Virus record (IMG/VR): IMGVR_UViG_3300013285_000475
Span: 1-42,431 of that record
DNA from: a virus
DNA length: 42,431 nt
Direction: 5' to 3' (one strand)
The position numbers and the translations under genes were made by a program. The notes beneath the pieces are model-generated. The model was given only the letters and a program-made list of their open reading frames with translations. It was not told where the DNA came from and did no database searches. This document shows positions 1-42,431 of the stretch, piece by piece. The stretch's first letter is position 1, and each line of letters begins with the position of its first letter.

Positions 1-3000
1 AAACGGCTTTTGATCCCGCAGTTTATTCTATTGGTGTTCCTGGAGTAAATGTTGATACCAATACCAACTGGATCGATGAGCATGTTGGCGAACTATGGTG
101 GGATCTAAGTTCTGTAAAATTTGTTTGGTACGAACAAGGCGAGTTAGATTTTAGAAATAACTCTTGGGGAAATTTATTCCCAGGATGTACAATTGACATT
201 TATGAATGGGTATCTAATACAAACCTTCCCGGTCAATGGAGTGCAATTGCTGATACAAATGCCGGTCTTGCTCAAAATATTAGCGGTCAGCCTAAATTTC
301 CATCTAATTCTGTAATCAGCATAAAACAAGTTTATAATGCAACCACTAATGCCTTAACAAACATTTATTATTACTGGGTTAAAAACAAAGTTGTTATACC
401 TCAAGTTCCTGGTAGGAATATAAGTGCTTACGATATTGCTCAATTAATAGCAAATCCAAAAACACAAGGTATGAAATATGTTTCGTTGCTTGCCAATAAC
501 GCTATATCATTGACTAACATGAAACCTGATATTGTAGGAACTGACATTAATTTAAACATTGATAAAGAACCTATTAATAATCCTATAAACAAACACACTG
601 AGTGGGTATTATTACAGGAAGGCAATTACGAAAGTCAGCCAAATAGTTTATTATTAAAAAAATTAAAAGACAGTTTATTAGGTAGAGACAGTATAGGAAA
701 TCAAGTGCCTGATCCGTTATTATCGAGTAGATTAAAATATGGTATAAACGTTCGTCCTCGCCAAAGTTTCTTTGTAGATAGATTCTCTGCACTAAGAACA
801 TTAGTTGAGTACAGCAATTCTATTCTTTCTAATATTAATTTTGTTAATGTTGTTAACACTGATTATTTTACTGCTAACGAAACTTATGCTTTACCTGCTA
901 CCGGTGTATATGATGTTGTGGTTGACTCTGTGATAGCCAGAGATCAAACAATTGTAACACGCAAATTATCTCAAGCAACTTTAGCAATTACACTAAAATA
1001 CGGTAGAATATCTAATGTGACTATTCTTAACAATGGTTATGGGTATGGAAATTTATATCCTGTAGAATACGATCTTAATAATAATCCTTCAGTATGGATA
1101 GGACCAACAGTTGAAATTTTTGGTAACGGATCAGATGCCAAAATAGTTACCTACGTTAACAAAGTTGGACAGGTAATTAAAACTGAGGTTAAAAATACAG
1201 GAAAAAATTACACAACAATATCTGCAATTGTACGACCATTTACAGCATTAATTCAATCAGACGAAACTGTTAATAATCGCTGGAGTTATTATACATGGAA
1301 TTATACCGAAAAAGTTTATTTGAGAATCAAAACTCAAAGTTGGAATACTCCGGAATATTGGTCTTATGTTGATTGGAAAGACAAGACCTATGATAGAAAT
1401 AAAGACATACTGAAAACAGTTGATAGTGTTTATGAACTGTCCTATGTTGAAAATGTAAAAACAGGTACTTATATTAAAGTAAACAATGCCGGTGATGGTC
1501 GTTATGTAATATTAAGAAAAACTGACGGCACTAGCGGAACATTTGATAAACAGTTTGATCTGCTATATCAGCAAAACGGAACAATTCAAATTAATAATAT
1601 GATTTGGGATAATCAGTTTGGTTTTGATTATGAAGTTGGGTTTGATCAATTAAAATACGATCAAAAACCTGATATTGAAACTGAAAGTATTATCAATGGA
1701 TTGCTAGATTTATTCACAGGCAAACTTGCAGTATATGCCAATAATCTATTCTTTAAGATGGTCAAATATGCCATGGCCGAACAGAAGTTTTTAGATTGGG
1801 CATTCAAAACATCATTTATTACTGTAGTTAACAATGCAGGTGCTCTTGATCAACGTCCTACATATAAACTCAATAACGAGACATATTACGAGAATTATAT
1901 TAAAGAAACCAAGCCTTATCACACAAAAATTCGCAATTTCCAGACAAATTATACTGCTACAGATTTTACACAGTCAGTAACTACTGATTTTGACAGTCCG
2001 GCCATTTATAATACCATATTACAAAAATTTGTACCTGTTAAGTTAGGCGATCCTCTAACACTACAATCGCCTTGGAAAGAATGGTATAACAATTATACCT
2101 ATCATGTAGATAGTGTAGAAATTTATAATGGTGGATCTGGGTATACTCATGCTCCCCAAGTTGTGTTCAGCCCGGCGCCCGGCGATAGCGGATCGGGCGC
2201 CGCCGGTGAGGCCTACATCAGTCAAGGTAAAGTAACCAAAGTTTTAATTACTAATCCAGGGTCTGGATATGCGGCTACTCCAATAATGACTCTACTAGGT
2301 GGCGGCCCGTCTGATGTAACTGCCGCAAGATTTGGTATTAGAATGAGTAACGGGCTGGTTAGAACACAAACTATTACAATGAAATTTGATCGGGTGTCTG
2401 GCTACAATGAAATTGACTCTGCCAAATCAGAAGATATATTCCATGCTGACGGCTATACCGATACTTACAAATTAACATGGACACCGACACCGGAAAAATC
2501 TTTAACTAATATTACTATTGACGGAATTAAAATATTATCTGATGCTTATAGTTTTGACTTAGGTACTGAAACATTTAACGGCTATACAAAGACATATGGT
2601 AAGATTAAATTAGTTGATGTCCCTGCATATACTGCCACTGTTATAATTAACTACACTAAAGATGTTGAGTTGTATCACGCTGTGGATCGTATTCGCGATT
2701 ACTACAAACCAGAATCTGGAATGCCTGGTAATACAGCAACAATGTTGATGGCTGGATTAGAATATCCCGGAGTTACAGTAGATACATTGCCTTTAGTATC
2801 TTCAACAGGTTATGATTCTACACCATATGGTTCAAACAACTGGGACGACTATGTAGATGAACCGGGATTGTATCAAACAACTAGTCATGCAAACACTTCG
2901 GTATACACTTTAAATTATATTCCACAAATTGGAAATACGTTGACAGTTTATATCAATAATATCCGTTACATGACCGGAACAACAATATTAAACACATTAT

Positions 3001-5285
3001 CTAATCATTTACAATTAGTTAATGGGTTGATTCATCCTGACGGTTTTACAAAAACTGTAAATATTTTTACTACATCCACTGGTACAGTATCATTTAGATT
3101 AGCATCAAGTGACGGTTCTATACCAATTGTCGATCCAGATTTAGACACTTACATTTCTGGAGGACAAGGATTTACTACAATTAAACAAGCAGGTGTTACT
3201 GATAATCCGTCACCATTGTTAGATGATATTATTGTTGACGGTGAAAAATTAGTATCAACTTATAATAGTTACGGGCCTGAAGAAAACTTACCAAGCAGAG
3301 TCTCTGAAAGTTTAGGCATTAGTGTTTATACTCAACCAGCAACTGGGTCAGCAATCAGTATGCTTAGATCTTATATAGCAGACAGTACAACAAAAACATA
3401 CAATTTAGGAATGACTCCGCCTAACACAGATTCTGTTGAAGTATTATGCAATGGGAAAATTATTACAGACTACACCATAAATTATAAAAATCAATCTATC
3501 ACATTGACAACTGCAACTTCCGGATTGTTGTCTGTCAGAACAGTCGGAGTTGGCGGCACTAATGTCATTGATCAAATGACTATTACGGCTACAACTAACG
3601 GCCAGACCATTATTGACATGTCTCCTAGATTAGATGATGTTAAGGACCAGTATATCACTTTAAATGGAGTACGTTTAATTAAAAATACTGATTTTACATT
3701 TACAGCAAATAAACTTAGAACACGCATCACTCTCACATCACCGTTGCATACTAACGATGTTCTGCAAGTTTGGTTATTTGCCGCCCCTATAAAAGCATTC
3801 AGCGAAGTACGTTCACAAACAATAACTACACAACCAGGAGAAGATAATTGGGTATTAACGTATCCTCCTGAGAATATTCAACCATACCATACACAGGTTA
3901 TTGTTGAAAAAGATGGCAAGCGTTTACTTCCTCCTGCAACAGTATATTTTACGGCAAATGGAACAAATAACAGTTACTCGTTAAACACTGACTATAATTG
4001 GGGACAAGGAGTTCCTTCTAGAAAAACAGTACAAGTTTATATAAACGGTGAACCTGCTAATTTTAGAACAGATTTTAATTTAATTCAAAATGAAAATAGG
4101 ATTGAGTTTTTACCTAATGTACTTAAAAAGGGAGATGTAATTGCTATCTGTATTTTACTAAATTACGAATTTACAGTATCTGATGGCAATTTAAACTTTG
4201 TAAATCCAGTTACTTCGACAAGCACTATAATAGTTCATTCATTTACTAATCATGATGCTAGTTTAATTAGAACAGAACGATTCTTAGGAGGAACAAACAA
4301 ACATTTCCAACTAGATAGAAAAGTTGCAGGACCTGAGTATTTGTGGGTTTCTTTAAATGGCACACCTTTGATGAGAAACTTTGATTTTAGTTTAGTTGAT
4401 CTCAATTATGTAATATTGTCAGACTCTTTTGTGCTAACTCCTACTGATCAAGTAGTTGTTACAAGTGTCGGTAATATTATTGATGATGGTAAAATATTAG
4501 GCTACAGATCTTTCTTAGACAATTTAGGAAGAACCACCTATAAGAGAATCAGTTCAGCCAACTCTACAAAATTAGCGGCAACATTAACATCTACAGCAAC
4601 TTCGATAAGTCTTGTAAATGCGTCAGTGCTTACACCTCCGGATTTTGATAAATTTATTCCCGGTGTTGTAATTATTAACGGTGAGCGTATTCAGTTCTAT
4701 AAGGTTGAAGGCAACACACTATCGCAATTAGTTCGCGGCAGTTTAGGTACAGGCATACGCACCAGTTATCCTAAAGATACTGTAGTCATTGATCAAGGTG
4801 CATATCAAACATTAGATATACCAGATAATCAGACATCGTGGATGACTAATGTTACAGGTACACATGTTTTAAGATACAATATATCTAGTGTAATTGCTAA
4901 AAAATCTACGTCAACCGCATACGATGTTTACTACCAAGGTCGTTTGTTAAGAAAGCCCGGAACGGTTTATACCTTAACGGATACTACAATTGCATATGAC
5001 AGCAACGAAATAAATGCAGTGGGAACACAGTCTAATGTAACTCTATATGGAGAATACTCTATCAGCAATGGCATATTAACGTTAAATACAGGAACAGTAT
5101 TAAAAGTTGGGTCAAGAATTCAAGTAATTTCTCGCACTGGTAAGAGCATATATGCTAAAATCCAATCGGGAACTACTCATAATATTCCAGTAGATAGTAT
5201 GCATCAGAACGCTACTGCCCAGATAGAATTCCTATCAAGATCACCGGCCGTACTGCCAGATAAATATTACTATGGACAACAATGA
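1..5285 (+). CDS. Giant tail/baseplate-associated structural protein, 5' end outside window
   Basis: The reading frame is open from base 3 with no stop, so the ATG at 471 is internal and the gene begins before the window; at least 1760 residues are present. The N-terminal visible part has a GELWWDLSSVKFVWYEQG segment that resembles the GQLWYD motif of the tail-fibre genes downstream. The protein has beta-rich, Asn/Thr/Gly-rich composition and two copies of a glycine-rich unit (NNGYGYGN near base 1030 and NGGSGYTHAP near 2130, followed by NPGSGYAATP). Such units occur in large tail proteins of marine myoviruses. No enzymatic motif was recognised. A GC-rich inverted repeat lies inside the gene (2173-2202). 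It heads the plus-strand tail cluster. The structural role is an inference from composition and neighbours; exact position in the virion is unknown. Confidence 0.7.
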   Translation, partial: TAFDPAVYSIGVPGVNVDTNTNWIDEHVGELWWDLSSVKFVWYEQGELDFRNNSWGNLFPGCTIDIYEWVSNTNLPGQWSAIADTNAGLAQNISGQPKFPSNSVISIKQVYNATTNALTNIYYYWVKNKVVIPQVPGRNISAYDIAQLIANPKTQGMKYVSLLANNAISLTNMKPDIVGTDINLNIDKEPINNPINKHTEWVLLQEGNYESQPNSLLLKKLKDSLLGRDSIGNQVPDPLLSSRLKYGINVRPRQSFFVDRFSALRTLVEYSNSILSNINFVNVVNTDYFTANETYALPATGVYDVVVDSVIARDQTIVTRKLSQATLAITLKYGRISNVTILNNGYGYGNLYPVEYDLNNNPSVWIGPTVEIFGNGSDAKIVTYVNKVGQVIKTEVKNTGKNYTTISAIVRPFTALIQSDETVNNRWSYYTWNYTEKVYLRIKTQSWNTPEYWSYVDWKDKTYDRNKDILKTVDSVYELSYVENVKTGTYIKVNNAGDGRYVILRKTDGTSGTFDKQFDLLYQQNGTIQINNMIWDNQFGFDYEVGFDQLKYDQKPDIETESIINGLLDLFTGKLAVYANNLFFKMVKYAMAEQKFLDWAFKTSFITVVNNAGALDQRPTYKLNNETYYENYIKETKPYHTKIRNFQTNYTATDFTQSVTTDFDSPAIYNTILQKFVPVKLGDPLTLQSPWKEWYNNYTYHVDSVEIYNGGSGYTHAPQVVFSPAPGDSGSGAAGEAYISQGKVTKVLITNPGSGYAATPIMTLLGGGPSDVTAARFGIRMSNGLVRTQTITMKFDRVSGYNEIDSAKSEDIFHADGYTDTYKLTWTPTPEKSLTNITIDGIKILSDAYSFDLGTETFNGYTKTYGKIKLVDVPAYTATVIINYTKDVELYHAVDRIRDYYKPESGMPGNTATMLMAGLEYPGVTVDTLPLVSSTGYDSTPYGSNNWDDYVDEPGLYQTTSHANTSVYTLNYIPQIGNTLTVYINNIRYMTGTTILNTLSNHLQLVNGLIHPDGFTKTVNIFTTSTGTVSFRLASSDGSIPIVDPDLDTYISGGQGFTTIKQAGVTDNPSPLLDDIIVDGEKLVSTYNSYGPEENLPSRVSESLGISVYTQPATGSAISMLRSYIADSTTKTYNLGMTPPNTDSVEVLCNGKIITDYTINYKNQSITLTTATSGLLSVRTVGVGGTNVIDQMTITATTNGQTIIDMSPRLDDVKDQYITLNGVRLIKNTDFTFTANKLRTRITLTSPLHTNDVLQVWLFAAPIKAFSEVRSQTITTQPGEDNWVLTYPPENIQPYHTQVIVEKDGKRLLPPATVYFTANGTNNSYSLNTDYNWGQGVPSRKTVQVYINGEPANFRTDFNLIQNENRIEFLPNVLKKGDVIAICILLNYEFTVSDGNLNFVNPVTSTSTIIVHSFTNHDASLIRTERFLGGTNKHFQLDRKVAGPEYLWVSLNGTPLMRNFDFSLVDLNYVILSDSFVLTPTDQVVVTSVGNIIDDGKILGYRSFLDNLGRTTYKRISSANSTKLAATLTSTATSISLVNASVLTPPDFDKFIPGVVIINGERIQFYKVEGNTLSQLVRGSLGTGIRTSYPKDTVVIDQGAYQTLDIPDNQTSWMTNVTGTHVLRYNISSVIAKKSTSTAYDVYYQGRLLRKPGTVYTLTDTTIAYDSNEINAVGTQSNVTLYGEYSISNGILTLNTGTVLKVGSRIQVISRTGKSIYAKIQSGTTHNIPVDSMHQNATAQIEFLSRSPAVLPDKYYYGQQ
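2173..2202. repeat. GC-rich perfect inverted repeat inside tail gene
   Basis: Arms CGGCGCCCG (2173-2181) and CGGGCGCCG (2194-2202) are perfectly complementary over 9 bp with a 12-base loop. They sit in a GC-rich patch of about 45 bases within an otherwise AT-rich gene and encode a small-residue-rich PAPGDSGSGAAG stretch between two glycine-rich units. It could be a recombination seam or just a codon-biased linker. Confidence 0.6.
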
Positions 5286-5937
5286 GAATAAAAATATGCC
5301 TGTAAATCCTCAACAACCTAAAGATCTCGACTCTCAAATGGCTGAATTTCCCGGAGTTAAAGTTCAAGGTCATATCAAGATTTATGACCCAGAAACTCAA
5401 GAAGTTTATGTTAATAAACGTAATGCTATTCACTACGAAAATTTTAGTCTTGCCCTTGTAAACTCTGTTGCCAATATGAGCTACGGTATGATTAGTAATA
5501 TGAGTTTTGGTAATGGTGGTAGTCGTGTAGATCCTACAGGTATCATTACATATCTAACACCAAACACAGTTGGCACCAATGCTACCTTGTATAACGAAAC
5601 ATATACAAAAATTGTCGATGCTTCTAATACAACAAACATAGATCCCACAAGAAATTATATGGAAACACGCCATATTTTAGGCAACACGTATACAGACCTG
5701 TTAGTTAGTTGCTTGTTAGATTTTGGCGAGCCAAGCGGTCAAAATGCGTTTGATAACAGTAGCAATTTAGATGGCAAATATGTGTTTGACGAATTAGGAC
5801 TTAAAGGTTCAGATGCCGCAGGTAATCTAGTCTTGTTGACCCATGTTATTTTCCACCCTGTACAAAAATCATTAAACAGAATGATACAGATTGACTACAC
5901 AATTAGAATCCAAAGTATTAGTGGAGTGGGAGCATAA
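5272..5937 (+). CDS. Hypothetical structural protein, tail cluster
   Basis: A 221-residue protein beginning inside the last 14 bases of the giant tail gene. An alternative ATG at 5296 (MPVNPQQ) lies just after that gene's stop and has a GAG-type ribosome site, so the start is uncertain. The N-terminus is polar and probably disordered; the rest is beta-rich, with Asn/Gly/Thr-rich segments (NMSFGNGGSRVDP) and a C-terminal IQIDYTIRIQSISG strand. No known enzyme motif was seen. It sits between the giant tail gene and the fibre array and is followed after 3 bases by the next gene, so it probably encodes a tail or fibre connector protein. The function is inferred from position only. Confidence 0.6.
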   Translation: MDNNENKNMPVNPQQPKDLDSQMAEFPGVKVQGHIKIYDPETQEVYVNKRNAIHYENFSLALVNSVANMSYGMISNMSFGNGGSRVDPTGIITYLTPNTVGTNATLYNETYTKIVDASNTTNIDPTRNYMETRHILGNTYTDLLVSCLLDFGEPSGQNAFDNSSNLDGKYVFDELGLKGSDAAGNLVLLTHVIFHPVQKSLNRMIQIDYTIRIQSISGVGA

Positions 5938-5940
5938 TAG

Positions 5941-7962
5941 ATGTCATATACAATATACTTTACAGACCTTGCTAAAACTAATGATGCTTTGATTATTGAT
6001 GACAATATTATAGATTCAAGACTAAGTGTTTCATTTGTAGGAAAAAATGCATCTAATTATAGTTCTGCAATCAGCACAAATTTTTTACATCTTTTAGAAA
6101 ACTTTGCAAATACTGAGCCTCCAAGTGGGCTGTCTGTACAAGGTCAATTATGGTATGACACTTCAAACCCTGACATTCCTGTTTTAAGAATTGGAAATCC
6201 GGCCGCAGGTAACGGGTCCCCTACATCATGGGCACCAGCAAGCGGCGTTTGGGCACAGACAACTAAACCTGGCTCTGACTCAACTTACGGCGGTGCAAAA
6301 GCCGGAGATATTTGGGTTAATACTGCTCAAGGTCAATTATATATTAATACTGATGGAACAAATAACTGGACACTAGTGGGGCCTAGTTTTAGTGGAACAT
6401 TACAAACAGGAAGTTTTCCAGAAATTGTAAATGATAATTTTGGTGCGCCTCACTATGTTATTAAAAATTATGTCAACGGCACGATTGTTGAAATTGTCAG
6501 TAATGATGCATTTATTCCTCAATCTCGAATCGTAGGATTTACAAATATATTACCAGGTATAAATCTCAGTTCGTTAAACAATATATCAATTAATGCTACT
6601 GCTTATGCGGCAAAAAACTTCTTGGTAACATATCCAAGTACCGCTTATATATCTGCAAATAATTTTGTAAGGAATGATATTGACAATAAGATTACTGCCG
6701 GCCTTACAGTTCAAAATGGTGTTATAATAGGAACAGATTCTACCCTCAATATTAGAGTTAATCCTTCATTGGCACGTGAAGCACAGATTATAAATTCTTT
6801 CAACGGCGGCAAAGTAACCATTGTTGCTTACAACAATACCACTCCTATAACTTTAATTAATGCAAACGGTAATGCAAAAAATGTTGGTATAGGATTACCA
6901 GCAGGTATTGACCCTAATGCAAATGCAACTCTTGAAGTTGGTGGAAATATATTAATATCTGGCGGTGTATTAAATGTCAACACTAGTTCTAAATCTACAT
7001 TTGGCGGCGATTTAGCCGTTGTTGGTAACATTTCAAATACTGGAACAATTACTGCCGGTGACGATTTAACAGTTGGCGGTCAACTTTATGTAAACTGGAA
7101 TAATGGCGCCACTGGTCCTGCTATTCTGCCAGGAACTTCGGGGAATCCTTTAACAGAGATATTTGATATAGGTAGTCCTACTGCTAAATTTAGAACTGTA
7201 TATGCAGGTAGTTTCCAGGGAGCATTAGGTGGTAATGCACAAACTGCTAGTAGTTTAACTAATGCAAGTATATTTGCTATTCAGGGTGATATACAAACAA
7301 CTAATGATGTAACCTATAGAGGGTTTGGTACACATATTTTTGCAACAACTATTACAGCAACTGCAATAACTGGAAAACCTGTTTCTCTAAATACATCGAC
7401 TAACAACTGGACCACCTTTTATAATAATACAAATACATTTTCTTTACTAGGTGTAGAGCAACAACCTTTAGCAGTTCCAAAATTAGTTCAAATTGAAAAG
7501 CAAAATTTCTTAGCCGACATTTATGCAAATTTAGTACCAACGGGTGCTATTATTCCGTTTGCAGGATTAGGGGTACCAGCAGGATGGTTATTGTGTGACG
7601 GACAGGCCGCTTATAAATCTCAATATCCTGCATTGTTTAATGCAATTGGCTATGCGTACGGTGATATTCAATCTAATACAAATGTTTTTAAATTACCAGA
7701 TCTAAGAGGGCGTGGTGTTATTGGTTATGATGATATGAACAATGGAACACTTGGATTATCTAAGGCAGATAGAGTAGCAAGTGCTATAACTCCTGACGGC
7801 ACTAACGGATCGGCAGCAACTATCTCCGGAGGAACATCCACAGTTGTAGTTTCAACTGGTACAATATCAACTGGCACAGGTGCTAGATCTGTTGTTAGTA
7901 ATGCAAAATCGTTGAATGTTATGAATCCATATCTAGCATTGAATTACATAATTAAAACTTAA
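5941..7962 (+). CDS. Tail fibre protein with phage tail collar domain
   Basis: A 673-residue fibre. Residues 1-70 carry the N-terminal module shared by the four genes of this array (MSYTI..., FVGKNASNY, NFLHLLENFAN, GQLWYD), followed by a second GDIWVNT...LYIN unit. The middle is a long Asn/Thr/Gly-rich beta region typical of a fibrous trimer. The C-terminal part holds a phage tail collar domain (GAIIPFAGLGVPAGWLLCDG, then NVFKLPDLRGRGVIGYD), which in known fibres precedes the receptor-binding tip. A GGAG ribosome site precedes the ATG. The shared N-terminus probably docks the fibre to a common baseplate partner; the collar end faces the host surface. The fibre identity is well supported by the collar motif; the receptor is unknown. 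Confidence 0.88.
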   Translation: MSYTIYFTDLAKTNDALIIDDNIIDSRLSVSFVGKNASNYSSAISTNFLHLLENFANTEPPSGLSVQGQLWYDTSNPDIPVLRIGNPAAGNGSPTSWAPASGVWAQTTKPGSDSTYGGAKAGDIWVNTAQGQLYINTDGTNNWTLVGPSFSGTLQTGSFPEIVNDNFGAPHYVIKNYVNGTIVEIVSNDAFIPQSRIVGFTNILPGINLSSLNNISINATAYAAKNFLVTYPSTAYISANNFVRNDIDNKITAGLTVQNGVIIGTDSTLNIRVNPSLAREAQIINSFNGGKVTIVAYNNTTPITLINANGNAKNVGIGLPAGIDPNANATLEVGGNILISGGVLNVNTSSKSTFGGDLAVVGNISNTGTITAGDDLTVGGQLYVNWNNGATGPAILPGTSGNPLTEIFDIGSPTAKFRTVYAGSFQGALGGNAQTASSLTNASIFAIQGDIQTTNDVTYRGFGTHIFATTITATAITGKPVSLNTSTNNWTTFYNNTNTFSLLGVEQQPLAVPKLVQIEKQNFLADIYANLVPTGAIIPFAGLGVPAGWLLCDGQAAYKSQYPALFNAIGYAYGDIQSNTNVFKLPDLRGRGVIGYDDMNNGTLGLSKADRVASAITPDGTNGSAATISGGTSTVVVSTGTISTGTGARSVVSNAKSLNVMNPYLALNYIIKT

Positions 7963-7973
7963 GGTATAAAAAA

Positions 7974-9977
7974 ATGTCGTATACAATAACACTAGCAAAT
8001 GGAAATACACTCGCAGTCGTGGCCGATCAAAGTTTCGATAAGGTATCTTCAAGTTTAACTCTTATTGGTAAAAATGTTAATGCCTATGGCCGGTATGTAA
8101 ATGAAAATTTTGTAAGTTTATTAGAGAATTTTGCCAACATAGCCCCGCCATTAAACCCTATTACAGGACAGTTATGGTATGACACTTCTGTACAACGTCT
8201 AAAAGTTTATTCTAGTGCCTTAACAGATTTCAAACCAGTTGGAAGTCCTGTTATTTTTGCAACAAATGATCCAGCCGCAGAACCTCCAGGTAGTGTTCAA
8301 GGCGACCTATGGTGGAATCCCACATTCAAAGAACTAAGATATCTTGATGGCATTACATGGTATAAAACTTCGGAACAATTTAATCCGTTTGGTGAAGGAC
8401 AATCTGGTTGGTTTGTTGAACAACAAGCAGACTACGCAAACACTGATCATGTTGTAACTAAGTTATATAATGACGGTAAGTTACTAGCCGCAGTGACCGA
8501 TGTTGACATTAGACTTAATCCTTCAGTACCTTTATTAGGTACAAACACTTTACGTGCTGGTATGACATTAGATCCTAGCATAAAGATTTACGGTACTGCT
8601 ACAAATTCTATCAATTGGAATGATGTTTCTACAAGTTCTTTTATTCAGAAAGATCTTTATCAAGCAACACACGGTGCATTGGACATATTGAACAATGCCG
8701 GTTTAGGAATCGGAACATACACCAATATGCAATTATTAGTAGAAGATTCCGGCTCAACAACTACCAGCATTATATTGATTAGCAATGTGAACGAAGATTT
8801 CCAATTAAGGTACAATTACTTTGACGGCATTACTGGAAGCGGTACAGGCACTGCAATATCTCTTGTTGGTGCAAGTAAACGAATGGGCATATTCCAAACT
8901 TCGCCTGCTACTACATTAGATGTAAACGGTGATACACTAATACGTGGGACACTGACAGTATTAGGGACAAGTACAACTATTCAATCTAATGATTTGAGAG
9001 TTACTGATAAAAATATTATTTTAGCAAATTCCAGTACAAGCGATATTGTAGCAGACGGCGGCGGCATTACACTAAAGGGTACTACAGAAAAGACATTTAA
9101 TTGGTACAACAGTACAACTTCTTGGACCAGTAGTGAAAACCTAGATCTTGCTGTAGGAAAAAGTTTTAAGATTAATGGTGTAGATGTATTGACTGCAACT
9201 TCACTAGGTACGGGTACGCGACATGCACCCGGATTAATTGATCTACCAATTCTTGATCACTTTACTGTAACAAATTTATCAATACAAAATAGTGGTCCTG
9301 GTTTATCTGGGGGCATTTTTAAGACTCCTTATAAAGATCCTAATACTTTCCAATTGTATCATTCAGATCTTTATATTGAAAGTACTGGTACAGGTTGGAT
9401 CAACTTAGGCGACTATACACAGATTTATCATTCTGCACAGACCCAATCAGGTGATCCAAGGCATACATTAATTACCAAGGGATATCTAGACGATCAAGTA
9501 TCATTTATAAGTCAAGGAACAACTTATAAAAAGACCTATACTGTGACAGTAGACATTACAGCAGTTGGAAATCAAAGTCAAGGTAATATCAATGCTTATA
9601 TTAAGAGTTATCTAGATAAAGTGTTACCAATTGATGGTAGTAACGGTCTGGCACCGAGTTCACCGGGCTACAATGCAACAGAAAATTCTTACTATGCACA
9701 ACCGATCGGCGCTAGAGCCAATGTTATTGCTCAATACTATACTGGTACTTATCAAGCATTTACTATTCAATTGAATAAGACTTTTGTTACAGTCGACAAA
9801 GGTGGTGCGCAAAATAGTCAATCAGTAGTACAAGACGTAGCGGCATCATCGTCACTAACTAATGCTCAAACAGTCTTTACTCCGATAGTTACTGCTTATG
9901 TAAAATCATTTGTGGTAGAAGAAATTACGCCAGGTTCCGGCATCGGCCGCTGGACATTTGTTGCTGATATACCATAA
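7974..9977 (+). CDS. Tail fibre protein, second paralogue
   Basis: A 667-residue protein with the same N-terminal module (MSYTITLANG, LTLIGKNVNAYGRYVNENF, LLENFAN, GQLWYDTS) and a second GDLWWNP unit near residue 110. The centre has fibre-type phrases such as TLDVNGDTLIRGTLTVLG and DLRVTDKNIILANSS, which recur in marine phage fibres. The C-terminus differs from the other three paralogues: it lacks a collar domain and a YADLAE domain and ends in a beta-rich region (VVEEITPGSGIGRWTFVADIP). The ATG follows the previous stop by 11 bases with AAGG upstream. It is likely a long structural or receptor-binding fibre. The assignment rests on the shared module and composition. Confidence 0.8.
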   Translation: MSYTITLANGNTLAVVADQSFDKVSSSLTLIGKNVNAYGRYVNENFVSLLENFANIAPPLNPITGQLWYDTSVQRLKVYSSALTDFKPVGSPVIFATNDPAAEPPGSVQGDLWWNPTFKELRYLDGITWYKTSEQFNPFGEGQSGWFVEQQADYANTDHVVTKLYNDGKLLAAVTDVDIRLNPSVPLLGTNTLRAGMTLDPSIKIYGTATNSINWNDVSTSSFIQKDLYQATHGALDILNNAGLGIGTYTNMQLLVEDSGSTTTSIILISNVNEDFQLRYNYFDGITGSGTGTAISLVGASKRMGIFQTSPATTLDVNGDTLIRGTLTVLGTSTTIQSNDLRVTDKNIILANSSTSDIVADGGGITLKGTTEKTFNWYNSTTSWTSSENLDLAVGKSFKINGVDVLTATSLGTGTRHAPGLIDLPILDHFTVTNLSIQNSGPGLSGGIFKTPYKDPNTFQLYHSDLYIESTGTGWINLGDYTQIYHSAQTQSGDPRHTLITKGYLDDQVSFISQGTTYKKTYTVTVDITAVGNQSQGNINAYIKSYLDKVLPIDGSNGLAPSSPGYNATENSYYAQPIGARANVIAQYYTGTYQAFTIQLNKTFVTVDKGGAQNSQSVVQDVAASSSLTNAQTVFTPIVTAYVKSFVVEEITPGSGIGRWTFVADIP

Positions 9978-9988
9978 CGGAGAAGTAG

Positions 9989-11164
9989 ATGCCATATACC
10001 ATCAATCATTTTAACGGGAGTGTTTTTACATCATTGGCTGATGGTGTAATCGACCGACAATTTTCGTCTAGCATTAATTTGGTCGGAAAAAATGTTACCG
10101 GATATGGTACTGCTCAAAATGACAACTTTTTATGGCTGTTAGAAAATTTTGCAGGAATGGCCGCGCCCATAAATCAAATACAAGGGCAACTTTGGTACGA
10201 TAACAAATTAGATACTCTTAAATTAAAAGTATATAATGGTTATTCTTGGGATACCCTACTTACTTCAATAACAACTGCTACAACTCCTGCTTCTTCTATT
10301 GCAGGACTATGGTACGACACAACAAAAGATCAACTGTTTTTAGGCACCGGCAGTGGAACTAATTGGTCCTTGCTTGGACCAGAGTCAATTCCTGGTTTCA
10401 AAAAAACAAAATTTGAATCAAGTACATTACTAGACACAAATAATATATCTCATTCTGCTGTTCGATTGTTTAACAATGGAAAAATTTTAGGCGTTATTAC
10501 AACCTCGTCTTTTAATGTTAAGAGCACACAAGATGTATATACTGCAAGTATTCGTACTACTATTGGTGGTATTAATCTAGTACCTGGTATAGGAATTCAA
10601 ACAAATTATATCTCTGCTGGTGCAACAACCAGCACAGGCTCGTTGGTAGGTAAATGGAGTATTGATTCAGTAACTGTGGCAAATACAGTGACAACATCAG
10701 TATTATCAACCGGCGATTATAGTTCTCCTGGCACAATTACCGGTGATTGGGGACTTTCCGCTGGTTCAAAATTAACATCAACGTATGCTGACTTGGCAGA
10801 AAATTATACCGCAGACGACACCTATAGTCCCGGACATGTTATGGAGTTTGGCGGATCTGCTGAAACTACACTATGCCAAACTGATATGAGTACACGGGTG
10901 GCTGGAATTATTTCAACTGCTCCTGCGTTTTTGCTTAATGATCAATATGAACTTGAAGGTTATACTTATTCACTTGCATTGTCTGGCAGGGTTCCTTGTT
11001 ATGTTAAAGGTACTATTAGTAAAGGTGATATGTTGGTGTCGGGTGCAGGCGGATATGCTCGTTCTGAATCAAATCCAAAACCTGGAACTATTATTGCTAG
11101 AGCAATCGATAGTTATGATTCTAATGAAATCGGTATAATCGAAGTTCAGGTTTGTAGAGGATAA
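9989..11164 (+). CDS. Tail fibre protein, third paralogue with YADLAE C-terminal domain
   Basis: A 391-residue protein. The N-terminal module is conserved (MPYTINHFNG, NLVGKNVTGYGTAQNDNF, LLENFAG, GQLWYD), followed by a GLWYDTTKDQL unit. The C-terminal ~125 residues, beginning STYADLAENY, match the end of the next gene: both have a GG..E.T.C strand, RVAGI/VVS, a GRVPC.VKG.I.KGD.LV core and a final GIIEV strand. Between these conserved ends the sequence is short and variable. A good ribosome site (CGGAGAAG) precedes the start. Known phage fibres often end in a swappable terminal domain; here the conserved C-terminus may be a trimerisation or capping domain. It is a probable short tail fibre. 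Confidence 0.78.
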   Translation: MPYTINHFNGSVFTSLADGVIDRQFSSSINLVGKNVTGYGTAQNDNFLWLLENFAGMAAPINQIQGQLWYDNKLDTLKLKVYNGYSWDTLLTSITTATTPASSIAGLWYDTTKDQLFLGTGSGTNWSLLGPESIPGFKKTKFESSTLLDTNNISHSAVRLFNNGKILGVITTSSFNVKSTQDVYTASIRTTIGGINLVPGIGIQTNYISAGATTSTGSLVGKWSIDSVTVANTVTTSVLSTGDYSSPGTITGDWGLSAGSKLTSTYADLAENYTADDTYSPGHVMEFGGSAETTLCQTDMSTRVAGIISTAPAFLLNDQYELEGYTYSLALSGRVPCYVKGTISKGDMLVSGAGGYARSESNPKPGTIIARAIDSYDSNEIGIIEVQVCRG

Positions 11165-11167
11165 AAA

Positions 11168-12385
11168 ATGGCGTATGTAATTACAAAAACAACCGGGGAA
11201 AAATTAACCATCGTCAATGATGGCACAATTGATCAAACAACTAGTCTTACCCTTGTTGGTAGGAACTACAGTAATTTTGGTCAAATTATAAACGAAAATT
11301 TTGTTCAACTTTTAGAAAACTTTGCAAATACAACTCCGCCGAGTAATCCTATTGTTGGTCAACTTTGGTACGATTCTTCTAAGAAAAAATTAAGAGTAAA
11401 CACAGGAAGCACATTTAATATCAGTGCAGGTCTTCCTCAATTAATTGCTTCTGATGCACAACCTTCCGGACAGACTGCCGGAGATATGTGGTATGATACT
11501 TCTGTGCAAAAATTATATTTGTATGACAATTCAAAATACAATTTAATTGGACCGCAGTATACAGGAATAGCAGAATTAAATGCAATTGTTCCTGCTCAGG
11601 TATTTGATGACCAAGGAGTATTACATTATATATTAAAACACAATCTAGAAAATGTGTTGACAGGAGCAGTAGAAACAATTGCTATTACAGCCGCTGATCC
11701 GTTTAAACTTGCACCAGCCGCAGTTACAGGTTTTGATTATATCAAACGAGGTCTAAACTTATATAGTGCAAATGCTAGCGGAGTTTCTAAACTCGGAAAT
11801 GCTCAAACAGATACAATTTTATGGGGTACCGCTCAATCGGCCTTAAACTTAGTTGATACATCTGGTAACCCTAAGGTGTTTGTAACACAAGATGCTCCTG
11901 TAATTTCTGGATCTCTATTGCCAACTAATCCGGCCGCAGTTGATATTGGTAGTCCTACTGTACCTATGCGAGTAGTGTATGCACAAACCAATGTGGCTAC
12001 TTATGCCGACTTAGCAGAACGTTATAGGGCAGATGCAACATACGAAGAAGGAACTGTGCTAGTAATAGGCGGGACACACGAAGTTACAATTTGCAGAACA
12101 TATCAAGATGATCGTGTAGCAGGTGTGGTTAGTCTTTACCCTGCTTATGCAATGAATGAGGATATGGCTAGTCTTGAACCCCCAGAGCTTGTTCCTTATA
12201 TAGCATTAAAAGGCCGAGTTCCTTGTAAAGTAAAAGGGCCAATTAAAAAAGGTGACCTATTAGTTACAAGCGAGTTTCCGGGACATGCTGAATCCAAAAA
12301 CTCTGGATCTCCGTATATGGGAATCATCGGAAAGGCACTCCAAGATTTTCCAGGTGCTTACGGGATAATAGAAGTAATGGTATAA
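11168..12385 (+). CDS. Tail fibre protein, fourth paralogue with YADLAE C-terminal domain
   Basis: A 405-residue protein with the N-terminal module (MAYVITKTTG, LTLVGRNYSNFGQIINENF, LLENFAN, GQLWYDSS) and a second GDMWYDTSVQKLYLYD unit. The C-terminal domain (ATYADLAERYRAD onward, with GRVPCKVKGPIKKGDLLVTS) is homologous to that of the preceding gene, while the central region differs. A DIGSPTVPMRVVYA segment just before the C-terminal domain also resembles DIGSPTAKFRTVYA in the first paralogue. The start has AGAGGA upstream, three bases after the previous stop. It is the last gene of the plus-strand cluster and is closed by a terminator. Probably a tail fibre; the ligand is unknown. Confidence 0.78.
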   Translation: MAYVITKTTGEKLTIVNDGTIDQTTSLTLVGRNYSNFGQIINENFVQLLENFANTTPPSNPIVGQLWYDSSKKKLRVNTGSTFNISAGLPQLIASDAQPSGQTAGDMWYDTSVQKLYLYDNSKYNLIGPQYTGIAELNAIVPAQVFDDQGVLHYILKHNLENVLTGAVETIAITAADPFKLAPAAVTGFDYIKRGLNLYSANASGVSKLGNAQTDTILWGTAQSALNLVDTSGNPKVFVTQDAPVISGSLLPTNPAAVDIGSPTVPMRVVYAQTNVATYADLAERYRADATYEEGTVLVIGGTHEVTICRTYQDDRVAGVVSLYPAYAMNEDMASLEPPELVPYIALKGRVPCKVKGPIKKGDLLVTSEFPGHAESKNSGSPYMGIIGKALQDFPGAYGIIEVMV

Positions 12386-12386
12386 T

Positions 12387-12414
12387 AAAAAAGCCGCGTT
12401 ACGCGGCTTTTTTT
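12387..12414. terminator. Bidirectional intrinsic terminator between convergent clusters
   Basis: The hairpin GCCGCG-TTA-CGCGGC (12393-12398 with 12402-12407) is flanked by six A on the left and seven T on the right, so it has a U-tract in either direction. It lies between the stop of the last plus-strand fibre gene and the stop of the first minus-strand gene, exactly where two convergent transcripts would meet. Confidence 0.92.
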
Positions 12415-13084
12415 ATGCTTCGGCTTTTGCCTTCTTTTTAACTGTTGGGACTAACTCCTCGGCCTTTCGACGCATATCTGCGGCCTGTTTGGCTAATTTG
12501 TCTGCTTGACTGCGATAAAGTTTTGCCTGTTGCTCTGGAGTAGCGGCTTCTGGAACTGCAAATGTTTCTGGCTCTGCTGTAACAACTGCTGGAGTTTGTT
12601 TAGTAGACTCAGTTAACTTAGCGGCTTTTTCTGCTCTTGCTTTATCCCATTTGCTTTGATATTCCGATGGAGGTAATTCAACTGTTTCTGGAACTTTCTC
12701 ACCTTCTGGAATAACTGCTAGTTCTTCTAGTGTCACTCCCTTTTGTTGAGCAATTAGTTTGTTCAATTCATCTAAAGGAATTTGTGTAGTTGTATTAGGC
12801 ATTACAATAACCATGTTAGTAGCAACTTTTTTAAGGTGCCCATGTGTATGTAAGTATTCTAACATATTGCTTCCATCTGGAAACTTACGCACAGCGATAA
12901 TATCGGCAAGTTCGTTCGCTTGCTGACCGCTGTCGCTTTCTAACACACTCAATAATGAGTCGTGAAGGAAATCAACTAAGCCCTGTGTTCCTACAACCAA
13001 AGCATTATGAGGGTCTCCTGGTAACGTTCTATAAACAATAACGACCCTTGCGCTATTGTTTTTCATTCTGCCGATATGTTTCAT
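12413..13084 (-). CDS. Hypothetical protein with Lys/Ala-rich C-terminal helix
   Basis: A 223-residue protein, not recognised. The N-terminal half (residues 1-100) is a mixed alpha/beta domain with VVIVYRTLPGDPHNALVV near the start. The C-terminal ~90 residues are rich in Ala, Glu, Lys and Gln, including RSQADKLAKQAADMRRKAEE, and should form a charged helix or coiled coil ending in a basic KKKAKAEA tail. The start has an AAAAGGAAAA ribosome site. It forms a three-gene run with the 73- and 96-residue proteins upstream. This layout fits a phage accessory or morphogenesis protein, but nothing fixes a function. Confidence 0.65.
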   Translation of the reverse strand: MKHIGRMKNNSARVVIVYRTLPGDPHNALVVGTQGLVDFLHDSLLSVLESDSGQQANELADIIAVRKFPDGSNMLEYLHTHGHLKKVATNMVIVMPNTTTQIPLDELNKLIAQQKGVTLEELAVIPEGEKVPETVELPPSEYQSKWDKARAEKAAKLTESTKQTPAVVTAEPETFAVPEAATPEQQAKLYRSQADKLAKQAADMRRKAEELVPTVKKKAKAEA

Positions 13085-13096
13085 ATTGTTTTCCTT

Positions 13097-13318
13097 TTAT
13101 TGGGCCGCTTGTTGAGCTGCCTGAGCTGGTACAACGGCATTTAAGAAAGCATCAAGTTTGGCATAAACTTGACCAACACCCACCATTTCTGATGCTTTGA
13201 AAGTACCGCGAGTTGCGGAAATATCAATAATGGCTCGAATGTTCTGTAAATCTGTTACAGTTAATTCTGGTGCCTTTGGGGCTTCTTGTGCCGGAGCACT
13301 TTGTACTTCTTCTGACAT
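13097..13318 (-). CDS. Small hypothetical protein
   Basis: A 73-residue protein with a Pro/Ala/Glu-rich N-terminus (residues 1-18), a compact helical core (LTVTDLQNIRAIIDISATRG then MVGVGQVYAKLDAFLNAV) and an Ala/Gln-rich tail. It starts one base from the end of the 96-residue gene upstream and has a GGAG ribosome site (complement of CTCC at 13323-13326), so the two are translationally linked. Similar small proteins with a central DLQxIRxIIDxxxxRG helix are familiar in T4-like marine phages, from memory, but no role is known to me. Confidence 0.62.
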   Translation of the reverse strand: MSEEVQSAPAQEAPKAPELTVTDLQNIRAIIDISATRGTFKASEMVGVGQVYAKLDAFLNAVVPAQAAQQAAQ

Positions 13319-13319
13319 G

Positions 13320-13610
13320 TCATCTCCTGTTATGTAAAATTGGACATCCTAGGCTAAACATAGTTAACTCTTTTGGTTCTTCAAAACCAACTTCGTAAAC
13401 TGTAGTCATTTTGTTATCGTCAACTAAACCGGTGTTTTTACGAATACAAAAACGACTGTCTAAGTTTTGAAGAATCCAAAGTTCTAAAGTTCTAACACTA
13501 ATATGATCTAGATCACGTAATGTTATCTTAGCAAAATTTGGAGGCATACGCTTCAACTTTCTCATTTCTAAGAGCGCCAAAGCATTTACCTTTCCTCTAA
13601 CTAAAGCCAT
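13320..13610 (-). CDS. Small hypothetical protein behind a T4-type late promoter
   Basis: A 96-residue basic protein, not recognised. It begins with a positively charged helix (RKLKRMPPNFAKITLRDLDH) and ends with a short cysteine-containing strand (MFSLGCPIL). A TATAAATA element lies 14 bases upstream of the ATG, overlapping the end of the VWA gene, and would give a leader of only a few bases that still includes TAGGT. It heads a short run of three genes running to the terminator at 12387. Expression late in infection is an inference from the promoter match. Confidence 0.6.
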   Translation of the reverse strand: MALVRGKVNALALLEMRKLKRMPPNFAKITLRDLDHISVRTLELWILQNLDSRFCIRKNTGLVDDNKMTTVYEVGFEEPKELTMFSLGCPILHNRR

Positions 13611-13622
13611 AATATACCTACT

Positions 13623-14885
13623 TTATTTATAATGTGCGTACTGACCGAATGGCGATTTTATGGTTTCGTCACCGTGGATAATAAACAGTGTATCGCAGTA
13701 GTCCTCGTCACCCCAACTACCGCAAGGATAGCCGTCTGTAAACATCACAAACTTTTTGGGTTCAATACCCATTTTCTTCATAAAATCAAAGTTTACATCA
13801 AAATCTGTACCACCACCACCCTTACATTCATATTCCATGATCTCGTCAGCAGTGTCTCCTGTAAATTGTTTATATCCATATACTTCTGTATCAAATGTCC
13901 ACAAGTCTAATTTAAAGTCTACGTATTCATCCATAATGCCTTTAACTTCACTTAAGAAGTCTTTGGCCATTGCGTCACTAATTGAGCCCGACATGTCAAT
14001 GCAGACACTTACATCTACAGTTTCGTCATTGGTCATACCTGGCAATATTGCACCACAATGTTGGCTCTTGCGGTTAGGGCGTTGGAAACTAAAATTACTC
14101 TTAAGAATACTTTGGATATTCATACGCAACAACTCACGCCAGTCCATTTTAGGTTCTGTAAAGTCTGAGATAAGACGCTGAACGCCTGCAGGCACCCTGC
14201 CAGCACCTGCGGCCTGTGCGGCACTTACCATTGCTTCTTTGATCTCGTCTTTAATTGCTTTCTTTTCTTCGGCTGTAAGTTTAGGACGGCCTTTGCCTTT
14301 ACCACTGCCGTCGACTTCTTCACCTTCGCCCTCTCCTTCACCCTCACCTTCTCCGTCGAGGTGTTCGTCTAACAGTTCACCTAATTTTGTTAGATCGATC
14401 TTTTCTGCATTATCGTAAAGGTGTTGATAAATCTCTTCATAACTCCAACCGCGGTATTTGTTGTCTTGGTAAATCTTCATCCAACTTGGGCTAACACCAA
14501 TACGCTCGTCTTTTAAGATTTGATTAACAGCATAGTCAGCGGCAATATTAGACAGAATAGGATCTCGGTTATCACGACGACCCAAATGGTCAAATACATT
14601 ATGTAGAACTTCATGTGCGAAGCCAAATTCACACTCTTTGGGATTCATCTTGTCGACAAATTCCATATTAAAATAAAAGTTACGCCCATCTGTTGCCAGT
14701 GTCTGGCACCATTCTGACGCATCAATTAGGCTCATGCGTGTAGCCATATTGCCAAAGAAAGGATGACGCAACAACAGCCCCACACGGGCTGTGATCAATT
14801 TGTCAATAATTTTGTTCTTCTCAGATTGATTAAAGACTTTAGCGGGCTTTACTTTTTTGGATTTAGTGGTTGCTGTATTAGACAT
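13623..14885 (-). CDS. HExxH/VWA-like putative metallopeptidase, MoxR partner
   Basis: A 420-residue protein in two parts. Residues 1-165 contain HEVLHNVFDHLGRR (H91, E92, H95, H100), a zincin-type metal-binding motif. Residues 178-191 are an acidic Gly/Glu run, and residues ~285-420 form a von Willebrand A-like domain with a MIDAS-type DMSGS (D297, S299, S301) and a GGGGTDFD loop. This layout matches the bacterial family of predicted VWA-like metal-dependent peptidases (DUF2201 type, from memory). It is immediately downstream of a MoxR-type ATPase, the usual partner of VWA proteins, and has AGAGGT before the ATG plus its own promoter-like leader. In bacteria such pairs remodel or activate protein complexes; the phage substrate is unknown. 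Confidence 0.82.
   Translation of the reverse strand: MSNTATTKSKKVKPAKVFNQSEKNKIIDKLITARVGLLLRHPFFGNMATRMSLIDASEWCQTLATDGRNFYFNMEFVDKMNPKECEFGFAHEVLHNVFDHLGRRDNRDPILSNIAADYAVNQILKDERIGVSPSWMKIYQDNKYRGWSYEEIYQHLYDNAEKIDLTKLGELLDEHLDGEGEGEGEGEGEEVDGSGKGKGRPKLTAEEKKAIKDEIKEAMVSAAQAAGAGRVPAGVQRLISDFTEPKMDWRELLRMNIQSILKSNFSFQRPNRKSQHCGAILPGMTNDETVDVSVCIDMSGSISDAMAKDFLSEVKGIMDEYVDFKLDLWTFDTEVYGYKQFTGDTADEIMEYECKGGGGTDFDVNFDFMKKMGIEPKKFVMFTDGYPCGSWGDEDYCDTLFIIHGDETIKSPFGQYAHYK
13624..13631 (-). promoter_or_regulatory. T4-type late promoter element
   Basis: The minus strand reads TATAAATA, the exact T4 late promoter consensus, 14 bases upstream of the 96-residue gene. T4 late promoters need only this -10-like box. 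It overlaps the last codons of the upstream VWA gene, so chance occurrence in AT-rich DNA cannot be excluded. Confidence 0.5.
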
Positions 14886-14913
14886 AGGTTACCTCTTTGT
14901 AGTGTATGTATAT

Positions 14914-14942
14914 ATTATATACTCTTTTTGCTAAAAGAGCAA
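14914..14942 (-). promoter_or_regulatory. Putative sigma70-type promoter for the VWA gene
   Basis: On the minus strand TTGCTC (14937-14942) and TATAAT (14914-14919) are separated by 17 bases, ending about 29 bases before the VWA start codon. The -10 is perfect, the -35 weak. A 7-bp inverted repeat (CTCTTTT/AAAAGAG, 14922-14939) covers the spacer and could be an operator. Confidence 0.5.
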
Positions 14943-14945
14943 GCG

Positions 14946-14972
14946 AAACAGGCCCTTTCGGGCCCGTTTTTT
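14946..14972. terminator. Hairpin between MoxR and VWA genes
   Basis: GGCCC/GGGCC stem extended by AAAC/GTTT, with one mismatch on the plus strand that becomes a G-U pair on the minus strand. The minus-strand loop is GAAA, a stable tetraloop. A T-run follows it only in the plus direction, so for the minus-strand MoxR transcript it may be a weak terminator or an RNA-stabilising hairpin. Confidence 0.6.
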
Positions 14973-16053
14973 AGTTCTCCATTGCTTGGATAATGTACTT
15001 GCCGTACTTGTCGTGGAACTTGTCAAAATGCTTGAGTTTGCTAGCATCAAACGGCAGGTTGTAGGAGGTGAGGGCTATCTTTGCCCCCATAACAACCAAT
15101 TCAGTTGGGAAATTATCCATCATAAACTTGAAGAAGTTGTCTGCCATACCATCCCAACCTTTGACCTTTTTCTGGTCTGCAGTTTGGAGCTCGTAGCACA
15201 GGCTAATTGCCAAAGAGTACATTGCTGAGATCTCTTTGATGTTGACTTTCTCAACTTTGCCTGACAAAATGTCTTCCGGCTTAGGCATCTGTTTTGCTAC
15301 TTTACGGTGAGCCATAAACTTAATAGCGAGACCTTCACCAATTGCACCTGACACCAAATCTGTCAAAGTGTTTTCTGGCAAGTCGTCATCTGCCAACAAC
15401 TCACTTACAAACGACCAACTACGGGGAGTAGCAAAAGATTTGCTGGAGCTCTTTGGATCAAAGTCGTATAAGTCACCTTTGGCAAAGCCAACATAACCAA
15501 CAACCTGCTCATGGATACGATTGCTAACAGCCCACTGGTGCCAGTCTTCAAAGTCTGTACGCAATTCTAAGTGAACAAAACGGTTAGCCAATGGGCTAGG
15601 CATACGGTATGTAACGCCTTTGTCAGTTTCACGGTTGCCTGCGGCAACAATACTAACACCTTTTGGTAACTTATAAGTACCAACACGACGGTTAAGTACC
15701 AATTGGAACGCCGCCGCCTGTGTAGCAGGAGCCGCAGAGTTCAACTCATCCAAGAATAGGATAGCATTGGAGTCTGGGTCAGTGGGCAATTCTGCAGGAG
15801 GAGCCCAAGTCATAGTGTTTTCTACACTATTGTAATATGGAATACCTTTAATGTCAGTGGGTTCCCACAATGACAAACGAACGTCAATAACGTCACGACC
15901 TTGTTCGTCGCCAATTTGTTTAACGATGTCACTCTTACCAATACCTGGGGCACCCCATAGGAAGATTGGTCGCTGAATTTTGATTGCTTTACGCACCGCG
16001 GCTTTTGCTTCGTTGGGAGAAACTGTGCGATTGGTACTGATTTTTTCTGCCAT
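14971..16053 (-). CDS. MoxR-type AAA+ ATPase
   Basis: A 360-residue AAA+ protein. Walker A is GAPGIGKSD (34-42), Walker B ILFLDELNSA (98-107), with a sensor-type VAAGNRETDKG segment near residue 155 and an arginine-rich region after it. This order and the LNSA/QAAAFQLVLNRRVG phrase are those of MoxR-like ATPases, which work as ring chaperones on VWA-domain partners. The VWA/HExxH gene lies directly downstream, 86 bases away across a hairpin and a promoter-like region, supporting a functional pair. The 5' leader carries a promoter match and an inverted repeat. The ATPase call is firm; the target, perhaps a host or virion complex, is not evident. Confidence 0.88.
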   Translation of the reverse strand: MAEKISTNRTVSPNEAKAAVRKAIKIQRPIFLWGAPGIGKSDIVKQIGDEQGRDVIDVRLSLWEPTDIKGIPYYNSVENTMTWAPPAELPTDPDSNAILFLDELNSAAPATQAAAFQLVLNRRVGTYKLPKGVSIVAAGNRETDKGVTYRMPSPLANRFVHLELRTDFEDWHQWAVSNRIHEQVVGYVGFAKGDLYDFDPKSSSKSFATPRSWSFVSELLADDDLPENTLTDLVSGAIGEGLAIKFMAHRKVAKQMPKPEDILSGKVEKVNIKEISAMYSLAISLCYELQTADQKKVKGWDGMADNFFKFMMDNFPTELVVMGAKIALTSYNLPFDASKLKHFDKFHDKYGKYIIQAMEN

Positions 16054-16077
16054 TTTGAATCCTTAAAAAGTAGTGTT

Positions 16078-16094
16078 ACTGTGTCTTTCACAGT
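16078..16094. repeat. Inverted repeat in MoxR leader
   Basis: ACTGTG-TCTTT-CACAGT is a perfect 6-bp palindrome with a 5-base loop, just downstream of the putative -10 box and 24 bases upstream of the MoxR start. It could be an operator or an mRNA hairpin. Confidence 0.5.
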
Positions 16095-16100
16095 GTATAT

Positions 16101-16129
16101 AGTATACTACAAAACAGCAGTCTTGTCTG
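16101..16129 (-). promoter_or_regulatory. Putative promoter for the MoxR/VWA pair
   Basis: On the minus strand CAGACA (16124-16129) and TATACT (16101-16106) are spaced by 17 bases, matching four and five of six sigma70 consensus positions. The -35 and spacer lie in the 3' end of the 133-residue gene. The palindrome at 16078-16094 follows the -10 box. Confidence 0.45.
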
Positions 16130-16508
16130 TGGCTTTTTTGCTACTTTTAAACTTTGCGTGGCCGAATTTAGCCAAATTACCCGAGAAAAGAACCAGTTGT
16201 ATAGCCATGCGCTCGCTGAACACGTATACAGATTTTCGGTTAACATAGAACGGACAGTCAATAAACTTGTCTAGCCAAAGGATTTGATTGTTATCAAACT
16301 TTGGGTTCTTATCTTCCATGTCTATTTTGTAGGATTTAATATGCTTTTCAAATGATTCAAAGCCTGTATCCGTTAGCCGTAGCCCACCAACAGCCTTGTT
16401 CCTTTGGTTTACCCAAAATGTAGCGTAGAGTCTTTTGTAAGTTTTGGAATCGTCAGGGTAACCTAAACACTTAATGATGTATTTGGTTAGTTCAATCTTC
16501 TGATTCAT
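16107..16508 (-). CDS. Hypothetical protein
   Basis: A 133-residue basic protein, not recognised. The ATG at 16508 (MNQKIELTKYIIK) is preferred; an in-frame GTG at 16523 would add five residues. It overlaps the end of the previous gene by 17 bases. Visible elements are a FWVNQRNKAVGGLRLTDTGF segment, in which a GLRLT turn precedes a helix, and a C-terminal basic tail (FKSSKKATDK). The GLRLTxxGF phrase looks like a small DNA-binding or winged-helix type fold, but this is weak. It ends the long replication/modification operon. Confidence 0.6.
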   Translation of the reverse strand: MNQKIELTKYIIKCLGYPDDSKTYKRLYATFWVNQRNKAVGGLRLTDTGFESFEKHIKSYKIDMEDKNPKFDNNQILWLDKFIDCPFYVNRKSVYVFSERMAIQLVLFSGNLAKFGHAKFKSSKKATDKTAVL

Positions 16509-16791
16509 CTTGGACTTTCTCACCTGTAGTTAGTTTATATACAGAAAAGTCCTGGCAATTAAAGGATTTATTGAGTTTATCGGCAAGATTAAAGGCATGA
16601 CCGCTGTTTGAAAAACTAACCTTTTTGTATTTAGGGCCTACTTCAGCGGCTAATATGCTACTGGTTTTTAAGTTAACGGGTTTGTCTTTATAAAAGACAG
16701 CCCAAATGGCGTCAGCCTCTAAAACTTGTTCTGTTTTATAAGTATTTTTATTTGTAATTTCTAACAAAACGGTTGGCTTAGGCCTGCTCAT
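16492..16791 (-). CDS. Hypothetical protein
   Basis: A 99-residue protein starting at MSRPKPTVLLEITNKN; GGAG lies 11 bases upstream, making this ATG better than an in-frame one at 16815. It is mixed alpha/beta with a basic centre (AEVGPKYKKVSFSNSGHAFN) and an acidic C-terminus. No family was recognised. Its stop overlaps the start of the next gene. An AATAAATA element at 16819-16826 on the minus strand is a loose match to a late promoter. Confidence 0.55.
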   Translation of the reverse strand: MSRPKPTVLLEITNKNTYKTEQVLEADAIWAVFYKDKPVNLKTSSILAAEVGPKYKKVSFSNSGHAFNLADKLNKSFNCQDFSVYKLTTGEKVQDESED

Positions 16792-16831
16792 AATAAGTAT
16801 GCTCCAAAAGTGCATTCTTATTTATTGCAAA

Positions 16832-17059
16832 TTAGCGTAAACCGCCCCCGTCCATATTAAGAGTAATAACTTCTTCAGTGGGAGGTTTTTGAGCAGATTC
16901 GTCTAGTTTACCTAATAACCTTGTCATTACCATGGTAATACTTTCCATCAATTGACTGGCCTCGTCAATTGTTAAAGTCATATTTTTTTGATTTGATTTT
17001 GACGCTATTCTCGCCTTATTGATAAAGTTTTCAATAGGAATTGTATTAAGAGGTTGCAT
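16832..17059 (-). CDS. Small hypothetical protein
   Basis: A 75-residue, mostly helical protein: IENFINKARIASKSN, then DEASQLMESITMVMTRLLGKLDE, ending in a flexible MDGGGLR tail. It overlaps the upstream gene by 14 bases, so translation is probably coupled. The C-terminal tail resembles small conserved proteins next to replication genes in T4-like marine phages, from memory only. No function can be given. Confidence 0.6.
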   Translation of the reverse strand: MQPLNTIPIENFINKARIASKSNQKNMTLTIDEASQLMESITMVMTRLLGKLDESAQKPPTEEVITLNMDGGGLR

Positions 17060-17534
17060 CTGATTTTCCTACGGTGTTTAGAATTGTTCTCATTTCTAGT
17101 TCTGTTTTGAACGGACCTTTAAATGGATAACGCTCTAGTGTAATAAGTTTAGGGCAAAAACTTTTAACCCAACCTTTGCGGAACTGAATAACATAGTATC
17201 CAGCACAATACTGGCTTTTACTCTTAGTGCTCTTTGCATAGATAGGCAGTTTCTTAACTACGTTGTACAACGGACCGTACGGCTTAGAACTACAGGGATA
17301 ATCGTACACTGAAAATTGAGTGGAAACAGGTGCTGTTTTTGTTTTTGCAAACGGTTCAAACTGTACACCTAATTTGGCAATAACTTCGTCTAAGGTGCCT
17401 ACTTCCGTTTTAACACCCTGCTTGTCTACGCTGTAGATTTTCTTTTCTTTTCTAAGAGTGCCAATTTTTTGTCCGTCTTGTTCTAAGATCCAGCATTTTC
17501 CGTCAATGATAGGTTTAGCATTAATTAATTTCAT
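17046..17534 (-). CDS. Hypothetical protein conserved-looking in marine T4-like phages
   Basis: A 162-residue basic protein. The N-terminal 60 residues are beta-rich (CWILEQDGQKIGTLRKEKKI). The C-terminal half has aromatic/Cys-rich phrases: YDYPCSSKPYGPLYNV, KSKSQYCAGYYVIQF, KGWVKSFCPKLITLERYPF. I recall this second half as strongly conserved among T4-like marine phages, but no function is assigned. It overlaps the 5' nuclease gene by 14 bases and so is probably translated with it, suggesting a part in replication or nucleic-acid processing. Confidence 0.65.
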   Translation of the reverse strand: MKLINAKPIIDGKCWILEQDGQKIGTLRKEKKIYSVDKQGVKTEVGTLDEVIAKLGVQFEPFAKTKTAPVSTQFSVYDYPCSSKPYGPLYNVVKKLPIYAKSTKSKSQYCAGYYVIQFRKGWVKSFCPKLITLERYPFKGPFKTELEMRTILNTVGKSDATS

Positions 17535-18516
17535 TTACATACCTTGCACTTAATGGCTCTGCGTAACTTTGTACCTGTTCGCTAATTTTTTGTAGGTCGT
17601 ATTCACCGCAGTATTTTAGCAAACGAATACCAACTTGGCTTAGATTTTTTTCAGCATCCTTAGATGCTTGTATTGTTTCAGTAATAAGTTTTTTAATATC
17701 GTCTGGCTGTGCTGTTAAATCGCATAACTGTACATTACGATTATAATCGTCTAGTACACGATGTTCGACACCTTCATGGTCAGACCAACGCTGGAGCATC
17801 ATATTGTTCCAATTATATCCTCGGCTGGCTCGGTCAGCAAAGGCCTCACGGAGACCAACCTTATTCTTTGTCCCCTTCTCACGTACTCCCGGATAAGCAG
17901 AAAAGATGTTGTCGGAGGTGTCGCCACGCATACACTTCTCAAAGAGTAACCATGTTGGGTCCGGAGCGGCTTTTTCTTCGCCAGTTTTTTTATCTTTGAC
18001 ACGCTTACCCTTTTCATCAAAGTATCCCTCGTGTGTGGTTGTAATCTGCATCACTCCGTTATATTGTTTTACGTTAGGAGCAATTAATTGTGCAAAGTCA
18101 CCGTCAGTTGAAATAATCACATGGTCGTCGTTGGGATGACTTTGGATGAATCCCGCAATAAGATCGTCTGCTTCTAATTGAGGGTGTTGTAGTACGGTAC
18201 AGTTGGTCTTATTTGTAATAAAGTCTTTGAATTGATCAAATGTTTCCCAGAACACCCGATCTTCTTCTTGTTCGCGGGGCGATTGTGCGGCACGAGCATC
18301 CGAACGTTGACGCTTGTAAGGAGCATAGTAATCTTTGCGCCAAGAACGCCCTTCCAAACAGAATACCACATGATGACCGTTAAAGTCTTTCCATGCTTTG
18401 CGGACACTGCTCAATACTGTATGTATACTCATACCGACTTTATCTTCAGTTGAACCTCTGATGACATGTCGTGCTCTAAAAAACGTGTTTGCTGTGTCTA
18501 CTAAAATATATGTCAT
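17521..18516 (-). CDS. rnh: T4 RNase H-type 5'-3' exonuclease/flap nuclease
   Basis: A 331-residue member of the FEN-1/T4 RNase H family, which removes RNA primers and flaps during lagging-strand synthesis. Metal-binding acids follow the family order: D7 in VDTAN, E115/D117/D118 in LEADDLIAGF, D138/D140 in STDGDFAQL and D199/D202 in GDTSDN, followed by a helix-hairpin-like PGVREKGTKNK. The basic RSWRKDYYAPYKRQR arch (57-71) fits DNA threading. T4 RNase H is 305 residues, close to this length. It lies in the operon with polymerase and clamp. Its ATG overlaps the stop of the upstream gene by one base. Confidence 0.92.
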   Translation of the reverse strand: MTYILVDTANTFFRARHVIRGSTEDKVGMSIHTVLSSVRKAWKDFNGHHVVFCLEGRSWRKDYYAPYKRQRSDARAAQSPREQEEDRVFWETFDQFKDFITNKTNCTVLQHPQLEADDLIAGFIQSHPNDDHVIISTDGDFAQLIAPNVKQYNGVMQITTTHEGYFDEKGKRVKDKKTGEEKAAPDPTWLLFEKCMRGDTSDNIFSAYPGVREKGTKNKVGLREAFADRASRGYNWNNMMLQRWSDHEGVEHRVLDDYNRNVQLCDLTAQPDDIKKLITETIQASKDAEKNLSQVGIRLLKYCGEYDLQKISEQVQSYAEPLSARYVNEIN

Positions 18517-18962
18517 TAACTGACCTCGGCTTTTCCGTTACCTAAACTTGTTACATCAACAAAACCAGACCCCCGTCTGTCCATATTGACCCCTTCTTCG
18601 GCTCCAACGTTTCGACAAAGTTCGCTGAACCATTGGTCCACAATCTCTTCGTCTGATTTACCTTTGTAACCTGCTGATTTTAATTGTAACACAAAGTACT
18701 CGTTCCAGTCAAGTTCAAAGAAACCGTTCCGAATATTTTCGCTATTAACATGAGTGTTTAATACTGCAACCCAGGGTTCTTTAGCAAGATTAGCACGTTC
18801 TTTTGGACTCATTGCCGCCGTTTCTGCATATAACTTTGCCTCTGCGGCTTGTATCACTGCTTGATCTTCAATTTCTTTAGCAACTCGTACTGCTTCTTCT
18901 GCTCTGGCTTTTTCTGCTTCAAGTTTTTCAATTCCAAACAACTGTCTAATAAATTTTCTCAT
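18516..18962 (-). CDS. Hypothetical protein with charged coiled coil
   Basis: A 149-residue protein. The start at 18962 (MRKFIRQLFGIEKLE) lies one base after the QueE stop with GGGG upstream; a longer frame to 19010 would overlap QueE and is less likely. Residues 10-50 form an Ala/Glu-rich coiled coil (EKARAEEAVRVAKEIEDQAV), followed by a compact domain with FFELDWNEYFVLQL and a Gly-rich end (MDRRGSGFVDVTSLGNGKAE). I recall the last phrase from other T4-like marine phages. The function is unknown; it sits between QueE and the 5' nuclease. Confidence 0.65.
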   Translation of the reverse strand: MRKFIRQLFGIEKLEAEKARAEEAVRVAKEIEDQAVIQAAEAKLYAETAAMSPKERANLAKEPWVAVLNTHVNSENIRNGFFELDWNEYFVLQLKSAGYKGKSDEEIVDQWFSELCRNVGAEEGVNMDRRGSGFVDVTSLGNGKAEVS

Positions 18963-18963
18963 T

Positions 18964-19803
18964 TCAAGTACCCCATTCATTTTTAAACAATGGAACTTGT
19001 AGTCGATCACTATAACGCCACCCTCGTTTCATTGCGGCAAGGGCAACGGATTTAGCATTGAGACTATAAACAGACTCAACACCACCGACAGGCATAAGAT
19101 ATACGTGACCTGTAAAACCCTCGTCTCTATATTCTTCCACTGCTTTTTCTGCATCTTTAATATCCTCTTCTGTTGCTACCACAAACTTTAAATATACCGT
19201 ACCATAATTTTCGTAATCACAAACAACCTGCGGTTTAATAGCATCCTTCCATGGCTCGCCACTGCATGGTAGTTTAGCACTTACTGAGAATGTTATCTCT
19301 CTTTGAGCTCTCCACCTGCTTAGATATTCTTTGAAATCTTTGGTAAGACGCATTGTACCATTTGTTTCAAAAGTGATTTCTTTAAGTCCTGCCATGCATG
19401 GTTGATCTAGCAGGCTAGGATATTGCTTTTGCCAACCAAGCAATGGCTCACCACCTGTAATTACAAGATGTTCTTCTCGCCATTCTGTATACGGAAGTGT
19501 AGCAACAATGCTCTTAGCAAGTCCTTCAACTTCTATCATAGGACTCAGGTCCTTAAATGACGGATGCCAACTTGCATAACTGTCACATCCAGTTGACACT
19601 AACGGTAATTCTTTGTAGTTGCTGTACATATGAGCAACATGAGAAATTTCTTCAGCCTCGGCACTTAGTTCGCCGCGCGGCATACCAAAACCTTGACAGG
19701 TAAAATTACAGCCAAATGTACGTAAAAATACACTAGGCACACCCATATAGCGACCTTCGCCTTGGATGGAATAAAATAATTCCGATACTTTAATTTTAAC
19801 CAT
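18964..19803 (-). CDS. queE: QueE-like 7-carboxy-7-deazaguanine synthase (radical SAM)
   Basis: A 279-residue radical-SAM enzyme that in the known pathway rearranges carboxytetrahydropterin to 7-carboxy-7-deazaguanine. Signatures: SELFYSIQGEGRYMGVPSVF at 7-26, the start of the cluster motif GCNFTC (C32, C36), a third candidate cysteine C73 in GCDSYASWH, the SAM-binding LVITGGEPLL and an ETNGT strand. Typical QueE has CxxxCxxC or a modestly expanded spacing; here 36 residues separate the second and third cysteines. The start overlaps the previous stop (TAATG). With FolE, QueD-like and DpdA-like genes in the same operon, a role in DNA base modification rather than tRNA is likely. Confidence 0.87.
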   Translation of the reverse strand: MVKIKVSELFYSIQGEGRYMGVPSVFLRTFGCNFTCQGFGMPRGELSAEAEEISHVAHMYSNYKELPLVSTGCDSYASWHPSFKDLSPMIEVEGLAKSIVATLPYTEWREEHLVITGGEPLLGWQKQYPSLLDQPCMAGLKEITFETNGTMRLTKDFKEYLSRWRAQREITFSVSAKLPCSGEPWKDAIKPQVVCDYENYGTVYLKFVVATEEDIKDAEKAVEEYRDEGFTGHVYLMPVGGVESVYSLNAKSVALAAMKRGWRYSDRLQVPLFKNEWGT

Positions 19804-19991
19804 TAGTTAGGTCCTAGATGAAATTTTGATAAAAATGCCTCAATCAAACAATTGTATTCTTGTCCTGTTGCGGGCTTAGTATAGTATACCCATGTTCCGT
19901 CTTCTTTGTCAACTACACTGGTAACATTAAATTGTGTTAAATCTGCTGATGTCCAAGTGCTAGGTACATCAATAATCTGTTTAGCCGGCAT
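19803..19991 (-). CDS. Small hypothetical protein
   Basis: A 62-residue protein (MPAKQIIDVPSTWTSADLTQ...) overlapping the cupin gene by 11 bases at its start and the QueE start at its end, hence embedded in the operon. It contains one likely beta hairpin (VVDKEDGTWVYYT) and a short C-terminal helix (CLIEAFLSKFHLG). Nothing identifies it. The tight overlaps on both sides support that it is translated. Confidence 0.6.
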   Translation of the reverse strand: MPAKQIIDVPSTWTSADLTQFNVTSVVDKEDGTWVYYTKPATGQEYNCLIEAFLSKFHLGPN

Positions 19992-20445
19992 TATCTTTCC
20001 TTTCTGCTAGATATGATTCGTAGTGGATCCATTTGTTATTAACAAGGAATCCCCATTCACGTTTGCGTGGTCCTACAAAAAACAATGTCCATGGAGTAAC
20101 ATCGGGATCTAATTCAATACGATGATATGTGCTCATTTTGCCAAATCTAAATGTTCCTGCCCCACGCCATGTTTTTACTTCGTTCATTTTTCGACCAACT
20201 GTATCAAATACAGGAGTCCATTCCCAGTATCCACCTTTGAGAATAAGGCTGGCATAGTTCCAGGGATGATCATGTACATCATCTGGATCAGATTTTAAGA
20301 ATTTATGTAGGAATACATTATATGGAAAGTTTACACGTTCTTTAAACAGAACATAATAACGTTCTAGATAAGGCTCTTGATCTGCCCGATCCATAATAAT
20401 ACGCTTACGGCCATTGCGTTCAAGCCAATTTAAAAACCATTTCAT
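19981..20445 (-). CDS. Cupin-like metal-binding protein
   Basis: A 154-residue protein with a single cupin-type beta barrel: DVHDHPWNY (H58, H60) and a second-motif histidine in STYHRIEL (H108), flanked by LILKGGYWEW and WTLFFVGPRKREWGF strands. Cupins bind a metal through HxH plus later Glu/His residues and act as dioxygenases, isomerases or plain ligand binders. Its ATG overlaps the FolE stop (ATGA). Similar cupin proteins occur in many marine phages, from memory. Lying between FolE and QueE, it could act on a pterin or deazaguanine intermediate, but that is only a guess from context. Confidence 0.7.
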   Translation of the reverse strand: MKWFLNWLERNGRKRIIMDRADQEPYLERYYVLFKERVNFPYNVFLHKFLKSDPDDVHDHPWNYASLILKGGYWEWTPVFDTVGRKMNEVKTWRGAGTFRFGKMSTYHRIELDPDVTPWTLFFVGPRKREWGFLVNNKWIHYESYLAERKDNAG

Positions 20446-21260
20446 CGGGGTGCAAACTCCTGTTGTAGTTTAATGTTGTCAAAGAATTCTTTCTTCGTAT
20501 CGCCATCTTCTTTGAAGGCACCTCTGAGCACTGTTGTCTGTGTTAATGAACTATGTGCCATAATTCCTCTATTTTCACAGCATCCATGTGTCATTTGAAT
20601 GTACACGCCTAAGTCTTCTGCTCCGGTTGCTTTGCTGATTTCTCTTGCAATATCGTTACACAGTTCTTCTTGTAAAGTACCACGACGAGCGCACCACTGA
20701 GCAATACGAGTGTACTTAGACAAACCAATGAGCTTATTTGCGGCGATGATCCCAATATAAGCGACACCAGATACAGGCTGGTGATGATGGCTACACATAC
20801 TGCGTAGTTCACTTCTAACCACAAGCATACCTTCGTAACGATCCGCCGAATCATTTGGAAACGCTGTTGCATCTGGTGCTGGGTCATATCGTCCTGCCAT
20901 TACTTCGTTAAAATACATCTTAGCCAATCGTCGAGCTGTGCCTTTGCTATTGGGATCATTCTCGCGATCAATCAACAACCGATCGAGTACTAATTCAAAT
21001 GCTTCTGCGGCCTCGTCAATTAGGCGTTCTTTATCACCTTCGTGCAAATAGTCACTGATGTTGTCGCCTGCCCAAAAACGTTTGTTATCACGTTTCATTT
21101 TAGTACGAATTACATCTGCAAAGTAGGCTTCTTCATAGCCTTTGTCAGACATATCATTGCCTGCTTTAATGTACACTTCTTTTTTCAAAGGTACATAGTT
21201 ATCTGGTTTAAATTCTGATGCAGGTTTAAGTGCAGTGTCTGGGGTAAATTTGTTTGTCAA
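20442..21260 (-). CDS. folE: GTP cyclohydrolase I
   Basis: A 272-residue FolE, which converts GTP to dihydroneopterin triphosphate. Zinc ligands are in MCSHHHQP (C156, H159) and HGCCENRG (C227); SKYTRIAQWCARR and MYFNEVMAGRY are family phrases. The frame has no ATG until residue 37, so a TTG start at 21260 with CGGAG eight bases upstream is chosen. The first ~40 residues are extra compared with the catalytic core. The protein feeds both folate and deazaguanine synthesis; with QueD-like, QueE and DpdA-like genes nearby the latter is likely. A 56-base gap separates it from the upstream dehydrogenase gene. Confidence 0.93.
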   Translation of the reverse strand: MTNKFTPDTALKPASEFKPDNYVPLKKEVYIKAGNDMSDKGYEEAYFADVIRTKMKRDNKRFWAGDNISDYLHEGDKERLIDEAAEAFELVLDRLLIDRENDPNSKGTARRLAKMYFNEVMAGRYDPAPDATAFPNDSADRYEGMLVVRSELRSMCSHHHQPVSGVAYIGIIAANKLIGLSKYTRIAQWCARRGTLQEELCNDIAREISKATGAEDLGVYIQMTHGCCENRGIMAHSSLTQTTVLRGAFKEDGDTKKEFFDNIKLQQEFAPR

Positions 21261-21316
21261 TTATAATTCTCCGATGTTAAGGCAGTGGATTGCCAATTGT
21301 TAATAGTACACTTTAT

Positions 21317-22114
21317 TTAGGTTTCTGTCAACCTCAGCAAAGTATTTTTCTTTACTGCGGCGTCAACTACATTCATATTTAGATTTAGGCTTTGAGCATA
21401 TTTTAACAATGCCGCGGTGTCTTTGGGAAAGCACATACCACCAAATCCGAATGCTCCATCTGGGCCAGGAACCTGCATATGACTGTTGCCAATTCGTTTA
21501 TCGGCTGTAACCATATGAGCAATCTTATCGTAGTCTAATCCCGATGCTAATGCTACTTTATATAATTCATTCATAAAAACAACTTTAGTTGCTAAGAAAG
21601 AATTAATAGCATATTTGGCCATTGCGGCTTCACCTATAGAGCAATAAAAAACAGATGATAATTCAGTTTGTGATTCTCTAATAATACGTTCTGCTTGATA
21701 CCTGTGAGCAGATACTTTGCCTCCAATAAACGCAAATGTACCTTGAACATAATCTGCAACAGCATTTGCCGCAGTTAAAAATTCTGGAGCATGAACTAGG
21801 TTAGGATATTGATCGTTAAGGCGATTATAAACATCTGGCGGCGCGGTGCATTTACTAATAATGGTACCGTTATAGTCAATAGCACTTAGTTTAGATAACA
21901 CATCTTCTAAAATACTTGTGTCACAATTACCGTCATCACCTTGCGGACTTGGAACACAAACAAATATACCATCACATGACGCTAAATCTTCATATGTATT
22001 AGTATACCCTTTAGCAGGGTCTAATAGTACCAATGGATGTGGACCACCGTACTTATCAAATGCCATTCTAATAGCGTGACCTACAAAACCTAATCCAATA
22101 ATTCCAACCTTCAT
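21317..22114 (-). CDS. Truncated UDP-glucose/GDP-mannose dehydrogenase family protein
   Basis: A 265-residue NAD-dependent nucleotide-sugar dehydrogenase, which would oxidise C6 of a UDP- or GDP-sugar to the uronate. Seen: dinucleotide fold GIIGLGFVG (4-12), VCVPSP (52-57), APEFL (E111), AKYAINSFLA (K167, N171) and catalytic C228 in GGMCFPKDT. Family members are usually over 400 residues; here the C-terminal UDP-binding domain is missing and the chain ends about 35 residues after the catalytic cysteine. All main catalytic residues remain. Its start overlaps the glycosyltransferase stop (ATGA), so the two are probably coupled and may supply and transfer a sugar. Confidence 0.87.
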   Translation of the reverse strand: MKVGIIGLGFVGHAIRMAFDKYGGPHPLVLLDPAKGYTNTYEDLASCDGIFVCVPSPQGDDGNCDTSILEDVLSKLSAIDYNGTIISKCTAPPDVYNRLNDQYPNLVHAPEFLTAANAVADYVQGTFAFIGGKVSAHRYQAERIIRESQTELSSVFYCSIGEAAMAKYAINSFLATKVVFMNELYKVALASGLDYDKIAHMVTADKRIGNSHMQVPGPDGAFGFGGMCFPKDTAALLKYAQSLNLNMNVVDAAVKKNTLLRLTET

Positions 22115-23214
22115 TTTATTCTTTCTAATAATAGTTTAGCAGAGAAAAAATTGCTAGTTAGATCCTCTGTTTGTTTACGTAATTGTGGGAGTCTTTGCTC
22201 GTAGTAATCCATATGAGTCATAATAGCACGGCACAAATCGGGACGATATACATTGTACGCATCCCAACTTTCGGTCCATTTGCTTTCATATTTAAAAAGG
22301 TCGTAATACATTTCACTATATGACAAACGATCTGGAACCATAGGAATAGCATCTACAATGGCACCTTCGTAGCAACCAATTCCTAATGTTTCTTGTAAAC
22401 TACAACTGAATACTATTTTTGCCTCACCTAACAAATTATGATATTCATTTTTAGTTAACTCTTGATCTTGACAAACAACAAACTCATATTGAGGTAAATG
22501 TGTAGCCAAGTCACGGAAAATTTCAACCTGTTTCTCAGGAGCAATTCGATGTGGAAAAACAATGAGATTACGCTTGGGCATATTCTTGTACATGGTTAAT
22601 GTATTATCCATATACTCCATAGGCCAACCTGTACGAACTATTTTAGGAAATCTTCCTTCAAATACTTCACGTAGATCTTCTTCAAACCAGGGATTTTCCG
22701 CAACTAGTCCGCTATTGAGCAAGTTACGCATAAACAACTCAATATGGAAATCTGTAGCAAAGTAGTTGTGATCAAAAGCATGGTAGAAACTCCTCTCAGC
22801 ATTTCTAACCCAGGGTTTATCTCCAACAAGACGTCCAAGGAAATCTTGCGGGTCATAACTACCAGCATGCCACAGTCCATGTGTAGTTACTGGAATATTC
22901 AGTAACTCACTCATGTACTTTAGATTTATGATACCAGGATGCCAAGCATCAGTAAAGATAAAGTGATCGCCGGAATGAACGGCTCCGTCACAGAATAAAC
23001 GACCCAAAGTTTCAACTTGACGAGACTTGTATATATTAGTACCGCCAAAGTTAAGAAACGCTCCTGGAGTGGTAGCACTAGGTATATCTGTAGGGCCGCA
23101 TATAACTTGAACATTGTGTCCTGCCTTTCGTAAGAGATTAGGTACATGGGACTTCCATTGTCCCGTGTACCTTGTTTCAACTGATTCTAAATCAACTAAA
23201 AAGACCTTAGCCAT
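22111..23214 (-). CDS. GT-B fold glycosyltransferase
   Basis: A 367-residue protein with the two-domain look of GT4-like glycosyltransferases. The C-terminal half has VFPHRIAPEKQVEIFRDLA (a donor-site strand-helix beginning with the basic RIAPEK) and SCSLQETLGIGCYEGAIVDA, where E-x7-E type glutamates contact the nucleotide-sugar. The N-terminal half contains FTDAWHPGIINLKYM and HGLWHAG. The acceptor is unknown. The coupled UDP-sugar dehydrogenase and the surrounding DNA-modification genes make a modified DNA base a candidate acceptor; surface glycans are an alternative. Starts directly at the stop of the 73-residue gene (TAATG). Confidence 0.75.
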   Translation of the reverse strand: MAKVFLVDLESVETRYTGQWKSHVPNLLRKAGHNVQVICGPTDIPSATTPGAFLNFGGTNIYKSRQVETLGRLFCDGAVHSGDHFIFTDAWHPGIINLKYMSELLNIPVTTHGLWHAGSYDPQDFLGRLVGDKPWVRNAERSFYHAFDHNYFATDFHIELFMRNLLNSGLVAENPWFEEDLREVFEGRFPKIVRTGWPMEYMDNTLTMYKNMPKRNLIVFPHRIAPEKQVEIFRDLATHLPQYEFVVCQDQELTKNEYHNLLGEAKIVFSCSLQETLGIGCYEGAIVDAIPMVPDRLSYSEMYYDLFKYESKWTESWDAYNVYRPDLCRAIMTHMDYYEQRLPQLRKQTEDLTSNFFSAKLLLERIK

Positions 23215-23435
23215 TATCTATATTTTTTGTATTTGTTGTCAAATCTTGGTTTAAAATCTCCGCTATTTCTACGAGAGAAATATCTATACTCTTGCGACCT
23301 ATACAAGTCGGCAGGATTAAAGGGGAGTAGATTAAACCTACAATAATCTAACCATGCGTCGAGGTCATCGAAGACCTTCTCCACTTCAGGTTTCATACGG
23401 AGAGTTTTCTGAACGTAGGCAGGAATATTCGCCAT
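23214..23435 (-). CDS. Small conserved-looking hypothetical protein
   Basis: A 73-residue protein with MKPEVEKVFDDLDAWLDYCR and FNPADLYRSQEYRYF followed by a basic, aromatic C-terminus (RFDNKYKKYR). I recall similar small proteins in T4-like marine phages without a function. It lies between the QueD-like gene (11 bases away) and the glycosyltransferase (one-base overlap). The basic tail could bind nucleic acid, but there is no direct evidence. Confidence 0.62.
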   Translation of the reverse strand: MANIPAYVQKTLRMKPEVEKVFDDLDAWLDYCRFNLLPFNPADLYRSQEYRYFSRRNSGDFKPRFDNKYKKYR

Positions 23436-23446
23436 TTTTAATTTCC

Positions 23447-23836
23447 TTAATATTTGATAAATGAACCATTTTCTCCATCTTCGGAGACTTCAATCCAGAT
23501 TTCACGATCTGGATACTTTTGTGAAATAGTGCCATACAATTCGTCTGACATCATTTCGCAACTTTTATAATCTAGTTTAAGTATACTATCTTTGTAAAGA
23601 TTTTCCAACCAGCGTTTGAATTGAATGAACTCAATATCGCGATCGTTATGTACAACGCTAATCCATACTCTAAAATGAAAAATATGACGATGCGGAGTAC
23701 CTAGGAATGATACATCGTATTCATCGCCTGTTGCTAGATTAGGATCAGTAGCCGCCGCTGGATAGCAATGGATACCTTCTTTTTGGAAAGTAGTCCAAAT
23801 CATTTTATTTGGACGGATGTCTTGTTTGATAATCAT
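23447..23836 (-). CDS. QueD-like 6-pyruvoyl-tetrahydropterin synthase family protein
   Basis: A 129-residue T-fold protein. GIHCYPAA (H23, C24) and PHRHIFHFRVWI (H49, H51) would supply the three zinc-binding histidines of the QueD/PTPS family, and IEFIQFKRWL matches the GxxxDFxxLK-type strand-helix. The C-terminal EIWIEVSEDG parallels the family's ...v.Et strand. In QueD the catalytic cysteine lies four residues before the second zinc histidine; here that position is not cysteine, and C24 next to H23 is the only nearby candidate. In the pathway it would make carboxytetrahydropterin from the FolE product. The family call is fair; catalytic competence is less sure. ATGA overlap with the upstream gene. 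Confidence 0.65.
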   Translation of the reverse strand: MIIKQDIRPNKMIWTTFQKEGIHCYPAAATDPNLATGDEYDVSFLGTPHRHIFHFRVWISVVHNDRDIEFIQFKRWLENLYKDSILKLDYKSCEMMSDELYGTISQKYPDREIWIEVSEDGENGSFIKY

Positions 23837-24429
23837 AATGTTTTAAAGTGTTGTTTAAATGTGTCTCTGGTTGCGGCAATATTTTTTATTTTTTTCATAG
23901 CAGTGTTTGGAATACGCAGTCGATAAGAGTTGCTATGACCGTAACCATCTAATACTACCCATCTATTTTTGCTTTTAATTTCTTTAGGTAATTTATCTTT
24001 TGACTTTATTTTGGATTCTAATTGTTCTCGGACATCTGTATAACCTTCTCGTAGATTTTGTTGAATAATATCGATATCCATGTCGATCAATTTTACATCT
24101 GTTACTTCTAAAAAATCAGAATCCCATGTAATTTGATTTTGATTTTGTGCTTTATGATAAAATCTAGTATCTTCCCAATTTTTAGCATTGATAATGTTAG
24201 AGATAGTCATTGATCCCACAGTATGACTAGCGTTACTTCTTAGTTTCCTACTTTTTATATCAATGCGGAGTTCGGGTAGATCAACCAACCCGTTAGGATC
24301 AACATGATGACCCTTGTCTATCATCTCTCTCTCAAAATATTGACCGGCTGAACAATCCTTAGTAAAATTAGGGATTGACTCACCTTTTTCTATATTTTTT
24401 TTAATTTTACATACTCTCGGTTTTTTCAT
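23833..24429 (-). CDS. Putative PD-(D/E)xK-like nuclease in modification operon
   Basis: A 198-residue basic protein. Residues 28-62 follow the restriction-endonuclease core: a helix with E33 (GQYFEREMIDKG), a short strand region with D50, and D57-I-K59 in LRIDIKSRK, i.e. an acid followed by D-x-K. Next comes SNASHTVGSMT, a plausible DNA-contact loop, and a basic C-terminus. Spacing between D50 and D57 is short for the family, so the call is tentative. It has ATGA overlaps with the QueD-like gene downstream and the 175-residue gene upstream. Such a nuclease could cut unmodified host DNA while phage DNA is protected; that is inference. Confidence 0.45.
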   Translation of the reverse strand: MKKPRVCKIKKNIEKGESIPNFTKDCSAGQYFEREMIDKGHHVDPNGLVDLPELRIDIKSRKLRSNASHTVGSMTISNIINAKNWEDTRFYHKAQNQNQITWDSDFLEVTDVKLIDMDIDIIQQNLREGYTDVREQLESKIKSKDKLPKEIKSKNRWVVLDGYGHSNSYRLRIPNTAMKKIKNIAATRDTFKQHFKTL

Positions 24430-24953
24430 ATTATCTCATCTCCTGTATACTGATCCCAATCTGTGAACTTGTCGGTTGATAAAAGGTCATGTAGCCTATG
24501 GCACCACACGCCCGGGTTAGTAGCGGCAAATCCTTTGTCGTCTATCTTTATTGTAGCATTATATCCTAGTTGTTGTAAATAGGGCAATTTTACCGAAACT
24601 TGCGGAATAAATTTTCTGTTTTCAGTTAATCCAGATTCTAAAAGACCTTCTGTTTCTTTTACATCAAAGTCTAAGGTACACCAGTAACCTTTATTCAAAC
24701 AGGTAGTGATCATATCTTCCCAAAGTCTCCAAGTAACGGCATCATTAACACCGCCTGTACGGAAACTTTGATTAGCACCAAAATAAATGTGTTTGACATT
24801 CTCAGTTTTAGCCATAGACAACACTTCTTGTACATTTTGCACACCTACTACAAATAGAGTTTCCATTCCGTATGCAGGAGTATGTTCCACTTCTACTCCT
24901 GCAAAGAACACCACATTTTCTTCTATTTGACCGTCTTCGTATTCTCTTTTCAT
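24426..24953 (-). CDS. Hypothetical protein coupled to the DpdA-like gene
   Basis: A 175-residue protein of unknown family. It opens with a beta-rich segment (VVFFAGVEVEHTPAYGMETLFVVGVQ), then KHIYFGANQSFRTGG, an aromatic helix (WRLWEDMITTCLNKGYW) and CTLDFDVKE; the alternating strands and helices suggest an alpha/beta barrel or sandwich. No catalytic signature is clear. ATGA overlaps on both sides link it with the DpdA-like protein upstream and the nuclease-like protein downstream. From memory, proteins with the HIYFGANQSF phrase occur in T4-like phages without a known role. The constant neighbourhood makes a part in base modification plausible. Confidence 0.65.
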   Translation of the reverse strand: MKREYEDGQIEENVVFFAGVEVEHTPAYGMETLFVVGVQNVQEVLSMAKTENVKHIYFGANQSFRTGGVNDAVTWRLWEDMITTCLNKGYWCTLDFDVKETEGLLESGLTENRKFIPQVSVKLPYLQQLGYNATIKIDDKGFAATNPGVWCHRLHDLLSTDKFTDWDQYTGDEII

Positions 24954-26506
24954 GCTTTTACCTCTTCCTCTAAGGTTCTTAGATTATCGTCATCTTGTTG
25001 ATCAAACAGTGGTGTTCCGTCTGGAGCACGTTTCAAAAGAGGTTCGTCTTCAATAGTAAACAAATTATTAAATTCGTTTTGTGCAGGACCGCCTTGTAGT
25101 CGAGCACCTTCTAAACTACGTAAGAAAGATAAACCATCTTCAATCATTTGAAATGCTTCTGCTTTTGTTTTGGTATTAAACAAATCTTCGATAAAACTAG
25201 CAAAATATAAAATTCTACGTGGAACCCAGTCGCTATACTCTTTTTCTTTCTTACCTTCGATGCCTGACAATCTCCAATTAAGTTTGTGCTTGGCAATTTC
25301 AATGTCCATTAATTGTTGAGCACGTTGTACGGCAACAATATGACATTCAACATTATGTCCCATCATTAGAGCATACGCAAAACTATCCCAACTAGTTTTA
25401 CCTTCTTTACCGATCTTGTTTAACATACCTGGAGCATAATGACAAATGTCTGCCATTGTTAATCTGCGTCCGACTTCGCTTTCGAACGGGAATGGTATGT
25501 TGCTTCCAGCAAGGGCTTTATTGTCTGGGGCTTTGTCCATAATAACACTCCACCTTTTTGGACTATGTTGGGCGTTGGTATAGACAAGTCCGTGCGCTGT
25601 TGCAATGAACGGTGAGGCGCAGTCAAAAGATATGGTAAGTTCTTCATTAATATGTTTCCTAATTTGACGTTGAATTAAAGTTAGATAGCATGACCAATCT
25701 AACTGTGCTGTACCCAAGAAGTGGATCCAGTTTTTGCTCGTTAGCAAACCTTCTTCTCTCATCGTCATTAGACGTTTAAGAGTAATATCCATTTTACACA
25801 TATTAGCACCACCAAAGGCCCAACCTTCTGCTTCTTTACCTGCATAAGGACCTTTTGGATCGCTAAATTCTTTAACACCATTGTACCATTTTTCAGCAGT
25901 ATCCCAATCACCACCTTGTAGTACATTAAGCCATTTAGTTTGGCCTAAACGATTATCTAAAAAATACTTGTTATTAAACCGTGTTTTTTCTAAACAATCT
26001 TCAAATGTTTTTAACCCTGTTTTAGGACTATGAATATGGTCACATGCCCAAGTAGGAACGTCAAGCATCATAGACCAGTCAGCAGTTAATTCTAACCACT
26101 CTAAAATCTGTTGACGTGTTTTGTTAGCACTTGCACCTTCAAAGTCTAACCAATCAAATTTAAGAACACCTTTACCAATCTGATATCCACCGGAGTCGCC
26201 TAAAATCATTGTGTTATTACGATCACGTTGTTGGATCATTGACTCTTGTGTAAGACTCTTTTGTAGATCTAATTGTGCGTGACCTGCTGAATACAAACCA
26301 TACTTGTAGGTAAAATATCCTTGTTCTGGATTAAGAAAATTCATACCCTCAACACCGCGATCAAAACCTGCGGGGATACGATCGTCTGCAATAAACTTTT
26401 CTAAACGCTGTTTGGCAACATACGTACTGTAGAAACTACTAATGGCTGGCAAATAGACAGCATAGTCTTTCTGTAATGGGGTTAGGTTAACTGGTGGTTT
26501 TATCAT
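24950..26506 (-). CDS. dpdA: DpdA-like DNA 7-deazaguanine transglycosylase
   Basis: A 518-residue member of the tRNA-guanine transglycosylase superfamily. Motifs in TGT order: LGDSGGYQIGKG (catalytic-type D104), MLDVP (D150), NVLQGGDW (194-201), GWAFGGANM (228-236), LGTAQLD and SFDCASP (nucleophile-type D295). Bacterial TGT has a CxCxxC...H zinc site after this point; it is not evident here, as in phage DpdA proteins that swap guanine for a deazaguanine in DNA. The chain is longer than tRNA TGT (about 375 residues). Its operon also encodes FolE, a QueD-like protein and QueE. The DNA target is inferred from the family and context. Confidence 0.85.
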   Translation of the reverse strand: MIKPPVNLTPLQKDYAVYLPAISSFYSTYVAKQRLEKFIADDRIPAGFDRGVEGMNFLNPEQGYFTYKYGLYSAGHAQLDLQKSLTQESMIQQRDRNNTMILGDSGGYQIGKGVLKFDWLDFEGASANKTRQQILEWLELTADWSMMLDVPTWACDHIHSPKTGLKTFEDCLEKTRFNNKYFLDNRLGQTKWLNVLQGGDWDTAEKWYNGVKEFSDPKGPYAGKEAEGWAFGGANMCKMDITLKRLMTMREEGLLTSKNWIHFLGTAQLDWSCYLTLIQRQIRKHINEELTISFDCASPFIATAHGLVYTNAQHSPKRWSVIMDKAPDNKALAGSNIPFPFESEVGRRLTMADICHYAPGMLNKIGKEGKTSWDSFAYALMMGHNVECHIVAVQRAQQLMDIEIAKHKLNWRLSGIEGKKEKEYSDWVPRRILYFASFIEDLFNTKTKAEAFQMIEDGLSFLRSLEGARLQGGPAQNEFNNLFTIEDEPLLKRAPDGTPLFDQQDDDNLRTLEEEVKA

Positions 26507-26638
26507 GTTCTTTACTTAATATTATTGTAGCATCTAATTGTCGTTGTGCCTTCTTTAAATTATCCAATGCAAGATTGATAGCAAGATGTTCTTTGGCTAA
26601 TTTTTAATGTATTGACCTCCAGTAATGCCCTTAAACAT
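26487..26638 (-). pseudogene. Small gene broken by a one-base frameshift, or a recoded gene
   Basis: An ATG at 26638 overlaps the clamp stop (TGATG) and gives MFKGITGGQYIKN before a TAG at 26599. In the -1 frame an open stretch from 26603 continues as KLAKEHLAINLALDNLKKAQ and on to a TAA at 26487, inside the start of the DpdA-like gene. The switch lies at a run of five A (26601-26605). With six A the reading would be one continuous ~50-residue protein with a helical C-terminus. So it is a homopolymer indel (real or sequencing error) or a programmed shift. MFKGITGG starts occur on small phage proteins, from memory. Confidence 0.6.
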
Positions 26639-27372
26639 CAGGCGCCTGCTGGAATAATGTATTCGTACTTTACTAAACCGCTATCAATATTAATTTTCAA
26701 AGCACCGCCATCACTAATGCTCATCGAAGCATTTCCAACATCGGCAATTTTTAAAATGCTTAAGATAGGAGCAACTGGCCAGGCCCATGCTTTGCTCAGT
26801 TTACCTGTTACACCAGTAGCAAATACAAACTCACCGGCATGTGAGCTCATGTCACCAAATGTAAACTTTAATTTATCGCCATCTGTTTTTGCAATAAAAG
26901 TTATATGTTCATTGTTAGCACCCGCTTGGAATGCAAAACGTTGTATAGACTGCAATGATGGTTGAATGGTTATATCCCACTTAACACCATTAAATTTAAC
27001 AGTCTTAAGTTTTTCATTAATCTGCGCAACATTCATAAAGCGATAATCGTTTTTAAAATCGCCGTCTTTGTTTTCAAAGTGAATGCCTGTTGGAATAGTT
27101 TCACCGTTGCGATCTTCTTGAACAATTTCAATTTTGGCATCTTCTTTGTATTCATTGCCGTCTAACAAAAATTTTAATTTGTTAAGTTGTGGCATTCCAA
27201 ATGTTCCAATCATATCTGGATAGGGATCTGCGGTTTCACCGTACATAATAACAGTACGGTCGTCTGCCATTGAATTAATTTTGGTAGATGTTTCATCTCC
27301 AGTAATTTTAACAATGTTAAGAAAGCCTAAATTGTGTGTATGGCTTACGATATCTTTAAGTAGGTCTTGCAT
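26638..27372 (-). CDS. Sliding clamp (gp45-like)
   Basis: A 244-residue protein placed directly downstream of DNA polymerase. Clamp-like features are repeated two-domain beta-rich structure, a central interdomain region (FNGVKWDITIQPSLQSIQRF), a segment with GDKLKFTFGD and the C-terminal SISDGGALKINIDSGLVKYE hairpin typical of the last clamp strand. T4 gp45 is 228 residues and forms a trimer that tethers the polymerase and, in T4, supports late transcription. The DNA polymerase here ends in a clamp-binding-like peptide. Ribosome site AAAAGGAAA. No clamp-loader genes are in the window. Direct similarity to gp45 is modest by eye. Confidence 0.8.
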   Translation of the reverse strand: MQDLLKDIVSHTHNLGFLNIVKITGDETSTKINSMADDRTVIMYGETADPYPDMIGTFGMPQLNKLKFLLDGNEYKEDAKIEIVQEDRNGETIPTGIHFENKDGDFKNDYRFMNVAQINEKLKTVKFNGVKWDITIQPSLQSIQRFAFQAGANNEHITFIAKTDGDKLKFTFGDMSSHAGEFVFATGVTGKLSKAWAWPVAPILSILKIADVGNASMSISDGGALKINIDSGLVKYEYIIPAGA

Positions 27373-27425
27373 ATAATTTCCTTTTGTTAAGTATATTTAG
27401 AATTTTGTTCAAAGTCAAATAAATT

Positions 27426-30095
27426 TTATTCAAAACTGAACAAACTGCTGAATGTATTGTTCTGTGTAGTGGACTCTAAATCCCACTCTAGAACTCCGAT
27501 AAGATTATCAAGTTTATTATTGATAATTGTTGATTCCATTTCACTATGATTAAATGGTAAATCTTGAAACCATTTTGGTAGTCGTAACTCGTCTACCGGA
27601 TATGCTACTGATGTAAAACCTAACGGATTATCTTTTATTTTACAAACAATAACTTTCATTCCGTCGACGATCTGTTGACTATATTTGTCACCGTTCATAC
27701 GCTTCAGTGTATTCCAGTTAATACTAGCACGTACATGCCCGGGCATATTAGCCTTCCCTGCTTTCTTTTCTTTAGACTCGTAGTCGGTAATATTGTTAGC
27801 ACGTTTTGGGCTACCTTTTTCCCAACCTGGCCTTGCTTTAAACTCAGTTCTAAACTCAGTAATCATATCAAGAATTTCTGCTTCTTGACTGCCATTTAGA
27901 ACTTTAGTCAATACTTCCTCTAAGAACTTCTGCATAAATTCAGGAGTATCACTACGTTTAAGATCTAAGCCCATTGCCTTAATCTTGCCTGGCTTTCCTT
28001 CTACATCTAGTCGCTTGCCTTCCTTATCATAATACAATACAGCATAACGTTTCTTAGTAATAAACAACCCTTTAATAGCAACAATTTCTCGACCGGCTTT
28101 AATAACTTCACCGCGGCTCTTTGGAGCGTGATGAGCATCTGCCATATATTGCGGAAAGGTTGAGTTCACTTCTTCGGCAATGGTATCATATAATTGAACT
28201 ACTGAATCTTTAGTCCAGGGAATCTCTTTCTTTTCAATTTCTCGTTTTAATGTATTGTAAGCACTAAAGTAAGCAGAGTCAGTGTCACCGTAGATAATTG
28301 ATTTGCCTAAATGATTGTATTCGCCTGTAATTACTTCATTTATTTTTGAGGCCATATGACGAGCAATTCCACGCCCGGTAAGGGTGGTCGATTGTCCGAT
28401 CCTATTATCAAAGAAACGGCACCCAACGTTAAGAATAGCACCATAAAGACTATTAAGGTTAATTTTCTTAACGAGTTGTCGTTTGTCCCAGTATTCTTCT
28501 TCAATTTTATTTTCCGCTTTAATTGCATCTTTTAGTTTGGCCTGCATCTCTTTACGTTCGGCATACCAACGCTTTAGTAATCCGGGAATAACACCTTCCA
28601 CATCATGTGTAAAGATTGTGCCGTTAGCACTTAGCATCCACGGCTGATTACTTTCAAATATCAACTCATATATTTGTGCGCCTGACAACACATCGGAACT
28701 ACCTGACTCCCAGTCAATAATAATTTCCTGTGCTTTATCTTTAGACATAACAAGTTCGTATTCATTACTACCAAACTTGCCCTCCCATGCCGCGGCAAAC
28801 GAATTACCTTTGGCAATCTTGGCTTCAATTTCTGCTTTGGTATATGTTTGACGTAATTGTCCAACAATGGTTTCTGGACCCATGTTTAAGGCACGAATCA
28901 CAGACGGATAAAGACTGTTAATGTCCATTGATCCAATGTAGTCATGCAATCCTTTCTTAGGATACGCAACATACGCACCGGCGGCTTGATTGCTAATATC
29001 TTCGTCACGTTTAGGACGACTAGGGACAATCATGCCTCTATGATGTGCTTCATTAATAATGGCCTGTTCTGTAACAGCCACTGCACCCATAGTGGTAGCC
29101 AACAGTACAGTATTCTCGTGAGCAACAGTATTGGCAAGGTCAATAAACTTTAACTTCTTGTCTAGTTTATCAAGTAGCAAACAGTCTTGTCTGTTGTATT
29201 CAATAAACTTCTTAAAGTCATTGTTATACAATTGATCAAGTGTACCTTCGTACTGTGTTTTATGTTCGCCTAGTTCGTATTCTGCAATAGCATCTAGTCG
29301 ATAGGTATGACGTTCTTCATAGGTATATTTGCGATACAGTTCTAGGCTGTCTAAGTGTACACGACCGATGAGATCATATGTTTCCGCAGTCTTGCCGTAT
29401 TTTTCGTATTCACGTTTCTTGGGAAACTTATCAAACAAACAAAGTCGCCGTGTGTCTTCTTTGCTCAGTACTTTGATAATGCGGTTAACAGTATAGGGCA
29501 TATCAAAGCCTTCACTGTTCCATCCACTTAGCACATCTGCATCTTGAATAAGTTGTAGGAATGTTTCCAACAGATCGCCTTCGTTATCAAACAAGTGCGT
29601 GTTGGGAAAATCTTTGACCTGTTCTTCCGCCTGTTCCATAGTTAGTGTTTTGGGCGGAAGCGCAAGACATACCATCGTATCCATCCATTGTAGGTAAACA
29701 GCAATTGCAGTAATGGGCATGAACGGATCGTCCGGACTTGCATATCCACGCTCTGGATCAAAATCCACCTCAATATCCCAAAACGCTACGTTTAGTTTTG
29801 GTGCATCTTTGCCTAGATAGTTTTCTTCTAGACAACGGAAGATTGGATTAATATCATTTTCATACAGGCGACTGCTAGAAAATGTTTTTTGTTCTTTGAT
29901 AAATTCTTTGTAACTTTTTGCTGTGACTCGGTTAAGTGTCTCGTTAAAAATTGAACGATACTTACCTCTAGCATCAGGATAATAAAACATATAGCGGGCT
30001 GGATAGTCCGTGTATATTCTTCCTTTTTTTGGATCTCGTTCAACGACGTGAACGATGTCCTTTTCGCGATCCCAGATCGCATCGACATAACTCAT
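27426..30095 (-). CDS. Family-B DNA polymerase (gp43-like)
   Basis: An 889-residue replicative polymerase. The ATG at 30095 (MSYVDAIWDRE) follows AAGGAGAAAAAT, a strong ribosome site, and is preferred over an upstream in-frame start at 30125. Exonuclease motifs: FWDIEVDF (D107, E109), SGWNSEGFDMPY (~190-201) and YNRQDCLLLD (~300-309). Polymerase motifs: SMDINSLYPS (D391), KKINLNSLYGA (~543-553) and YGDTDSAYF (602-610). T4 gp43 is 898 residues with the same order and spacing. The last residues, SSLFSFE, resemble the short hydrophobic tail by which T4 polymerase binds its clamp. It starts the core of the replication operon, with the clamp gene next. Confidence 0.97.
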   Translation of the reverse strand: MSYVDAIWDREKDIVHVVERDPKKGRIYTDYPARYMFYYPDARGKYRSIFNETLNRVTAKSYKEFIKEQKTFSSSRLYENDINPIFRCLEENYLGKDAPKLNVAFWDIEVDFDPERGYASPDDPFMPITAIAVYLQWMDTMVCLALPPKTLTMEQAEEQVKDFPNTHLFDNEGDLLETFLQLIQDADVLSGWNSEGFDMPYTVNRIIKVLSKEDTRRLCLFDKFPKKREYEKYGKTAETYDLIGRVHLDSLELYRKYTYEERHTYRLDAIAEYELGEHKTQYEGTLDQLYNNDFKKFIEYNRQDCLLLDKLDKKLKFIDLANTVAHENTVLLATTMGAVAVTEQAIINEAHHRGMIVPSRPKRDEDISNQAAGAYVAYPKKGLHDYIGSMDINSLYPSVIRALNMGPETIVGQLRQTYTKAEIEAKIAKGNSFAAAWEGKFGSNEYELVMSKDKAQEIIIDWESGSSDVLSGAQIYELIFESNQPWMLSANGTIFTHDVEGVIPGLLKRWYAERKEMQAKLKDAIKAENKIEEEYWDKRQLVKKINLNSLYGAILNVGCRFFDNRIGQSTTLTGRGIARHMASKINEVITGEYNHLGKSIIYGDTDSAYFSAYNTLKREIEKKEIPWTKDSVVQLYDTIAEEVNSTFPQYMADAHHAPKSRGEVIKAGREIVAIKGLFITKKRYAVLYYDKEGKRLDVEGKPGKIKAMGLDLKRSDTPEFMQKFLEEVLTKVLNGSQEAEILDMITEFRTEFKARPGWEKGSPKRANNITDYESKEKKAGKANMPGHVRASINWNTLKRMNGDKYSQQIVDGMKVIVCKIKDNPLGFTSVAYPVDELRLPKWFQDLPFNHSEMESTIINNKLDNLIGVLEWDLESTTQNNTFSSLFSFE

Positions 30096-30178
30096 ATTTT
30101 TCTCCTTGTCATTTGCGGCTGACAAATACCAGTATGATCATTTATGGCTGATCAAACCGTAGTTTAAAATAATATTTA

Positions 30179-30472
30179 TTAGGATCCAACAATCATCCTA
30201 ATTAATCCGACGGTATCGATACTGACCAGCAAGATGTAATTAGCCAGCATACCAAAGGAACGCCGACTATAAGCACACCAAGCGTATATAGCACAACCTG
30301 TAATCCAGATTGGGTACAAGACGAGAAGAGGAGGATTAGGCACGGTTGTGGCCATAGTGATAGCACAGCCAACAGATATAGCCCAAGCAATGACCTCAAG
30401 TAAAAAACGTACTCGATGGCTTGTGTAATCTTCTCGGATCCAGTTGAATGTTCCACTTAGAATCTCATTCAT
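30179..30472 (-). CDS. Small three-helix membrane protein
   Basis: A 97-residue protein with three hydrophobic segments: about 24-43 (LLEVIAWAISVGCAITMATT), 48-66 (PLLVLYPIWITGCAIYAWC) and 74-95 (GMLANYILLVSIDTVGLIRM). The N-terminus is charged (NWIREDYTSHRVR). I recall close relatives in T4-like marine phages next to the polymerase gene, without a function. Its ATG touches the stop of the DsbA-like gene. A role at the host membrane, for instance in replication anchoring or superinfection, is conceivable but unproved. Confidence 0.75.
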   Translation of the reverse strand: MNEILSGTFNWIREDYTSHRVRFLLEVIAWAISVGCAITMATTVPNPPLLVLYPIWITGCAIYAWCAYSRRSFGMLANYILLVSIDTVGLIRMIVGS

Positions 30473-30741
30473 TAATTCTCTCTGCGATGTGAATGCCCGC
30501 TGATATCAACAATAGTTTCGAGATCATCGAACTCACGGAATACTTGATCCCAAGTGTCTTTCATTGAAACTTTAATTGCTTTTTTAATAACACTAGGCTT
30601 AACTTCTAGTTCTTCTGCTACTGCTTTGATTGTTTCGTTGAGACCTTCTGTTAGGTCTTGAATTTCCTGCATGACTGTCATGCCTTCTGAAACGATTTGT
30701 TTAATTTTGGCCTGTTCAGGGGCGCCGAAAACTTTGCTCAT
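30472..30741 (-). CDS. DsbA-like small DNA-binding protein (tentative)
   Basis: An 89-residue, highly helical, charged protein. It has the same length and a similar layout to T4 DsbA, a dsDNA-binding protein: a first helix (IKQIVSEGMTVMQEIQDLTE), then AEELEVKPSVIKKAIKV and a C-terminal WDQVFREFDDLETIVD helix, compared with T4's ...ELGVDGKMFNRLLAL... and ...VFEAETEEVVELYD. The match is by eye and weak in identity. It is the first gene behind the sigma70-type promoter at 30762-30790 and has AGGAGAG before its ATG, so it is probably made early and strongly. Confidence 0.5.
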   Translation of the reverse strand: MSKVFGAPEQAKIKQIVSEGMTVMQEIQDLTEGLNETIKAVAEELEVKPSVIKKAIKVSMKDTWDQVFREFDDLETIVDISGHSHRREN

Positions 30742-30761
30742 TTAACTCTCCTAGTTGATTA

Positions 30762-30790
30762 ATTATACGCTACTTGACTGCGGAAGTCAA
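30762..30790 (-). promoter_or_regulatory. Near-consensus sigma70 promoter for the replication/modification operon
   Basis: On the minus strand TTGACT (30785-30790) and TATAAT (30762-30767) are separated by exactly 17 bases, 11 of 12 consensus positions. It lies in the 62-base gap between the virion-protein gene and the DsbA-like gene and points into the latter, whose ATG is about 20 bases past the -10 box with AGGAGAG between. Confidence 0.85.
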
Positions 30791-30792
30791 GT
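30772..30792. repeat. Palindrome overlapping the -35 box
   Basis: ACTTGACT-GCGGA-AGTCAAGT is a perfect 8-bp inverted repeat. One arm contains the -35 hexamer and the other lies in the spacer, the usual geometry of an operator that blocks RNA polymerase. It could also end the upstream transcript as a hairpin, though no U-tract follows. Confidence 0.7.
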
Positions 30793-30803
30793 CTTTGGAC
30801 AAT

Positions 30804-32447
30804 TTAGCGTTTGAATACAGGTCCGCCGAGTAAATTAACTCCGCCACCTTTCTTTTTCTTCTTGCCGCCTAAGGGCATTGATACACTGGCAATAGAGCCA
30901 GAACTAGTCCCACCTGCTGATCCATCTTCTTTTAAGTTAGCAATATACTGTTCTCCTAACATGATCAGTTGTTGCATCTCTTCAATGCTTTCACAGTTCC
31001 AACGGCGTAAGGCTAGGGCTTTGGGAGTAGGTTTACCATTGGGCTTTTTCATTGGACCTTTATTGCCGCCCATTCTAGCACAGAATGATTTTCGACGGTT
31101 AGCCGCTTTGCTACCTGGCTTTAGTTTGCTGGGTTTGGTAGTAACTGCTGTTTTTAATTTACTACCAGGATGTTCCCGGCGATAAGCATTGACTGCCTTT
31201 TGACTCAGACCGTTGGTCTTGTCATGATGATTAACTTTGTTCCAATCTTCTTTGGCCAAACGCTCGCCAGTCTTTTTGCTGTACTTGCCTGACTCTTTTT
31301 TGGCAATGGCAATGGCTGCCTGCTGTGCGCCAGCGCCTTCTGTTTTTGCTGTTTTGGCCGCGTCTTTCCAGGCCTGTGCTGTGGGTGCTTTGGGACTTGA
31401 TGCTGGTCTACTGGTGCCAGCGGCCTTGCGTTTGTTCACATTGTAGTAAAGACCGTGTTTCTCACCTTCCGCCACACCTTTTGAAAGATGTTTTGCATCC
31501 CCGGCTTTTTCCCATTTATCCCACATTGCTTTACCGGCACCAGTACGAAGACCACTTGGCTCAATTTTAAATCCCAACATTCTAAGATAAGCATACATAC
31601 CGGCAGCAACACCTTTTCCACGATAAGCCGGATGCACATAAGTCTGTCCACTAACCATTCTACCACCTGACCCATAAGGCATGAACACCGTGTCGGCTAT
31701 TGATTTCTTACCATCGTATGCTGTCATTTCTATCTCGCCCTCATCTGATCCAGTTAACGCCTTAGCATAGTATACATAATCGCCTATTTGTTGTTTATGG
31801 TTTAGTCCTGCAGGATTTATCTTACCTTCCGCCACACCTTGTGATTCGTTAGGCACACAGTTGCGAACCTGTCCACCATTCTTGCCCTTCTTGGTACCTG
31901 CGGCATGATGCCCTGGCCAGCACTTAGTAAAGCCATTTGAATCCTTAGCACCTTTCTTGATCTCATTCAAGTTTCCGTGTGTTTGGCACATACCGCAATC
32001 TGGACAAGTCATTTCCATTGTCATCATACTTTCCGTGTGTTTCTTCTTGCCAGCACAGTGAGCCTTTTGACTAAACCCTTTAGGGTGACTACAGTTGATT
32101 GAACTCTTATACTTTTGTGTCCATTTTTCATTTAACGCGGCTTCATCCATGGCTTTCTTAAAACCCTTGCCTGGTACCCAACCTGCTACAGGTTTGCATT
32201 TGCATTTGCCCGGAGCACAGGTACAGTTCTTCATGCCACATTGCATACAACGTTTTTCTTCGCCTTCCGCTACACCTTGCTTCTCTTTTTCTTGTTTGGC
32301 CTTCCAATCTTTTTCAAACTCTGCTTTAGCCTGATCAGCACGTTGACGACTAGCAGTAGACTTAGCCTGCTGGCGTTCCCAAGCACCTTGTAGTTTTACA
32401 GCCGCGCTTTTTCTTTTAGTTTCGGTAATAATTTCAAATGCTCTCAT
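30804..32447 (-). CDS. Multidomain virion-internal protein with GNAT domain and VAE|G sites
   Basis: A 547-residue protein built from modules. Residues 1-9 (MRAFEIITE) resemble a capsid-targeting peptide. GVAEG occurs at 58-62, 204-208 and 324-328. Between the first two lie Cys-rich metal-site-like segments (CMQCGMKNCTC at 67-77, CPDCGMC at 148-154) and a CWPGHH...RNCVPN module. Between the second and third lies a GNAT acetyltransferase-like domain with VHPAYRGKGVAAGMYAYL (271-288). The C-terminal 200 residues are Lys-rich with a SFCARMGGNKG segment and a Gly/Lys tail. T4 prohead protease cuts after (L/I)-x-E, so VAE|G may be processing sites that release each module in the capsid. ATGA overlap with the upstream gene. 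Confidence 0.7.
   Translation of the reverse strand: MRAFEIITETKRKSAAVKLQGAWERQQAKSTASRQRADQAKAEFEKDWKAKQEKEKQGVAEGEEKRCMQCGMKNCTCAPGKCKCKPVAGWVPGKGFKKAMDEAALNEKWTQKYKSSINCSHPKGFSQKAHCAGKKKHTESMMTMEMTCPDCGMCQTHGNLNEIKKGAKDSNGFTKCWPGHHAAGTKKGKNGGQVRNCVPNESQGVAEGKINPAGLNHKQQIGDYVYYAKALTGSDEGEIEMTAYDGKKSIADTVFMPYGSGGRMVSGQTYVHPAYRGKGVAAGMYAYLRMLGFKIEPSGLRTGAGKAMWDKWEKAGDAKHLSKGVAEGEKHGLYYNVNKRKAAGTSRPASSPKAPTAQAWKDAAKTAKTEGAGAQQAAIAIAKKESGKYSKKTGERLAKEDWNKVNHHDKTNGLSQKAVNAYRREHPGSKLKTAVTTKPSKLKPGSKAANRRKSFCARMGGNKGPMKKPNGKPTPKALALRRWNCESIEEMQQLIMLGEQYIANLKEDGSAGGTSSGSIASVSMPLGGKKKKKGGGVNLLGGPVFKR
31465..31480 (-). repeat. VAEG-site DNA repeat, copy 1
   Basis: The plus strand CCTTCCGCCACACCTT encodes, on the minus strand, the GVAEG junction at residues 324-328 of the 547-residue protein. 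The same 16 bases recur at 31825 and, with one change, at 32263. Confidence 0.75.
31825..31840 (-). repeat. VAEG-site DNA repeat, copy 2
   Basis: Identical to copy 1 over 16 bases. It encodes the GVAEG at residues 204-208 that separates the Cys-rich module from the GNAT-like domain. Confidence 0.75.
32263..32278 (-). repeat. VAEG-site DNA repeat, copy 3
   Basis: CCTTCCGCTACACCTT, one base different from copies 1 and 2. It encodes the GVAEG at residues 58-62, between the N-terminal helix and the Cys-rich module. Confidence 0.72.
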
Positions 32448-32812
32448 TTCTTTTTATTCCAATCTGATACCGGACTTACTGTATGCGTATCGTCCGGCTC
32501 AACACTTTTTGACCATGGAGTGACTTCTTTACTGTCTGAAGGAATAGTGTTCATAGCCGCTTTTAACATTTTATGTTCTTTTTCAGTATAGGGATGATGT
32601 GTATTATATTTTTCCACCCATGATGCCTCGTCCATATCAACAGGTTTTTCGCTTTCGCCGTCCGCCATGGCAGTTGCCATCATTAGTCTATTTATGTGAT
32701 ATACACGATCATAGCCACCAACATCGCGTGAACGCATAACACCCTGTTGAACATTAGCATGATGTTTGTGCATTTTGCCTTTGGTTTCAGCCATGAATTC
32801 TTTTGCTCGCAT
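32444..32812 (-). CDS. Putative virion-internal protein
   Basis: A 122-residue protein beginning MRAKEFMAETKGK, almost the same opening as the 547-residue protein that follows (MRAFEIITETKRK). This resembles T4 internal proteins, whose first ~10 residues target the capsid and are cut after Glu. The rest is His/Lys-rich and helical with QQGVMRSRDVGGYDRVYHIN, DEASWVEKYNTHHPYTEKEH and a polar tail. From memory, proteins with the VMRSRDVGGYDR phrase are common in marine phages with no function known. Packaging into the capsid is an inference from the N-terminus and neighbours. Confidence 0.65.
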   Translation of the reverse strand: MRAKEFMAETKGKMHKHHANVQQGVMRSRDVGGYDRVYHINRLMMATAMADGESEKPVDMDEASWVEKYNTHHPYTEKEHKMLKAAMNTIPSDSKEVTPWSKSVEPDDTHTVSPVSDWNKKK

Positions 32813-32813
32813 A

Positions 32814-33275
32814 TTATCTACGGGGTTCGCCTCTTATTGCTGTTAACACACTATTTAAATAGTCTGCGGCTTTAGTTATCTTGCTTTGTTGCCAAGCATC
32901 AAGCCCATCTTGTTCACTACGTTGTTTAATAATATCAAATAGTTTTTTGGCGTTGATATAAACACTTTTTAGTTCGCTTGTAGCCATTGCAATTTCGTGG
33001 TCCTCTGATACATTATCGGATTGGCCAAATGGAGATACAGGAACCCATTTAGTTCCTTGTTTTTGTATCCATTTTTTAGGATCAAATTTACTGCGAATAA
33101 TTCCTGCTACTTTAAGAGCATCTTCGATACTATCTCTATATCCCATACTACGTGCTTTTGGTTCGTCAAGATTATGAACCATACGTTGTTTAACTTTACC
33201 GGAGGTATTGTCATATATGTACCAAAGATTCGATTCGTCGTTTTGATATGCTTCAAATAATTGTTCTATTTTCAT
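32814..33275 (-). CDS. Putative virion-internal protein
   Basis: A 153-residue protein. The ATG at 33275 overlaps the Dps stop as ATGA and has AAAGG upstream; a TTG at 33299 is rejected. The N-terminus MKIEQLFEAYQND has the LFE|A pattern that a T4-type prohead protease would cut. The middle (NLWYIYDNTSGKVKQRMVHN, MGYRDSIEDALKVAGIIRSK) looks like a small alpha/beta domain; the C-terminus is helical (ITKAADYLNSVLTAIRG). Not recognised beyond that. Confidence 0.65.
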   Translation of the reverse strand: MKIEQLFEAYQNDESNLWYIYDNTSGKVKQRMVHNLDEPKARSMGYRDSIEDALKVAGIIRSKFDPKKWIQKQGTKWVPVSPFGQSDNVSEDHEIAMATSELKSVYINAKKLFDIIKQRSEQDGLDAWQQSKITKAADYLNSVLTAIRGEPRR

Positions 33276-33706
33276 GATATACTTGCCTTTAACATCCAAC
33301 CGTGCTTGCGATGCGCATCCATGCGCTCTGCTAAGAAATTACTAAACCCATGTTCTCCCGCGGCCTCAGCACGATCATATACCATCTTTAAAATCTTGAT
33401 TATTTTTTCATTGTCTTGCAGTAGTTCAGCAACCATACCTTCTTTAGTAGGCAATTGATTTTCGTCTGCCACTTGAGTTAGCATACTAAATCTACTTAGG
33501 CTAGCAGGAACAAATGATCCTAAACTGCGAATTTTTTCTGCAAACTCGTCAATACTTCCGTAAACTTCTTCATAAATTCCGCCAAACAGTTGATGATATT
33601 CTAAGAAATCAGGTCCTGTAACATTCCAGTGAAAGTTATGCGCTTTCAGATAAAAACTGAATTCACTGGCAAAGGCTATTTTACTTGAGTTGAGCAGGTC
33701 TTCCAT
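33272..33706 (-). CDS. Dps/ferritin-like protein
   Basis: A 144-residue four-helix protein. AHNFHWNVTGPDFLEYHQLF (22-41), then EEVYGSIDEFAEKIRSLG, matches the Dps signature with ferroxidase-type residues: His near 23 and 26 and Asp/Glu in FLEYHQ and IDEFAEKI. Dps dodecamers bind DNA and store iron while consuming peroxide. Bacterial Dps is ~160 residues; this one is slightly shorter and lacks a long basic tail. In the phage it could protect DNA in the infected cell or in the capsid. It sits among putative virion-internal proteins, five bases from the 1298-residue gene. Confidence 0.85.
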   Translation of the reverse strand: MEDLLNSSKIAFASEFSFYLKAHNFHWNVTGPDFLEYHQLFGGIYEEVYGSIDEFAEKIRSLGSFVPASLSRFSMLTQVADENQLPTKEGMVAELLQDNEKIIKILKMVYDRAEAAGEHGFSNFLAERMDAHRKHGWMLKASIS

Positions 33707-33710
33707 AATG

Positions 33711-36700
33711 TTATTTATTTTCTAAAAGGCGTATAGCACGAGACATTTCTCGTTCCCAAGCCTCGCCTATTTCTACATGTTTATGTTTGGCTTCTTTTTT
33801 CTTGTTCTTGTGTGCGCCAGCGGCACCACCACCAATTCCAGCCATAGCATTTTTGGCTACAGGATTGCGTGGCTTAGGAGGTTCGATGCCTTTTGGTTTT
33901 TTAGTGTACGTCATAGCCTTAACTCCACGCTTGTGTTCGTCTAAATCTTCATTTGCAGGAACACAGTTAGGTACTGTACGCTTACCTTTCTTCTTCATAC
34001 CAATCTGTTTGTAGCCTTTCCAACATGCTTCATCTAGGCTTTCCATAGGAACTTTAACACCACGCTTCTGGAGTTCTTGTTGTAACGCCTGTAGTTTGTT
34101 CGGACTTCGAGAAATAGCATTACGTATATCACCTGCTATTTTGCTCGGTAGTTTTCTCAGCACATCATTTACTATGTCTTCTGCTTGACTACGTTGTTGG
34201 CCTATTGCAGGATCTTTAGGAGTCTTAGGAGCCTTTTCAACATCATCGTCATCTTCGTAATCGCTTAATTCTAAATCACTTAGGTATTGTTCGTATTCTT
34301 CTCTATTGTGCATCCAACGACGAGCATTGTTGGCTAAAGGAGCATAATTTAACTTAGCACCTATTTCAGCAAGTATATCTGGAAGTTCTTTACTGATAGC
34401 ACTAAAGCCTTTAGCACTTTCAATTTTGCCTTTGATTTCTGTACCTCGTAAAAATTGTTGTAAAGGTACTGTGATCTTTGTATTCTGTTTACTTAGGTCA
34501 TACAATTCATTTTGTAGTCTATTAAAATAGAATGTTTGGAACCAACGACTACCAACTCCGCCTGCAACCATACCAAACCCTTTTAGATCACCGTGGCTAT
34601 CGTAATAACGTTTTGCCATATATTTCAGTGTTTCGTATAGAGAAGTAATTGGTTCTGCAATATCAGTTGCTATAGTTCTTAATGTACCTTTAAGTTCGTT
34701 CGACTCGTCTAACTCAATACTTTCAGCGGCACCTCCAACTAGGTCTCCTGCTCTTGCTGGACGATTCTTACTTGGTCCTGTGTTCTTCCATTGCCCTGCC
34801 GGCCCTAATTTGTTTTTCTTAGATCCTGTAAATGTGCTCTTTGACAGCATTGCTTCTGCTACTGGTTGTGGTTGCATTGGTATCTCCGGTTCTACTGTAT
34901 TTTTAATTCCCATACCTTTTCGAGTAGTATTCATTAGATGTTTAATCCAATCTGTTGATAATTTTTTAGCACCAAAATTGCCGCCGTTAAATGCATCAGT
35001 CCATACGGCTAATTGTTGTTTTGGTTGATCGTTCTTTAAACTGTTGCGTAGTTGTGTAAAACTTACACCAGCACCACGTGGAGTTGGTTCTAGTTTAACA
35101 TCCACATGTTCGTATCCTTGGAACTTATTAACAGCATTCATTAATGCATTAGCAATACTCATTCCTTTTTGATCTTCACCTACCATAATAATAATATTAT
35201 CATATTTAGGTGGTTGGCCAGGACGGGGTTGTATTAATTCGTGTTTAATTTTTAATGTTAATGTTCCGCCCTGTTCTGTAACGGCACTAATATTGTTTGC
35301 ATATTGCGGATATAGCATGTGCCATGTTTTAACTTTTTCAGAAACAGGTATGGGATCGTCTTTACCAACAGCATTACCGATAAACAAGTAAGGATCGCCA
35401 CCGACTTCTTTAGCCTTGTTAATAGTTAAGGCAAATAATTCTTGATGTCCTTTATGTCCAGCAAAACTACCAATAGCCACTACAGCAGTTTTACCGCCTG
35501 CCTGTTGTCCGCCGGACAATCGTCTTTGTTGTGCGGCCTGTTTAGCAGCCATCTTTGCGGCTGTTTTGGTAGCAACAACATCTTTGAATAGATCAGTAGT
35601 AACTTTAACAGGACCGTTACGACTGTTTATAATAATACCTTCGTAATCTTTGCCTAACATATCTCTACCAACTATGTTAGGATGTGATATAATAATATCT
35701 GCTAACTTTTCTTTCATTGGTTGAATAACTTGGTTGGCCTCTTGTTTGGCTGTACGTTTGTTACTCAATATCATATCTCGTAACGCTTCAAGATTTACCA
35801 AAGGATCAATAATTCCTGTAGCATCAATATCCCCGTTAGTAGTTAAACTGTTATCTATAAAAACAGTTGAACCTATTTGTTTTAGACTTTTTAGTTCTTG
35901 AACAATTTGATCACTATCTGGATGTTGCTCGCCTGTGCTTGAAACTTGAGCAAAGAATGGAACCAATGCTAATTTGACACCGTTTGGAAGTTTATTGTAC
36001 TTGACACTTACAAATTTAAGTTTGCCATCAATTTCTTCAGCCATAGGTACGTATAATACTTCTACATGTACCTTAACATCTTTTAAAAAGTCAGGACCTA
36101 ATTTTTTATCAATACCGGCAATAGTTGTAATGACCTGATCAAACAATCCGTCATAATTTTGAGCACGTTCTAGTTGTCCGGGATCAGTAATCCCTTGAGA
36201 GTTTGCCCATGCCATACTAGCACCGGGTTCAAATATAGGACCTAATTTTTGTGGTTCGTAAAATGGTCTACCTGCTGAGTCTTTACCAAAACGTCCACCT
36301 AATCCGTCCACCTTGACGTTCATAGATACATTACCAAGATTCAGTTTACCGTTGCTACCTTTTAGTTCGTCTAATAAATCTAAAAAATCTATGTCCTTCA
36401 TTTTTTGTAAATGAACAACACCTTTGCGTTTACTTTGAACTACTTCTCCTGTTTCGTCTGCTTCCCTCAATGACTCTGCTGTTCTTTTGTAAGTGGAATA
36501 ATAAGTTTGAACCATCTGTGTTAAGTTAGAGGGCGGAGTCATTTTTAATCCTGCAAGCATCTTACTCACTGCGGCTTCTTTCTCACTAGCATCTCGTTCT
36601 GGATCGTTTTTATATAAACCCTGTGCCGCCGGTCCATACAACTTAATTAAAAACCCTTGTAATACTGTTTCTTTTTCTTCTGGGCGTAATACAGTATTCA

Positions 36701-37607
36701 TAATTTCTAAGATACCTGTAAATGACCAAAATTTAGGAACCAGTTGTTTAACCTGTTGTGGAGTTATTCTATCTCCAAATAGGGTAGTTAAAATACTTGT
36801 TACATCATTATTATAACCACTAGGAGGTAATGCCTTCATAACAGGCAAACCGTCTCTAATCATTGGTTGACCAGTTTGTGGATCTACAACCGGTTGGTAT
36901 TTGGCACGAAGCCCGCCACCTTCCTTTGAACTAACGGCAAAACTAAACATGTTATCTCTTACAGGTGCTTTGCCTTTAGTAGTATAGAATTCTTTACTGC
37001 TAAGTGTTCCCAATGCTTGAATAATCCATTTATGGAATACACCTTTTATTCCCTGTTGAAGATCTTCCCAAGCACTAGAGTGACTGAATTTAGACCAGTC
37101 AGTGGGTTTACTGTTTTCGTAATCTACAAATTCCAAGTCAATTTGTACTTTGATAGGAGGATCTTGAAATTCCCAAAGGCTTAAAAACTGTTCATTGCCT
37201 TTATCATAGCCTATTAATGTAGCACCACTTATTTGTTTGCCCTGCATTGCCGTTAAGAACTGCTGTAAATCAGGTATAAGTGTTTTATCAACTTGTGTAT
37301 CTATGTCACCTACCCTAGGTTTAACTCGAGTAAATTCTTCATCCGGAATATTGGTATCAAAGAAGTGTAGACTTGATCCACTTAAAAATTCTCTATTTTG
37401 TAATACCTGGGCATTCCATAATTCTTTTTTACGAAGTTTTTTAAATGAACTATTAATCCCTAATAGCAGTTTGTTTAACAAGGGAACCATGAAACCTCGA
37501 TTGTGAACCTGAAGATTTATAGCATCTGCTGTTGCACCACCGATGGTGGCATTACCACCTTCTGCTATTGAGGAGTTTGTTCTTTTGAATATTTCGTTAA
37601 GGAACAA
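33711..37607 (-). CDS. Polyprotein with three nucleotidyltransferase-like domains
   Basis: A 1298-residue protein. Domain 1 (~30-230): polymerase-beta-type nucleotidyltransferase pattern SGSS (76-79), GDIDTQVD (D101, D103) and VQIDLEF (D157). Domain 2 (~395-680): ligase-type pattern K432-V-D-G, HVEVLYV (E516), YEGIII (E656, G657) and KVTTDLF (668-674). Domain 3 (~705-900): cytidylyltransferase/NMNAT pattern GSFAGHKGH (H718, H721) and VSFTQLR (848-854). The C-terminal 400 residues include helices, an acidic stretch (1116-1124) and a CWKGYKQIG...VPNCVP module (1195-1216). N-terminus MFLNEIFKR...SIAEGG and QPVAEA (E918) resemble prohead-protease sites. Probably packaged and processed; substrates unknown. 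In phages only the third domain is usually named (cytidylyltransferase). Confidence 0.72.
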   Translation of the reverse strand: MFLNEIFKRTNSSIAEGGNATIGGATADAINLQVHNRGFMVPLLNKLLLGINSSFKKLRKKELWNAQVLQNREFLSGSSLHFFDTNIPDEEFTRVKPRVGDIDTQVDKTLIPDLQQFLTAMQGKQISGATLIGYDKGNEQFLSLWEFQDPPIKVQIDLEFVDYENSKPTDWSKFSHSSAWEDLQQGIKGVFHKWIIQALGTLSSKEFYTTKGKAPVRDNMFSFAVSSKEGGGLRAKYQPVVDPQTGQPMIRDGLPVMKALPPSGYNNDVTSILTTLFGDRITPQQVKQLVPKFWSFTGILEIMNTVLRPEEKETVLQGFLIKLYGPAAQGLYKNDPERDASEKEAAVSKMLAGLKMTPPSNLTQMVQTYYSTYKRTAESLREADETGEVVQSKRKGVVHLQKMKDIDFLDLLDELKGSNGKLNLGNVSMNVKVDGLGGRFGKDSAGRPFYEPQKLGPIFEPGASMAWANSQGITDPGQLERAQNYDGLFDQVITTIAGIDKKLGPDFLKDVKVHVEVLYVPMAEEIDGKLKFVSVKYNKLPNGVKLALVPFFAQVSSTGEQHPDSDQIVQELKSLKQIGSTVFIDNSLTTNGDIDATGIIDPLVNLEALRDMILSNKRTAKQEANQVIQPMKEKLADIIISHPNIVGRDMLGKDYEGIIINSRNGPVKVTTDLFKDVVATKTAAKMAAKQAAQQRRLSGGQQAGGKTAVVAIGSFAGHKGHQELFALTINKAKEVGGDPYLFIGNAVGKDDPIPVSEKVKTWHMLYPQYANNISAVTEQGGTLTLKIKHELIQPRPGQPPKYDNIIIMVGEDQKGMSIANALMNAVNKFQGYEHVDVKLEPTPRGAGVSFTQLRNSLKNDQPKQQLAVWTDAFNGGNFGAKKLSTDWIKHLMNTTRKGMGIKNTVEPEIPMQPQPVAEAMLSKSTFTGSKKNKLGPAGQWKNTGPSKNRPARAGDLVGGAAESIELDESNELKGTLRTIATDIAEPITSLYETLKYMAKRYYDSHGDLKGFGMVAGGVGSRWFQTFYFNRLQNELYDLSKQNTKITVPLQQFLRGTEIKGKIESAKGFSAISKELPDILAEIGAKLNYAPLANNARRWMHNREEYEQYLSDLELSDYEDDDDVEKAPKTPKDPAIGQQRSQAEDIVNDVLRKLPSKIAGDIRNAISRSPNKLQALQQELQKRGVKVPMESLDEACWKGYKQIGMKKKGKRTVPNCVPANEDLDEHKRGVKAMTYTKKPKGIEPPKPRNPVAKNAMAGIGGGAAGAHKNKKKEAKHKHVEIGEAWEREMSRAIRLLENK

Positions 37608-37608
37608 A

Positions 37609-37983
37609 TTAATCCCCTAACTGGAATTCGCCTTTGAGTATTTCTTTGTTACACTCGTTAGCAAATAATTCACACATATCGTGGCGGAATTTTTTATGGA
37701 ACATCTTTATAGGATCTTCCATCATTTTATTATGATGATAGAATTCCATACATCCTTTAGTTACTAAAGGTAACCAAATTGAGTTTTCATGTTCTTTAGT
37801 AGGATTACGATGGATTTGTTGAGCAATAGGAATGAATTGCTCTTTATGGAGTTTATCGTTGTGAAGAATGAACTCGTATATTGCTTCCGCAAGTTCGGCT
37901 TCTTCGTATTTCTTTTTATGTTTTTCGTCTTCTTTTTTAGCGCCAGCGGCGTCATAAGACCCAAAAAATTCGTTTAATAGCAT
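37609..37983 (-). CDS. Putative virion-internal or accessory protein
   Basis: A 124-residue helical protein opening with MLLNEFFGSYDAAG, close in style to MFLNEIFKR of the 1298-residue gene that follows after one base. Residues 16-35 are strongly charged (KKEDEKHKKKYEEAELAEAI), and the rest is His/Lys/Cys-rich helices (FYHHNKMMEDPIKMFHKKF, CELFANECNKEIL). No family recognised. The leader contains GGAGTATAC and AGGGG. Confidence 0.6.
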   Translation of the reverse strand: MLLNEFFGSYDAAGAKKEDEKHKKKYEEAELAEAIYEFILHNDKLHKEQFIPIAQQIHRNPTKEHENSIWLPLVTKGCMEFYHHNKMMEDPIKMFHKKFRHDMCELFANECNKEILKGEFQLGD

Positions 37984-38029
37984 ATTTGTGCCCCTGTATA
38001 CTCCAGATAGAGTATTTAGCAGGATTTTA

Positions 38030-38485
38030 TTAGTAATTAAAGTTGATGAATAGCACGGTGCCTTGCGTACAGGTTACAATAGCACGGGTATACGAAAACA
38101 ATCCTGTAGATATTAATGAATCAGTTCTAAGACCATTTCCGTTCATGCTGTGTCCTAAGCCGGATCCTGCATTATATCCAGGACTTGCTTCGTTGTAACT
38201 GAATAGTCCGTCATCTAAATCAAACCAGTCTGTTTCTGCTGGATCTAAACTCAGTGTGCCTTGCAGAAGAACAGTTCCTAAAAAATTAGGAGTGTTTGTA
38301 AGAGCAAATGTCTGTTGACCTGTAGTGGTACCGTAATATCCGGGACCTTTTTCTTGAAAACTAACAAAAGTTTTAGGACCATGCACTCCGATAGGATATA
38401 CTGGATAACTTGCGGCCGCACTTGTAGCGGTAGTTGCTATTCCTGTACTAACAATGAATTTGTATGTTTTACTGAGTGCTGACAT
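38030..38485 (-). CDS. Hypothetical structural-type protein
   Basis: A 151-residue beta-rich protein, Gly/Thr/Ser-rich, with no charged catalytic clusters: ATTATSAAASYPVYPIGVHG, SFQEKGPGYYGTTTGQQTFA and FNEASPGYNAGSGLG-like stretches, ending in VTCTQGTVLFINFNY. Its composition fits a virion surface or tail decoration protein rather than an enzyme. It lies between a perfect inverted repeat (38487-38508) and the 124-residue gene. Confidence 0.6.
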   Translation of the reverse strand: MSALSKTYKFIVSTGIATTATSAAASYPVYPIGVHGPKTFVSFQEKGPGYYGTTTGQQTFALTNTPNFLGTVLLQGTLSLDPAETDWFDLDDGLFSYNEASPGYNAGSGLGHSMNGNGLRTDSLISTGLFSYTRAIVTCTQGTVLFINFNY

Positions 38486-38486
38486 A

Positions 38487-38508
38487 ATATAGGTTCTTAA
38501 ACCTATAT
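38487..38508. repeat. Perfect inverted repeat filling an intergenic gap
   Basis: ATATAGGTT-CTTA-AACCTATAT: 9-bp arms (38487-38495, 38500-38508) and a 4-base loop occupy nearly the whole space between the 232-residue gene and the 151-residue gene. A CATAAATA box (38506-38513, minus strand), one base from the T4 late consensus, overlaps it. Confidence 0.7.
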
Positions 38509-39207
38509 TTATGCCGCCTCTTCGGTGTCACTTGCAATGTATTCTTGGATATGTTTGATGTTTGTACCTAAGAATAATGCGGCCATTGAAGTATCACCTT
38601 GCGTTTTACAATAAAAGAAGGGATTTTGTACATACCAAGTTAATCCGGATAAAAATCTAATGGTAGATTTGCTGATGCGATATTGTTCTTTACCATATAT
38701 CCATTTCCAAAATTTTTCTCGATCAAGATTAGGCATATTTTCACGTAGTGTAATCCTGTATTGATATTTTTCATACGGCAATGTGTTAACCAATATTTTT
38801 CTATTGTTGCTTAATAAAAAATCTAAAGATTCTTTATCTTTAGGTTTATAAACAGCATCGATGAAATCTGGAATTCGTTTAACGAGATCGTCAACAATTT
38901 TTTCGTCTGCACAGAAAAGGCTAAAGGTACTATTCTCAGTTCTAATTTTTATACCGAGATCTCTTTGTTGAAGAACATACCTTTCAATTTCCCAGGCAAA
39001 TCTTCGAAATTGAGTATTGCCTATGGCTTTAATACTTTGACCTGGATACATTGCAGGTTTAATTTTAGAGCCATTTTTAAATTTGCCTAACATTGAGTAT
39101 GTAAACCCATGCCGGTCATATCCCAAACATCCGGCATGAGGTACATTACATTCTACCTTATAAGGGTATTTGTTATAGAACAGTTTTTCAGTTGGCAGGT
39201 ACTTCAT
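38509..39207 (-). CDS. Hypothetical protein
   Basis: A 232-residue mixed alpha/beta protein, not recognised. It begins KLFYNKYPYKVECNVPH and contains NSTFSLFCADEKIVDDLVKR, ILVNTLPYEKYQYRITLREN and a C-terminal helical region (TSMAALFLGTNIKHIQEYIA). The paired KYPYKV and KYQYRI strands look like a repeated beta unit. It overlaps the ClpA gene by 20 bases and so is likely translated with it. Function unknown. Confidence 0.6.
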   Translation of the reverse strand: MKYLPTEKLFYNKYPYKVECNVPHAGCLGYDRHGFTYSMLGKFKNGSKIKPAMYPGQSIKAIGNTQFRRFAWEIERYVLQQRDLGIKIRTENSTFSLFCADEKIVDDLVKRIPDFIDAVYKPKDKESLDFLLSNNRKILVNTLPYEKYQYRITLRENMPNLDREKFWKWIYGKEQYRISKSTIRFLSGLTWYVQNPFFYCKTQGDTSMAALFLGTNIKHIQEYIASDTEEAA

Positions 39208-41461
39208 CGATGTTTTCTTTTATAGGCACTACTACAGGTAGCACTTCTACATAGTTTAACACAATTTTATCTTTACTACAACCTACTTCTACAACTCCGC
39301 CATTGGTAAGATTACCAAATAGGATTTCCTTACTTAATGGCTTCTTGATCATTTCGTCAATTGTACGTGCTAGCGGTCTAGCACCCATTTTACGATTGAA
39401 TCCTTTCTTGATTAATAACTCTGCGGCATCTGCTGTAAGTTTAACAGCAACATGTTTGTCTTTAAGTAAACTGTTCAATTCGTCGATAAACTTCTTAACA
39501 ATCTTGGCCATTGTATTATGATCCAACTTGCCAAACTTAATAATGCCGTCTAAACGATTACGGAATTCTGGTTTAAAGAAGTTGTTGATAGCATCTTTGC
39601 CGTCATCATCACGTTCTAAACTTCCAAAACCCACTGCGTTCTTTTCAGCGTCCGCGGCACCTAAGTTTGAAGTCATAATAATAATTGCATTACGTCCATC
39701 TGCTACTTTACCGTTAGACCCTGTAACAAAGCCATTATCCATCAAGCCTAACAAGATATTAGCAACACTTGGATGTGCTTTTTCAATCTCGTCAAACAAA
39801 ATAACGGCATTTGGATGCTCTTGTAGTTTAGTAATCAATTGACCTGCATTGTCCTCAAAACCAACATAGCCCGGAGGAGCACCAATGAACTTGGCCACCG
39901 AGTGCTGTTCTTGATATTCGCTCATGTCAAAACGTACAAGTTGTACATCTAAACTAGCGGCTAGAACTTTAGCAGTTTCAGTTTTACCTACACCTGTTGG
40001 GCCAACAAACAAGAAGTTACCAACAGGACGATTGATTGATTTCAATCCTGCTTGAGCAATATAAATCTTGTCTAGTAAAATTTCAATTGCTGATTCTTGC
40101 CCAAATACTTTACCACGCATATTCTTATCAAGGTCTTTAAGATTCTTGTTTTCTTTTGCGGCAATACGTTCTACTGGTAAGTTTGCGGCTTTACTAACTT
40201 CAAATACAATTTCATCGTGATCGACGATGCCACCTTCTACATCTTTAATCTTAAAACGAGCACAGGCACAGTCAAGTAAGTCAATTGCTTTATCGGGCAA
40301 TTTCTTATCAGTCATATATTTGATACTATACTTGACTGAATCAATAACTGCTTGATTAGTAATCTTAACACCGTGATGTTTTTCGTAATACTTTTTAAGA
40401 CCTTTGATGATCTTAATAGCCAATACTTCACTTGGCTCATCAATTGTAACACGTTGGAATCGACGCATTAGGGCGCGATCTTTTTCAAAGTGTTTACGGA
40501 ATTCTTCCCAAGTAGTTGAAGCAATAACCTTTAGTACACCTTTGCCCAGTGCTGGTTTCAACATATTTGCCATATCGTTGCTACCACCGTTAACAGCACC
40601 AGCACCGCTCATCATGTGTGCTTCGTCAATAAACAGGATACACTTACCTTTTTTCTCAAGTGCCGCCAGTACCATCTTTAGGCGTTCTTCAAAGTCGCCA
40701 CGATATTTGCTACCAGCAAGCATAGCACTAATGTCTAGGCTATAAACAGTATGCTCTTGAATAAACTTTGGAACATTACCTTCGACAATCTTTTTAGCCA
40801 ATCCTTCTGCAATAGCAGTTTTACCTACACCAGGATCGCCAATCAACATTACATTAGACTTTTGTCGACGAGCAAGAATCAGTTGCATGTCTTCAATTTC
40901 TTTTTCACGTCCAATAACTGGATCAATCTTTTTCTGATTAACCTTGTTGTTTAAGTTAGAACAATATTGAACAATCATACGCTCAAGTTGGTTATTGCTG
41001 GCATCGCCAACTTCTTGACCTTCTTGTACAATTTCGTTGTTTACATATTCGATAAACTTATCTTTGTCAATTTTTGCCTTACGCATAAAGAAGTTAGCAA
41101 AACTTTTCTTTTCACTAAACAGGCTAATAAAACAATCAATTGGCTCGATTGTTTGACGTCCACTAAACAACACTTGTGTAAAAGCACGATTTAACATGCG
41201 TTCAACTGTATTGGTTTTCTTGGGCTTTTGATTTGGATTTGCAGTTTTAATATCTACTAGGTCAGTTTCAATGAACTTTTCAAGATTTTTCTTAAGTTGA
41301 TCAACTTCGGCACCGTAGTTTTTTAACAATTCGTTAAACTTCTGGTCTAGAACCATACTGTATAAAAAATGTTCAAGGGTAATATATTCGTGTTGTTGCT
41401 TTGATGCAAGACTAACTGCACGTTCAAACATTGCCTCGAGATCGCTATTTGGTTCTAACAT
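39188..41461 (-). CDS. clpA: ClpA-like AAA+ unfoldase
   Basis: A 757-residue Clp ATPase, nearly the length of E. coli ClpA (758). The N-domain spans ~1-145. AAA-1 has Walker [10 protein letters not shown] (208-216) and Walker B ILFIDEAH (275-282); AAA-2 has Walker [10 protein letters not shown] (487-495) and [10 protein letters not shown] (554-563). A long coiled-coil middle domain like ClpB is absent. A V-G-F tripeptide at 610-612 sits where ClpA carries its IGL loop (617-619) that docks on ClpP. So it may use host ClpP to degrade chosen proteins; no ClpP is in the window. It starts immediately after the peptide deformylase stop. Confidence 0.93.
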
Positions 41462-41965
41462 TTATTTAAATTTCCTCTTTGATTTTGATTTCTTAACTGC
41501 CATCGCCCATTTAAGTGGACTGGTCCTATCTTTATATGTAATGCCTTCTAAATGATCTAACTCATGTAAGAAACATTTAGCATTATAATCTTCTAATATT
41601 TCAGTTTTGGTTTCTCCTGAAGAAGTTTTATAAGTTACTTGAATTGCCTTAGGACGTTTGATTTTAACATAAACTCCTGGAAAACTCAAACATCCTTCCT
41701 CCATATCGTATGTATCGTCGGTGTGTTTTTCAACAATTGGATTAAAAAATGCTTGTGCTGTATCCGGACTATCACTATGCCCCATAGTAAACACACGAGT
41801 TTGTATACCCACTTGATTAGCAGCCAATCCAATTGCCTTATTAGCAAACATAAACTCGATCATTTGTTTTTCTAATTCTTTTGGATCCATAACAGGATTC
41901 TCAAAATCAAATTCTGGCATACGTTCAGCCAATATATTATTTGGAAAAGTTATAAGTTTCAACAT
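41462..41965 (-). CDS. def: Peptide deformylase
   Basis: A 167-residue enzyme that removes the formyl group from new proteins. The three family motifs are present: GLAANQVGIQ (46-55; family GxGLAAxQ), EGCLSFPG with the metal-binding Cys, and HELDHLEG with the HExxH metal site. Phage versions often lack the C-terminal helix; this one instead ends in a basic KKSKSKRKFK tail. Peptide deformylase genes are common in marine phages. It is followed with no gap by ClpA and preceded after 8 bases by the DnaJ-like gene, forming a protein-quality group. Confidence 0.95.
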   Translation of the reverse strand: MLKLITFPNNILAERMPEFDFENPVMDPKELEKQMIEFMFANKAIGLAANQVGIQTRVFTMGHSDSPDTAQAFFNPIVEKHTDDTYDMEEGCLSFPGVYVKIKRPKAIQVTYKTSSGETKTEILEDYNAKCFLHELDHLEGITYKDRTSPLKWAMAVKKSKSKRKFK

Positions 41966-41973
41966 ACTAATAT

Positions 41974-42431
41974 TTAATTTATAAATTGGCGAACAAGATC
42001 TTTTTGTTGATCTGTAAGATTTAGGGGTATTTCTATGTTTACTTTAAGGAATTGGTTGCCTTTAAAATGATTTTGATTTAACATAGGCATGCCTCTTCCC
42101 ACTAGTCTAACAGCCTGACCAAATTGTATTGCTGGAGGTATAGCAACTCTTAATTGGGTTCCGTCAATACAAATAAAGTCTCTTTCAGTTCCTACTATTG
42201 CTTCCCATACACTTAGATGTATTTCACTGTGTAGGTCATCGCCTTGTCTGGTGAATCGATGATGTTGCAATACATTAATTTGAATTAGCAAGTCCCCAGG
42301 CGGTGCTCCTCTAATAAAACTATCCCCGGCGCCACTAACTCTTAAAGTTTGCCCTGTAGCAATACCTGCAGGTATTTTAATCTCTACAGTTTTAACACCA
42401 TTAGGTAATTGAATATCGGTAATAATTTCTT
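41974..42431 (-). CDS. DnaJ-type co-chaperone, C-terminal part (5' end outside window)
   Basis: The reading frame is open to the window edge, so the TTG at 42291 is internal and 151 C-terminal codons are seen. It reads as the substrate-binding C-terminal domains of DnaJ/CbpA: VEIKIPAGIATGQTLRVSG, RGAPPGDLLIQINV, HRFTRQGDDLHSEIHLSVWE, then IPPAIQFGQAVRLVGRGMP and a final ITDQQKDLVRQF-type helix. The J-domain and any zinc finger would lie outside. It is the upstream member of the deformylase-ClpA run. In cells, J-proteins direct Hsp70 to substrates, so the phage protein may recruit host DnaK for virion assembly. Confidence 0.88.
   Translation of the reverse strand, partial: EIITDIQLPNGVKTVEIKIPAGIATGQTLRVSGAGDSFIRGAPPGDLLIQINVLQHHRFTRQGDDLHSEIHLSVWEAIVGTERDFICIDGTQLRVAIPPAIQFGQAVRLVGRGMPMLNQNHFKGNQFLKVNIEIPLNLTDQQKDLVRQFIN

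Follow-up and report, generated by a model that had tools for sequence, protein, structure and literature searches.

The locus

The window, the whole 42,431-nucleotide stretch of viral DNA, carries on its minus strand a 1298-amino-acid open reading frame that begins with a TTG codon. A preliminary description of this DNA had reported three nucleotidyltransferase (NTase) signature sets in this one chain, and we found every motif at the residue it had given. The parts of the protein, together with its upstream neighbour, are listed here.

33711..37607, minus strand: whole open reading frame, 1298 aa, 143.6 kDa, pI 9.1
37560..37607, minus strand: residues 1-16, (M)FLNEIFKRTNSSIAE, a predicted capsid-targeting sequence (CTS) that terminates at a gp21-type site, IAE|GGN (P1/P3 conservation)
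36462..37559, minus strand: residues 17-382, the Pol-beta-type NTase domain, predicted to mature to a 41-kDa fragment (alignment, AlphaFold, Foldseek, phrog_19290)
37371..37379, minus strand: GSS 77-79, the hG[GS] motif (G and S invariant, n=68)
37299..37307, minus strand: DID 101-103, the DxD motif (invariant, n=68)
37137..37145, minus strand: QID 155-157 with the third catalytic Asp, D157 (invariant, n=68)
36450..36473, minus strand: AESLRE|ADET, a predicted prohead-protease site between NTase and ligase, with cleavage after E382 (linker site in 52/59)
35538..36422, minus strand: RNA-ligase-type domain, residues 396-690 (61-sequence alignment, AlphaFold, Foldseek)
36303..36314, minus strand: KVDG 432-435, ligase motif I with the predicted nucleotidylated Lys432 (K, D and G invariant, n=61)
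35595..35645, minus strand: YEGIII 655-660 (motif IV) and VKVTT 667-671 (motif V) (E, G and K invariant, n=61)
35013..35492, minus strand: HxGH adenylyltransferase domain, predicted, residues 706-865, with HKGH 718-721 and VSFTQLR 848-854 (phrog_3041, NMNAT/PPAT profile)
34842..34871, minus strand: predicted prohead-protease site QPQPVAE|AMLS, after E918, at the start of the tail (tail-site enrichment)
33714..34853, minus strand: variable tail with a helical segment (~960-1190), a two-cysteine basic module CWKGYKQIGMKKKGKRTVPNCVP (1195-1217) and a C-terminal amphipathic end (phrog_9737, phrog_4359, phrog_727)
37609..37983, minus strand: upstream neighbour, 124 aa, with a CTS-like start MLLNEFF, conserved upstream in 64/92 loci

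Searches of the PDB and Pfam with the 1298-aa protein as a single sequence gave nothing useful. Alignments of relatives were informative: among 59-68 non-redundant relatives, the catalytic residues hardly vary or do not vary at all, which argues that the motif sets did not arise by chance.

Three domains with intact active sites

Across 68 NTase-domain sequences (alignment A4), the G-S pair (GS 77-78 in the window protein), the D-x-D and the third D are invariant. The domain was modeled by AlphaFold with a pLDDT of 94.9, with the DxD and the third D placed on two beta-strands in the manner of Pol-beta enzymes. Foldseek matched the model to DNA polymerase beta (2van; probability 1.00, E 5e-3), with Pol beta, Pol mu and AsfvPolX among the best matches, and the sequence matches phrog_19290 (E 2e-16), while Pfam gave no match for this domain. 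Having hG[GS], DxD and a third Asp on a predicted palm fold, the domain is assigned to the Pol-beta NTase superfamily on sequence and model. Identity with RlaP (PF10127) was rejected, as its HMM matched neither the window protein nor the 68 domain members nor 11 genomes.

The second domain contains KVDG 432-435, E516 within HVEVLY, EG 656-657 and K668. An alignment of 61 ligase-domain sequences (A5) shows no variation at the K, D and G of KxDG, the E of motif III, the E-G of motif IV or the K of motif V. Its AlphaFold model (pLDDT 95.2) has KxDG between two strands and the EG and K of motifs IV and V on the next strands, in a ligase-like arrangement. Both the KVDG and the DxD residues, on whose position in NTase active sites the preliminary description had made its reading depend, thus fall within such sites in the predicted structures, in agreement with the Foldseek matches. 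Motifs I (KxDG), III, IV (EG) and V (K) on a predicted ligase fold place the domain in the ATP-grasp/RAGNYA ligase superfamily. Membership of the Rnl1 and Rnl2 Pfam families was rejected, with PF09414 reaching only a sub-threshold E 0.016 in 2/61 members and PF09511 none, and hhalign aligned only motifs IV-V with Rnl1 (P 0.022).

The leading fold matches of the ligase domain were T4 RNA ligase 1 (E 2.5e-4) and archaeal and Naegleria RNA ligases (probability 1.00), with AsfvLIG and DNA ligases ranked below them; the TM-scores are modest (0.2-0.4), so that these matches do not settle RNA versus DNA specificity. The same packaged polyprotein could also be imagined to act on the phage's own DNA, the NTase filling gaps and the ligase sealing nicks in the injected genome. 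The polymerases and DNA ligases among the fold matches fit such a role, as do a candidate nuclease-like protein in some cassettes and the parallel of African swine fever virus, in which PolX and a ligase serve that virus's genome. However, the RNA ligases stand above the DNA ligases in the fold search, and the ligase module, of ~300 aa, is modeled without an additional OB-fold domain; we consider action on the phage's own DNA rather unlikely.

The third domain shows HKGH 718-721 and VSFTQLR 848-854 (SxTxxR). HxGH is present in 59/59 non-redundant fused proteins, all with a visible S/T-x-x-R motif, and the domain matches phrog_3041 (E 5e-9). A profile built from its relatives matched NMNAT (1f9a, E 8e-9) and PPAT (5ts2, E 1.6e-8) with similar scores. 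Hence, the two motifs that the preliminary description had read as a cytidylyltransferase set are present, but that reading is corrected here, as the domain lies closer to NMN and pantetheine-phosphate adenylyltransferases than to true cytidylyltransferases. Judged by its H/TxGH and S/TxxR motifs and its Rossmann-like NMNAT/PPAT profile, it belongs to the HxGH adenylyltransferase superfamily.

A recurrent trio with exchangeable tails

The NTase-ligase-HxGH order recurs in 59 non-redundant fused proteins, and the trio is also found unfused, or fused in other ways, in T4-like phages of Xanthomonas, Stenotrophomonas, Vibrio and Campylobacter, including a ligase-HxGH fusion in the Vibrio and Campylobacter phages and separate adjacent genes in L006, L093, L095, L097, L099, L100, X1 and Moby. 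The NTase and the ligase co-occur in the same 38 phage records. All told, the trio stays associated across at least five arrangements and four named phage groups, and the sequences point to a widespread family. The NTase protein of Campylobacter phage IBB_35 is AEF56792. A cellular origin was not supported, the single genome_contigs match lying in a 128-kb contig with phage-like genes inside a MAG.

The tail modules are swapped between relatives, and some tails, read by eye, carry effectors that are clearly unrelated (lysozyme with LysM in L014, an SpoT-like HD domain in L077). This fits an alternative in which the chain is a polyvalent effector whose three unrelated host-takeover activities, namely host-protein nucleotidylation, supply of NAD+ or coenzyme via the NMNAT-like domain, and RNA ligation, are joined for no other reason than that the capsid delivers them all. 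Virion NMNATs have been taken as NAD enzymes in publications, and Iyer et al. 2017 (PMC5512222) describe polyvalent proteins as injected multi-enzyme chains, with Pol-beta NTases among their domains. Yet the trio's recurrent association, which persists even where its members are adjacent genes that lack a CTS, argues for a joint pathway, and we regard mere bundling as unlikely, a little more so than action on the phage's own DNA.

By eye, Moby, X1, Va1, L006, L184 and cyanophages show a fourth partner resembling a PD-(D/E)XK nuclease, but neither Pfam nor PHROGs lent support to a common family. No nuclease-like partner was identified beside the window gene.

Signals for packaging and proteolytic processing

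The N-terminal peptide ends in [LIVF]xE|GGN, with E at P1 in 67/68 non-redundant relatives and a hydrophobic P3 in all 68 (L 37, I 25, V 5, F 1), and relatives without the CTS begin with MGGN. The predicted start of the NTase in Campylobacter phages CP220 and IBB_35 is MKLSELMFILE|GGN, and that of the HxGH protein in Synechococcus T4-like phages is MKxFxxFLxE|A. In T4, the gp21 motif is L/I-X-E and the CTS has 10 residues (PMC9026906). Sites of the prohead-protease type occur in the NTase-ligase linker of 52/59 non-redundant proteins (shuffled sequences: mean 7.9, maximum 15); they are enriched in the tails (126 versus 47 expected) and depleted within the domains. From the linker site, cutting into at least two enzymes is predicted. 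While the window, as a 42-kb fragment, contains neither a gp21-family protease gene nor a gp23 gene, most of the large genomes of relatives encode both, with an S77 (gp21-family) protease in 11/17 records and gp23 in 12/14, and their gp23 propeptides show the site as LxE|S or LxE|A, with endings such as LAE|S or LSE|S.

CTS-bearing HxGH relatives, S-CREM2 gp154 and S-SCSM1 gp91, have been reported in cyanophage virions by mass spectrometry, and the S-CREM2 virion list includes a protein with the two-cysteine basic module CWKGYKQIGMKKKGKRTVPNCVP; the authors of the cyanophage virion studies noted that co-purification is possible. Together with the CTS, the protease sites and the gp21 and gp23 genes of relatives, these detections support, as a prediction, the delivery with the virion that the preliminary description had suggested, and we think it likely that the protein is a packaged, processed polyprotein.

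Alternatively, the protein might be a late enzyme of the cytoplasm whose N-terminal peptide is a leader and whose LxE sites are flexible linkers, devoid of protease meaning. This would suit the CTS-less NTases of the Stenotrophomonas, Xanthomonas and Vibrio relatives, which imply that packaging is not universal. The near-invariant P1 and P3, linker sites far in excess of shuffles yet scarce in domains, the recurrence of the motif in the gp23 that these genomes encode and the CTS-bearing relatives in virions all speak against it, and we consider it very unlikely.

A proposed model for end repair upon infection

By its sequence signals, the 1298-aa chain is a three-enzyme protein of uncultured T4-like phages that would be loaded into the head, cut apart by the protease that matures the head, and co-injected with the DNA; as soon as infection starts, the injected enzymes would probably repair broken ends of RNA or DNA. 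We infer that the polyprotein is synthesized late, together with the head proteins, that the N-terminal CTS draws it into the prohead, and that a gp21-type protease cleaves it at IAE|GGN and at the LxE site of the linker. The products would be the Pol-beta-type NTase, a ligase-HxGH pair that is still joined, and the tail modules, all to be ejected along with the DNA. Inside the cell, the ligase (as Lys432-AMP) would reseal broken ends and the NTase would restore missing 3' nucleotides, and we hypothesize that the HxGH domain produces or consumes an adenylylated product. The likeliest substrate would be RNA of the host or the phage, in particular tRNA cleaved by abortive-infection nucleases; RNA is favoured over DNA because the top fold matches of the ligase are RNA ligases.

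Our best explanation, with about an even chance of being right, is a polyprotein that is packaged in the virion, processed by the protease and equipped with a set of enzymes for nucleic-acid end repair; RNA-end repair specifically is a plausible hypothesis that we hold at somewhat below even. Against repair, the HxGH domain has no obvious role in such a pathway, and the cassette contains no kinase or phosphatase for end healing. If the substrate is RNA, the phage would bring a pre-loaded answer to anticodon-nuclease defences, ahead of any phage gene expression. For an unannotated giant open reading frame, the analysis provides a family with a testable life cycle of targeting, cleavage and injection, and it suggests that the prohead protease can serve as a polyprotein protease for injected enzymes.

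Relation to known systems

With the internal head proteins of T4 (IPI-III, Alt), the protein shares a short N-terminal propeptide, LxE-type cleavage, a gp21-family protease (in relatives' genomes) and predicted ejection with the DNA, whereas its cargo is a three-enzyme NTase polyprotein with further cleavage sites between the enzymes and tail modules. Like the polyvalent proteins of Iyer et al. 2017 (PMC5512222), it combines several catalytic domains of unlike biochemistry in one chain, predicted to be injected, with shuffled tail modules; it differs in that the order of the trio is fixed, an operon form exists as well and T4-type protease sites are predicted between the parts. The NTase-ligase-HxGH trio does not appear in the searched passages of that paper, and the hub domains MPTase, ArdC-N, DdrB-ParB, ART and MuF had no Pfam match in the 1298-aa window protein, the one protein scanned. 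In phage RNA repair by T4 Rnl1/Rnl2 and RlaP NTases (PMC7824862), a ligase of RNA-ligase fold is likewise associated with a Pol-beta-superfamily NTase, but here both domains fall outside the known families in HMM comparisons, and HxGH and predicted virion packaging are added. Four named phages retain a separate T4-type Rnl1.

The virion proteins S-CREM2 gp154 and S-SCSM1 gp91, NMNAT-like or cytidylyltransferase proteins, share a homologous HxGH domain and a CTS; they were published as NAD-metabolism or regulatory enzymes with no link to a CTS, ligase or NTase, whereas here HxGH is fused to both enzymes. This offers another interpretation, besides NAD metabolism, for the virion 'cytidylyltransferases' of marine T4-like phages. 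We propose tentatively, with less assurance than for RNA-end repair as such, that a complete nucleic-acid end-repair kit (3'-end NTase, ligase and HxGH) is carried in the head as a polyprotein, cut into separate enzymes by the protease and injected so that repair comes before phage gene expression, and that the cyanophage virion HxGH proteins belong to this system, in which DUF6267 would be the ligase. The cyanophage DUF6267 proteins (PF19782), which adjoin or are fused to HxGH (phrog_455), contain KWDG and EGF, which resemble motifs I and IV of ligases; an HxGH domain with a CTS comes next. The motif registers of DUF6267 and the ligase domain agree, but the profile comparison (hhalign P ~0.01) is only suggestive of homology, and ligase is offered as a hypothesis for DUF6267.

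Domain architecture

All residues named in the preliminary description, which had proposed three nucleotidyltransferase signatures in one chain, were found at their positions in the translated open reading frame. The window, an IMG/VR virus record of 42,431 bases, is T4-like in gene content: it encodes a ClpA-like protease, a DNA polymerase of family B, and structural proteins of the tail and virion.

33711-37607, minus strand: open reading frame for 1298 aa
Residues 17-382: NTase domain (motif invariance, AlphaFold model, Foldseek)
Residues 396-690: ligase domain (motif invariance, AlphaFold model, fold search)
Residues 706-865: HxGH domain (profile matches to NMNAT/PPAT)

The NTase motifs (G-S, D-x-D, third Asp) are invariant in 68 members, none of which (0/68) has a Pfam match in this domain. 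In the AlphaFold model (pLDDT 94.9), GS precedes a short helix, the strand that follows bears DxD, and D157 is on a strand further along, a placement that agrees with the Pol-beta-type active site first suggested. In a Foldseek search of the PDB the top match was 2van, a DNA polymerase beta structure (E 5e-3, probability 1.00); Pol mu, poly(A) polymerases and AsfvPolX ranked next. In the ligase domain (pLDDT 95.2), all 61 members keep the K, D, G, motif-III E, motif-IV E-G and motif-V K unchanged, and the best fold matches were RNA ligases: T4 RNA ligase 1 (E 2.5e-4), one from an archaeon and one from Naegleria. Because TM-scores were modest (0.2-0.4), these model-based matches of both domains are superfamily-level evidence. 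A profile of HxGH relatives matched the PDB sequences of NMNAT (1f9a, E 8e-9) and PPAT (5ts2, 1.6e-8), and stand-alone relatives matched CTP_transf_like PF01467; this domain is the least explained part of the polyprotein.

Fusion, operon and co-occurrence

A search of viral contigs found 142 relatives for the NTase domain, of which 80 were kept, and 76 for the ligase domain, and HMMs built from them identified the order NTase-ligase-HxGH in 59 non-redundant proteins. The three domains are encoded by separate, adjoining genes in loci L006, L093, L095, L097, L099 and L100, as they are in phages X1 (Xanthomonas) and Moby (Stenotrophomonas). Half-fused forms also occur, with NTase then ligase in L047, L052 and L068 and NTase-ligase followed by HxGH in L049. 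Vibrio and Campylobacter phages have the NTase together with a fused ligase-HxGH protein. Of 50,697 phage records, 38 have the NTase (Campylobacter 15, Vibrio 6, Stenotrophomonas 16, Xanthomonas 1), and the ligase counts agree group by group (Xanthomonas 1, Campylobacter and Vibrio together 21, Stenotrophomonas 16). The search of this cultured-phage collection gave no fused protein (0 records cover 80% of the query). Fusion, operon and co-occurrence are strong evidence that the three domains would share one task; a bundle of unrelated effectors is a live rival.

Some loci vary the cassette. L002 and L003 (4094-8010) carry a CTS-GGN Pol-beta-like NTase gene (CTS, predicted capsid-targeting sequence), then a second NTase fused to HxGH whose tail is the same as that of the window protein; the ligase was not detected in these records, and the arrangement is, as read from sequence, a different, putatively packaged set. 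By eye, relatives' tails include lysozyme plus LysM (L014, 7992-12806) and a SpoT/MESH1-like HD domain (L077, 1799-7564), which are candidate swappable effector modules. A possible PD-(D/E)XK-like nuclease gene, recognised by eye without Pfam support, lies near the cassette in L011 (6749-7693), L010 (7008-8012), L008 (11827-12621), L006 (2135-2986), L184 (7039-8352) and L205 (2842-4161), which represent several lineages; in connection with these candidates, S-SCSM1 gp90, whose gene adjoins the HxGH gene, is on record as a virion protein.

Predicted packaging and processing

The 10-30 residues before the NTase are variable (e.g., MLLRELF..., MKTFKEYLVE) and end in [LIVF]xE, with GGN directly after; P1 is E in 67/68 and P3 is L/I/V/F in 68/68 non-redundant sequences. 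Homologues in Moby, X1 and Va1 begin M-GGN, at the predicted cut. In T4, gp21 cleaves C-terminal to L/I-X-E, and the 10 N-terminal residues of IPIII are enough for targeting (PMC9026906). Of the 59 proteins, 52 have a second LxE-type site in the linker between NTase and ligase, against a mean of 7.9 and a maximum of 15 in shuffled sequences; the remaining 7 have near variants such as LREE or LTEQ. The ligase-HxGH linker contains no such site. Sites are rarer inside the three domains than in shuffled sequences (9 vs 48, 18 vs 50 and 6 vs 21) and enriched in the tails (126 vs 47). Among records of relatives, 11/17 encode an S77 protease and 12/14 encode gp23, with a propeptide ending ...YLAE/SATAG or similar (slash, predicted cut), and in L006-type phages the NTase and ligase genes each begin MK(T/S)FKEYL. 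Given the CTS-like starts, the site pattern, and the protease and gp23 in relatives, the fused protein resembles a set of once separate internal proteins, each with a CTS, that were joined into a single processed chain. Known kinds already include internal head proteins, polyvalent proteins and RNA repair enzymes; in the open-access papers searched we found no description of a polyprotein with three nucleotidyltransferases in fixed arrangement and prohead-protease sites separating them.

Neighbouring genes within the window also have CTS-like starts:

30804-32447, minus strand: 547-aa protein, start MRAFEIITE, repeated GVAE/G linkers between modules
32444-32812, minus strand: small protein, start MRAKEFMAE/T, conserved in 46 loci
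32814-33299, minus strand: small protein, start MKIEQLFEA

The 547-aa protein, with its modules (CxxC-rich; CWPGHHAAGTKK..NCVP; GNAT-like HPAYRGKGVAAGMYAYL; RRKSFCARMGG...RRWNC), looks like another prohead-protease-cut internal polyprotein and has relatives in 71/92 loci.

Virion-associated relatives in cyanophages

A total of 495 phage records, mainly of T4-like cyanophages, contain HxGH relatives. S-CREM2 gp154 (start MKNFSSFLTE/A) and S-SCSM1 gp91 (start MKSFLQFLKE/A) match the HxGH HMM (5.7e-24 and 2e-29) and are on record as virion proteins by mass spectrometry, which lends the predicted packaging independent support; the authors of the cyanophage virion studies noted that co-purification is possible. 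S-CREM2 gp160, identified by coordinates in the published virion list, shares the two-cysteine CWxGY...NCV module with the window tail. In Syn19, a DUF6267 gene (KWDG and HEGFV motifs) precedes the HxGH gene; phrog_455 is a DUF6267-HxGH fusion, and DUF6267 is followed by CTS-HxGH in 17/19 related contigs. A Pol-beta NTase-like motif (GGNANYNYTPYSDIDLHLVVD) is seen in S-CREM2 gp156 (L207, 4513-5226), two genes from the HxGH protein detected by mass spectrometry.

Possible function

The RNA-ligase-fold ligase and Pol-beta NTase recall phage RNA repair, where the predicted role of RlaP NTases is to restore nucleotides ahead of ligation (PMC7824862). RlaP identity was rejected, as the HMM gave no match, and hence the NTase may work like RlaP but is not a member. 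Gap repair in DNA, of the kind seen with PolX and ligase of ASFV, is a live rival to RNA repair.

Elsewhere in the window (18964-26506, minus strand) lie genes for QueE-like and GTP-cyclohydrolase-like proteins and, by eye, a TGT/DpdA-like protein (24950-26506), which are possible 7-deazaguanine DNA or tRNA modification genes.
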